Shown here: in pieces, positions 1-64,000 of the stretch
Layout: every line of letters starts with the position of its first letter
Position numbering within the stretch: the stretch's first letter is position 1
DNA from: Hybos culiciformis
Lineage: Eukaryota > Arthropoda > Insecta > Diptera > Hybotidae
Assembly (NCBI GenBank): GCA_964007475.1
Contig: OZ023274.1
Location: forward strand, 26,193,090-26,257,089
Direction of reading: 5' to 3'
DNA length: 64,000 nt
Program-made: the position numbers and the translations under genes
Notes under the pieces: model-generated
Database searches by the model: none
What the model saw: only the letters and a program-made list of their open reading frames with translations
Told to the model about the DNA's origin: nothing

Positions 1-3000
1 CACAATAATTTATTGAATTCAATTGGAGAAATATTTATTTTACCCAATTCTTCAATTAATTTTATTAAATTTTGTACACTTTCTTCAGTCAATTTTTCAA
101 AATTTTTTAAGATTTCTGCACAAGTTTTAATCACTTCATATTCACAGGCGACAGTTTTAGTTAAAAAATTATCAGCACAGCCCTTAAATAATAAATCGCT
201 CAAAAATATTTGATCCTTTTTATCTACTATATCTGGTAACCATTTAATTAAATGTATAATTACTTCTGGTAATAATAATTTTCTATTATCAAATGCTAAT
301 TCAAAACATTTTTCTAAATTTTTTTGCAATGGCCTCTCTACCATGCGCAAGCCATCAAATATTTTATTAAATTTATCACCATTACGTAAATATTCAACAG
401 CTGTTTTTGAAGATTTTGTTAACTTATTGAATACACATATAATACAAAAAAATATCTCATGTTGATTGATATTCCAATTCTAAAATAGAAAAAAAAAAAC
501 ATTTTTAAGTGTTTGTCCAATTATAAAACAGTTGCTTAATAATGAATTCTAATTATTATTGAAAACAAATTCTTTTGAAATTACATAATCCTATTACATT
601 CAATATCAAGTTACCTTTATTTCGTTCGGAATTGAAATGATAAGATCAATCAAATTAGTTTCTATAATTGAATTTGCTATATACAATTGGCTATTATTAT
701 CTGATAAAAAAATTTCAACATTTAATATGGTGGATTGAAGTGCACAAACATCAACTGGTGTCGAATTGCAATCATCAATTTCAAATGGAATATCATTTTT
801 ATTTAAAGTAAAATGATCAATTTTTAATAAATTTAATAAACAATCACAGTATTGTTTAATTATTGTGACCAATTCTATTTGGCGCTAAAATGTTAAAAAA
901 ATATATGAATATTATATAAAAGACATAAAATTTTCATTTAATTACTTCTTCTGGACTAGATCGTTGAAGGACAATTATCATGAGTGCAGAGCATTTCAAG
1001 CAAACAATTCTTAAATCACTAGAACACTCCCATTTCGTAATTATTTTCATTACAATTGAAACTGTTGCAGGACATATTCCAATCATTCCGTTTCGCTGAA
1101 ATGAGTAAATTAATTATTTTTTATACAAATATTAAAAAAAGGTTAACATTAAGAAGAGATCTGTCAAATTTCAAATATAATTTTATTATGAAAAATTAAA
1201 TAATGTCAATCAAACAATATTACTATTGAAAATGCAGCAAATAAAATTAAATCTATACAAAATAATTTTATTTCTCATTTTGACAACATAACTTACTTAT
1301 TGATAAAAAAAACGCAAATCTCAACAAATATTTAAAACTGAATTCGACAGATCTATTCATAAAGCCATTAGAAAAAGCGAAATGAACATGCAAAAAAGCT
1401 TAATTTAATTTAACTAATTTTAAACAGAACATAAATAAATTAGTGTATTATTTCACATTACTTTACTTAATATGTTTAATTGAAAGCTCTAAAAATACAC
1501 TCAAGTAATTAATTCATTCAAGCTTAACAACTTACAAAAAGGTATTTACAAATTTTTAAAATTAATAAATTAATTTTATTTTAATGATACTAACTCATAA
1601 TTTCATACTTTTTACCGAAATTGCTCGATTATTCAAAACAAAATAAATTAATAAAATTAATAGGTTCTTGAGTTCTTAAAATCGTTAATTTTAAAAAAAT
1701 TTGGATTCATCGGTATTTCTATCAGAAGTGTAATTAGTTTGTTTTTTTGATTTAATATCTACTTAAATAAGAAAAACTTTTTAATTATATACTTTGTTGC
1801 TAAACTGCTAAACTAATTTAAAAAAAAAATTATTTAATCCTAACATGCAGCAAAAATTTAGACCAGACTATACAAAAATATAATAGACCTGCTGCTGAAA
1901 ATGGTTATGATTATTTTGAAGTATTGTTGCTGTGAAAATTTTAAATCATTTTCTAATACCAATTGATGCAAAGTTATGACAATTAAATACTTGCATTTTA
2001 AACTTTTTTGTTATTCCTATCGAGATTCAATTTGAGTTTTTTTTTTTGAAAGAACATGAAACATTTACTATTTTTACTAAATTATAATATTTAAGCTTTC
2101 AATAAAATTGTCAGTTAACAATTTCGTTTATTCGAAATTTTTCAGAAATTTTGGTTTTTCAAATTCAGTAGAGCATGATTTCTATTAATATTCATAACAC
2201 ACAGTCTGTCTTTCACTACAGAAGTCCACTCACCAAATTATCATTAGTTAAATTTCCACCACCACCATATGTTGTTAATATTTTCTGTAAATTTGATTTT
2301 ACATAATGAATTTTCTAATTTTTTTACTCTAAGTACTGTAATTATAATTTTTACAAAATATAATTTTATAAACTAAATGATTTGAATTTAAGGAATGAAT
2401 AGAAGAGAAATTAAAAAAAAAACATTAAAGGGTAAAATATACCTGAGATCCTGATATTATTGATGCTAAAGCATTGACTAAAGATACACCAATGGATGGA
2501 AAATTAAAAATTTTAATATTCTGGAAACAATCTAGGAAAGAATAGTTAAATTAATCAAAGGAAATGCGTTATTTTGCTTTTAAATATTTATGATTACCAT
2601 AAATAAAAGGAATAATTTCTACATTAACTGAATGGCATTTATATTTTAATCGATTGTAATTAGCAAATATTCCTTTTAAAAAATTTCGCCATGTAAAGTA
2701 CGGATCATAAATTACTTCAAGAAGTCTTGAGAATTTTAAAAATAAAATTTCCTCCTCTGACGATATCGCGTTTGCATCACATATCTAAAAAGAAAGAAAA
2801 TTATTTTATAACCAGAAAATAAAGAAAAATAATAATTTTTCAAATATTCCTAAGTATATACCTACTTTTTCAAAAATTTTAGTTGATATAGCTATTAAAT
2901 TTGCTAAATACTGATATTTAATTATTGTTTCTATATTGTCAAACTGTCTACTAATTATTATCAAACATTCTATTAAATCAGCAATTTCCAATAGCTTCTC

Positions 3001-6000
3001 TGCTGGAAATTCTTCACCCTGAAACATGAAAAATAAATTTAACGAAATTCACATTTTAAAATTCACAGCTAGCGAATATTTTTAATTTCCTTTATTTTTA
3101 GTTATTATTTGTTGTATCAGAATAAGATCAGTGTACCTACCCAGTTTTCAAACCTATCTAAGTTTGAACATTTTTTATATCAACATATATATTTAAATAC
3201 CCATACGTGTATGTACTTACCTGCTCAATTTGATCACGAGCAATAATAATAAATTTTGTTATGGCTGGTAGCAGTTCATCTGGTAAATAATTTAATTTAG
3301 GACCATTTGATTCAATTTCATTAGGGTCGGGAAAATTTTCAAAATCTAATATCAACTGACTTTTCCATATTTTATTAAAACCAATAATAAATTGACGAAA
3401 ATAAGACTCATCATTCTAAAAAAAAAAAAAAAAAAGATAAAAAAATTTTATTCCAAAATTTTTAAATTGTCATTTAGGTAACGGAGCCTAGGCCCTAAGG
3501 TTTAGAAGAAACTTAATCTTGTAGTTAGGTATACCTTAAATTCCTCAAAAAAAAATTTAAATGCCCCTAATTTAAAAAGAAAATTTAAAATTATTTGGAA
3601 TAGGTTAACAAATTTTTTTTTGGAATACGGTATGAAAATAGGGTTTCACAATCTTATTTTACAGGCCAATCTATAAGTTTTCTGTAGGAATTTTCATATA
3701 ATGTAATTAGCAACCTGACAAAAACGCGTTTTTTGCAAAAATTGGATTTTTATTCTTGAAAGTGGTATTAGAAATTATGTTTGTTCAACAAATTTGCCGC
3801 CATTTTAGTTTTTTTAGGTTTTACCGTTACTTTTTGGTTACTTTGAAATTAAGCATTTTTGAGTATGAAAACTTCGAAATAGCCTTTCATGATGTTCTAG
3901 ACTTTGATTCAGAAGGAGTTTACCTTCATTTTTTTAGAAAGTTTTAGTTCCTGAAAATATTGTTAGATGGCGTTTTAACCAATTTTGTGTATTAAACTAA
4001 AATTACTCCACGTTTTGGGCAACATTTGTACTACAGAAATGAAACCAAAAAAAGACCGTTTCAAGACCTCTCCAACAAAAAAAAATTTTAAGAATCGAAT
4101 AATAAATAAAAGAGGTATGCCAAATTAAAAAAATTACGAAAAAAAAATGTCCGTTATTATTCAAAAATTCAATTTTAAAGAACGAATCCATAACAAAAAT
4201 GACTGAAAAACCAAAATTTATGAGGACATGTTTTTAGGAAATGCATGTTGGAACGTGAATGAACGGATAAAACGTTCGAATAATTTAAAACAATTATCTA
4301 CTACTAAAAAACGTAAAAGCGACTCAAAACAACTCGTGAGTGAGATTTTGAATGATTCGGAGACAGAGCTGGACTGGCCTAACAAGCTAGAAGGAGTTTC
4401 CTGGTGGGCGGTACTAAAATCTTATGTCTAAAATTATAATGTTTTCTTTTAATTTTTTTTTTAAGCGTGAGAAAATTTTTTTACAAAGAAAATTTGAATT
4501 TCCCGGTCCTAAATTCATTCCCAGTCCAGCCCTGTTCGATATACTCGATTTTATAGAACTTGCTATATGCCTTTAAGAAATTATTGTAAAATCAGATAGG
4601 ATTAAATACTGAAAAAACAAATTACAATAGCAAAAAGTTTAGGTTATAAGTTTGGAAAAAAAATTGGAAAGAAAATGAAATTGATGTGGAAGAAACATTA
4701 AAAAAAAAAATTTTAAAGCTTATATGACAATGTCTATGAAAGTGAAATGGAAGGGGAGTCTGTTTAAAACAGTTCTCGAAAATATATACAGTAAAAACAA
4801 CACTAAAACTGAGCAAAAATCGAACCAAAAAACTTCAAAACTAGTTTTATATAAAATGCCGCCAATCCGAAAGTACTGGACCGATTTCACCTGCGAAAGC
4901 GGGTTTGGAAAGGTATAAATATGTACTTTTTGACTGCGAAGTTTGAAAAATATCGTACGTAAGATCATTTATTTATTTATTTATTTATCTGTAGCTAAAC
5001 TCAAGCTCATATATATAAAGTTTAAATACATTAAATTTAAAATTTTGACAATATCACATTAGGAAACTATTAATATGAAAACAAAATGAAAATATAACAT
5101 TGCACTATACATTCATTACAAAAAGATATCGATGTATTCAAAAACTCATGGAGTACAACTTTTTTGAAAATGGCTAAAAATGGTAATTTTTTTGTATGGG
5201 GAAATTCTAAGAAGTGAATTATCTTCTAAAAAATTGGAAAATTTCAACCTGCGAAAGCGGCTTTTTAAAGTGGTCTGGAAGACCTTTCCAAAATGGTATA
5301 GAGTGACCAAATCGGTTGAAAATTGAGGGAGTACATTCAAATGAAAAAACCCATTTTTTGTTTTTTCAGTGTTTTTAGGGTTTCTTTATGGGTTAAACTG
5401 GCAACACCGAGTGGCTGTCACTTGCAAAGAAAACCCGCACGAATACCTACTTAAAATGATATCTGAAAATATTCTTGTAAATTTAACAACAGAGAGATGA
5501 TAGTTGCAATATTTTCCAAGCCTTCAAGAATCGTCATATGTCCCAAAAAAAATTTTTTTTTTTAAATCTGAAATGCAAAAACTTAGGTCAAATATCAGCC
5601 TATAAAATAAATGTAAAATGAAAGTCTAACGATTAGCTTGAAAAAATGAAAAAAATGTCAGGTTGCTATTGCTAAATGTAGTTTCAAAAATTTGTTATGA
5701 TTTTTATGCCTAAGATGATTTACTTTTATACTATGTAGAGGGCTTGAAGTATCGGTGATAGCTCACTCAATAGGTCAAGGTCGTTAATAAAAAACAGAGT
5801 TAAATTAATTTTGAAAGTGAAATTGTTTCATTTTCATTCATTTCTTTATAAAATTTTTGTTTGGGTTGTATTTTTTCTCTTGTTTAAGAGGGAAGTGTGA
5901 GGGGTGACACCGACAAAGTAAATGCAAACAAAAGGGGAAATATAAAAATAATAGGTGGTATCAGATGTCAGATGAAATTGTTATTGTATCCGTTGGAATT

Positions 6001-6582
6001 TTATATGAATTTTTATTGATAAACAAATGACAATATAGGTAGATCAGGTAGATGATTTATTTTATACTCAGCATAATTAATTTTAGCTTAAAATTAAAAA
6101 ATTATTGAATAAAAAATGTGAAAAAAGCATTATTTTTGCTTATGTTTACATTTTAAAGAAATCTAAAAAAAAAAAAATAAAAATACAAAATATAAACAAA
6201 GAGAAAAAAAATGTACAACAAAAAAAAATGTAAATAAAACATTTTTTTCAGTAGGTAATAAATAGGTATACCGTCGTATACATTATACACAAAAATTTCT
6301 TTTTTCATTTGATGACGTCTTATATAACAAAAAAAAAAATTTAACACAAGGAATTTTTGTTAAAGTTAAAAGTTAAATTTTTTAAATTTTGTTTTACAAT
6401 TTTTTTTGCTTTAACACCTAAATACAATTTCAGAATTAAAAACTTTTGAAATTAATTATTGCGGGCGAAATAAATTAAAATTTAATAAAGAATTAAAATT
6501 GGGTGGCAACTTAATTTTTTTTTTTTTTCACCTTTGCCGTGTATTGAAGCCAAAGTTTATAAATATCTTTTTTTTCATCCAT
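1..6582 (-). CDS. NBEAL1: Neurobeachin-like protein 1 (NBEAL1-like), N-terminal exons, partial
   Basis: Eight coding exons can be read on the minus strand with GT..AG boundaries that keep frame: 6532-6582, 3221-3415, 2866-3018, 2598-2784, 2443-2531, 946-1095, 615-884 and 1-479 (open at the edge). Together they give about 524 residues. Compared from memory with vertebrate NBEAL1, conserved landmarks appear in order: a start MDEKKDIYKLWLQY, then DFENFPDP, LPDELLPAITKF, a YDPYFTWRN segment, and IKWLPDIVDKKDQIFLSD near the last exon. This is the alpha-helical (armadillo-like) N-terminal part. The concanavalin-like, PH, BEACH and WD40 domains of this family must lie beyond base 1. The family acts as large cytosolic scaffolds in vesicle and lysosome-related traffic. 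The start is chosen because the 17-codon first exon has a clean GTGAAA donor and matches the family N-terminus. NBEAL2 or an insect NBEAL ancestral to both is the alternative name. Confidence 0.86.
3709..5667. mobile_element. DNA element with TIR AGCAACCTGACA in NBEAL1 intron 1
   Basis: The ends AGCAACCTGACA (from 3709) and TGTCAGGTTGCT (to 5667) are inverted repeats, flanked on both sides by ATT (3706-3708 and 5668-5670), which looks like a 3-bp target duplication. The 1959-bp interior has no convincing transposase: short open frames of 60-80 codons only. It contains a short (ATTT)n run at about 4966 and a twice-used phrase CCTGCGAAAGCGG near 4892 and 5249. It sits wholly inside intron 1 of the NBEAL1-like gene, so it need not affect the protein. 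Family unknown; a 3-bp duplication would suit PIF/Harbinger-like elements. Confidence 0.55.
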
Positions 6583-6902
6583 TATTTTCAATTATATATT
6601 TTTAATTTATTCAATAATTATTATATTATATTAAAATTTTTATAATATTTTAATTTCCTTATTAATTTAATAATAATTTTTTTTAATTAAAAATAACAAT
6701 TTTTCCAAATTTGCTTCATTCAAAAAGCAAAAGTATAATTTTCTCTCTTACATTACATATACTATTGTTTTTTCCTCATCTGTTTTCTGTCAAAAGGTTT
6801 ATTATTTTGTTTTATTGAATTAGGATCTGGGATAGTACGCCATCTATATTAGAAACTCACCTATAATTAATTCAGGGTTTATGAAAATTATCCTATCCCT
6901 TA

Positions 6903-7233
6903 TACCTTGTTCGCATCAAATTTAAAATTCTCTAAATATCCGGAATTAAGAATGCCGTTCGAAAATATTAGTGGATTATTTTTTGATTATGAAAAAAACC
7001 AATGAGCAAAAGAGTTGTTTTTTTTGTCACTTTTTTGCTGCTTTGACACAAAAAAGATTTTGCCAATCTTATAACCCTTAAAATGAGGAAAGGTAGTAAG
7101 AAAAATGAGCTCGTTACCATTACCAGTGACCAAAGAATATGAATAATTTTATATGACAAATTCCAGTTCATTTGCCTGAAATATTTCGGAAAACAGCATT
7201 TGCCACATATATTCCATTAATGCGAACAAGGTA
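6903..7233. mobile_element. MITE, TIR TACCTTGTTCGCA, 3-bp TSD
   Basis: A 331-bp element with ends TACCTTGTTCGCA and TGCGAACAAGGTA, flanked by TTA on each side (6900-6902 and 7234-7236). Three-base TTA/TAA duplications are typical of PIF/Harbinger-type MITEs. It lies between the start of the NBEAL1-like gene and the 3' end of PIGQ. A diverged left part of the same family begins at about 20250. Confidence 0.6.
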
Positions 7234-7539
7234 TTAAACTGCTTTAATTCAATTGAAATATACCTATAGGCTATATAACACAGTCAGGCAGATAGTGAAA
7301 ATTCGAACCAATCGTCGTAAAATACAAAATGCCAAGATTTTTGTATTAAATTGACCTATTACTGCCGCATTGTAGAGCATTTGGCCTATCTATGAATAAA
7401 TTTGGTTTCCTCAATTATCTGTAAAGTTTTTTTTTAAAATAAAACAAATATAAAAATAAGTTAAATTTAGTTTGTATACTACATAATTAAAGGAACACTC
7501 TTTAAAAATATTTAATTTTTTTTTCCAGAAAATTATTAT

Positions 7540-9040
7540 CTAAAATCCATATTTACGTTTTTTTGGAAATGTTTTCCTTAAATTCATTAAAAATATTGTT
7601 GATTTTGGTAATCCATTTTTACAAACAATTCCTTTGAAAGTGATATCAATGCCTTCTATAGCTTTATATGTTCCCAAAAACCAATGTACATAATCATCAA
7701 AGGGAAATTCTTTGAAAAAAATTTTGAATTTAAACAATATCGTATCTATTATCCAAATAGAAAACCGTATTGATGAAAATACTACATAATATAATAAAAT
7801 TGTTGGCATTAAAAATAATAAACATGTTAAAAATAACACTGTTATATACCATTGCTGATTCATTTGCTCTAAGCTTTCGGTACGATTTTTTAATGAATTT
7901 ATACGTCTTCCTACAGCCATTTTCCATAATGTTTTTAAACCAATTTTTTCAATATTAAATAAAACCGAAGTATAAATGTAAAAGTAATGTGCATGTAATG
8001 TAACCAAATTTAATAAATCACTAAATAAAGCTAATTGACACGATATTCCAAAAATTCCGGCAACAGCTATTGGAATCAATAAAATTTGTATAAATGGAGA
8101 AATAATTGCAATAAAAGTTGACCATAAATCGATGTGGTATGTGAAACAATCGAGTAAAAAATTATTTAATTGAAAATTTAATTTTAATCCAATTGGATTT
8201 CCTTTTAGTGATTGCAATAAAAATCTTAAATGAAAAATAACTTCTTGGGTGGCATCCAAAACATATTCACCATGCTTGTACCTAAAAAAAATATTAAAAT
8301 TAAAGTTTCGATTTCAATCCCAATAACGATTATTGGCCAAATTTTAATTACCACGACAAAATGAACCACATCAGCCCCAATCCAACGATCAGATCAATAA
8401 GTTCTCTTTTTTCATTCGATTTTTTAGATGACTTCATCAAACTATAATTTGATAATGTGTTTTCAACTTTTTTCTTTGGCACAAATAATTCTAATGGTTT
8501 GAATCCTATTTTTATGATAAATATTAAAATTTCTTGAACAGTGTATCGAATATTAGATAAAAATTTTAAAAGTCCCATTACGTCCCCATAACTTGAAGTT
8601 GATTTCAATTCACCATCCTCAACGGAAATATTCTGATCGTCGTATATATAGAAATTACATTGAATATCCTTAGCTGAATAAATTGAAGTAGATTGCAAAA
8701 AAATCTCTCCGGACTCATCAAATGATAAGACAATTTTATTTTCGTAGGTTTTTCTAAAATTAAAGTTAAAAGGTTGGTAGGTACATAACGATTATTTAAA
8801 TTTTCATATGATAAAACCTAAGTAAGATTATAGGTAGGTACCTACTTGATTAGTTAAATTTTAGTTAATTGGTCCTTACCTAATGTTCGTGATAACACCT
8901 AATCTTTTTGAGTTCTGATTTGGATTCGGAATTATGAAATATGATATTAAATTTTCATCAATTAAATTTTCACCAAAAAGTTCACAATCATTTAATTTTT
9001 CCAGGTAAATTGATTCTGGTATGAAAATATTTAACTTCAT
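7540..9040 (-). CDS. PIGQ: GPI N-acetylglucosaminyltransferase subunit Q (PIG-Q/GPI1), complete
   Basis: Three exons, 8880-9040, 8352-8753 and 7540-8281, join in frame (161+402+742 nt) to 434 residues plus stop. Splice sites are AG/GTAAGG, TTTTAG, TG/GTAATT and TTTTTAG. The C-terminal half is the Gpi1 domain: GLKLNFQLNNFLLD, then YHIDLW, several hydrophobic membrane helices, LWKMAVGRRINSLKNR and a second helical bundle with YYVVFSS. PIG-Q is a scaffold of the ER-membrane GPI-GlcNAc transferase (with PIG-A, C, H, P), which makes GlcNAc-PI, the first step of GPI-anchor synthesis. The start is the ATG at 9040, giving MKLNIFIPES; no in-frame stop separates it from the first donor. The N-terminal part (about residues 1-185) is poorly conserved in this family. 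The protein is shorter than the human subunit but the membrane domain looks whole. Confidence 0.92.
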
Positions 9041-11711
9041 TTTAAAAATGAATATAAATCTTAATAATGTTTTAATATATATTTTTTTTAATTTAATTTC
9101 TTTTTAAATTTTACTCATTTTTTAAGTTTTTTATTTTGTGATTAGATTTAGAAGAAAGAAAATGATAAGATATCTTCATTGATTTTGATTTCATTTTCAT
9201 TTATCATTTTCATCAACAAAAACAATTTAATCAGACAAAATTGTAAACAAAGAATTAGACATGTCGGTAACGGCGCTATGAAGAATTGAGTCCGCGCGAA
9301 TAAATTTCACCAATGATGTTTCGCGAACTTAGAGTCTGTTCACTATTCGCATTATTTAAAAAAAATTAAATACGATTTCAATTTTCAGGCCTTAAATAGG
9401 CTTTCCAAAATTGGAATTTTATTCATAAATTAAATCATGTTAAAATTGCTGTTCACACCATGATTTTTTTTAACCCGGGTTAATTTTGTTGTTTTTTTAT
9501 TTTTATTTTTATTTTTTTTTGCTAAATTTCTAAATAAATATTAATGAAAATAAAATTTAATCAAAAATAATTTAAAAATTATATAGAAAAATTCTATAAG
9601 TAGATTAATTAATTTTTAATTAAAATTCGAAAAATAAAAATTACAAAAAAAAAAAATTATTTTATTTTTGTTTTTTTTTAGCCATTTTGTTTTTTCTTTT
9701 TATATATATATTATATATAATATATATATTAAACTATATACATTGTACACCTATTTTATAAAGTAAAGTATCTGCCATAGAAAATATATTTCGTCCCGCC
9801 AAAAAATCTATGTTTTTTTTTACTCAAAATCTATCATTGTGTTGAATAAAAATGATCAGGGATGGGATGGTTGCTTTTTTAAAAGTTACGAAATAAAACA
9901 AGACTTTTAATTTTATAAACTCATCACAGACAACATTTTATTTCTATTTTTTCTAATTTTTAATTTTTTAGTAAAAAATTTAAAATGAAATATATGCGCA
10001 CACGTATGAAAAAATGAATTAAATAAATTTTATTGAAATTTTCACAACATTTGAAATTACATTCAACGCTTGTAAGAATGGAAGCTAATTTACTTACTAA
10101 ATTATTTTCTGTTACATGTAAATCGAAATTTTCAGCAAAATTAGTCAACGTTTTACTTACCGATCAATCGATTTGGGTATTTTAAAAAAAAAAAAATTTT
10201 TAATTTTTTTCACGTTTTTTCACAAAAAATTGGTAAAAGTTAATTTAAATTATTATTTTAATTTCTCACTAGCGGTTGAAGTACAAATTAGCTTTAAGCT
10301 TTAAAAAAAATTCTCACATCCTTAAAATCGAAAAATTAAAGCAAAACAAAAATCATATGATTTTTATTTATAAGTATTGAGTATTTAAGGGAAACTATGA
10401 CGCGCTTAAAGCCAAATAAATGTAAACAATGCATTTATTTTATAAAAGAACAAGGTGACTATGATAATTTTTTGTCTTTACAAAAAATTAAAAAAATTGT
10501 AAAATATAAGTAATTTTACGGTTTTCAAAAATTTTAAAAATAAGAAAATAGTTTTAAGTCGAAAATAAAACGAAATGAACTCACTTTGTTCTTAAAAAAG
10601 TACTTAATTTTGGATTTTAAAAAAAACTGCGAAAAAAACTTAAGTAAAAGGAATCGGAAAGGCACCTTGTAAGAGGGAGATGAATTTTTTTTTTTTTTTG
10701 CATAAAAATTTTCGTTGTTCCTTGTTACTCTACTATAGAAATAAGTTTACTCTGCTATATATTCCTAGCTTTCTATGTATTGCCCGTAAAAAAGCGTAGT
10801 CAAAGTTGAACGTGTAAATGTGTGCGTTTTCATGTAATTTTGCTTAGAGTTCAAGGGATCGTTATAATAGATTTCTTTTTCGGATGTAACAAAATATTAT
10901 TAATTAAGTTACATGGCCACCACAGGAAATTATGATAATTACGTATAAAGTAATTTTATTTTAAAAATCAAAAGATTTATTATTTTTACCTTTGAAAATT
11001 TAAGTTTATTCAATTTATTTGAAACTTCTTATATTGTATTAAAAGACTAGTTTTAATACCTCATTTTTTTATCACAAATTTTAATTAAACATTTTTATCA
11101 CATTTTTTTCATTAAGATAAACTAATTATGATAATTATTATAAAATAATTAATTATAAAATGTAAATGACTAAAGTGATTGCTGTAAATTTTGGCACTAT
11201 TTGGAACAATATCAATATTTTGCCCATTCAAAATTTTTAGGTTGAACATCCAATGTTTTTTTCCAATTGAATCAGTCGGAAATCTAAAAAGCTTAATACA
11301 TATTGTAATAAAAGTTGTTAAGAAAAAAATTATATTACCAGTAAAAACTAATCTGGCTTCCGTTTTTAAAAACCGATTTACAATCTTTCACAAAACATCG
11401 AGGAGCCATTATTAAAAAAAAAAAAAATGAATTATTAAAAAACACAAATGAAATGTAAAATATTAAAAATTATCTGTTCTTGATTTTTTTGAATCTTTAA
11501 AACTTCACTTATCAAACTTTGTTTATATTTTTCAAATCAAAATACAAATTTAAATCAAAAACGGAAACGGAAACGTCTCGAACTTTAGCAAAAATGTTTT
11601 TAAAAATAACATTCACTACCGATGCCAATATTATTAGAAAAAAATTTACATTTCATAATGCCCCAAGAACGTATGTGACCGGCCTGTGTTTGTTTTTTTT
11701 TTTTTCTCAGT
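9041..11711. other. Intergenic AT-rich region upstream of PIGQ
   Basis: About 2.7 kb with no coding region I can support; open frames are under 75 codons and biased by A/T runs. It holds one recognisable dispersed repeat (9385-9720). The first few hundred bases presumably contain the PIGQ promoter, but I see no decisive core element. Confidence 0.5.
9385..9720 (+). repeat. Dispersed repeat with GTTCACACCATG / AACCCGGGTTAA motif, copy 1
   Basis: The phrase running from GGCTTTCCAAAATTGG through AAATTAAATCATG, GTTCACACCATGA and AACCCGGGTTAATTTTGTTG recurs at 14075-14265 (same strand) and at 19835-20060 (opposite strand, with CCTGGTTAA in place of CCCGGGTTAA). The following AAAATTCGAAAAATAAAAA...TAGCCATTTTG block also recurs at about 19980-20060. 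No ORF. Probably a non-autonomous DNA element; ends not fixed. Confidence 0.5.
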
Positions 11712-13151
11712 CATGGCAAAGATGACATATTATAAAGATAAGAACACAGGAATAAGTGTAGTTTTCTCCCGCCAAAACTTCTCTTTGTATTGGTTGTTTT
11801 TTTTTTATTTACACTTAGTTTTTATATGATTTTATTATAGGTGTTCAATAGACAAAATCAGGGATGGACCCGATGAAATATTTTTTAAATAAAAATTCTT
11901 AAATTTAAACGTGTAACACGGATAAAATTTTATTTCTATTTTTCTTAATTTTAATTAAAGCACTTTAAAATATAAAAATTCGACAGCGAATAAAAGGATT
12001 TACTAAAAATTCTTGGCGATACTGCCGTTTGAAAATTTTGAAGGGCCATAACTCCAAAATGGGGGCCTTCCCGCAACAACCGTTTCGGATTTAACATTTT
12101 AGGGACCGCCTCTATTATCTACCCAAAAATAGGGCAAATGGGGCACAAAAAAATTTTTTCCATACTAAAATGTATCAAAACTTTGGGAGACCCTATCTCC
12201 GAAACGGGGCCTTTGCCCCAAGAACTGATTTCAGTTTTGGGAGTTTGGCCACCGCCTCTACCGCCCTCCAAGTTTCAGCCCATTCTGAGAGGTTCAAGGA
12301 AACGGAAGTTTAGCCAAATTCTTTATTAAAATAATTGTAACAGTGGTAGGAATCCACATTCATTAAACTGGATAAAATTATAATTTTATTCATTTTAATG
12401 AACATTATTTCCACCTTGCTTTCTAATTATTGCAAAATATTTTTCTTAACAATCTTGATATAACTGGCGGGTGCAGATATTCAAAAAATCTAAAGAAATA
12501 TATCCTTATCGATTTTTACATGATGGGAACAAAAATAATTATATTTCGATCATTATACCTGGCAAAATATACTTTTTTCCTGACCATTTAATATATTTAA
12601 TTACTTTTTTGAAAAAAATTTAGTATTTTACAACTTTTTTTTTTACACAACTTAACTTCAGTTGAAAGTTTTCAAATTTAAGTTTACATCCCTAATCATT
12701 TATTTTTTTCTTTATCGTTTTGTTTCGGAAAAAAAGCAAAAATCGTGACGGGTTTAAAACAACAACATTCAATTTGATGACGCGTTTAAGGCAAAACGTG
12801 TAAAAAAAAAAAATTCTTATTCATATACAGAGTGACTATACTTGCTTTAATTTTAAAAAGTTTACTTAAAAATTTATAAAAAAATAAGTATTTTGGGTTT
12901 TATGCTAATAATAAATTTAGAAAACAATTTTTGAAATGTTACAAAATATTTTTGTTGTTTAAAAAATAGAAATAAAGGTTTTTTAAACAAAATAATTTCA
13001 ATACAACCTGAAAAATTTAAATATGTTGAGAGGAAAATTTATGCAATATACCTTGTAAATTAGAAAAATAATACACATAAAAATGTATTGCTGTCTAAAA
13101 AAAAGTTTACTCTATGCTACTTATCTTTATAATATGTCATCTTTGGTCATG
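11712..13151. mobile_element. DNA element with 31-bp TIRs (AAAGATGACATATTATAAAG)
   Basis: The left end CATGGCAAAGATGACATATT... and right end ...AATATGTCATCTTTGGTCATG are near-perfect inverted repeats of about 31 bp, enclosing 1440 bp. No transposase is visible. It carries at 12080-12325 one arm of the GC-rich hairpin family that is complete at 51149-51709. I could not define the target duplication. Confidence 0.5.
12080..12325 (+). repeat. Single-arm copy of the GC-rich hairpin repeat
   Basis: Shares the strings CCTATCTCCGAAACGG, GCCCCAAGAACTGATTTC and CAAGTTTCAGCCCATTCTGA with the right arm of the palindrome at 51149-51709, but the matching inverted arm is missing. Its open frames (for example 12138-12329) are shadows of this repeat, not genes. 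Confidence 0.6.
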
Positions 13152-13236
13152 GTTAGCTATAAAAAAAATGTGAATTGGAAAAACATCTGATTTTCTACTT
13201 GTGCTACACTTTTTTCATTCAAGGCAACTAAATATA

Positions 13237-13717
13237 TACACCAATACCTCGCTTTGCGTTCATTTCGTTTTGTGTTTTTTCGAAGTTGCGTCGTTGCTGA
13301 ATTAATACTAATTATCACTTTGCGTCGTTGGATTTTCGAAGTTGCGTTGTTTTCGGTAGCAAACATTGGACCAATTTTTCGTGAAAGGATGCCGAATTAC
13401 GACAACAGACACTTTCGACTCATCACACAATGATCAATTTTTGTTTTTTTTTAAATTAATGAAATCTTTTATTTTGTTTTAATTGATTTTTTTTTTTTTA
13501 TGAATGTATATTGTATGTATGTATGAATGTATGTATATGTCTACAAATAATTTTTTTTATTATTTTTTTTTCATTTAATGATTACTTTTTTCAATTTTCT
13601 TCTTAAAAAGTAGTATTTTCGTAACCCTGAACCTATCTTTGATCTTAACATGGTTAACATGGTTTGCGTCGTGTTTTTTTGGAACGTAACCACGACGCAA
13701 AGTGAGGTATTGGTGTA
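13237..13717. mobile_element. MITE with TA duplication, TIR TACACCAATACCTC
   Basis: A 481-bp element. The ends TACACCAATACCTCGCTTTG and CAAAGTGAGGTATTGGTGTA are inverted repeats flanked by TA dinucleotides (13235-13236, 13718-13719), as in Tc1/mariner-type MITEs. Subterminal copies of TTTTTCGAAGTTGCG and TTTTCGAAGTTGCG are direct repeats inside the left half. No coding capacity. Confidence 0.6.
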
Positions 13718-13735
13718 TAGTTAATATATATATGA

Positions 13736-14265
13736 TTCAAACGTACATGCCCAACCGATAATTTTTTGACGTAATCATAACATATCAGGATATATTCATT
13801 TAATTTGACTCACATTTAAAGGTGAAAACACAATTGGGGCGACGACGACGGCGACAGCGATTTTTCATATAAAAAAATCGCTTCAATTGTTTCATTCTCA
13901 TACAAATATATGGTTTTTGACAGTCGCTATCGCTGTCGCCGTCGTTGTCGCCCCAATTGTGTTTTCACCTTAACTCAACTTTAAAACAACTAATTTTTTT
14001 GTATGATAAACCTTAAACTCAACAACTATTTATAAACATTGGTGAAACCTTATTTAAGCCCGAAGTTTATTCAGCTTTAATATGCTTTCCAAACTTGGAA
14101 TTTTATTCATAAATTAAATCAGGTTATCCCTCAATTAAAAATTGTTGTTCACACCAATATTTTTTTTAACCAGCGTTAATTTTGTTGTTTTTTTTTGTTA
14201 AATTTCTAAGTAAAAGTTAGTGAATAAAATTTAATCAAAAATAATTTAAAAATTATTTAAACTTT
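13736..14265 (+). repeat. Dispersed repeat, copy 2 (interrupted by a 151-bp MITE)
   Basis: The segment CATGCCCAACCGATAATTTTTT ... ACTCACATTTAA / CTCAACTTTAAAACAACTAA matches 20080-20230, and 14075-14265 matches the GTTCACACC-type repeat of 9385-9720. The MITE at 13820-13970 lies between the two parts, and the paralogue near 20180 shows the uninterrupted site. Confidence 0.55.
13820..13970. mobile_element. 151-bp MITE, TIR AGGTGAAAACACAATTGGGG, TSD TAA
   Basis: Near-perfect inverted ends of about 45 bp, AGGTGAAAACACAATTGGGG followed by CGAC/GGCGACAGCGAT triplet-rich sequence. TAA duplicates flank it (13817-13819, 13971-13973). The paralogous sequence near 20170-20190 reads CACATTTAACTCAAC with no insert, so this is a seen empty site that fixes the 3-bp duplication. 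The TIR is shared with the longer element at 49302-50877. Confidence 0.75.
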
Positions 14266-15711
14266 TCAAAAATCGTAAGCCACGACAAATTGAACATGCT
14301 CATTCTCAAAAAAACTAGAAAAACTGTGCCTTTACTATCGAAATGTAAGTGGACTTCGTTCTAAGTGTAAGACTATTTTTCTAAAAACTGAAACACTTAA
14401 CGGAGACTTGGCTTTATAATGGCATCCTTAATAATTAACTTTTTTCTCCCTGCTTTCATATTTTTCGAAAAGATCGTTGACCCAATATTGACGGTGACAG
14501 CTCTAATGTTCCGAAAGGTGGTGGAACTCTAATAGCGACACGATCTCACCATGATGTTACTCTGATTTCTCTTCCTTCTTATACTCTAATTGATGCCGTT
14601 GCATTAAACTGAAGACTTCTTGTAAATCTATTTTCATTTTTAATATTTATATTAGTCCTTGTAACACTTCTGGTTACGATGAGGTTTTAAATCCTATTAA
14701 TTTTGTCTCTGACATTCTATATGATTTCAATTTACCCAATTTGAGATGGGTTGCGTCTGATGAGGGTGACCACCTAATTTCAACAAAATTCTCCTTATGT
14801 TTGACTTTCTTCATGCTGTTTCATTAGCTCCTCTCTTTCAAATTTCTAAAGTCAAATATTTTATGAACAGACAGTTGGATCTCATTTTCTTTTCTGACTC
14901 AACTAATTGCACTGTTCAAGAAAGTGCAAATTTCTTGGTTGAAATTGATAGATTTCACCCTCCTATGAATTTCATATTTAGTATTTTCCTGGTTTAATAG
15001 AGAACTAAAAGCTCCAAGAAACAGGAAGAATAAGGCTTGGAAAAATTTCTTAGTAACCGGAAGTGAGGTCGACCATGAGGCTTTTCAATATTTATTGAAT
15101 GAGTTCCGAATCTTGTTTGAGTCTCAATATGAGGATTATTTAAACAAGACAAAGCTTGACAAATTGAAGGATCGTAAAAGATTCTTTAGTTTTATTAATT
15201 CTAAGAAGAAAAGGGATAGTTATCTTCAAACTCTTAGTTTTTTAATACCTCTTCCAATGATGACCTAACTGTAGATAATTTTTTTTGCTAACCATTTTTC
15301 CAGTTCTTTTTCTGACTCAAACTTCAATGTTGATACTGCCTATTTCAGTTATTTAAACAATTGCCTGCAAACTTCTATGACCGTAATATCCATTGAAGTG
15401 AATGAACTTTTCAAGTTTTTATATAAGCTTCAAGATGACTGTTCTTATGGGCCTGATGGTGTCCTTGAAAATTGTGCTTCTACTTTATGTACTCCTCTAT
15501 CTATTATTTTTAATAGATCTTTATTAACCGGTTACTTTCAAAAAGTCTGGAAACATTTATATATCATACCCGTTTTCAAGAAAGGTTGCAGAGTTGACGT
15601 TTTAAATTATCGTCCAACAGCTAAAATTACTTCAATTCCTTTTCGAAGCTGTTATTTCTGAAGATATACATTTTTATTGCAAGAATTTTTACTGATAATC
15701 AGCATGGGTTT

Positions 15712-16696
15712 CTAAGTAACTAAGTAACTAAGTAACTAAGTAACTAAGTAACTAAGTAACTAAGTAACTAAGTAACTAAGTAACTAAGTAACTAAGTAAC
15801 TAAGTAACTAAGTAACTAAGTAACTAAGTAACTAAGTAACTAAGTAACTAAGTAACTAAGTAACTAAGTAACTAAGTAACTAAGTAACTAAGTAACTAAG
15901 TAACTAAGTAACTAAGTAACTAAGTAACTAAGTAACTAAGTAACTAAGTAACTAAGTAACTAAGTAACTAAGTAACTAAGTAACTAAGTAACTAAGTAAC
16001 TAAGTAACTAAGTAACTAAGTAACTAAGTAACTAAGTAACTAAGTAACTAAGTAACTAAGTAACTAAGTAACTAAGTAACTAAGTAACTAAGTAACTAAG
16101 TAACTAAGTAACTAAGTAACTAAGTAACTAAGTAACTAAGTAACTAAGTAACTAAGTAACTAAGTAACTAAGTAACTAAGTAACTAAGTAACTAAGTAAC
16201 TAAGTAACTAAGTAACTAAGTAACTAAGTAACTAAGTAACTAAGTAACTAAGTAACTAAGTAACTAAGTAACTAAGTAACTAAGTAACTAAGTAACTAAG
16301 TAACTAAGTAACTAAGTAACTAAGTAACTAAGTAACTAAGTAACTAAGTAACTAAGTAACTAAGTAACTAAGTAACTAAGTAACTTAGTAACTAAGTAAC
16401 TAAGTAACTAAGTAACTAAGTAACTAAGTAACTAAGTAACTAAGTAACTAAGTAACTAAGTAACTAAGTAACTAAGTAACTAAGTTACTAAGTAACTAAC
16501 TAACTAAGTAACTAAGTAACTAAGTAACTAAGTAACTAAGTAACTAAGTAACTAAGTAACTAAGTTACTAAGTAACTAAGCAACTAAGTAACTAAGTAAC
16601 TAAGCAACTAAGCAACTAAGCAACTAAGTAACTAAGTAACTAAGTAACTAAGTAACTAAGTAACTAAGTAAGTAACTAAGTAACTAAGTAACTAAG
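15712..16696 (+). repeat. Octanucleotide array (CTAAGTAA)n, about 123 copies
   Basis: 985 bp of a single 8-bp unit lying exactly within the retrotransposon RT codons, between a QHGF motif and a following RSTTTNL motif. The first roughly 670 bp are essentially invariant. Variant units (TAACTTAG, AAGTTACT, AAGCAACT, a 4-bp-shortened TAACTAACTAAG and a duplicated AAGTAAGTAAC) are confined to about 16381-16670. The host sequence on either side contains CTAAG, a likely seed. Confidence 0.97.
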
Positions 16697-16744
16697 GATA
16701 GGTCTACTACTACTAATCTAATAAAAATTACTTCAGCTTATAGG

Positions 16745-18197
16745 CAGTGGTGATATTCGAAAATTTTAACAATACGCTTAAAAAAAATATTATTCAATAT
16801 TTATTTATACATATAAAAAATATTTATTAACGTAAGAAAAAAATTTAATTAAATAATGTCCAAATAAAATGTTGGTTATAGCACGGCACAATTGGAGCAG
16901 AATCTTTAACCCGTTTGTCACTTGCCAGATGATACCCTTGTTGCAACCAAAATTTAACATGTGGTCAAAATCTTCCATCGGTTTGCCCATTAAATTTAGC
17001 GTCATTAAATGAGTGGTAGTTTTAATTAATAAAGAATTTCTCTTATCATTAATTATAGCCAATACATTTTTTGGTACAAAATTTGTGTGTTTAATCATTT
17101 CTTCTTTTTATGTACCGAATTTGAATAAAATCGTATTTTTGAAGTCCTCCCCATACGACGTCGCTGGGTAGGAGGCCAATAAATGTTTTGTTACGAAATT
17201 TGTGTGTTTAATATGTCCTTTTTTTATGTACCAAATTTGAAAGAAATCGGACAAACTTTTGAAATCCTTCCCAAGGAAGATCGCTGGGCAGGAGGCCAAT
17301 AAATGTTTTGTTACGAAATTTGTGTGTTTAATATGTCCTTTTTTTATGTACCAAATTTGAAAGAAATCGGACGAACTTTTGAAGTCCTTCCCAATAAATT
17401 TTTTGTTACGAAATTCGTGTGTTCAATCATTTCTTCTTTTTATGTACTAAATTTGAATGAAATCGGACAAACTTTTGGTTGTGAAAATTTGATTGCAAAA
17501 TTTCTCGGGCAGAGAAACAGACGAAAAACTTTTCAAATCACGATTGAAGTGGTAGAATATTGTATTGTCATCGGGTTCAGAGCTATATTCAAAATTTCGG
17601 AGCTGTAGCTTGTCGGAAAGTGGTCTAAAATTTGATTACAAAATTTCTAGGACAGACAAACAGACAAGAAAGTGAGTTGATAAAAACGTTGTAAAATACC
17701 AAAAATTTCTGATGAGGATGTGAACCAAACATCGAAACGTCAAATAAATTAATTATAAAAACTAATGTTTAATAAATAATTTATTTATTTTTAAATTTAA
17801 TACTTTGTCTGATTTAATTTGTCAAAAATTTACACAAAGTTTTATTTTCTATATGTCGCATATCAACAAAATCTCGAAATTCGGTTACTGGAATGATGTA
17901 TTTGGTTATTTTATTTAACTGCTTTAATATATTTTCACCTTCAATCCATGGTGCTTCAACAATATTAACCAGCCATGTTTCTGGATTTAATATATTATAG
18001 CAATTTAAAAATTTTTTTGTTAATTTGGTCCGTAAAATAGTTTCAATATCACGAAATACACAAAAAATCAGTCATTTTTTAACTTTAAAACATTGTTAAA
18101 GTAAAAACATAATATACAACAACCGGTACGGACAATTTTGAAAATTTTAACAACCGGTACGGGCGTACCGCCCCGTACCGGCTGAATATCACCACTG
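16745..18197. mobile_element. hAT-type element with exact 8-bp TSD CTTATAGG
   Basis: Ends CAGTGGTGATATTC and GAATATCACCACTG, flanked by CTTATAGG on both sides (16737-16744, 18198-18205), the signature of the hAT superfamily. Length 1453 bp, so probably non-autonomous. A minus-strand frame at about 17820-18060 reads NPETWLVNIVEAPWIEG and similar, a protein fragment I do not recognise. The right subterminal region carries two CCGGTACGG...CGTACCGG hairpin motifs. It splits the RT domain of the surrounding LINE. Confidence 0.85.
17100..17470 (+). repeat. Tandem repeat of about 125-130 bp inside the hAT element
   Basis: The phrase TTTTTATGTACC AAATTTGAA AGAAATCGGAC followed by CTTCCCA, GCTGGGCAGGAGGCC and AATTTGTGTGTTTAAT is repeated about three times with decay. 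The last copies lack the GCTGGGCAGG part. It has no coding function; open frames across it are shadows. Confidence 0.7.
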
Positions 18198-19834
18198 CTT
18201 ATAGGGATAACATGGAAAAGGGTTATCAGACTGACTCTGTATACACGGATTTTAGCAAAGCATTCGAGGTTCTTCCTCATCAGATTATTTTATTTAAATT
18301 GGCTGCGTATGGTTTCCAACCTTCTTTTATTGAGTGGAAAAAATCTTGGCTTGGTCCTCGGGATTATCAGGTCAAATTTCGGTCTGCTACATCTTTAACC
18401 TACACAGCTACTCTTGGAGTGCCTCAAGGTAGCCACTTGGTCCACTTGATTTCGTGATCGCTATTAACGATGTTTCACTCATCATTTCCTATAGCGATCA
18501 CAACATTTATGCCGATGATATTAAAATTTTTAAAAAAATCTCTAGTCCTTCAGACTGCAATCTTAATAGATTTGGCTAATCTTCTTCTTAATTCTTATTC
18601 CCAGAGTCAATGAACTCACTCTAGGTTTTTTTAAACGTTGGTCAAGAGAGTTCTGTGACCCATTTATAACCAGACTTCTTTTTACATCTCTTGTGAGACC
18701 ATTGTTAGAATATGCCTCTCAAGAGTCTCAAGTATGGTCACCCTTTTTTCTGTCGACATCAACAGAATCGAATCCGTTCAAAAAAAAATTCTTAAATTTG
18801 CATTGAGGCATCTTCCTTGGATAACTTAATCCTTCCACCGTACAGAGAACGCTTAAATCTCATTAAGCTTAAATCTCTTCAACACAGACGTGAATTTGCA
18901 GATGTTGTTTTCATTCATCAAATTATTATTGGTGAAATTATTTCTCCTATTATTCTGGAGAAGATTAACTTTCGAGTTAATACCAGAAGCCTCCGTACTA
19001 CTAACTTATTTGAAATTACTTACCATAGAACCGAATATGGATTCAATGATACCATTTCTCGAATGTTTGCTTTTGCTAATAAAAATCATCATGTTTTTGA
19101 CCTTAATCTCTCTAAGGCATCCCTTAAAGCTGGTTTAAAAGCTTATTCTTTTTTCTCTAATAACATTGAAAGACTATAATTAATATTTAAATTTTCTGTA
19201 TATCCGAAGCCAAGGGAAGTGGTTGACTAAAGATAATTCTAATTATTTTCTATTATTTTATTTTTTAAATTTACATTATCTTTTCAACATGCAAACCGAC
19301 CCTGACGAAGTAATGTAAGACAATATATATTTCATATATTATCCGAAGCCGATAGGTCGATGTATGCTGATTGTTTTAATTTGAGTTTTTTTTTTATTCA
19401 TTTGGAATCTTCATGAAATGTCTTAGTTGACGCCGGAGGAAGTAGTAGGATATTTTCCACTGATTCTTCTATCTTTTTTATTTTACTTCTATTTTTTCTA
19501 TTCTTTATTTTTTTAATTTACTCCTCTTCTAATCTTCTTCCTTTAACATTTTTTTCTAGGGAAACTATTCTTTGTATTATGTGATATGTCACTAATGATT
19601 TCGTTATTTATTAGAAACGAGATTTGTTCTTGGTGTTTGATGTTTTTTTTCTGATGCTTGATTTAAGCATCGTTTGGTGGTAATATTAATTTTCCATTGC
19701 ATGCTTTGAACCGAGCCTCTCCTCTCATATTAGCATGTATATGAGAGTGATGGTAAAGTTTTAATGGCAATTTATTGCCTTGAAGTGCAGTGGTGTTAAG
19801 ATACACCCCAACTCAACTAACTTACAAATAAATT

Positions 19835-20250
19835 TTATTCACTAATTTTTATTTAGAAATTTAACAAAAAAAAAATAAATAAAAAAACAACAAAATTAAC
19901 CCTGGTTAAAAAAAATCATGGTGTGAACAACAATTTTCAATTGAGGGATAACCTGATTTAATTTATAAATTAATTTAAAATTTAAATTCGAAAAATAAAA
20001 ATTATAAAAAAAAAAAGATTTTATTTTTATGCTTCTTTTTTAGCCATTTTGTTTTTTGTTTTTTTAATTATTCAAACGCGCATGCCCAACCGATAATTTT
20101 TTTACGTAATCATAACATATTCATTTAATCTAAATAAACAATGCTGGGTTTTATCATGTGAACTTAATTTAACTCACATTTAACTCAACTTTAAAACAAC
20201 TAAATTTTTTTCCTAAATTAAACTTTATAATAATCTAATACCTTGTTCGC
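19835..20250 (-). repeat. Dispersed repeat, copy 3 (with MITE empty site)
   Basis: 19835-20060 is the inverse of the GTTCACACC-type repeat at 9385 and 14075. 20080-20230 matches 13736-13819 plus 13974-14010 without the 151-bp MITE. The two halves are arranged differently from the other copies, implying rearrangement. Confidence 0.5.
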
Positions 20251-20410
20251 ACTTCAACATTTATCCGGATAAATAAGTGGAAATTTCCACTTTCTGAAAC
20301 TATCGTTCGCACTTTAGAAGTGGAAAAAATTTGACGGTTCTAGAAAAAATATAAATAAATTTATTTTTTTTGTTATGAATTTTCAAAAATCTGAAGTTCA
20401 TAAATAATTT

Positions 20411-20574
20411 AAAACGGCTTATTAATCAAATTTTGGGACAAAAAAGGTTTAGGACTATCAATTCACGTTAAGAGGACTTGCTCCGTCCCAAACATTTTTG
20501 TCCCAAAATTTGATTAAGAGGACTTGGTACCAGTTTGGATTTTTTGTCCCAAAATTTGATTGAAAAGCCGTTTT
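20411..20574. mobile_element. 164-bp MITE, TIR AAAACGGCTT
   Basis: Inverted arms AAAACGGCTTATTAATCAAA...TTTTGGGACAAAAAA and TTTTTTGTCCCAAAATTTGATTGAAAAGCCGTTTT. A short direct repeat AAGAGGACTTG lies in the loop. Target duplication not clear. It lies immediately left of the BEL/Pao element. Confidence 0.55.
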
Positions 20575-20614
20575 AGATTATTTTAAAGTTTAATTAAAAA
20601 AAACATTTCATTCA

Positions 20615-20978
20615 TGTTACAATCGTAACATGAAAAATTTCTAAGTCTTTAAACGACTTAAAATTGTAAAATTCAACGAAATAAAATTAATGTTAAGATA
20701 AGAAAATGCACACAATGCAAAATGTGCAGACAAATTTTATTTTTTCTCACAATTTCATACTTAAATTTAATTTGACAAAAATGCAAATTGCAATTTAATT
20801 ATATTTCAATTCATAATTCTCATTTTTATTATTGTAGTTTTATATTACTTATAATTTTTATATTATTTATAATTTTTATACTACTTATAATTATTGTACC
20901 AAATAAATTGTACAGTTCGTTATAAACCATCAACTAAACAACATCTTTTTATTTATAACTAACAAAGTGCTTTCTTCA
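20615..20978 (+). repeat. 5' LTR of BEL/Pao element
   Basis: 364 bp, begins TGTTACAATCG and ends GTGCTTTCTTCA. Nearly identical to 45206-45570. Contains TACTTATAATTTTTATA repeats and AATAAATTG near its 3' part, which could serve polyadenylation. Confidence 0.95.
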
Positions 20979-20980
20979 TG

Positions 20981-20997
20981 TGGTCCTTCGAGCCGGA
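20981..20997 (+). other. Primer-binding site complementary to tRNA-Tyr 3' end
   Basis: TGGTCCTTCGAGCCGGA begins two bases after the LTR. Its complement, TCCGGCTCGAAGGACCA, equals the 3' end (with CCA) of insect tRNA-Tyr as I remember it. This is where minus-strand DNA synthesis of the retrotransposon would be primed. Confidence 0.8.
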
Positions 20998-21532
20998 CTA
21001 TATCCACTGAAAATCGTCAATCCGGGACTACATCCACTGAAAATCAAAGGACAAAATTTAAAATTCTGAATTGAGAAAAAATATAAAAAAATTTTAGAAA
21101 CAAAAAAGTTTAAATACTGAATTTTTGAAAAAGGAAAAATTGAAAAGAAACTAAAATTATTATTGAGGAAAATTTGAAAAAAATGGTAGTTTTTTTTGAA
21201 AAATATTAAATAAAATTTCGTTATAAAATAAATTTTAACTTTAACTTTGGTATTTTTTTACAAAATTATTCAAAAAAAAATTTTTTTAAAATTTAAAATC
21301 ATACAGTCCAACAATATTTGAAAAAAAACAAGTTTTTAAACAGAATTTAGAAAAAAAACACACGAAGCAGTCATAGAACTGCCTACAGAAATTTATACTT
21401 AAAGATTGAAAAAAATATGAAATAACAGTGGCTACAAATGATAGGCTGCTGAGTACAAAATGTAAATTAAAATATTTTACCCTCTACCAAAAAAACGCAC
21501 AACGCGGCTAACGAAGTATAAACTTCAAAAAA

Positions 21533-21943
21533 ATTTTCGTATATTTTACTCCGGCACGACCTAACCGTAGCTCCCCACCCAAAATATTTTTTCAAGTAAT
21601 CTTAATTTCACCGGAGCTACCTATTAAAAAAAAAAAAAAGTTCGTATATTTTGCTCCGGCACGACCTAACCGTAGCTCCCCACCCAAAAATTTTTTTTCA
21701 GGTAATATTAATTTCACCGGAGCTACCTATTTTGAACAAATAATTTTTCGTATATTTTGCTCCGGCACGACCTAACCGTAGCTCCCCACCCAAAAAATTT
21801 TTTTCAGGTAATATTAATTTCACCGGAGCTACCTATTTTGAAAAAAAAAATGTTTTCGTATATTTTACGTCGGCACGACCTAACCGTAGCTCCCTGCCCA
21901 AAAATTTTTCGGCTGGTAATCTTAATTTCACCGGAGCTACCTA
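21533..21943 (+). repeat. Satellite of about 106 bp, four copies (left block)
   Basis: Unit: TTTCGTATATTTTGCTCCGG, CACGACCTAACCGTAGCTCC, CCACCCAAAAA, TTTTTTTCAGGTAATATTAA, TTTCACCGGAGCTACCTATT, then an A run. Each unit contains self-complementary GCTCCGG/CCGGAGC and GTAGCTCC/GGAGCTAC pairs. The last unit stops exactly at TACCTA, where the long-TIR element begins; the array resumes at 29381. Confidence 0.92.
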
Positions 21944-21949
21944 AGTAGA

Positions 21950-22540
21950 TAGTTTATGAGAGTTCTGGATAAATATGCGGATCCATTTATGCGGATCCTC
22001 TATTATATGAGAGTTCTAGATAAATTTAAGCGGATCCTCTATTATATGAGAGTTCTAGATAAATTTAAGCGGATCTCTATTATATGAGAGTTCTAGATAA
22101 ATTTAAGCGGATCTTCGTATTATATGAGAGTTCTAGATAAATTTAAGCGGATCCTCGTATTATATGAGAGTTCTGGATAAATTTAAGCGGATCCTCGTAT
22201 TATATGAGAGTTCTAGATAAATTTAAGCGGATCCTCGTATTATATGAGAGTTCTAGATAAATTTAAGCGGATCCATGTTTAAGCGGATCCATATTAAAGT
22301 GGATTATTTAAGCAAATTATTTAAGTGGATTATTTAAGTGGATTATTTAAGCGGATTTCGAATTATTTAATCGGATTATTTAAGCGGAGCCGTGTGTTAA
22401 GTAAATTATTTTAAGTGGAGCCGTGTATTAGTAAATTATTTTAAGTAATGAAAGTTATATCTAAGTGGATTATTTAAGCGGAGCCGTGTGTTAAGTAAAT
22501 TATTTTAAGTGAATCAGCGCATTTGATTCAAATTTAAGTG
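21950..22540 (+). repeat. Subterminal tandem repeats of the left arm
   Basis: Eight copies of GAGAGTTCTAGATAAATTTA followed by AGCGGATCCTCGTATTATAT (about 40 bp) run to about 22270. Degenerate shorter repeats of TTAAGTGGATTATT / TTAAGCGGAT and CCGTGTGTTAAGTAAATTATTT follow. The mirror image lies at about 28790-29375, also with eight long units. Confidence 0.9.
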
Positions 22541-24114
22541 GAGCCATATTTATATGTATTTTCAAATAATTATAATTGATGTGTAAAAATGCTGACAACT
22601 GTAATTTGAGATTCGAATTGATTTTTATATTAAAGTATTTTAATTAAATTATATTATATAAAAGTTAAGTTGAGTTAGAAGAAATTTTTTTTCTATTTGG
22701 TGGATTATTTAAGATGGATAAGTTAAGTGGATATTTTTTCGTGGTATTTGTGAATTATAAATCGTTGGAGCTGCATGTATGTGTGAAAAGTGGATTATTC
22801 CAGGAACCATATTAAATGGATAATTTTAAGTTAAGTTGAGTGGACAATACTAATACTTTTAAATGGTTTGCAGATTCACATAAGTTTTTGTGTTATATTT
22901 TATGTGTAAGAGAATGTAAGCATTTTCAAATAATTATGAAATTGTAAAAATACCGACAAATGTTATTGATTATTTGAAATTAATTGAGATATCATTGTAT
23001 GTGTAAAACATGTGATAATATGTAATTACTAATTAGATATTCGAAAATATAAAAAAAAAACAATTTTTATTCAGCTTAGTATACGATAATTATTATACAA
23101 ACTTGTTTTAAAAAAAATCGTAAACTTAAAAAAAGTGAAAATTCAAAATCTAATTCAATCAAAAAATTAGTGCACAATACTAATACTTTTTTAATTTTCT
23201 TTAAAACAAAAAAATTTAACTGCGCCAGAAATCGAAGCAATTTATTGAAAACTTCGAGAAATATTTTTAATATTAATAATAATTTTTTTCACAAACCAAA
23301 TTTAAAATAAATTGGAAAAATTACAAAATTAAAAAAAATAAAAAAATAAATAAATCATAAAAAATTAAGAAACAAAAATGTTTCATAAATACTTTAATTC
23401 AAAAATAAGATTCGAACAAAAAAATATCATTTAACTCAAAAAATTAAATTAAAAAAAAAAAAATCAAAAATATTAATTCGACTATGAATTCTTCTTTATA
23501 TCAAAATTTGAAATTGCATTTAAATGAAACATACAAAAACTTTCATTTATTATTTTGTGACATCAAATAATATAATTTCCCCAAATAAAGTTTGAAAACT
23601 CGATTCGAAAAATTATAAAATTTTAATTAGTGAATAAAAATTAGTTTTGATTAAAGTAAAAACAATAAAAAAATAATTTCGCTAAAAATTCAAAGTCGGA
23701 TTAAGTATATAGCTCGTCCTAAATAAATAACTAAATAATTTCAAAATGAAAATCAACTTTTATTTCTAATTTCAAAAATAATTTCGCAGTTTCGTGAATT
23801 TTATAATTAAAGTATGAGATAAAATTAAAAATAGAAATTTGATTAACATGTACTAGAAAAATTCAATTCAATTTCAAATGTTTCAATTCAATTTCAAATG
23901 CTTCCCTAAATAAAAAATACAGACACAACATTTTGTCATTAAAATCTTTATTAGACATATTGATAATTTTAAAGTAAATAATTTATTAGTTAAGATAATA
24001 TGTAAATAAAAATTATAATTAAAGCTAAAAATAAAGTAAATATATCTTTTTTTAAATTACAGCTTTTCTTCACTTAAAAAAATTTAGAAATTCGACCACC
24101 ATCATACAAAGCTC

Positions 24115-24456
24115 CTATTCATCCTCATCGTCATCGTCATTACCATCATAGCCACTATCTGATGACATAACACTGTCCCATTCATCCTCATCATCATTAC
24201 TATTATCACCATCATCCTCCATAGGATTATAGAGGTAATCTTCATCACCACTGCTTATTATACCATCATCCTGCTCGTCTTCTTCAGAATCAGCAACATC
24301 ATTCTCATCATCACTGCTTATTATACCAACATCCTGCTCCTCTTCTTTAGAATCAGCACCACCATTCTCATCATCACTGCTTATTATCTCCACAACATCG
24401 CAATATTTCAGGAATATATATTTGTGGCCATTAATCGTATTACTGATCACATCGGT
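24115..24456 (-). pseudogene. Left-arm copy of the acidic-protein exon 2, without exon 1
   Basis: 342 bp, minus strand, mirror of 26814-27155 with the same acceptor (TTTTTCAG) and the same length. It differs by at least one residue (ISSGDEDY instead of ISSSDEDY). The arm homology ends inside the intron (about 24547), so no first exon lies upstream. A continuous frame through the T-rich intron to 24582 exists but begins in homopolymer sequence and is not a credible protein start. Confidence 0.7.
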
Positions 24457-24872
24457 CTGAAAAATATATATATATATAAAATACTGATAAATATATAAAA
24501 CAAAAAAAAAAAAAAAAATTAAGAACAAAAAACTAAAGAAAAAAAAATTAAGAACAAGAATCGAGTTTAAATTTTTTCTCAAACTTTATTATTGATGTTA
24601 CAAAATAATAAACAGTTTTAAATAAAAAATTTTCTGTGTTTCACTTAAGTTCAATTTGAATCTGATTTAAATTTTGAAATAAAGAAAAATTTATATTCGA
24701 ATTTATTATTATTATTATTATTTTTTTTTAAATATTATAAGTTAAATGATATTTGTTTAAGACCAATCTTTTTTTTGAATTAAAATATTTGTTTGTTAAT
24801 ACATTTTACTAGGAAATGAAAATTCTTTAAAAAATTTCTGTTGTTATATACAAAAAATGTTAACACTTTCTT

Positions 24873-24961
24873 AAGCATCGCTCTTGCTAAATTGGTAAAG
24901 TCTTCGAAATAATTAAGCTAGAGAGGTGCTTTTTTCCCTGGTTCGATTCCCCCACAGTATC
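24873..24961 (+). pseudogene. tRNA-like sequence (Pol III A and B boxes)
   Basis: CTTGCTAAATTGGTAAAG resembles an A box and GGTTCGATTCC is a perfect B box about 45 bp later, as in a long-variable-arm tRNA (Leu/Ser type). The acceptor stem does not close, so I call it a tRNA-derived relic. It lies in the centre of the 7.4-kb element. Confidence 0.4.
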
Positions 24962-25128
24962 TAATTGATATATCAGTTTTAACAGATCCTTCATGATGAT
25001 ATTACGTGGGTAAGATATAAAAAAATAAAAGTTATCGTGATAATTGAAAATACCTATATAAAAATCTTTTAATATGCGAATTTAAAATTAAATTTTCTTT
25101 TAAAGTGAGAATATTTAAGATCATCTAA

Positions 25129-25745
25129 TAGTCCAAGAGCTCGCAACGTAAGAATTCACGTGATTTTAGCAAGGCTCATTTTTTAATATAATGTTCCATA
25201 CTACGGTGCAGGACGCATAAAGGTAGTCTGGCTGTCAGACGACTTTGCGTTTACCCGTGGGAGCAGAACCAAGTAGGTAAAAAAAATTCAAAATTACATG
25301 AAAAAAACAAATTACTTTTAAATGACATAGGTCTGGCATCCATTTAGCAACGGTATTTCCGTCTGGCAAATCGGATGTAGTATATATAAGATCCAATCTA
25401 TAACATATAAAAATTTCAGCCTTGCTAAAATGACGTGAAATTGAAGTTTTTTTTTGTTATAAATCAAGGTCTGGCACGGTCTTAACAACTCCGAAACCGT
25501 CTGGCAATGATGCATTAACATTTCATATAATAAGCACAAACAAGTGACATAACTAGAAATCGTGCTATTATCACGTAATTTTGCATTTTTTCTTTGACCT
25601 ACCTGGATCTGCTCCCACGGGTAAACGCAACGTCATCTGACAGCCAGACTACCCTTATGGGTCCTGCACCGTAGCATTTAACAATATTTTAAAAAATGAG
25701 CCTTGCTAAAATCACGTGCCAAAAACGTTGCGAGCTCTTAGACTA
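25129..25745. mobile_element. 617-bp MITE, TIR TAGTCCAAGAGCTCGCAACG, TSD TAA
   Basis: Inverted ends of about 150 bp with an inner block CCCGTGGGAGCAG / CTGCTCCCACGGG, and TAA on both sides (25126-25128, 25746-25748). Three-base TAA duplications point to PIF/Harbinger. It lies in the central spacer of the 7.4-kb element and is therefore a younger insertion or old cargo. A minus-strand frame at 25318-25539 is not conserved-looking. Confidence 0.75.
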
Positions 25746-26514
25746 TAATATTTACAAATTAATCTTTACTTATAATGAAATCAAAATTTGGATTTACTTA
25801 AAAACTTATTCAGTGGAGATCGAATTTAAATTTTTACTTTAGAGTCTAAATATACATTGCTTGCATAATTTCTAAATTCAAAAAGATTATAAGATCATCT
25901 CATATTCATAAATCTGTTTTTCTAAGATTGACAAATGGAAATGCAGTTTTTCATGTAATTGCAAATTATTCTATTTATCGGTAATTAACTATTCTTTCTT
26001 TAATTATTTTTACATTATTATAATCTAATTTCCTTCTTTAGATTTTTATTATATTGAACTTCTAAATTTTTGCAGTTTTATCATTATTATTTGAGTTTGT
26101 AAAATAATTTAAACATCTGTGGGAAAAAATAAAAATTGAAACCCAATCAAATTATTTTCCCATAGTATTTATTAATTCCCGAATTTTTGTATTAATTCAA
26201 TATTATTTTAATAAAAGTAAATGCTTATCACTAAGAAATATATTGCACACATTGCAAACATTTAATGTTAAAATAAAGAATTTAATAAATTTCTAACAAA
26301 ATAAATGCCTATCAGTAGGAAATATGATAAATAGTGGCAGTAATTTAATATTAAAATAAGGAATTTTAGTAAATTGTTTTGAGTAATATTTTTTACATAT
26401 AAATTATCTAATTTTTTGATTTTTTTGTTTAAGTTAATTAGGTATAAATTTGAGAATTTTTCTTTTTTAAATTACATTTTAATTAAATCCTTAAATTAGT
26501 CCAAAACAATAAGA

Positions 26515-27155
26515 ATGATTGATTTTGATTGTATGAACTTATTTAATTTTATTTTAACTCGTTTTCGGAGTATTAATGATCGTCCTTTTGGAGATGATCT
26601 CGCGGAATTCGTCCAAATGTATCGACGAGTAATAATTTATGTTTGTGAATTCGGTACCGATCATTTTGTAATAATTACAAATATGATTCCTGAGGCAGAT
26701 TTCCCGGTGAGTCTAAATTTTTTTTTCTTTAGTTTTTTGTTCTTAATTTTTATCTTTTTTTTTTTTTTTTGTTTTATATATTTATCAGTATTTTATATAT
26801 ATATATTTTTCAGACCGATGTGATCAGTAATACGATTAATGGCCACAAATATATATTCCTGAAATATTGCGATGTTGTGGAGATAATAAGCAGTGATGAT
26901 GAGAATGGTGGTGCTGATTCTAAAGAAGAGGAGCAGGATGTTGGTATAATAAGCAGTGATGATGAGAATGATGTTGCTGATTCTGAAGAAGACGAGCAGG
27001 ATGATGGTATAATAAGCAGTAGTGATGAAGATTACCTCTATAATCCTATGGAGGATGATGGTGATAATAGTAATGATGATGAGGATGAATGGGACAGTGT
27101 TATGTCATCAGATAGTGGCTATGATGGTAATGACGATGACGATGAGGATGAATAG
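26515..27155 (+). CDS. Acidic protein of the 7.4-kb element, two exons, 177 aa, unknown function
   Basis: Exon 1 (26515-26706, 64 codons) ends CCG/GTGAGT. Exon 2 (26814-27155) begins after TATTTTTCAG, and the join is in phase 0. The N-terminal half (MIDFDCMNLFNFILTRF ... FGTDHFVIITNMIPEADFP) looks like a small folded domain with alternating hydrophobics. The C-terminal half is extremely acidic, with three repeats of IISSDDEN/IISSSDED separated by EEEQDVG/EDEQDDG, ending NDDDDEDE. I do not recognise it. An AATAAA signal at 27318-27323 follows the stop. Exon 1 is in the unique centre, exon 2 inside the right inverted arm. The acidic tail with Ser-Asp/Glu casein-kinase-like sites would suit a DNA-mimic or histone-binding role, which is only a guess. 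Confidence 0.65.
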
Positions 27156-27317
27156 GAGCTTAGTATGATGGTGGTCGAATTTCTAAATTTTTTTAAGTGA
27201 AGAAAAGCTGTAATTTAAAAAAAGATATATTTACTTTATTTTTAGCTTTAATTATAATTTTTATTTACATATTATCTTAACTAATAAATTATTTACTTTA
27301 AAATTATCAATATGTCT

Positions 27318-27323
27318 AATAAA
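27318..27323 (+). terminator. Polyadenylation signal AATAAA
   Basis: AATAAA 163 bp after the stop of the acidic gene. Its mirror lies in the left arm downstream of the orphan exon 2. Confidence 0.5.
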
Positions 27324-28789
27324 GATTTTAATAACAAAATGTTGTGTCTGTATTTTTTATTTAGGGAAGCATTTGAAATTGAATTGAAACATTTGAAATT
27401 GAATTGAATTTTTCTAGTACATGTTAATCAAATTTCTATTTTTAATTTTATCTCATACTTTAATTATAAAATTCACGAAACTGCGAAATTATTTTTGAAA
27501 TTAGAAATAAAAGTTGATTTTCATTTTGAAATTATTTAGTTATTTATTTAGGACGAGCTATATACTTAATCCGACTTTGAATTTTTAGCGAAATTATTTT
27601 TTTATTGTTTTTACTTTAATCAAAACTAATTTTTATTCACTAATTAAAATTTTATAATTTTTCGAATCGAGTTTTCAAACTTTATTTGGGGAAATTATAT
27701 TATTTGATGTCACAAAATAATAAATGAAAGTTTTTGTATGTTTCATTTAAATGCAATTTCAAATTTTGATATAAAGAAGAATTCATAGTCGAATTAATAT
27801 TTTTGATTTTTTTTTTTTTAATTTAATTTTTTGAGTTAAATGATATTTTTTTGTTCGAACCTTATTTTTGAATTAAAGTATTTATGAAACATTTTTGTTT
27901 CTTAATTTTTTATGATTTATTTATTTTTTTATTTTTTTTAATTTTGTAATTTTTCCAATTTATTTTAAATTTGGTTTGTGAAAAAAATTATTATTAATAT
28001 TAAAAATATTTCTCGAAGTTTTCAATAAATTGCTTCAATTTCTGGCGCAGTTAAATTTTTTTGTTTTAAAGAAAATTAAAAAAGTATTAGTATTGTGCAC
28101 TAATTTTTTGATTGAATTAGATTTTAAATTTTCACTTTTTTTAAGTTTACGATTTTTTTTAAAACTAGTTTGTATAATAATTATCGTATACTAAGCTGAA
28201 TAAAAATTGTTTTTTTTTTATATTTTCGAATATCTAATTAGTAATTACATATTATCACATGTTTTACACATACAATGATATCTCAATTAATTTCAAATAA
28301 TCAATAACATTTGTCGGTATTTTTACAATTTCATAATTATTTGAAAATGCTTACATACATTCTCTTACACATAAAATATAACACAAAAACTTATGTGAAT
28401 CTGCAAACCATTTAAAAGTATTAGTATTGTCCACTCAACTTAACTTAAAATTATCCATTTAATATGGTTCCTGGAATAATCCACTTTTCACACATACATG
28501 CAGCACAAATACCACGAAAAAATATCCACTTAACTTATCCATCTTAAATAATCCACCAAATAGAAAAAAAATTTCTTCTAACTCAACTTAACTTTTATAT
28601 ATATATTTTAATTTAAATATTTTAATGTAAAAATTAATTGAAATAGAAAAAATTTCTTCTAACTCAACTTAACTTTTATATACATACTTAATTTAATTAA
28701 AATACTTTAATATAAAAATCAATTCGAATCTCAAATTACAGTTGTCAGCATTTTTACACATCAATTATAATTATTTGAAAATACATATA

Positions 28790-29375
28790 AATATGGCTCC
28801 ACTTAAATTTGAATCAAATGCGCTGATTCACTTAAAATAATTTACTTAACACACGGCTCCGTTTAAATAATCCACTTAGATATAACTTTCATTACTTAAA
28901 ATAATTTACTAATACACGACTCCACTTAAAATAATTTACTTAACACACGGCTCCGCTTAAATAATCCGATTAAATAATTCGAAATCCGGTTAAATAATCC
29001 ACTTAAATAATCCACTTTAATATGGATCCGCTTAAACATGGATCCGCTTAAATTTATCTAGAACTCTCATATAATACGAGGATCCGCTTAAATTTATCTA
29101 GAACTCTCATATAATACGAGGATCCGCTTAAATTTATCCAGAACTCTCATATAATACGAGGATCCGCTTAAATTTATCTAGAACTCTCATATAATAGAGG
29201 ATCCGCTTAAATTTATCTAGAACTCTCATATAATAGACGATCCGCTTAAATTTATCTAGAACTCTCATATAATAGAGGATCCGCTTAAATTTATCTAGAA
29301 CTCTCATATAATAGACGATCCGCATGGATCCTCATAAATGGATCCGCATATTTATCCAGAACTCTCATAAACTAT
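28790..29375 (-). repeat. Subterminal tandem repeats of the right arm
   Basis: Mirror of 21950-22540: short TAAATAATCCACTTA-type repeats, then eight copies of the 40-bp unit on the complementary strand (ATCCGCTTAAATTTATCTAG, AACTCTCATATAATACGAGG). Confidence 0.9.
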
Positions 29376-29380
29376 CTACT

Positions 29381-30380
29381 TACCTATTTTGAAACAAAAA
29401 TTTTCGTATATTTTGCTCCGGAACGACCTAACCATAGCTCCCAACTCAAAAATTTTTTTTCAGGTAATATTAATTTCACCGGAGCTACCTATTTTGAAAA
29501 AAAAAAACTTTTCGTATATTTTGCTCCGGCACGACCTAACCGTAGCTCCCCACCCAAAAATTTTTTTTCAGGTAATATTAATTTCACCGGAGCTACCTAT
29601 TTTGAAAAAAAAAATTTCGTATATTTTGCTCCGGCACGACCTAACCGTAGCTCCCCACCCAAAAAATTTTTTTCAGTTAATATTAATTTCACCGGAGCTA
29701 CCTATTTAAAAAAAAAAAATTTTCGTATATTTTGCTCGGGCACGACCTAACCGTAGCTCCCCACCCAAAAAATTTTTTTCAGTTAATATTAATTTCACCT
29801 GAACTACCTATTTAAAAAAAAAAAATTTTCGTATATTTTGCTCCGGCACGACCTAACCGTAGCTCCCCACCCAAAAATTTTTTTCAGGTAATAATAATTT
29901 CACCGGGGCTCCCTATTTAAAAAAAAAAAATTTTCGTATATTTTGCTCCGGCACGACCTAACCGTAGCTCCCCACCCAAAAAATTTTTTTCAGTTAATAT
30001 TAATTTCACCGGAACTACCTATTTAAAAAAATTTTGCTCCGGCACGACCTAACCGTAGCTCCCCACCCAAAATTTTTCGGCTGGTAATCTTAATTTCACC
30101 GGAGCTACCTATTTAAAAAAAAAAAAATTTTCGTATATGCAACGGCACGACCTAACCGTAGCTCCCCACCCAAAATTTTTTTTTCAGTTAATATTAATTT
30201 CACCGGAGATCCCTATTTAAAAAAAAAAATTATTTTTCGTATATTTTGCTCCGACACGACCTAACCGTAGCTCCCCACCCAAAATTTTTTTTTCAGTTAA
30301 TATTAATTTCACCGGAGCTACCTATTTTGAAAAAAAAAAAAAATTTCTTATATTTTGCTCCGGCACGACCTAACCGTAGC
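29381..30380 (+). repeat. Satellite of about 106 bp, ten copies (right block)
   Basis: Same unit and same orientation as 21533-21943, resuming with TACCTATTTTG. CGACCTAACC occurs ten times at spacings of about 90-110 bp; the last unit is cut after CCGTAGC. Open frames across it (for example 29389-29709) are periodic shadows of the repeat. Confidence 0.93.
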
Positions 30381-30431
30381 TTTTTTGCTTGTAATATTGG
30401 GCCCTATATATACATATATTTGAAATTAAAA

Positions 30432-30497
30432 AATCTTGTCATTGGGAATCGAACCAGGCACCTTCAGACTTACAGTCTGATGTTCTAGCTACTAAGC
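30432..30497 (-). pseudogene. tRNA-Tyr(GTA)-like pseudogene
   Basis: On the minus strand, TGGCTTAGTAGC (A box) and GGTTCGATTCC (B box) bracket a perfect 5-bp anticodon stem TCAGA/TCTGA with loop CTGTAAG (anticodon GTA, Tyr). The acceptor and T stems do not pair, so it is not a functional tRNA. It sits between the satellite and gag of the BEL/Pao element, which itself uses a tRNA-Tyr primer site. Confidence 0.55.
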
Positions 30498-30674
30498 CAT
30501 ATTGTCCATATGATTTTGGGTTTCTTAAATATAATAAAAAAATAAGTATTTTTATTCTAATTTTTCTGAGCAAAATGATGACGATTCTGAGAAAAATTCT
30601 ATATGAAAATGGATTTTTACCCTCTACCAAAAATCATCAAACGCCGCTAAAGAAGTATAAACTTCAAATAAAAC

Positions 30675-32507
30675 ATGAGTGAAACAATTGATAAATTAAT
30701 TCTTCAACAGGTTGATTTGCCTCGAATCAATCAAAGCTATTGAAATTAACTATAAGAAAGATTCGGAAAGTCGGAAAACCAAAGAATACATTGAAAAACG
30801 GTTAGGAAAACTCGAAGTTATTGTCGGAATTTACGTCGCGAGATAACGAGATTGAAAATTTAAAGCCGGGCTACCAAGATAAACAATATTTCGTAAAAAA
30901 AATTTGCGGAAAGCACTAAAATTAAATTTACTGAAGTAAAAACTTTATTTGATAATAAATTAAAAGAAATTTGTGACAAAGAACAAATAAAAAAAAAATA
31001 GAAGATGTTGAAAAACGAGAAGCAAAGCATCGTGAAGAAGCTGAAAAAGCACTCAAAGCTAAGGAAGAATTGGAGCGGACTCTGAAAGGACTGAGTACTG
31101 GTAACAAGTCAAATGAAAATTCAGATGATGAAGAGGTAAGTCATAATAGCAAACTTCTTAATTCTCAGAAAAAAGTATCAAAATGTTAGATAGACTAGTT
31201 GTTGAAGTATTAAATGATCAGCACGAAAGATCAGTTATGTTTTATCAGCAAAAGTTAAAAACTATTGACAAATACTGGGACAATATTCTAAGAACGCACT
31301 TAGAAATTGAAAAAGAACGCGACGATGAAGTAAAATTCTATATACACCAGCATTTTTTTGAATACATTGAAGAGCAATATCAAAACGCTGCTATCATGCT
31401 ACAAGAAAAAATCGCGGGTACAACTAGTCAAACAATTAAAATGCCAAAAGTTGATTTACTCCGTTCTCTGGAAATTACTCTGAATGGAAACAATTTCAAA
31501 ATTTAGTTAATGAAACCTTGTTACCTAACAAAACAATTGGCCCATCTCAAAAATTACTTTACTTGAAAAAGTCTCTCAAGGGAGAGGCAGCTATTTTAGT
31601 AAAAAACTTTACAGTAACGGAAGATAACCTATACACTGTGTGGGATATTTTAAATGAACGGTACGACAACCAGCGGGTTTTAATTCATTACCAACTTGAA
31701 AAAAAATTTTCGATAAAAAATTTATCATATGAATCAGCAGCAGCAATAAGGAACTTACATGATACTGCCGTAGAAGCGCTTTTAGCCATAAACAACTTGG
31801 GGATTGTCACAGATGGGTGGGATCCTATAATTGTACACATTATTTTGCAAAAACTTGATAAAGAATCTCGAAAAATATTCGAACAAAGTTTAAAAAATCC
31901 GAGAGAAATACAAACAATGAAGGATTTTTTTTCATTTCTTAAATCTCGATTCAATGCGTTAGAAGCCATTGAATCAGGAGCTCAATCCAAAAATAATTCG
32001 AAAACGTCAAGGTCAGGTAATTTTTTTGCAACAAAATCTAAGTGCCCTGTTTGCTCCGCTCATCATAGAATATATCAATGCGAAAGTTTTAAGGCTCTCG
32101 AATTAAATAAAAAATATGACATTGTTAAAAAGTTTAAACTGTGCAACAATTGCTTAAATTCTGGTCATTTTTCTTCAGCATGTAAAAGCAAGTTCAAATG
32201 TTCGGTATGCAACTCGTTATTGCATAAACACAAAAACGACGAACAAAATAGAAAAAAACGGTCAGGCAATAATTCGGGAAAACAAAATTCACCAAAATCT
32301 CCTGAAACCACCAATTGTCATCCAAGTGAAGAAAATAAATCTGAAACAAAAAATGTTTATACAAAAAATTCTAACATTATACTTTTAGCCACTGCGCAAA
32401 TACGAATTATTTCTTCAAATGGAAGTTGTATAGAATTGAGAGCACTGCTAGACCAAGGGTCACAGTCGACATTTATATCGGAGAATGCTGCTCAACAGTT
32501 AAATTAA
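30675..32507 (+). pseudogene. gag: BEL/Pao gag (and start of protease), frameshifted
   Basis: Starts at ATG 30675 (MSETIDKLI) and breaks within about 20 codons. A coiled-coil stretch (EKREAKHREEAEKALKAKEE) follows in another frame near 31010-31090. The DUF1759-like capsid region runs from about 31440, with a frameshift near 31455, to 31975. Zinc-knuckle sequence CPVCSAHHRIYQC ... CNNCLNSGHFSSAC ... CSVC follows at about 32040-32215, and the protease motif LLDQGSQSTFIS ends the segment. The protein would coat the retrotransposon RNA. The frame stops at 32507 just before the inserted Jockey-like element. Confidence 0.85.
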
Positions 32508-32923
32508 AAAAAAATCAAGGTCTTAATCCAATTCAATTCAAAAAGTTTGCTTTATTTAATATTAATGGTTTTTATAAATTTATATACAAATTTATCTTAA
32601 AGCTAGATTTAAAATTTTTTTTTTTTTTATTTCCTACCTAATGCCCCTTCTTTGGAGGTCTCTAAGTATTTTGTTATTTATTATTAATTATGTGTTTTTT
32701 ATCCTATTTTTTTATTTATTGTATTTAGTATTGTACATATTTATTTTATTATTTTGTGTAGTGGAAAATTTGTTTGCTTAGAAAAACCACTTACTTTCTT
32801 CTCGTTTTTTTTATTTTTTACTAAAAAAACTTAGATTAATCTAGCCTAACCTACTCTAATAGCTTAAATCTAATTCTAACAATACTGAAATTTCTGATTT
32901 AATAATTATTTTTTTTGTTTTTT

Positions 32924-35032
32924 TTAACTTTCACCTTGGAGCCACCATATTGTACTTTTGATTTTTTCTAATAATTTTTTATCATAATCTGGTATGTATT
33001 TGTTATATCTTATTTGTGTTAAGTGATCAGGGTTATATAGGATTTTTTGATTTGTACTTCTACGAAAGGCATGATAAATTATTGGCGTTGCATTTTCATC
33101 TTGGATATATTTTTTCCCATCTAGGAATATGAATGCTTCTGGGGGAGTGAATCCCGTTTCTAAAGTTTTCAGATAGTAGTCGTCGTTTGGGTAATAAGTG
33201 TTGTCTATTAGACTATTTCCTGTGTTTTTGTATTTTGCGAAATAATTTCTACAAATTTTTATTATAAAGTTATCTATTCTACCTATTTTATTGTTCTTGT
33301 ATAATTCTGATATTCTGTAGTACTTCTTATAATTACTCTCCGGCGTTCTGAACTTTCCCGTTACCGATCTCAAGCATTCCCTTTCAAATTTTCTGATTTT
33401 TTCCATGTTAGACGCGCTACAGTTATACCATATTTGGCATCCGTATGTTAATATTGGTCTAATTAAAGCTTTGTAGGCGGTTAGTTTTACATTTTTGTCT
33501 AAATATGTATTATAAAATAGTTTTTTGCTCAATATAAATGCTAATTTAGCCTTTTTTAGTTGTTGTTTTATGTGATAAGCGTTATTCATTTTTTCGTTTA
33601 AATATATTCCTAAATATTTAACATTCGTATTTTTTGTTATTGTTTCCCCATTTTCCCCTAAAATATGGTAATTTCGCCAATATTTTTTAGCATTGTAGTT
33701 GGCTTGTTCTAGACCTATTCTAAATAACATAGTTTCGCATTTGGCTTCATTCACTATCAGCTTCCAATTTTTGAGGTATTCTATTGTCTTATTATACAAC
33801 TTTTGAATTTTATTTTGTACGGTCGTTACTTTTTTATCGCTAGTATAAATAGTAAGATCATCAGCGTAACTAAGTCCTACATTTGAATTATTTTTAAACA
33901 TATCATTTTGAAATATATCACTTATAAATATATTAAAGTATGTTGGTGCAAGGATAGTTCCTTGTTGTAGCCCGTTAATTACTTTAAACATCGTATCTGA
34001 GTTTTCCACCCCATCTGTAACTATAAACTTTTTGTCTTTCAACATGTCTCTAGTCAGATATATCAAGGGTCTAGATATTGATTTTTCTAACATTTTATGT
34101 ATGAGGCCTTCTGTCCACAAGGTATCAAATGCTGTCGTGAGATCTATCATACATGTTCCTATACATTTTTTATCGTTTAGTTGCCAACTAACGTCTGACA
34201 TTAATTTGTGCACAGCATGAATTGTCGAGTGATTTTTCCTGAACCCGAATTGTGTATCGTCTAGGATATTTTTTTCTTCTATTTGTTTATTTATTTTCAT
34301 TAATATAATTTTTTCAAAAATTTTGCTTATATTTGGGAGAAGATTAATTGGTCTATAGCTACTTGGTTCTGATCTATTTTTTTTTGGTTTTAGAATTGGA
34401 ATAATTTTAGATATTTTCCATATTTCGGGGAAAAAAGAGTTATTTATTATATTGTTGAAAATAGTACAATATTGGTCTATTATAACGTCAGGAATTTTTC
34501 TTAGTATGTAATTTGATATTTCGTCAATTCCGGACGATTTTTTATTATTAATTTTTTTGAATATGTTTTTAACCTCTGTTGGTGTCGTGAAAATATTAGT
34601 ATCTAATTTATTATTGTTCGCTCGGTTGTGTCTACTGAAATTTGTTATTTTAGTGTTATTAGTATTTTTTTCTCTAATTTCATTTTCAATAATTTTATTA
34701 CTATTATTTACCTTTTCTGTAATTTCATCGTTACCGTCTTCTATAAGTTTATGAACTTTTTCAAAGTGTTTACCTAGTATTAAAAGTTTTTCTTTATTAT
34801 TTGTTATTGTAGAAGTCTGATTATTTTCGTTAATTTTTAAATCATATATTTTAGCTCGCCCCTTTTTCCTAAATATCGTGTTTATTTTCTTAAACATATT
34901 CTGATCTTTAGTTGATATTTGTTCGATTCTTTTTTTCCAGTAATTACTAATTGATTTCTCTATGTTTTCATATATTAATTTTTGTGTGACTTTTATTAAG
35001 GATTTGTATTGAATTATTTGAAAACTGTTCAT
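32924..35032 (-). CDS. Jockey-like ORF2, reverse transcriptase part (frame broken from endonuclease)
   Basis: 702 codons. RT motifs in order: KSSGIDEISNYILRK, SSYRPINLLPNISKIFEKI, FGFRKNHSTIHAV, CMIDLTTAFDTLW, NGLQQGTILAPTYFNI, the catalytic LSYADDLTIY, and the thumb/C-terminal RPILTYGCQIWYNCS with IRKFERECLR. It performs target-primed reverse transcription of the element RNA. In an intact copy it would be fused to the endonuclease ORF at 35038-36102. Here a single-base length change in an A run near 35083-35090 puts them in different frames, so the ATG at 35032 is only the first in this frame. Confidence 0.9.
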   Translation of the reverse strand: MNSFQIIQYKSLIKVTQKLIYENIEKSISNYWKKRIEQISTKDQNMFKKINTIFRKKGRAKIYDLKINENNQTSTITNNKEKLLILGKHFEKVHKLIEDGNDEITEKVNNSNKIIENEIREKNTNNTKITNFSRHNRANNNKLDTNIFTTPTEVKNIFKKINNKKSSGIDEISNYILRKIPDVIIDQYCTIFNNIINNSFFPEIWKISKIIPILKPKKNRSEPSSYRPINLLPNISKIFEKIILMKINKQIEEKNILDDTQFGFRKNHSTIHAVHKLMSDVSWQLNDKKCIGTCMIDLTTAFDTLWTEGLIHKMLEKSISRPLIYLTRDMLKDKKFIVTDGVENSDTMFKVINGLQQGTILAPTYFNIFISDIFQNDMFKNNSNVGLSYADDLTIYTSDKKVTTVQNKIQKLYNKTIEYLKNWKLIVNEAKCETMLFRIGLEQANYNAKKYWRNYHILGENGETITKNTNVKYLGIYLNEKMNNAYHIKQQLKKAKLAFILSKKLFYNTYLDKNVKLTAYKALIRPILTYGCQIWYNCSASNMEKIRKFERECLRSVTGKFRTPESNYKKYYRISELYKNNKIGRIDNFIIKICRNYFAKYKNTGNSLIDNTYYPNDDYYLKTLETGFTPPEAFIFLDGKKYIQDENATPIIYHAFRRSTNQKILYNPDHLTQIRYNKYIPDYDKKLLEKIKSTIWWLQGES

Positions 35033-35037
35033 GCAAT

Positions 35038-36102
35038 TTAAGTTATTTTTTCGTAGGTAATTATTCCCGATACGAGTGTGGTTTTTTGCTTTATTAATTT
35101 ATTTATTATAGGGTTTCTGTATCTATTCACATTGTTTTCGTTTCGTTGTTTAGGTGAGCTTTTTTTTGTCGCTTCTGAGATTATGTCATTTATTTTTTCT
35201 ATGTACTGAGTAATTTCATCATTATTCAAATTTTTGTCGTTTGGTACTAATTCGGTTTTATTGTGAGTTTGTGATTTGTAAATCTTTTTTAATATTTTGT
35301 TGAATTTTTCAGTGTCTATTTTGTCTAAATTAATTTTATGTTTTATGTTGTGGTTTTTAATGTCAAAAAGTAGGCAGTCATTTCTTTTGATAATAATTGA
35401 TACGGCTTTATGGTCACTGTCGTATGTTATTGTTTTTAGTTTATTTGTTTGTGACACTGAATCAATTTTAAGCCTTAGGTCTAGTATTGCAAGGTCTAGG
35501 TATGCGCCTGATCTGGGATAAGAAGGTTCATCCGTCGTGTATAACTGACATCTGTACTCAAGTTGATGGTCATCGATCCATCTATTTATAAAATTCCCTC
35601 TTGTATTATTGTTTTCATTACCCCAGCTTTTATGTTTTGCATTTAAATCCCCTGCAATAATATAATAATTTTTTTGTTTTTCTAGTTCTAATGTTTGGAA
35701 TAGGTTTTTAAATTCGCTTTTGAATTTAGTTTTGTTGTGTTCAGAAGCGTATGCTGCTACTACTTTCAGACTTTCATGCTCGTTTATTTCTAAACTTATA
35801 ATAGTTGTTTCCAGGCAAATATTATTTTCACTTTTTATTGTTTCCGTGATTCGAATATTTTCCCTAATTAATATCCCTGTCCCTCCCCCGTCTATAGGGT
35901 CGAAATTTCTGTCAGTTCTTATAAAATTGTATCCCTTAAATATTAGTTCTTTATGTTTTTCTTCATTTAGTCTAAGTTCATTCAAAAGTACAATATGGGG
36001 CTTATTATCTTCTAAAAAATTTTGTAGATAAATTCTTTTATACATTGATATGAGAGAATTAACATTTATTGAAATTATTTTTATTTTATCAATACTGTTC
36101 AT
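35038..36102 (-). CDS. Jockey-like ORF2, AP-endonuclease part
   Basis: 354 codons from ATG 36102. Endonuclease landmarks: ISINVNSL at the start, LLNELRL (catalytic Glu), GGTGILIREN, YIIAGDLNAKHKSWG (Asp/Asn pair), YLDLAILD and TYDSDHKAVSI (terminal Asp-His). It nicks chromosomal DNA to prime reverse transcription. Its end (35038) is an artefact of the frameshift described for the RT part. The start overlaps the small ORF upstream by 14 nt. Confidence 0.9.
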   Translation of the reverse strand: MNSIDKIKIISINVNSLISMYKRIYLQNFLEDNKPHIVLLNELRLNEEKHKELIFKGYNFIRTDRNFDPIDGGGTGILIRENIRITETIKSENNICLETTIISLEINEHESLKVVAAYASEHNKTKFKSEFKNLFQTLELEKQKNYYIIAGDLNAKHKSWGNENNNTRGNFINRWIDDHQLEYRCQLYTTDEPSYPRSGAYLDLAILDLRLKIDSVSQTNKLKTITYDSDHKAVSIIIKRNDCLLFDIKNHNIKHKINLDKIDTEKFNKILKKIYKSQTHNKTELVPNDKNLNNDEITQYIEKINDIISEATKKSSPKQRNENNVNRYRNPIINKLIKQKTTLVSGIITYEKIT

Positions 36103-36259
36103 AATTATTGTTAAATAAGCTATTATAAAGGAAATCTATTCTTTTATTTTGCTCTCCTAAATTATTTTCTATTTTATCTATTTTAATACTTATATTTTTT
36201 ATAAAATCAAAAATGTTGTTCATTGTGATTTCATTGTCATTGTTTCTACTTGATGGCAT
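36089..36259 (-). CDS. Small 56-aa ORF between ORF1 and ORF2 of the Jockey-like element
   Basis: ATG 36259 to TGA 36089 on the minus strand: MPSSRNNDNEITMNNIF... followed by FIKNISIKIDKIENNL and a C-terminal FLYNSLFNNNYEQY. The middle has heptad-like I/L spacing of a short coiled coil. It starts 17 nt after ORF1 stops and ends inside the ORF2 start (the ORF2 ATG lies 14 nt before its end), so it could be real or serve as a re-initiation bridge for ORF2. Not recognised in any family. Confidence 0.45.
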   Translation of the reverse strand: MPSSRNNDNEITMNNIFDFIKNISIKIDKIENNLGEQNKRIDFLYNSLFNNNYEQY

Positions 36260-36275
36260 GTTTTTTTTTGATCAT

Positions 36276-37568
36276 TTAAGCATATGATAAATTTGGTTTT
36301 ACTTTATTGTTAATCATTGTTAATTTCATGTCTCTTCTTATTCTTATTTCATCTCTTTTTTTTTGTAAGTTCTGGTGTAATATCTTGTATTTGGGACATC
36401 CTTTGTATGATGCCGGGTGACCATCATTTCCACATAATACGCATTTTAGTTTTTTGCGTGTTTCATTATTTTCTTTCATTTGTGATTCGTTATCATTAGG
36501 TATTTCGCATTTTCCTGGTTCATGAGTGCCACTGCATTTGACGCACCTATATTGTAACTTGCAATTTGACGCCGTATGCCCGTATCTCTGGCATTTTTTA
36601 CATTGAGTGATTTCATTATTTTTTATCAATTTTTCCCATTTTATAATTCTGTTTTCTATTTCTTTAATTTTGTATATTTCATTTAAGTTCGATGTATTTG
36701 ATGCTTGTACTATGAAAATTGAAGTCTCGTAGTTATTTTCTTTCGAATGTCTAGTCTGTAGTCTTATAACTTTCAAGAACTTTATATTATCGTTTTCATA
36801 TTCTTTCAGTACCTTTAGAATATCTGAGGGTTGGTCCGTTGAGTCTAATCCCTTTAGAATTAACGATTTATTTTTTAATTGCTTTGGTGTGTATGTGTAA
36901 TATTCATATGTCTTTTCATTAATTATTTCCTTAATTTTATTATAATTTTCTAGGTTATTTGCGTAAATCGCATATTTGGATTTATTAATTTTTTTAATTT
37001 TAAACGTATTCCCGTCTAATTTTTCTTTTATGTTGTTTGTTACAATTTTAATTTCATTGTTGAATATATAGATTGGAGGTAGTATTTCTCTCTTATTAAG
37101 TTTTTTATCCGAATTACTATTACTATTTTTATTATTTTTTTTTTCACTTAGATTTTCGTTCAAATTTGATTGAGTATCTTCATTTGATTCAAAGTCCATT
37201 TCGCTCTCTGAATAATCGGACAATACACTATTTTCATAGTTGGTATTTTTTGAATGTAATTGTACGTCTTTCACGTTTTCAGAATAATTATTAATATCAA
37301 AAGTATTATTCCCATTGTTTGATTTATTTTCTTTTAAATTTTTTATTACCTCATTTAACTTTTCAATAAATTTTTTTAAATTTTTAACTTCATTTTTAAG
37401 ATTTTCTACTTTTTTATCTTGATCTATAATTGGTCTAGCTTGTGCTTGGCCGATTTTTTTTTTCTTTTTAGTCATTTTACAATTTTCTGATTTTTTTAAG
37501 TTAGTTAAACTAAGAATTTCTTCCGTTTTCAGATTTTTATATACTTTTTTCAATTCACATGCTTGCAT
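36276..37568 (-). CDS. Jockey-like ORF1 (gag-like RNA-binding protein)
   Basis: 430 codons. The N-terminal half is Lys/Glu/Asn-rich with a coiled-coil stretch (KKVENLKNEVKNLKKFIEKL). The centre is an RRM-like/PRE_C2HC-type domain (KSLILKGLDSTDQPSDI, FLKVIRLQTRHS, SIFIVQASN). The C-terminal end carries CCHC knuckles: CKKCQRYGHTASNC, CVKCSGTHEPGKC, CVLCGNDGHPASYKGC. This is the ORF1 layout of Jockey-clade elements; the protein coats element RNA. The frame is intact. Confidence 0.92.
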   Translation of the reverse strand: MQACELKKVYKNLKTEEILSLTNLKKSENCKMTKKKKKIGQAQARPIIDQDKKVENLKNEVKNLKKFIEKLNEVIKNLKENKSNNGNNTFDINNYSENVKDVQLHSKNTNYENSVLSDYSESEMDFESNEDTQSNLNENLSEKKNNKNSNSNSDKKLNKREILPPIYIFNNEIKIVTNNIKEKLDGNTFKIKKINKSKYAIYANNLENYNKIKEIINEKTYEYYTYTPKQLKNKSLILKGLDSTDQPSDILKVLKEYENDNIKFLKVIRLQTRHSKENNYETSIFIVQASNTSNLNEIYKIKEIENRIIKWEKLIKNNEITQCKKCQRYGHTASNCKLQYRCVKCSGTHEPGKCEIPNDNESQMKENNETRKKLKCVLCGNDGHPASYKGCPKYKILHQNLQKKRDEIRIRRDMKLTMINNKVKPNLSYA

Positions 37569-37679
37569 ATGTGTTTTTATTCTATTTTTTAATCTTTTTT
37601 TATTTATTTATTTTTTTTTTTTTTTTCTCTCTTCTACTTCTATATTTTATAGATAATTTAATTAAATAAATTGTCTTCG

Positions 37680-37686
37680 CACGTCT
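37680..37686 (-). promoter_or_regulatory. Internal downstream promoter element AGACGTG
   Basis: Counting the base next to the target duplication (37714) as +1, AGACGTG falls at +29 to +35, matching the DPE position and consensus used by internal promoters of Jockey-clade elements. Basis: seen motif and position, plus established knowledge. Confidence 0.55.
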
Positions 37687-38913
37687 TATCTCTCTCACGT
37701 TATCGCAAGAACTCCAAGGTCTTAATCCATAATTAGTTGTATTGGTAACAAAAATTCAAAAATTTCCAACTCTCGTGTTCAAATCCTTGGTTTAATTCTA
37801 AATTTAATATTTCCACAGAAGCTTTAATAATGCCTTCAATTACGAAAATTTCGATTCCAAATGATGTCATCGTAATGAAAACTTATCAAATATATAGCTT
37901 GCTTTGCTGATCCACAGTATATAAATTCAGGTTCGATAGATGTCTTGCTTGGGGCGGATATTGTGTCACAAATAATTCTTGATGGAAAGAACAGAATTAG
38001 GATGGATATTATCAGGATATATTAAAAATGACACTATTAATGAGGTAAAATGTTTTTATACTGAAACAAATTCAATTAATTTTGATTTGCAGAAATTTTG
38101 GGAATACGAAGAGTTAACTGAAAACGATCAAAAAAGTTCAACTGAAGCAGCAAAATGTGAAGCGAAATATAATGAGACAACAAAAAGACCAGATAATGGT
38201 CAGTATATTGTTGAAATCCCCTTTGATGAGGAAAATAAGATTCAGTTGGGAAATTCAAGAAAATTGGCTTACGCGAGGCTTCTTAGTATGGAAAGGAAGT
38301 TTTTGAAGGATCCTAAACTTTATGATGCCTATAGGGAGTTCATGAGGAATACCTAACTTTAGGTCATATGAAGGAAGCACCACAAATTACAAATAATGGA
38401 GGATATTATCTACCTCATCATGCGGTGATAAGGGAAGATAAAATAACCACCAAGTTGAGAGTTGTGTTTGATGGGTCAGCGAAAACGGACAGCGGAGTCA
38501 ACTTAAACGACAAAATGTTAGCAGGTCCAACATTGCAAGATGACTTATTTTCGATAATTCTGAAATGGAGAAAACACAAAATTGCATTTTGCGCAGATGT
38601 GTGCAAGATGTACCGTCAAATTTTAATTTCAGAAAATCAACTCAACTATCAACGGATATTATGGAGAGATAGTATGAAGGATCCTGTCAAGAAATATCTT
38701 TTAACAACTGTAACTTACGGTACTTAATCAGCGCCTTATATTACGAAAAGTTGCAGAAGATTACGAAATTGAGTTTCCTAAAGCATCATGAGTTGTTTTA
38801 AATGACTTTTATGTCGACGATTTGATTTCAGGGGCCAACGATGAAGAGCAAGCGTGAAATAATAGAACTTTTAGGGAAAGGTGGATTTTACTTGAGGAAA
38901 TGGATTAGTAACA

Positions 38914-40940
38914 GCCCCAAGTAACATTTTAGTCTCAGTTTTTTTGTTATACGTCCTAAATAACTTTATAATGGAATAATAGTGGATTCGGCCAAGAAGC
39001 ATCTTTTTCTGCCACTATTAGATCCTTACTAGAAATTTTTTCAAACAAGTTTTGCTTATTAAATGTCGAAATTAATGATGTTATAAGAACGTATAACAAA
39101 ATCCTGAAAAAAAAAATTATTAAACTAAATTGTATCCGAAACCGGCATTAAACATCAACTTGGATTATTAAAATCATAAATTTAGGATATTACTAGTATA
39201 TGTGTTGGTTTGTGAACTGGGATGTGTTTGTTTGTTTGTGTTGGTTTAATAAATTAGAACATTTAGCTTTGTAAGAGGTTCGAAAAAGAACACTATTAAT
39301 AATATATGGTATGTATTTGGATTATTAAATGCATAATTTTAGGATATTACTAGTATATGTGGTTTGTGAGCCGGGATGTGTTTTTATGTTTGTATTGGTT
39401 TGTTACATAAGAATCTGTTGCTTTGTTAAAGATTCGAAAAAGGGTACTGTTAGAACAATACGCATGTATCACACCACAAAACAAAAAAAGTGTGCGCAGG
39501 TTTACATGGATTCTTTTGTGGCTTACTGCAGTAGTAGAAAATAACAGGCTTCGTAGAATAGTTTTAATTTTAATATTAAATGTAACATAAAAAATTTAAA
39601 ACTTTTTTAATTCGTTTTTCTTTATCCTGCAATTTAAAAGAATATAAAACATGAATAAACAATTTATTGCTTAATACAAATTTCATAAAACTAGTTACTA
39701 GATGTTAAAATATTTCAAATAACTAAGCTAATGTTGGAACATGGACATTTGTCCCCGATTTTTTGTGGGCGGATTAACAACATTTTGCAAAATGACATTT
39801 GTCCCCGATTTTTTTGTGCACGGACAAGTAACATTTTGCGATTTATAACATAAAAACTCCAAAGAACACGTGTCCCACGGCTTTTTTCCTTCTACTGCGC
39901 CCTAATTTTTGTTTAAAGGAAAAACCCCCTACCCCAGGGCACGAGTTCTTGGTTTGCGTTTTATAACATGAAAACTCCAAAGAACTAGTGCTCTAGGGAG
40001 TTTCTCGTTAATTAAAAAAAAATAGGGAACAGTAGACGGACAAATCCCCTTCCCGAAAGAATCGCGTACAAATACCATTTTGCAAAAGGTAATTTAGCCG
40101 CGCATTAAAAAATCGCGGACAAATGTCCCTCGGAAAAATGTCCATCCCCTTTTCTTTGATTTTACATTTTTTTTATTTTGATTTTACAGCATTGTACGAT
40201 GACTATTTTTAAATCAAAAGAATACAGGACAAAAAAAAATTATCTTCGGGAACTAAATTTTCAATAAAATTATTCCTATGTCCTCCATTAGAAAATTTAA
40301 ATGATAAATTTTTGTATGGAAATTTAATTTTTTTTCAGAAAAATATTCTTTATTTAAAATTTTTTTAGAAGCGCTCATTAATTTTGAACTGCACTTTAGG
40401 CACAAATACGATGATCCTAGTTTTACAAAGGAAAATTCATGTTACATTTTTTATAATATTGTAATTATTATATTACAATAATTATTGTTATTCTAAAAAA
40501 ATGTATTTGCCATATTATGCAAAAACACATGATAAAATTATTTGCAAATATTAACACATATAAACGTTTTATTATTATTATTCTGTTTGCTTTATACACA
40601 TTTTATATACATTATTATATACGCATACATTTAATTCTATTTTATTTTATTATCGGTGTTAAAATATGAAAACATGTACCACCACATACAAAAACATAGT
40701 ATACAGAAAAAAAATCTGTTATACCAGCGACAATTAGGCTTAGTAAAGCCTTATGAGTCTCTTAACAACCCCTTACATTACCATTTCTACCTTCTTATTC
40801 ATCCATTTTAGTCTAGTAATTTTCGCCTTTTTTGGGTTTTCTAAGTGCTTTTGCAACATTAACAAGTCATCTATTAGAATGAATAATCATTTTAGTAATG
40901 ACTTCGAAATCCCTTACAAAGCTATTTTGTTTCTTGGGGC
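38914..40940. mobile_element. 2.0-kb element with TIR GCCCCAAG, in BEL RT
   Basis: The left end GCCCCAAGTAACA and right end complement GCCCCAAGAAACA bound 2027 bp that interrupt RT codons. No transposase found. Contents: two tandem copies of about 155 bp (39150-39440, phrase TTAGGATATTACTAGTATAT), a nested MITE (39741-40147) and AT-rich sequence. Target duplication not resolved. Confidence 0.5.
39741..40147. mobile_element. Imperfect-palindrome MITE (GGACATTTGTCCCCGA)
   Basis: Ends TGGACATTTGTCCCCGATTT and the complement of AAATCGCGGACAAATGTCCC pair. The GACATTTGTCCCCGATTTTT block is duplicated in the left arm, and a TTTATAACATGAAAACTCC/TTATAACATAAAAACTCC direct pair lies inside. It sits within the 2-kb TIR element. 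Confidence 0.55.
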
Positions 40941-43265
40941 ATCAACCTTTTAAATGTTAATCCAAATGATCCCACTAATATTATTTCATTTCAGCCTGAA
41001 GAGTCATTCAAAATGCTAGGAATCAACTGGAATCCGGCAAAAGATATGTTTATTTACAAAATTGTGTTGCCACAAACTGATCATCCAACGAAAAGAATGT
41101 TTTTATCAGAAATGTCCAAAATTTTTGATCCGATAGGATGGTTGTCACCTACAATTATTAATATTAAAATTTTATTTCAGGACATTTGGTTATCTAAAAT
41201 TGATTGGGATGCACGGATTTTGCGATGCTTCAGCGAAGGCCTATGCAGCAGTCATCTTTGCTAGAATTGAAGATAATGATAGAACTGAAACATTTATATT
41301 AGCAGCCAAAACAAGAGTACCTCCACTCAAATCAAAGCTCACAATACCCAAGCTAGAGCTATGTGCAGCAGTTTTACTTGTTAACCTGATGAAAAAGACA
41401 AGTAGTATCTTTCAATCATCGAAGTTGTTTCTCTGGTCTGATTCAGAAGTAGTATTATCTTGGATTCACAACAAGGCTGAAAAACTCAACACATTTGTCA
41501 GCAATAGAATCAAACAAATTACAAGTAAATCAAAATCTCAACAATGGCATCATGTTAAATCGAAGGAAAATCCTGCGGATTTTGCTTCACGAGGAATCAT
41601 GAAGTTAAAGGATTGCACCTTGTGGTGGGAAGGTCCACAATGGCTTCGCCAGACGGAAGATGCATGGCCAACACAAATTATTCGAAAAATCACACCAGAT
41701 CAAGAATTCAAAACGGTTCTTTTAACAGAAGTTGATACAATGACTACGGAAAATTATATTATCAATAGATTTTCAAATTTTAATAAGCTATTAAAAATTT
41801 TAACTATTATATTAAATTTTGTTAATAATTGTAGAAAAATCCAGCAACAAGTCAATGAAGAAATAGCTGAAAAAACAATCATTCGACTGGTTCAACAAGA
41901 GTTCGAAAATGAGATAAAATTGCTAAGGAATAACAATCAGCTACCATCTAACAGCAAATTGAGAAAACTGAATCCCTTGATTGATGGTGCCAACCTTTTA
42001 CGAGTTGGAGGTCGATTAGAAAATGCTGATGTGGAATATGAAATGAAGCATCCAATGATTCTACCTCACAATTGTCATCTAACTACTTTGATTTTGCGAA
42101 AATACCATACCGATTGCCTACATGGGGGCACAACTTTAACATTATCATTGATCCGTCAACTTTATTGGATTATCAAGGGTCAAAGTACTGTTAAAAGGGA
42201 ATGACATAAATGTGTTGTTTGCGTTAGATTCAAAAAGATAAAACTTGATCAAATTATGGCAGATTTCCCAAAAGCAAGGACAACATTATCGAAACCATTT
42301 AGTGACACTGGATTAGATTATGCCGCACCAATATCAATACGAATGTCAAAAGGAAGAGGCAATAAGTGTTTCAAGGGATATATAGTGCTGTTCATTTGTT
42401 TATCTACTAAGGCAATACTAAGGCAATTCATCTTGAAGTCGTTTCAGATTTGACAGCTAATGGGTTTATATCTGCGTTTAAAAGATTTGTAGGTAGACGA
42501 GGCCTACCTACCGATGGAGTGATAATGCGTCCACCTTTGTACTAGCAACAAAAATCTTGAAAAAGGGATTTGATGATTATTGCGCTGAAATCCAATCGAA
42601 GATAGTTGAACATACAAATCAGTCACATATTCAATGGCATTTCATTCCGCCAAGAGCACCGCATTTCGGCGGTTTATGGGAAGTTGGTGTTAAATCAATG
42701 AAACATCATTTGAGTCGTACATTTAATGACACTACCTTAACATTTGCAGAATTAACAACTGGGTTAATCCAAATTGAATCATGTTTAAACTCTCGTCCTT
42801 TATGTCCACTATCAGATGAAATAACAGACATTGATGTATTAACCCCGGGACATTTTCTTACAGGAGATCATTTGATTGCAATACCACAAAGAAATGAAGG
42901 CGATGTGAATTTGGCATAACAAGATTGAAATTGGTTGAAAGGCTTCATCATCATTTTTGACAAAAATGGTCCCGAGAATATTTACACACTTTACAACAAA
43001 GATCAAAATGGCATTTGCAGAAGAAAAATCTAAAAGCAGGTAATTTAGTTCTAATTGAGGTCCACACTGGGGCAGACAATAATGTAAGGGTTGCTACACT
43101 AAAAACACAAGGTGGAATATTCAAGCGTCCCATTTCAAAGCTGAGTTTACTCCCTGTAGATCATGAAGTAGATCAAAATCAAAATCAACAGACAACAAGT
43201 GTTCATCTCCGAAACCAATTCGGCAAAGCCGCAGAATAAAAAACAAAAAGCTGAATTGTTTAGCC

Positions 43266-45113
43266 TTGATTACATCGGTACTTTGTTTGTTTATAATGCC
43301 AGTAATGTCATCAAGCAGTAAATTGTTTAATATTACTAAATTTAATGAATCACCAGGAATATTCTTTGAAAATATCGGACATGCACAAACAATCACGAGT
43401 GAATGGAATCTACATGTGTTCTTAAATCTATCAATTTATAATCAAGAGTTGAAGGGCATTCAGGATTATCTTCGAAATATCACATTTATGTGCAATCATG
43501 TCAAAACATTGAACAACTACTACAACGCAATGAGCACACAACTAAATCACAAGTTTGTACAGATAAAGCAAAATGATGAGCTTTTACAAAGTTTAAATGG
43601 GCACACAAAAACAAAACGTTCACCAATGGATATAATTGGATTAATCGCGCATGGACTTTTTGGAGTTTTAGACTCAGAATATGCGAATCAAATTGAAGAA
43701 CAATTATTGAAGGTTAGTCAAAATGAAAACCATCTTCTTGGGCTATTGAATAATCAAACTTCTATTTCTGATGCAACATTGAATATTTTCAAGAAATCTT
43801 CAGAAGAAAGATCAAGTCAATTTACAGCATTAAAGGGTCCAATAAAAGATGTAGCTATCAAATTGTCGATTGAAACTGAAGAAGCCACCAAAATGGAGAG
43901 TATAACATCATTAACAACTTATATGATACTGGTCATGTCAACTCTTGAAGAAATTCAGAATGTTTTTATTGATACAATTCTTGATACACATCATTCGAGA
44001 ATCAATCCTTACATTTTACCATCCACACTGCTCAATGAACAACTTTCAATAATTTTAGCTAACTTGCCGCCAACATTAACCTTGCCTGCAGGTCAAATAA
44101 TTTTCAATGTAAAGCTACTATTGATAGAGAATAAGTCTTATCAACTCTTTCATTTAATTAGCGTTCCAATTACAAATGGCAAGGCACTCAACTATATGAA
44201 ATTAACAGCAGATTTCATGGCAGTGACGCTAATGAGAGATGAATATTTCTATTTAGCATGGCAGCAATTGAAGTTATGCCACGTCAACAGTGATATTTTT
44301 TCATCTAAAGGGGATGGACCAACCTTCCGCAAATCAGTTGCCAATGAACATTGCGAGTTCGAACTGTTGACCAACCACAAATATAAACCAAAATGAGTAC
44401 TGGGTAAAGATGTTTCAACCAAATGCTTGGATATTTTATGTGCAACATCAGGAATCAATTAATGTCATTTCCAACAAGGAAGTAGAACTAGCCCAAATAT
44501 ATGGTATTGGAATTGTTCAAATGCAACCACCATGCATGTTAAGGACAAAGAGTATGACATTCAATACTAGAATGTCATATTCCAGTAAGGTGATCATCAT
44601 TCGTTCCAATAGTAAATTTCACTAATCTACCGTATAAGTTTCAGATCACTACAGAACCAATAGCAGATGAAAAGGTGTTCAACAATACTCAAATGGAAGA
44701 TTTAGAAGCTAGAATCAAACTACTAAAGGATGCAGAAGATATCGAATTATTGAACGTGCATGACACTCATCATTACAGTGTTCCATATGTGATCATCATC
44801 ATCATCATTATTGCAATTAGTGTATACGCATATAAAAGAAGAAAACCAACGAAAATCATTCGTTCCAATAGTAAATTTCACTAATCTACCGTATAAGTTT
44901 CAGATCACTACAGAACCAATAGCAGATGAAAATGTGTTCAACAATACTCAAATGGAAGATTTAGAAGCTAGAATCAAACTACTAAAGGATGCAGAAGATA
45001 TCGAATTATTGAACGTGCATGACATTCATCATTACAGTGTTCCATATGTGATCATCATCATCATCATTATTGCAATTAGTGTATACGCATAGAAAAGAAC
45101 AAAACCAACGAAA
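43266..45113 (+). pseudogene. env: env-like gene of the BEL/Pao element, broken
   Basis: A 376-codon frame at 43266-44396 starts with a hydrophobic signal-like stretch, contains several NxT/NxS sites and a basic cleavage-like site KTKRS followed by a hydrophobic, glycine-containing segment (IGLIAHGLFGVLDSEY). This is the arrangement of insect errantivirus/baculovirus-F-type fusion proteins. The frame then breaks at 44396. Remaining parts in other frames include a Cys-containing ectodomain portion and a membrane anchor (YVIIIIIIIAISVYAYKRRK) present twice because of a 259-bp tandem duplication. In an intact element this would be a membrane glycoprotein. Here it is non-functional. Confidence 0.8.
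44598..45113 (+). repeat. 259-bp tandem duplication of the env anchor region
   Basis: CATTCGTTCCAATAGTAAAT through the anchor codons and ACCAACGAAA occurs at about 44599 and again 259 bp later, with only a few differences (ATGACACTC vs ATGACATTC). The second copy has a stop right after its membrane segment. Confidence 0.95.
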
Positions 45114-45205
45114 CCAGTACCTCAGCCAAGAACGGTTAGATATCAAGCTGAAGACAACCAATCAACATTGTCAGATGTGTAGAAGCATTGTTGCCATTGG
45201 GACTA

Positions 45206-45570
45206 TGTTACAATCGTAACATGAAAAATTTCTAAGTCTTTAAACGACTTAAAATTGTAAAATTCAACGAAATAAAATTAATGTTAAGATAAGAAAATGC
45301 ACACAATGCAAAATGTGCAGACAAATTTTATTTTTTCTCACAATTTCATACTTAAATTTAATTTGACAAAAATGCAAATTGCAGTTTAATTATATTTCAA
45401 TTCATAATCAATTCATTTTTGTTATTGTAGTTTTATATTACTTATAATTTTTATATTACTTATAATTTTTATACTACTTATAATTATTGTACCAAATAAA
45501 TTGTACAGTTCGTTTTAAACCATCAACTAAACAACATCTTTTTATTTCTACTAACAAAGTGCTTTCTTCA
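45206..45570 (+). repeat. 3' LTR of BEL/Pao element
   Basis: 365 bp, TGTTACAATCG...CTTTCTTCA, preceded by CATTGGGACTA as a likely polypurine-tract region and followed by the ATTCA duplicate at 45571-45575. About ten small differences from the 5' LTR. Confidence 0.95.
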
Positions 45571-45813
45571 ATTCACAAACATGGAATGTTTCATGCTTTA
45601 AAATGGTACAAAACTTTTTAGAATTGGTTCAGGCTAAGTGCACGAAATATCGAAATTTCTTCAAAACTAATTTATGACATATTTGCAATATGTCACCCAA
45701 CATCGAATTGTTGGCGTTTTTCATTATATTTCAATATGTTTTTAATTTCAAATACAGTTGTCTTAAATAAATTCATTTAAAAAAACACAAGAGCTGTCAT
45801 AGGACACCCAATG

Positions 45814-46395
45814 GGAACGTAGTTCCTTTTCGTATATATAAGTAATTTTCATTTTCAATCAATTCAAATTGAGCTTTCATTTCCAATTAATCCAAATTAA
45901 CTAATTGCATCATTGGCAAAATTATACAAAATTGACAAGATTATACAAGATTTTTATTTACAAATCCGACTGCTAAGGTAGCCTCCCGTCGGGTCCTCGG
46001 AAAGTATCCTATAACCATCTCGGGTCCCAATACTACTTTAGTTCAAAATTTCAGCCAAGCGGTTTGGGGGTGATTGAGGACAGAGAAACAGAGAATCAGA
46101 GAATTTTAATTTTTATTTATGGTATTGAAATTAGTATGAAAATTTAAAAGTTAATAATAAAAAATTAATATTTTCTAAATATTTTATTACTATTTTATAA
46201 AATCAAATAAAATTTAAGTTTATCAATTTTCATACAAATTTCAATAACAAATTTCAATAAAAAAAAAGGCTTTTAAGACTAAATCGCACGCATACACACG
46301 CATACAGAATTTCGTTACGTGAACTTTTCTATTAAATCGCACCTCTGTTTTCGTTACTTTCGTTACCCATAAGCCGCGTTTAGGAACTACGTTCC
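45814..46395. mobile_element. TIR element, GGAACGTAGTTCC ends
   Basis: GGAACGTAGTTCC at 45814 and GGAACTACGTTCC ending at 46395 are inverted and each is itself nearly palindromic. The 582-bp interior contains GATTGAGGACAGAGAAACAG-type sequence common in insect repeats and no ORF. No target duplication seen. Confidence 0.4.
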
Positions 46396-47501
46396 AAAAA
46401 TTAATTAATTTCCTTATTTCAAGTACAGTTAAAAATGTTTACTCATCAATACATTTATAATTTTTTCATAATTTTTGAGTTTTAAAAAAAAACTGGAATT
46501 TACTTGTGTGAATCCTGCACCTCTTATAAATATTAATACTCAATGTTTCAATGTAGTAATTACTCTACTATTTCATTATTCTGTCGCACTTTATTTTATT
46601 TTAAATGTTTCTTATCTCAACTTCCATTTTTTAATACATTTTTTTGAAGTGAAACTTCTTTAGAGGCATTGTGATTGAGAGTGAAAAAAATGTTAGTGTC
46701 AAAAATGTAACGCCGAGTGTCAAAAATGTAACGCCGAATGTCAAAAAAAAAAGGCAAAAAAAAAGAAAAAAGAAAAAATTTATGTGTCAGCTGATGATAA
46801 AACCGACAGCCGCTAGCAACTTAATGAAGCTTATCAGCGCAATAACCTACTCTATATTGGCTCAGAATTAAAGTCGAAAATACTATTTTTTTTTTCGATT
46901 GAAAGAGAAATTTATTTTAAACAATAATAAAAAAATATTTCATTTATTAATTATTAGTGCTAATTTTCAAAAAGTTTTTGGAATACAAATATGTATTCTG
47001 AATAAAAATGTTCCACATGCACCTATTTTGTGGATAATTTATTTTTGATATTAATTTTTCTTAATGTAATTTTTAGTTTGTTAGTGTAATTTATTTTTGT
47101 CATTAAATTACACTAATAAAATGCAGGAGAAATATTTTTATTACAATTACTATTCGGAAGAAATACTAATGTCAAATTTTGCAGGCATATTTGAAAATGC
47201 TCTTTTAACTAAAACAGATTTTTTTTTTAAGTAATTTGTAATTGAGTTGTTAGTATAAATTATTTTTGCCATTAAATTCCATTAATACAATGCATGTAGA
47301 ATATTTTTATTCCAATTCATTTTCAGAAGAAGTACTAATACTTAAACATGAATTTTTTCAGGCATATTTAAAAAGTTATTGTAGGCTAAACTTTTCGGGC
47401 AACAAAAAGAAAACATGATTTAAGCCACGCTGCTGTTTTTTCATACATTATTGTCGCTAATAATATAGTTGGAACCGGAATTGTGTTTACAGCTTACTAG
47501 G
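46396..47501. other. AT-rich spacer with degenerate repeats of about 165 bp
   Basis: No gene. Two diverged tandem copies (about 47070-47200 and 47230-47370) share GTTAGTRTAAWTTATTTTTG, ATTAAATTMCAYTAATA and TTTTTTCAGGCATATTT-like phrases; a third relic is near 48295-48400. 46695-46745 holds a short GTGTCAAAAATGTAACGCCG duplication whose reading frame (46671-46871) is not a credible gene. Confidence 0.4.
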
Positions 47502-47835
47502 TGTCTACATTAGCGTATTTTTCCTGCATGCGATTTTGTTCTTTAAATGTAAATGTATCTTTATACAAAATCCAAAATCGCTGCAAAATACGCATGCTGA
47601 TTTTGGATCATTTTTCAGCATGCGTATTTTTTGACATTTCTCACAAATTTTGCTTTTTTTTATTAATTTGACATTTAAGTCAAGTAAAATGGTACAATTT
47701 GGAAAAATGTATCAAAATCGCATGCTTTAAATCTAACCCAGTGGCATATTGAGCACACATAAATACTAATAAATGAAACAGAAAAAATAGAATACATTCA
47801 TAAATACGCGCGATTCTAAATCGCTAATGTAGACA
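47502..47835. mobile_element. 334-bp MITE, TIR TGTCTACATTAGCG
   Basis: Perfect 14-bp inverted ends TGTCTACATTAGCG / CGCTAATGTAGACA. The interior contains GCATGCGATTTTG and AATACGCATGC hairpins. No ORF, no clear target duplication. Confidence 0.6.
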
Positions 47836-48499
47836 GCGCGTTAAAATATAGTAGAAATCATCTGGCAATCAGTGTTGCCAAGCAGCCATAATTCTAGCCA
47901 TTTTGAAATAATTTAAAAGCCATTATGCCACTAAACTTTTTGAGCTTAAAAAGTATTTTATAATTTTTAAATATTTTTATATCTAAGTAGTCGCTGGTTT
48001 TTAATTTTTTTTGTTTAATTTTTTCTAAGCCGAAGGACAAAAATCAACTAGTCGCCGGCGAAAAAATCGATTGGCGTCATGTCTTATATGCATTTTGTCA
48101 TTTTAAATATTTATTTAGCCGCTCCAGAAAATACTACTTGCCATGAAGTTTCACTTCTTCCGTGTGTCCCGAGACTCACATATTTTTTTATTTTGAATAT
48201 TTTTACCCATGTTCAAATGTTGTTACATTTGACGCCATTAAAAAATTCAATGTAGAATTTCAACTATTTTCCAATCAATAGTGGCTAAATGAAATGCGAC
48301 ATGAATTTACATTAACAAAATAAAATACATGTTTAATCAGAATATTTTCATTCCATAAACTATTCTGGAGAAGCATTAATATAAAATTAGAAAAAAATCC
48401 TGTATAAATCCTGTATAAATCGTTAAACATTTTGAGAATTAAAACTTAAAAATGTGTTCTAAAGGTCCAACATGATCTCGTTAGTTGCACAGTTGCATT

Positions 48500-48840
48500 G
48501 TTTTTAACTTTAGTATACAGCGCGGTCTATCGCTTAAATAAATTTGACGTAGACCAATTGAAACACCTCTAATTCCAAGATCATAAAGATTTGATATTAA
48601 AATCTCGTGGTCTACTTTATCGAAAATCTATATCGAAAATCTCGTGGTATTATAGTATCGAAGTCTTTTTCAAGTTATTTTATATCAAATCCACCATTAT
48701 TTGTTAGTTATAAATTTTATGAGTCGTGCATTTATAATTTTTCCAAACATTCTAGTTATGTTACGATTTTCGAATAAGGGATATAGCCCGGTAATTTGGA
48801 TCTTCCTTACTTTCACCAAATTGGCGATATCATAATCACA
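48500..48840 (-). pseudogene. LINE reverse-transcriptase fragment
   Basis: Minus-strand frames give NYRAISLIRKSNITRMFGKI and INARLIKF (RT fingers) and then FDKVDHEI and GLRQIYLSDRPR-like pieces in other frames. Short, frameshifted, inactive; clade not assignable beyond Jockey/CR1-like. Confidence 0.5.
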
Positions 48841-48857
48841 CTGTTTTCAATGATTTG

Positions 48858-49152
48858 CGGACAATTCATCTTATTACAATTCACCGTATTATAATTCACC
48901 ATATTACAATTCACCATATTACAATTCACCGTATGAGCAATTCACCGTATGAGCAATTCACCGTATTTTATGTGCTAAAAGCGTTTCCGGGAACGGGGGA
49001 CATTTTTTATTTTTAGCGCGCGTCGCGCGTCGCGCGAAGCGAATGCGACGCATATGCAGAATACGGTGAATTGCACATAGGTGAATTGCTATACGGTGAA
49101 TTGTAATACGGTGAATTATAATACGATGAATTACTATACGGTGAATAGTCCG
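48858..49152. mobile_element. Mini foldback element built of ATTCACCGTATTACA units
   Basis: The left arm (48858-48976) has seven units of ACAATTCACCGTATT type. The right arm (49065-49152) has six inverted units (ATACGGTGAATTGTA). The tips CGGACAATTCA and TGAATAGTCCG pair. The core is GC-rich (GCGCGCGTCGCGCGTCGCGCG around 49016) in an AT-rich region. No coding capacity. Confidence 0.7.
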
Positions 49153-49301
49153 GATCCCGTTTTGATTGAATTTTCCTGAAATACCCCATTTCCAAAATCT
49201 GTAATGGAGTAGGAAAAAATACTCCCAAAATATTTTTTTTTATATCTAGTAAATTTCAGAATTATGAGGTCAACTTTTATTATTATCAATTGAACAGATA
49301 A

Positions 49302-50877
49302 AGGAGTAAACACAATTGGGGCGACAACGACGGCGACAACGACGACTACAACGACAACGACAGCGATATCACTGGAGTGAACTCAATTACGGCGACGGCG
49401 ACGACATAAATAAAATTTCACGACGTAAACAGTGTACTTCGCTGCATAGCACGCGCATGTGTTTGGGATCTACCGACTCACTCTCTTTCTCTCTCCTCGC
49501 GCATGTGTTTGGGGTGGGTGATGCGGAATTCAGAAATTTAATTTCGAAATTAAATAAATTTCGAATACTAATGTCATTGGAATGTATGGAGTGTATGCTG
49601 TGCATGGCTGATTAAAAAAAACCTTAATTTTTTTTATTAATTTTGATTTTTTGAGGAAGGAAAATTATTAAATTATTACATTACATTACAATTATTACAA
49701 AACGAATAAATTTGTAAAATGAATTAAAATTTAAATAATTTATTAACCACTTTAACTAAATTTCTACAAAGTTTTAATAATTTTTCTATAAATTAGTTCT
49801 TTTTATTTTTTTAGTCGCCGATCTCGCAGATGGTTTTCTTCCAGCCACCGATTTTTTAGATTTTTTTTTCGAAGCCGCTCTTTTCTCTAAAACAGGTATT
49901 TTTGAGTCGACCAGCCGCAGCAATCGAAGGGCAAAAGTCGACTAGTCACCGTCGAAAAAAAGCGATCGGCGTCGTTCTGGTCTATACATGCAAAAAATAA
50001 ACAAAACAAAAGTTGATAAAAAAGTTGACAATGTATTTGTGCAAAAATAACAATAAAAAATAATAATAAAAATGTATTTGTGCGTTAAACGTTAAACTTT
50101 TTGCAAGTCGCATAATGCTAGAGATAGAGTCGACGTAATTCACGCGCGTGTACGCATGTAAAAAATCAAATTGTATGAAAATGTATGAGACCGGCTATAC
50201 GCAACGACGTAAAACGTAGCTTACGCGCGTAAAAGTTGAAATATTTTAACTTTCCCAGTATTTTACGCCGTACATTGTGGAAATCATTTGTTTATAATTG
50301 TGTTGTTTATTTTGTTGTAATTAGAAAAAAAAATTGTGTTGTTTATTTTGTTGTATTTAGAAAAAAAAAATTTTACAAACAAATAATTATTTAATAAAAT
50401 AAAAAAGTTCATAAATATAATTATATTCAAAAATAAAAATTAAATAATTATTTATTGCAAATTTATTAAAATTTTTTATGTTTTATTAAGTTATAAATAA
50501 ATTAAAAAGCATTATAAAAATATTACAAACAGAATCCATTTTATTTTTCTAATTTAATTTTTCTCTTTTTCTCTTTTGTTTTTCGCATGTGAACGGCGTT
50601 GAGCATAACAGGTAAAAAAAACAGGTTTTTTTTATTTTTTTTACGCACGTATACGCGCGTGAATTACGTCGACTCTATCTCTAGCATAAGAAGTATAACT
50701 TCAAAAATATATGTTTGTCGTTGTCGCCCGGCGACAAAATAGAAACATTTCTAATTTGTCGCCAGGCGACAATGTCGTTTGTCGCCAGTCGTTTCAATTG
50801 TGTTCATTCTCATACAATATGGTTTCTATTTTTTTCTTATAGTCGCTATCGCTGTTGCCCCAATTGTGTTTACTACA
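49302..50877. mobile_element. 1.6-kb TIR element related to the 151-bp MITE, TSD TAA
   Basis: Ends AGGAGTAAACACAATTGGGG and the complement of CCCCAATTGTGTTTACTACA, flanked by TAA (49299-49301, 50878-50880). The subterminal zones are triplet-rich (CGACAACGACGGCGACAACG; GTCGCTATCGCTG). It shares the ACACAATTGGGGCGAC tip with 13820-13970. A 571-bp Harbinger-type MITE is nested at 50116-50686. The Arg-rich frame at 49316 merely translates the triplets. Confidence 0.65.
50116..50686. mobile_element. 571-bp MITE, TIR TGCTAGAGATAGAGTCGACG, TSD TAA
   Basis: Inverted ends of about 45 bp continuing into TAATTCACGCGCGTGTACG / CGTATACGCGCGTGAATTA, flanked by TAA (50113-50115, 50687-50689). PIF/Harbinger-like by its 3-bp duplication; no ORF. 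Confidence 0.8.
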
Positions 50878-51148
50878 TAATGTAAAGAAAAGATAAAACG
50901 TGATCACTTATTCCCCTTTTTTTCTTTTCATTTAAAAATTTTTTTATAAACTCAGTAATCTTTTCTTTTCAACTGATTTTTTATTTTTCTTTCTTCTTTG
51001 GCAAAGGAGAAAAAAAACAGTTAAATTCTCTTTCTGTTTTGATTTTTAAAATTCGAACTCTGCTGATATAACATTATCATTATAAATTAATTTAATAAAT
51101 TATTAAAAATATATAAAATATGTTATTCAAAAAAAAAAATAAGGCGTT

Positions 51149-51709
51149 AGTGCAGTTTATGGGAACCACTCAGAATGGGCTGAAACTTGGAGGGGGGGTA
51201 GAGGCGGTGCCCAAACTCCCAAAACTGAAATCAGTTCTTGGGGCAAAGGCCCCGTTTCGGATATAGGGCCCACCAAAGTTTTCATACATTTTTGTATGGG
51301 AAAATTTTTTTTTTGCCCGATTGGCCCTATTTTTGGGAAAAGGATAAAGGGGGTGTTCCAAAACAATAGGGGGTGGTGGGGGGCGGCGGGCGGGCGGTCT
51401 GGAGGTTGGTCAGTGGGATTTGCGGCTGGCGCCGCAAATCCCACTGACCAACCTCCAGACCGCCCGCCCGCCGCCCCCCACCACCCCCTCTTGTTTTGGA
51501 ACAACCCCTATACTCTCTACAAAAAAAATGGGGCAAATCGAGCAAAAAAAAAAAATTGCCCATACAAAATGTATGAAAACTTTGGGGGGCCCTATCTCCG
51601 AAACGGAGCCTTTGCCCCAAGAACTGATTTCAGTTTTGGGAGTTTGGGCACCGCCTCTACCTCCCCTCCAAGTTTCAGCCCATTCTGAGTGGTTCCCATA
51701 AACTGCACT
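51149..51709. repeat. 561-bp near-perfect hairpin with GC-rich centre
   Basis: Two arms of about 278 bp separated by a 4-base TGGC loop at 51427-51430 (GGATTTGCGGC/GCCGCAAATCC). Tips AGTGCAGTTTATGGG / CCCATAAACTGCACT. The inner 90 bp are strongly GC-rich (GGGCGGCGGGCGGGCGGTC). All long frames inside (51157-51701) are overlapping shadows on both strands. Non-autonomous foldback/MITE-like; a single-arm relative is at 12080-12325. Confidence 0.85.
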
Positions 51710-51796
51710 TTAGCCAAAAATAAAAATATTATTTGGAAGAATATTTCAAAGGAAACTGAGAACAAAAAATACAATTTAGATATAAGATTCAAAAAT

Positions 51797-52112
51797 AAAA
51801 AAAGGCAGAAAATAAAAAATAAGTAAAAAACAAGTTTTCAAACAAACTAAGGCCAGGCCGCATGAAAAAGTAGAAAATAACTTTTTGTTCACACACAGAG
51901 GTCGACTCAGATTTTTTGATTGGGACGTAAGTAATTTGATTCATGAAGAGAAATAATATTCAAGAGAAATGTCCCAATCAAAAAATCTGAGTCTACCTCT
52001 TTGTGTGAACAAAAAAGGGATTTTCTACTCTTTTATGCGGCCTGGCCTCAGTTTTTTTGAAAACTCGTTTTTTACTTATTTTTTATTTCCCGCCTTTTTC
52101 ACGTTAACTAAA
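51797..52112. repeat. Palindromic head of composite repeat, copy 1
   Basis: Arms GAAAATAAAAAATAAGTAAA... and ...TTTACTTATTTTTTATTTCC pair. Inside are GGCCGCATGAAAAAGTAGAA and AGATTTTTTGATTGGGAC with their complements. The same head occurs at 55131-55435. Copy 1 continues at 52393-52985 after a LINE insertion. Confidence 0.7.
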
Positions 52113-52392
52113 TTGTTATTTTTTTTTTTTTTTTTATTAAAGTTACCAAATTACTAGATGGGATACCTTTTATACTATAAGAAGTATGGATTTGGTAATG
52201 AGGACAGGAAGTTTAGACGGGATTAAAAAGTAGGACAGTTAATAGGTAATCATTTACACTCTTCTTAAAGCGGCGCAAGTCGTAAATCAAGCGTCCGCCA
52301 GCTGTCGGGAACAATTCTGATGGGAGAGCATTCCACATTCTCGAGGTGCGAATTGAAAACGAATCTCCGAAGCTCGTTCTATCACATCTGGA
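52113..52392 (-). pseudogene. 5'-truncated LINE 3' end, poly(A) on minus strand
   Basis: On the minus strand a C-terminal RT tail (SIRTSRMWNALPSELF, LRRFKKSVNDYL) is followed by a short 3' UTR and an A run (T run at about 52115-52135). It separates halves of the composite repeat that are contiguous in copy 2, so it is a later insertion. Confidence 0.65.
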
Positions 52393-52985
52393 AATTTTAT
52401 TACAAATTTTTCTCGATTTTTCATGCAAGTTTTCATGATTGTTGAAAATTTATCACTAATCATATCGATGAAAATTTTTACGATGATTTTCCCGCTTTTC
52501 CATAGAGTTTTCCACAAAAGCAACTTTATGTAACTCATTTCGCTCTACAACTTTGTCTCTGGTTGCGAAAGGCTCAAACGCTTCCTTGGTCGGAAAAACT
52601 CCAGAAAAGCGTTTTACATGAATTTTCCTCGATTTTTTCTGCAAGTTTTCACCATTGTCGGAGAGAAAGTATGATGCCAGTTGATAATTAACTTAATCCT
52701 GCATAATTTAGAAAACATTTTTAACGGAAAATTTTCCGAAAAAGTCGGAAAATTCCGGAAAATTTTTTCGGAAAAATCGGAAAACTTTGCATTTTTCCTG
52801 AAACGGATTTATCACTAATCAAATTTGTGCCAAATTTTCAAATGATTTTTCCCGATTTTCCGGGTTTTCCATGGAAATTTCCGGTTCAAATTTTGATAGA
52901 TTCAATTGTCATGCGACATGAACCTGTGTGCCAAATTTCAGCTCGCAGTGATGACGAAAAGTGGGTTTACGACAGTGTCGAAAAT
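52393..52985 (+). repeat. Composite repeat body, copy 1
   Basis: Shares with 55440-56010 the strings TTTTTCATGCAAGTTTTCAT, GGAAAATTTTCCG and GCCAAATTTCAGCTCGC. Rich in GGAAAATT/AATTTTCC inverted motifs. No real gene; several short frames occur only because both copies lack stops locally. Confidence 0.7.
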
Positions 52986-53319
52986 AGTAAAGAAATATAT
53001 AATTAGATAAATAAATAAATAAATAAATAAACAGACAAATTTGTGTACGAGTTAATAAGAATTGTGTCCTCAAAAAATTCAATTGTGTTGTAGTTCGATG
53101 TAAGTTTTTTGATTTTCGTTTTTGATTTAAATTTATTTCATCTTCAACCTATTATTTTAAGAATGGGTTCATCAGAAGCAGAATATTGCACAGACGAAGA
53201 AAATAAATCAAAAAAGGAAGGAAATGAAAATAGAAAAATTCTTATAATGTAAAATGGTAAACTGAATTCCAGTGGCTAACCAAAGGGAAAGATGATGGTT
53301 CAGCAAAATGTATCCATTG

Positions 53320-54151
53320 TAGGGTTTCTCATTTCTCGAAGTATTTTAATTCTCGAGAATTGCGAAATATATCCCGAAATTCTCGAGAATTCTCGAGAAT
53401 TTCGGGATTAAGATAAGTTTGCAAGTTTAAAATAAATCTAAGTCAATTTGTTTGAATATTATTAAATAATTTATTTTTTAAAATGAAATTCAAAAAACGT
53501 AATATAAATCAGCAAATATACAATAACCAAACTCGAATTTTTCCAATATACGTTCCAAAAGTTTAAAAATTACATTCACTTTGTCTTATTGTTAGCAGTG
53601 CGTGCATCAAGTAATTATTGCTAATTTTGAGTCATACTTTCAATGAATTCGTAAATGCTAAATTCAATCAGCAAATTGTTTCGCTATTTTTATGAGACTT
53701 TCGCGTATCTGTATATACATAGATATTGAACCTATAGTTGTTCATGCAAAGTTATTATTTAAATTTTTGAATAAGTACACTATACTATACAATTATTCAA
53801 ACTATACATATTTACTTATTTTATTTATGTATTTATAAATCATAAATAGCTCAAACAAAATCCAACTTTGAAAATTAAGAATTTTGCGATTTTGAATTAC
53901 TTAATACAGAAATTACTTAATATACGTAAATTCAAAAACTGCTTACTGTAATAGAAATTTAGAAAACTTATTCGTTATAATAAGCCTTTTTATAGTCCAT
54001 TTTTGGGATTAGAAAATTTATTGTTGTACTATTATCAGAAATATTTCAACAGAATTTGTTTCTGACTTTCTCGAATTTCTCGATTTCCTGAGTAAAAATT
54101 TCTCGAGAAATGACAATTTTTAAATTGAAAATTTCTCGAGAAGAAACTCTA
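53320..54151. mobile_element. 832-bp element, TIR TAGGGTTTCT / AGAAACTCTA
   Basis: Inserted in the hAT-like gene; ATTG flanks both sides (53316-53319, 54152-54155). Subterminal zones carry repeated TTCTCGAGAA/TTTCTCGAG palindromes. No ORF. The class is uncertain because a 4-bp duplication is unusual; a longer, partly mutated one is possible. Confidence 0.5.
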
Positions 54152-55130
54152 ATTGCAATAGTGTTTTTATTTTCGGATTAAAAAATTTCCAATAATTATT
54201 CATGTGGATGGACCAAAATTGCAAAAATTATAACAAACGTCTTAGCTAAGGACTCTTTGGATGCTGTTATTAGGGATCTAGCAGATAATCGTTCCTTTTC
54301 TATTGCAACTGACGCATCAAATAAGGGGAACATTAAAATGTTTCCATTAATTTGCAGATATTTTAATAAAAATAGTGGAGTACGCACAAAACTTTTATCT
54401 TTTTTTAATTGTCAGAAAGAAACATCAAGAGAAATCTCTAAATATATGCTGGAAAAGTTGATTGAATTAAAATTCAATCCACAATATGTGATTAGTTACT
54501 GTGCTGATAACGCCAATGTGAACTTTGGTGGAAATCAAAGCATTTTTGTGGAATTGAAAAAATTAAATTCTAATATCATTAATATGGTATGTTTGTGCCA
54601 AGTTCTTAATAACACATTTTTCTTAAATATGACATAGAATGCATTATTTTGAAAATATATAATGAATTTAGCTCTCACAGCAAGAGAGTAGAGACTTTAA
54701 AAGAATTTTATGAATTCTGTGATGTAGAGTATACAGATTTATTAACACATGTCACAACAAGATGGTTATCACTTTTACCAGCTATTGAAAGGTTATTTAA
54801 AAATTTTGAACCTGTTAAGAGCTATTTTCTATCTGCAGATAATTGTTCCATAATTTTAAGAGATTTCTTTTCAGATGAATTAGCTGAGGCTTATCTATGT
54901 TTTTTGTCAAATGTACATAACACTATTCTAAAATTACAACAAGACGGCCCGGTTATTATTGAATTATTCAGTTTAATGACTAACTTAAAAAATATTTTAA
55001 ATTCCAAGCTCGAAGACGAATTTTATGGTATTATCGTCACACAAAAATTAAATGCGTGCAATAACTTAGTACAGCTTAACTTATTTAAAAAACGAGCGAA
55101 ATCATTTTTACAGACTTTAATAGCATACAT

Positions 55131-56010
55131 TGAAAAAAAAATAAGTAAAAAACGAGTTTTCAAAAAAACTGAGGAAAAGCCGCATGGAAAAGTAGAAAAT
55201 AACTTTTTCTTCACACACAGAGGTGGGCTCAGATTTTTTGATTGGGAAGTAATTGATTTCATTCATGAAGAGAAAGAATATTCAAGAGAAATGTCCCAAT
55301 CAAAAAACCTGAGTCCACCTCTGTGTGGGAAGAAAAAGTTATTTTCTACTTTTTCATGCGGCTTGTCCTCAGTTTTTTTGAAAACTCGTTTTTTACTTAT
55401 TTTTTATTTTCCGCCTTTTTCACGTTAACCAAATTGTTATTACAAATTTTCATCGATTTTTCATGCAAGTTTTCATGATTGTTAAAAATTTATCACTAAT
55501 CATATCGATGAAAATTTTTACGATGATTTTCCCGCTTTTCCGGGTTTTCCATCGAGTTTTCCACAAAAGCAACTTTATGCAACTCATTCCGCTTTACAAC
55601 TTTGTCTCAGGTTTCAAAACGCTCAAACACTTCCTTGGTCGGAAAAACTTTTTACATGAAAGGAAAAGCGTTTTACATGAATTTTCCTCGATTTTTTCTG
55701 CAAGTTTTCACCATTGTCGGAGAGAAAGTAATGATGCCAGTTGATAATGAACTTAATCCTGCATAATTTAGAAAACATTTTTAACGGAAAATTTTCCGGA
55801 AAAGTCGGAAAATTCCGGAAAATTTTTTCGGAAAAATCGGAAAACTTTGCATTTTTCCTGAAACGGATTTATCACTAATAAATTTGTACCAAATTTTCAA
55901 ATGATTTTTCCCGATTTCGGGTTTTCCATGGAAATTTCCGGTTCAAATTTTGATAGATTCAATTGTCACGCGACATGAACCTTTGTGCCAAATTTCAGCT
56001 CGCTCTGAAG
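55131..56010. repeat. Composite repeat, copy 2, inside the hAT-like gene
   Basis: Palindromic head 55131-55435 plus body 55440-56010, uninterrupted. The C-terminal 100 codons of the open frame ending at 55428 are translated repeat, not transposase. Comparison with copy 1 shows the head and body are one element of about 880 bp. Confidence 0.7.
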
Positions 56011-56099
56011 ACGAAATCCCAATGACCAACCGCCCGCCCGCCGCCCTGCTGCCCCCCCTCCGTGTGCTTATCTCACAACATTTTTTTCCGAGGTCTTAT

Positions 56100-56450
56100 T
56101 TCAGTTTTCAAAATGATCGAATTTTTGTGTTTCGTTGATATAACAAAAATTTTTCATATAACCGCGAAAATTCGATTTTTGTGTTTCGCGGTTACAACAA
56201 AAACTTTTGTTATAACCGCGAAATGATAAAAATCGAATTTTTGTGTTTCGCGGTTATAACAAAAATTTTTGTTATAACCGCGAAACACAAAAATTCGATT
56301 TTTATCATTTCGCGGTTATAACCGCGAAAAACTTAACAATTAGTTTCGCAGTTATAACAAACATTTTTGTTATAACCGCGAAACTCATACAAATTCTAGT
56401 TTCGCGGTTATGACAAAAATTTTTCTCGGTTATGACATTCGCGGTTATGT
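56100..56450. repeat. Array of CGCGGTTATAAC palindromes
   Basis: TTTCGCGGTTATAAC / GTTATAACCGCGAAA alternate about a dozen times over 350 bp, often as exact hairpins with AAAAATTTTT loops. The flanking AAATCGAATTTTTGTG and complement are also inverted. It abuts copy 2 of the composite repeat and precedes the last piece of the hAT-like gene. Confidence 0.85.
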
Positions 56451-56945
56451 CAGTTCACCATTAAAAGTAGTTAAAGAGTTCAAAATGACAGATATATCCG
56501 TCGATAATATGTATGAGGAATACGTAACTTTGAAGGGAATATTAAAAAATCCAAAAGATATAAAATCTACAGAGGTCGAAGATTTTTGGGTAAAATTCCT
56601 AAACAAATTTAGTTCACCTAATTTGGAAAAAATTGTAAGTTTTATATTTGCATTGCCTCATTCAAATGCAATGAGTGAACGCATTTTTTCGTTAATGTTT
56701 AATACATGGAGAAAGGATAGGAATAGACTTAAAATTTGTGCAGTTGAAGGTGAATTCATGGTAAAAACTAATTATTCATTTTCTGATTTCGTTTCCAAAA
56801 ATAATTCATTGTTTAACAAAATAAGATCTAATGATAAATATTAAAATATAAAATTTAATTTTGCTTTTAATTTATATTAGTTTTTTTACTATAGATGTTG
56901 AAACAATTTAATTTTATTTGATTTAATTTTCTAATTTTGTTTTTT

Positions 56946-59080
56946 TATTTATTTATTTATTTATTTATTTCAAATGCTTAATACAAGCGAATACAACTTA
57001 ATGATATAAAAATTAAATGTATATACAATTAATTTAATAAAGGATGTAAGAATATATACAAAGTAGTAGTATTTACTATTAAATAATTCATCACTTAGTT
57101 CGAATCAATTAATATATTATGATAAAATTTATTTTTAAAAGAAAGACTTTCGAAACCGTATAACTGAAGCAGGAAATGGTATCGGTTATAAATTTTGAAT
57201 AGGGAGTTAAGTGGGCTATATTGACCATAATTGGTTATGGAAAATTGAATACAAATGACATTAAAATTTCTAAGACTACGAGAGGGCAGCTACTTGTCGT
57301 TTTTCCTTCAATGACTTTATGGATAAAGCTGAACGACAAATAAGCTCTTCTATTCTCCAGACTAGGGAAATTTAGAAGTTGAAGTCTGTCAGTGTATGGA
57401 GGTAAATTTAAATTATCCTGCCAATTGAGGCGCCTTAAAGCGAAACGAAGGAAATTTTTTTGAGCCGATTCCAATCTAGAGATATGAGCAGCATAGAATG
57501 GATTCCAGACTTGGCAAGAATATTCCAAAGTGGGACGGACAAAAGAAGAATATAAAAGTTTCATTACATGTGGATCATTAAACTGTTTAGATTGCCTCTT
57601 GATAAAACCAAGAACACGCAGAGCCTTACTTGTAACAAAATCGATATGTTTAACAAAATTCAACTTTTCATCCAACAAAACTCCAAGATCAGTGATCTCT
57701 ACTTCTCTTGTTAAAGAAGAGGATCCAACACTATATTGAAAATGAAAAATGTTCTTCTTTCTAAAGAATGACATTGAGTGACACTTATTAACGTTTAATT
57801 GAAGATTATTTGAGGTACACCAATTGCTAAAATAAACAAAATAGGACCAAGATGGCTACCTCCCACAAGGTGCTACCTCCTCAAAAACGGTGCTGACAAG
57901 AAGTTATTAAAAAAAACTTGATAATAACGATTAGATAAGTAATCATATATCCAATTAACAAAAGCTGAATGAAAACCCATTTTGTCCCATTTACAAATTA
58001 GGGTTTTGTGGCATAATTTGTCAAAGGCTTTCGAAAAATCTGTAAAAATACAGTCGACATAATTTCCGGAATGAAATTTACTATTACAAAAAGACGTAAA
58101 GTCTAAAAGGTTAGCGGTAGTTGACTTCCCACGAACGAAACCATGTTGTCTATCAGAAATAATAGGCTTGATGAAAAATTGAAGGTTGTCAGAAATAATT
58201 GACTCAAATAGTTTAGGCAAGGAAGATAGTCGGTCGAATATGTGCTTTATTGGATTTTTTATGAAGTGGAATAATATAGGATATTTTCCAAATATTAGGG
58301 AAGCAACATGAAGAAATAGACATATTAAATAGAATATAAAGTGGTTCAATTAATTTATCCACACATTCCATCAAGAAAACGGTAGGAATACCATCCGGTC
58401 CTACTGTGTTTGATTTTTTTAATTTCTGAATATGTTTGGAGATTTCAGTTTTAGATATATACGAATTAAAATGTGAAAGAAAAGAATATGAGTTGACAGA
58501 GTCAATTTGAGGCGAACGTGAAGTAGGGACGGCCTCAAAAGAAGATTTGAAGAAATCAGCGAAGAGATTAGCAATAATATAATTATTTCACTACTGACAT
58601 CATTGTAATGGATTGTTGGATATGAAGAAGAACCTTTTTTTTAAGTTAACAAAGTTCCAGAATTGCTTTGGATCTAACTTGAGATCGTTTTCCAGATTTA
58701 GCAAATAGTTAGAATGGCAGTTAATAGAAAGCCTTCGAAAATCCTCCTTTATACATACATATTGACCAAGTGTATATTCACTCCTATCACTACAATATGC
58801 TTTCCATAACATATTACGCTTGTTTCTGAGAGATCTCAACTCATCAATATACCACGGCGGGGAGAAATTACGAATGCGATTAGATTTGAATGGTACGTAC
58901 TCAATAAACAAATTGAAAATAATAGAGTAGAATTCTTTAGTAGCCTGTTCCATGTTTTCAGAATGTAAAAAACTCCAATCTAAAAGACTGAGAGAGTTAT
59001 TCATTCCCACATAATCGGCTTTACTAAAATTAAAGGAATAATTGTTTTCACCATTAATTCATTCAAAGAATGATCATTTA
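56946..59080 (-). mobile_element. Decayed LINE (Jockey/CR1-like), minus strand, (AAAT)n tail
   Basis: Minus-strand ORF2 pieces: the region between endonuclease and RT (FSPPWYIDELRSLRNKRNML, 58600-59010), RT (IISDRQHGFVRGKSTTANLL, CIFTDFSKAFDKL, 57873-58349) and the C-terminal thumb (LYSSFVRPTLEYSCQVWNPF, 57235-57774). The conserved PQG-type turn is frameshifted near 57870. The 3' end is an (AAAT)n run (56946-56980 on the plus strand as ATTT). Inactive, 5' truncated. Confidence 0.8.
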
Positions 59081-59127
59081 TTTTTTTTGTTAGTTACTAA
59101 ATATTACAGAGAATGAAAAAGTTTGTT

Positions 59128-59442
59128 TTATTTTTGTATAGTGAAAAACGAAAAAAAAATAACCATCAATAAAATACTACCCCAAAAATAAATTTTTGAT
59201 CTGGTCACCCACCCTAGTACTAGTTGACATACACTGATTAATGCTATGGGAATAAGAGTAGGCAGAACGACATTAAATGTGTTTAAGATATCTCTAACTG
59301 ATATATTATCGGATCCGCGAGAAGAGTTTGATTTTATCTCTCTAACATTTTTTATGATTTCTGAAAAAAAAAAAGAGAATTTAATATAAGGTTTGAATTT
59401 AAATTGCTTTTCATTGTAATACAGAGTGGTATTTTTTGACAC
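59128..59442 (-). pseudogene. Short LINE RT fragment
   Basis: Minus strand: IKSNSSRGSDNISVRDILNT followed by VLPTLIPIALI resembles the first RT block (GxDxI...LxxILN) of a LINE other than its neighbour. No further domains. Confidence 0.5.
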
Positions 59443-59450
59443 CTACTTCG

Positions 59451-60609
59451 TTATTGTAGGTATTCATTGTACTTTTTATCTTTATACTTTTTAAAAATTA
59501 AATCTCTTGATTTAATTTGATGAATGTTGTTTTAAGCTTTTGAGAGGTTATTTCTCAGCTCTTCATTAGAATTTTTACATCGCTAGAAACAAGCATATCA
59601 AGATATAAACTTACTATAGAGTTATCTGCAAGTGAATCAATGTTATAGTATTACCTGCAAACATCAAGTTTTCAAATCTAATAAAATGTTTTCAAGACTA
59701 TATAGAATTTCGAATTTGTTCTAGAATTTAAACTTAAGCATTGTCATTTTGTATCGGGTCATTAGTTATTGATAATCTTAATTTAAACTATAATTATATC
59801 TTCAGTCCTCCTACTTCATAGTTAATATCTTATAACATAATTATTTTCTAACATGTTCTTAAGAACTACAAATTATTTTCAGTTTTCCCGCCAAAAAAAA
59901 AAGGTGTGAATTTCCATGAAACCACTGAAAAGAATAAAAGTAATAATGAATGAATAAAATACTAAACAGTAAGTAAATAAAAAGAAATTATTAATTATGG
60001 CAAATATAAGATGCAATATTAATTTTTATTTCATTAGATTTTCTTCCTTTTTTTTGTATTAATTACAATATGGATAACATTGGTTAAAAATAATTTTTTT
60101 TTATAATTTATAATATAAATGAATTTGGTTTTTTTTTTTCCTTTTTAAGTTAGTAACAATTAATTTAAAAAAAATAAAATAATTATTTTAAAATAATAAT
60201 AACAATGTAAAAATATGTTTAAATTATAAGGAGAAAGCTATATTTCTTGTTTAAGGCATAAGTCTTTTTATTTTTAATAATTTTTTTTTTTAATAAATAT
60301 TTACAACATACACAGAAGAAGTAAATTTGTTTTCGTATCAAAGAAAATTTTGATAGCAAAAAGAAAATCATTTAATATGCATTTATTTTTTTTTTCAATT
60401 AATTATTAGCAAATAAATAATTTTAGTGGTATCGGTTTGTTTTTTATTTTAAATTTTTTTATTAATATTAAAAAAATAATTTCTTTATAGTTAAAATTAT
60501 ATTTGTAGTATTTTAGCTATTTATTAAAGTCGATTCTTAAACTTATTTAATTTCAAATACAATAAATTATTATTTTTAATATTTTGCAGAAAATCGGTAA
60601 AAAGGGCAT
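59451..60609. other. AT-rich region with no gene detected
   Basis: Long A/T runs and no open frame I would defend. It lies downstream of the TipE-family gene and presumably includes its 3' UTR. Confidence 0.5.
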
Positions 60610-61460
60610 TTAAACGGCTGCAGTAGGACCTGGTGGCGTTGAAATGCTAGTTGTCATTGTTTTGCTTAGATTCCTTGAAATTGAAAGAAAAATAAATTTT
60701 TACTATTTGATCGTTAAAAAGGTAAAAGGGTCAGAAAGTGAATAATTTGAAAAAGAAATAATTTTTTTTGATTCCAAGAACATTGAATTTAAACTGTCTT
60801 TAAAAACCACATCATAAACATAATTTCGTATAAAAACAAAAAAAAAGAAGAAAATTTGAACCTACCCCTGAAAGGAACCGGAATTTGATATTACATTTGC
60901 ATCAAGACTTTCTCTCGACATTTCATCAGCCATTTGTACTTTCAATTGATGTCCAAATGAATTTATATCTGAAGATGATGTGATTGGTCCATTCACTGAT
61001 ATTAATGTTGTACCGTTTGGCATGACGACATCAACACATACTTCATCAGATTCATTAATTTCTATAATATCTTCATCATTATCTAGTTCATCATCTTCTC
61101 CGCCGGCCATACCTTCAGCATTTTTATCAAGAGGGGCTGCTTCTTCATCTTCGTTATAAATTTTAAAGTATGCTAAAATTAAAGAAATTAAAAAAAAAAT
61201 AAAAAATTAGGAAAGCAGTTATTGTTGTGTATATGGTTGCATATTTGTAAAGAAATAAAAAATAAATTCACACTCGTCTATTAGATTTACCAAAAGTTAA
61301 ATATATTATTGATATAATAAACGACGGTATCGGTATTGCCATTGAATATACTAAATTTAATGAGTTTTGCCACATATCTAATTCACTTATAACCAAACCA
61401 GGATCGATCTTTGAATAATAACATGGAAATTTTGTACCTTCTTTAACATATCGTTTAAAC
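60610..61460 (-). CDS. Probable TipE-family sodium-channel auxiliary protein, 3' exons
   Basis: Three minus-strand exons splice in frame: 61291-61460, 60866-61172 and 60610-60673. The first encodes an extracellular stretch KFPCYYSKIDPGLVISELDMW and a membrane helix (LVYSMAIPIPSFIISIIYLTF). The second starts YFKIYNEDEE and is acidic, cytoplasmic. The last (acceptor TTTCAAG) ends STPPGPTAAV. A Cys-bearing loop just before a single C-terminal helix and an acidic tail fit the two-pass TipE/TEH family of insect sodium-channel modulators, judged from memory. The N-terminal exons are missing: they lie in or beyond the 200-N gap. Donor choice GG/GTAGGT at 60865 is supported because it keeps frame into the last exon; read-through would stop at once. 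Other two-pass proteins remain possible. Confidence 0.6.
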
Positions 61461-61535
61461 CTAAAATAAAATGTAAAGTTATATATAATTAATAATTATA
61501 TATCAATAATTGAAGTCAATCAATTTTACTTTGTA

Positions 61536-61735
61536 NNNNNNNNNNNNNNNNNNNNNNNNNNNNNNNNNNNNNNNNNNNNNNNNNNNNNNNNNNNNNNNNN
61601 NNNNNNNNNNNNNNNNNNNNNNNNNNNNNNNNNNNNNNNNNNNNNNNNNNNNNNNNNNNNNNNNNNNNNNNNNNNNNNNNNNNNNNNNNNNNNNNNNNNN
61701 NNNNNNNNNNNNNNNNNNNNNNNNNNNNNNNNNNN
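61536..61735. other. Scaffold gap (200 N)
   Basis: Exactly 200 unknown bases, a standard placeholder length, so true size is unknown. It lies just upstream of the first visible TipE-family exon. Confidence 0.99.
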
Positions 61736-61799
61736 AATATACTCATTTGGGGATGCTCTTTCGAATGGCATAATCCGTTTTTTCGTATCTTTTATCGTT

Positions 61800-62260
61800 T
61801 TCGAGATATCGAGAACCATTTTGTTCAATACGACATATTTCGAGGTATTTTTTTTGTGCAATATCCAAACAACTTTTTTTTTTGCATATTAAACATTTTT
61901 TGTTTGATTTCATTAAATTTTTTATTTATATTTATGCACGGTGCTATTTTGTTCAATATACTTTTTGAGTGGAAACTTTGTATATCCACAAATTTTTAAT
62001 TCCGACAACAAGTCTTATCTTGTTCAATATCGCAAATTAGACGATACTTTGTTCTATACTCGTTGTCCACGGAAAATGCTATATTGTTCAATATCCATTT
62101 TAGTTTCATTAATTTTGTATGAAATAGAACATTTTTTCATTACATTTTATTGTTATCAGTTTACAATGCTATATTGTTCAATATTTAACTTTTTGGTCAT
62201 ATTGCACACATTAAGAATACTATTAACAAGTTTTATCCTGTTCAATTTCATACATCGCGG
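61800..62260 (+). repeat. Region with recurring TATTTTGTTCAATAT motif
   Basis: TTGTTCAATA or one-mismatch forms occur at 61820, 61949, 62020, 62049, 62084, 62174 and 62238, often preceded by GCTATA/GCTATT. Spacing is irregular (29-129 bp). No credible coding region. It lies upstream of the gene starting at 62371. Confidence 0.6.
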
Positions 62261-62370
62261 CTGTAAATTAGTTCGAACTAGAATTGGAGTCACATTCGTT
62301 TGAAAAGTTTCAAGTAATGTAGGTGAATAAACGGAAAAAAAAATAATAATTAGAAAATAAGATAAAAAAA

Positions 62371-64000
62371 ATGGATAGTATTAGTGATTCGTCGGCGGCA
62401 CCGACACCTCCAACACCACTTTTAAAGTAAGTATATGCAAAATTCTTGAACTTTCGATAGTAGTTGCTAAATTAAAGTTTTTTCTAGTATGTCTGAAGAC
62501 ATTATGCCAAAGATAACAACATACCACAGGATCATAATGAAGAAATTGGAAATCATAGTCTTTTAAGGTAAAATTGGAAATTTAATTAACTTTATTGAAT
62601 AATTTTTATAAATAATAACTTTTTAGCTTGATCAATGCTGTTGTTGAATCTCCATTATCACCTTTCGACGATTCTGAAGCAGATCCGGACTACAATCCAA
62701 GTGTTGTAGTAGAAGAAGGGAGAAATCTTAGTCTACTCAGTATTCCGGAGCAGGAAAATTTGATAGTTGACGCCAATATTCCAGTTGAGACTCCTCCAAG
62801 TGCTAGCCGTAAGAGAAAGAGAAATGTAAGTAACTGGAAGAAAAATATAAATAAAAAACTTCGTCAATGTCGGAAGGAATATGTCAGCGTTAAAGGAAAA
62901 GAACAGAGAGAGCGAACTGTAAGTTTGATTTCCAGTTGTGATTCCAAGTGTGTTCGTAATTGCATAGTAAATTTCTCTGATTTTCGAAGAAAACAAATAT
63001 TTAATTCTTATTGGAATCTACCTGATAGTGAAAAAAAATAGCTTTTATGCAAAGTTTGTAAGGCGCATCACACCACTAAGAAAACGATCGGTTAGAGAAG
63101 AATCTCGTAAAAAATTTACTTTTAAATATGAATTTGATCAAAATGGAAATAAGATTTCTGTCTGTCAAAAATTCTTCTTATCTACACTGGACATATCGAA
63201 GCAAAGAGTCTACTATTTCTTTAAAACAAATTACGACAATAAAACTGGAATAGCTGGGCCTTCAAAACAGGGCAAACATATTAAAAAAGTTACTTCTGAC
63301 GCTAACGTAGAAGATGTTAAAAAGCACATCAAAAGCTTTCCCGTAATGGACTCGCATTATTGCCGAGCTAACTCTAAAGTACAATATCGTGAATCTGGGC
63401 TTAATTTAACAAAAATGTACAAATTATATATCACAACCACAACTCAACCAGTTAAATTTTGTATCTATTCTCAAATTTTTAATACAAGCTTCAACTTATC
63501 GTTTTTTAAACCAAAGAAGGATTTGTGCGTAAAAGCGTCAAATTTAAAGTAAATTCGAATCCAAATAATAAAGAAATTAATGATTTTAAAGCACATGAAA
63601 ATTTTCACAAAGAAGCTAAAAAGGAGCGGGATTTTGACAGAAAAAATCCAACTAACGATGTGGCTGTGATTCTATATGACTTAGAAAACGTATTTTCTCT
63701 TCCAAAGGCAAATGTATCAAATTTTTATTATAGGAGAAAGTATTCAGTATTCAATTTGACAGGCTTCTGGCAAAACAATAGAATCACTTATTGTAGCTTA
63801 TGGCATGAATGTCTAAGTGGTCGCTCAGGCAGTGACATTGCATCTGCATTAATTTTGATCTTGAAGAATGTTATCAAGGATCTTCCTCATATAAAGAAAT
63901 TCATATTGTGGTCCGATTCTTGCGTGCCGCAAAACCGGAATAGGATGACATCTCTGGCTATTATGAAATTTTTAGAAGAAAATCCTGCTATTGAATCAAT
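62371..64000 (+). pseudogene. Frameshifted gene of an insect RNase H/DDE-like family, runs off the edge
   Basis: Exon 1 62371-62426 (MDSISDSSAAPTPPTPLL, donor GTAAGT), a second exon after TTTTTCTAG at about 62488, and a third from about 62626 after TTTTAG. The body carries SCDSKCVRNCIVNF.., FRRKQIFNSYWNLP, KFVRRITPLRKR, RKKFTFKYEF, MDSHYCRANSKVQY, ILYDLENVFSLP, NVSNFYYRRKYSVFNLTGFW and FILWSDSCVPQNRNRM. The last has the D..QxxN pattern of a large uncharacterised arthropod family that I associate with RNase H-fold transposase-like (DUF7869-type) proteins. Frame breaks lie near 62500, in an A run at about 63028 and at about 63535. Either a dead transposon/retrocopy or assembly indels. Confidence 0.6.

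Follow-up and report, generated by a model that had tools for sequence, protein, structure and literature searches.

A 7.4-kb gene-carrying foldback-type element, probably a non-autonomous DNA transposon, inside a BEL/Pao retrotransposon of Hybos culiciformis

Introduction

According to the available text of PMC3573991, the arms of Galileo grow by the copying of internal sequence into the other arm, the arrays at its termini are proposed transposase-binding sites, and growth of the inverted repeats has been reported for Polintons too. Template switching with short matching bases has been described for gene-carrying elements with terminal inverted repeats (TIRs), including FB4 (PMC8277862, accessible portion). 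Vertebrate Mavericks produce 6-bp target site duplications (TSDs) and end in the motifs (AGT)2 or (AG)3 (PMC8097293, sections at hand), and in algae, Polinton-like viruses carry direct repeats of about 4–6 bp and TIRs that range from hundreds to thousands of bp (PMC12220804, as excerpted); a 4-bp duplication alone would therefore not exclude that group.

Here we analysed a 64,000-nt stretch of Hybos culiciformis DNA (GenBank assembly GCA_964007475.1, contig OZ023274.1, positions 26,193,090 to 26,257,089 of the forward strand), hereafter the window, which has a GC content of 28%. All coordinates are positions in the window.

Results

Two near-identical inverted arms make up most of the element

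The window contains a foldback element of 7437 bp at 21944–29380, whose two arms lie in inverse orientation and carry tandem repeats at their outer ends:

21944–24553, plus strand: left arm, inverted repeat, from alignment
26712–29380, minus strand: right arm, inverted repeat, from alignment
21944–22274, plus strand: left tip and seven more tandem units at intervals of 38–40 bp; the tip, a divergent unit, lies 51 bp from its neighbour
29040–29380, minus strand: right tip and seven tandem units at intervals of 39–40 bp; the tip lies 61 bp from its neighbour
22278–22505, plus strand: left sub-terminal repeats of 13 and 30 bp
28829–29022, minus strand: right sub-terminal repeats

The left arm measures 2610 bp and the right arm 2669 bp, and together they account for 5279 of the 7437 bp (71%). 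The element thus has long TIRs (2.6 kb), and it has a foldback architecture, in which TIRs containing tandem repeats form most of the element. Eight tandem units open each arm; the seven inner ones are 38–40 bp apart, and the tip is the outermost and most divergent. No further occurrence of the tip sequence was found in the window, and none inside the element. In a global alignment the arms are 99.4% identical: 15 of the 2563 ungapped columns are substitutions, and 9 indels of 1–84 bp come in addition. Chance is no explanation for a match of such length. The spacer between the arms is asymmetric, and the sole run of N in the window (61536–61735) lies outside the element. A first-pass annotation had placed an inverted-repeat element here, had put its inverted-repeat share at 70% and had called the arms near-identical yet not identical, all of which agrees with our measurements.

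Mirrored joins are a known fault of assemblies, and in principle the arms might be such a mirror, or else a pair of copies that inserted head to head. We rejected both and regard them as very improbable, given the 15 substitutions and the 9 indels of up to 84 bp between the arms, the presence of exon 1 (see below) on one side only, the lack of an internal tip or gap, and the matching duplication at the outer ends. The argument made earlier against an assembly mirror therefore holds, with the asymmetric spacer, the gap-free element and the missing internal tip added to the arm differences.

No changepoint separated an outer, older part of the arms from an inner, younger one (p = 0.82 for substitutions, 0.18 for indels, and 0.31 for all 24 events), so that these parts are not datable apart and stepwise extension is unsupported by that test. 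The arm differences fit a single event or ordinary gene conversion alike.

The element interrupts a tandem array of a BEL/Pao retrotransposon

The insertion site is defined by the following features:

20615–45570, plus strand: BEL/Pao LTR retrotransposon in which both the array and the foldback element lie; TSD ATTCA; 7 mismatches between the LTRs in 363 aligned bases, with 3 further gap columns
21526–30381, plus strand: 106-bp tandem array, interrupted by the foldback element
21938–21943, no strand: left copy of the target duplication, TACCTA; shorter parses ACCT or CC
29381–29386, no strand: right copy of the target duplication

The LTRs of the retrotransposon span 20615–20978 and 45206–45570, and the array with the foldback element sits between the 5′ LTR and a gag-like ORF (31455–32507) that matches DUF1759 in Pfam. 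A Pao peptidase match and an envelope-like ORF (43167–44393, Baculo_F match) also belong to this retrotransposon. The first-pass annotation had the element inserted in a satellite; a tandem array is indeed interrupted, but the array is part of the leader of the retrotransposon and not a free satellite. The arms have diverged less (15/2563, 0.6%) than the LTRs (7/363, 1.9%), which, on these small numbers, is in line with a foldback insertion that would postdate the retrotransposon, unless the arms were later homogenised.

The tips of the element are AGTAGATAG and CTATCTACT, with TACCTA on either side. A pattern search listed 12 array sites, of which eight carry the intact empty unit CCGGAGCTACCTAT, three are variants and one is the interrupted unit; this pattern misses some units of the array, and another pattern gave 14. 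Three parses of the duplication recreate the empty site, namely 6 bp (TACCTA, tip AG), 4 bp (ACCT, tip AAG) and 2 bp (CC, tip TAAG); the symmetry between TA-CC-TA and the tips accounts for this. A scan of lengths of 2–11 bp around the ends of this one insertion gave no fit above 6 bp. The 6-bp duplication had been called proven: the AG tips and the flanking TACCTA are present, but six is not a unique solution, and 4 or 2 bp fit equally. By our own reckoning, a duplication of six bp is about three times as likely as one of four. Since the duplication is at most 6 bp in this one insertion, it speaks against MULE/FB- and Galileo-type duplications. The inverted arms and the agreement of their tips support transposition, as does the target duplication: removing the element and one copy of the duplication gives back an uninterrupted repeat unit.

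Several other features of the window were recorded. A direct repeat, 80% identical, flanks the 106-bp array (21436–21533 and 30573–30673), and the BEL/Pao element contains a 259-bp tandem duplication (44596–45113). Within its coding region lies a minus-strand non-LTR retrotransposon (32927–37607) with endonuclease and RVT_1 matches, of which the ORF at 36279–37607 had no Pfam match. Outside the BEL/Pao element, there are an 8-bp satellite, CTAAGTAA, at 15712–16696 (123.6 copies, 97% matches), a probable host gene of the PIG-Q/Gpi1 family on the minus strand at 7543–8313 (Pfam E 3.9e-52), and a cluster of direct and inverted repeats around ORFs at 51799–56424, hAT-like by eye, in which the two ORFs scanned gave no Pfam match.

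A predicted two-exon gene spans the spacer and the right arm

The element carries a gene of two predicted exons, which encodes a predicted orphan protein of 177 aa with an acidic tail and spans the spacer and the right arm:

26515–26706, plus strand: exon 1, single copy in the element; GC 32% versus 18% upstream
26707–26813, plus strand: predicted intron of 107 bp, GTGAGT...TTTTTCAG, within which the arms end
26814–27155, plus strand: exon 2 joined to exon 1, with the acidic tail and a 63-bp repeat
24115–24456, minus strand: exon 2 again, on the left arm and with no exon 1; its product differs by one amino acid

The GC content is 32 and 38% in the exons, 13% in the intron and 17–18% in the flanks. 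The gene is predicted to be spliced, at an intron with GT..AG ends. The left arm lacks exon 1 and the splice donor and repeats only exon 2; the arms therefore end in the intron. A T-rich stretch, TTGTTCTTAATTTTT, lies at the breakpoint of the left arm and occurs again inside the intron. By analogy with Galileo, the presence of exon 2 in both arms, and of exon 1 and the donor on the right only, points to a putative extension of the arms by inverted copying.

A comparison of residues 1–90 of the 177 with 5.8 billion proteins returned one candidate and no homologue at E 10 or better. Three pattern matches to the protein in viral contigs were not confirmed, and no Pfam, NCBIfam or PHROGs family was assigned. 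Two weak PDB matches to the first 88 residues (E 0.69 and 1.7) are not meaningful, and a fold of the 64 aa of exon 1 alone, predicted from the single sequence, reached a mean pLDDT of 62.4, too poor for a fold search.

It is possible, at somewhat less than an even chance, that the gene was captured from the host, as in a Pack-TIR-like foldback, and is foreign to the element's own lineage. Its predicted intron with normal splice sites, the exon GC of 32–38% against 13–18% around, and the absence of homologues in the Pfam, NCBIfam, PHROGs, protein and viral-contig searches would all suit such an origin, for which the FB4 elements carrying Ssk are a precedent (PMC8277862, accessible portion). However, no parental copy is known, and a second, divergent (72%) copy of the sequence downstream of the gene, found in the spacer, suggests long residence in the element.

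This copy and a nested element occupy parts of the spacer:

24558–24790, no strand: divergent (72%) inverted copy of arm segment 23387–23606, just inside the left arm
25129–25745, no strand: nested hairpin element, MITE-like, with a 3-bp TAA on both sides; ends by eye

The 72% copy is older, the trace of an earlier rearrangement. The hairpin element is 617 bp long, its loop contains repeated GTCTGGCA motifs (by eye), and with its TAA flanks we take it to be perhaps PIF/Harbinger-like. B boxes resembling those of tRNAs were seen by eye at 24880–24965 and 30437–30510; ARAGORN and Rfam report no tRNA at either place, nor any Rfam match or tRNA across the window.

The ends are compatible with Polintons, and Polinton genes were not detected

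The tip AGTAGA shares five of its six bases with AGTAGT, the (AGT)2 motif of vertebrate Mavericks (PMC8097293, sections at hand). We searched the element with Pfam in six frames, with X at stops, and found no family up to E 1, and thus no protein-primed PolB, rve integrase, protease, ATPase or capsid domain, and no other transposase or integrase; HMMER filters lose most matches above E 0.1, and the same Pfam library did detect domains in neighbouring ORFs. Without a Pfam match up to E 1, the element looks non-autonomous. The tip and repeat patterns had no match in viral contigs or prokaryote genome contigs, collections that are not expected to include an animal host.

These results bear on several claims of the first-pass annotation. 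That a cargo gene is present was borne out by the two predicted exons, and that recognisable Polinton genes are missing was upheld by the six-frame search. The ends, called Polinton-like, are compatible with that description in their long TIRs and in a tip that departs from (AGT)2 at one base; a duplication of 6 bp, however, is one of three solutions, and no Polinton gene was found. As for the choice offered between a non-autonomous Polinton-derived family and a new foldback class, a mobile element of foldback build with a gene stands, but Polinton membership is not established.

The same build could have been moved by a non-Polinton transposase, whether its superfamily is known or undescribed; the true duplication would then be 4 bp (AAG), 2 bp (TAAG) or 6 bp, and AGTAG a coincidence. 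We give this close to an even chance. All three parses fit it, the element has no detected Polinton gene, and tips that differ from the motifs given in the accessible Ginger and (for the 6-bp parse) IS3EU/GingerRoot sources leave room for an unlisted group. Against it, a shorter duplication requires a further one or two bases to match, with odds of about three to one and eight to one against by our own reckoning, and about 0.7% of positions are expected to hold a tip this close to one of the two Maverick motifs (906 of 127580 six-mers in the window, both strands; 2% when all three parses count). AGTAG itself, a five-base choice made after the fact, occurs 89 times in the window, or at about 0.07% of positions, and a 4-bp duplication alone would still allow Polinton-like viruses, as these are portrayed in the excerpted source. 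Polinton-type mobilisation is thus a live option with modest support, and the element is filed as a gene-carrying, foldback-type, non-autonomous transposon of unsettled superfamily.

Discussion

We interpret the locus as a non-autonomous DNA transposon of foldback build with its own or a captured two-exon gene, which is probably correct; the whole explanation, including arm extension and an enzyme supplied in trans, is likewise rather likely. The tandem tip units would be the binding sites of that enzyme, which would cut and join the tips. The arms would originally have been shorter, and the right arm, carrying the whole gene, would have been the template by which the left side was overwritten with an inverted copy, either while a break in that side was being repaired or through a template switch by a strand folded back on itself. 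Copying would have passed the old inner edge of the right arm, run through exon 2 into the intron and halted in the T-rich stretch, leaving arms of 2.6 kb each and a second exon 2 that lacks exon 1. Since one copy is known, mobility beyond this insertion and the right-to-left direction of copying are what we infer.

The nature of the enzyme is the weakest step. The leading candidate is one of the Polinton/retroviral-integrase kind, favoured because of the 6-bp upper limit, the AGTAG tip and the long repeats, and taken on its own it is tentative, at less than an even chance. A more specific version, which we consider unlikely, is a Polinton satellite that has Polinton-type ends only and a private gene, would be replicated and integrated in trans by a Polinton polymerase and integrase, and would have acquired its giant arms when the strand displaced in protein-primed replication folded back and switched template. 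Our literature search, with most subscription journals outside its coverage and some sources present in part, found no non-autonomous Polinton or Maverick, and a search of the same coverage for insect Polinton end motifs found none.

Among described systems, Galileo (P superfamily, Drosophila) resembles the element in its very long TIRs with internal tandem repeats and in arm extension by internal copying; it differs in that its copies are flanked by 7-bp duplications, against at most 6 bp here, and in that no transposase was found in the element (PMC3573991, available text). A Galileo/P assignment (7–8-bp duplication, THAP-type transposase) was rejected on these two points. Ginger was rejected because the tips do not match its motif TGTNR (PMC2836005, portion consulted). 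IS3EU/GingerRoot makes a 6-bp duplication and has tips that are mostly TA..TA (PMC10045372, portion consulted); TA tips appear in the element only in the 2-bp parse, and this group was rejected as well. So was Dada, which in the source excerpts makes a 6–7-bp duplication in small RNA genes and has a transposase; the window has no Rfam or tRNA match and the element no detected transposase.

FB4/Ssk-FB4 of Drosophila is likewise a foldback with repetitive TIRs and a protein-coding gene, and template switching has been proposed for it (PMC8277862, accessible portion); unlike in FB4, no relative was found for the gene here, and one of its exons is inside the arms. Tetris, a foldback of Drosophila virilis, shares the tandem repeats in the TIRs, the non-autonomous state and the lack of a known transposase, and differs in its 8–10-bp duplications and absence of a conserved ORF (PMC4079207, as far as available). 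Polintons/Mavericks share long TIRs and possibly a 6-bp duplication, and their (AGT)2 end differs at one base from the tip AGTAGA (PMC8097293, sections at hand); unlike them, the element is 7.4 kb long, and polymerase, integrase, protease, ATPase and capsid domains were not found. A MULE-type foldback (FB, Tetris; 8–10-bp duplication) was rejected on the limit of 6 bp in one insertion.

The foldbacks compared make duplications of 7–10 bp (9 bp for the FB type), and a foldback that carries a gene and duplicates no more than 6 bp would represent a separate origin of this architecture. If the ends prove to be Polinton ends, the element would be a non-autonomous Polinton dependant with its own gene, and the growth of Polinton repeats would become directly testable. 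In either case, the exon boundary within the arms offers a clean marker for the extent of arm growth.
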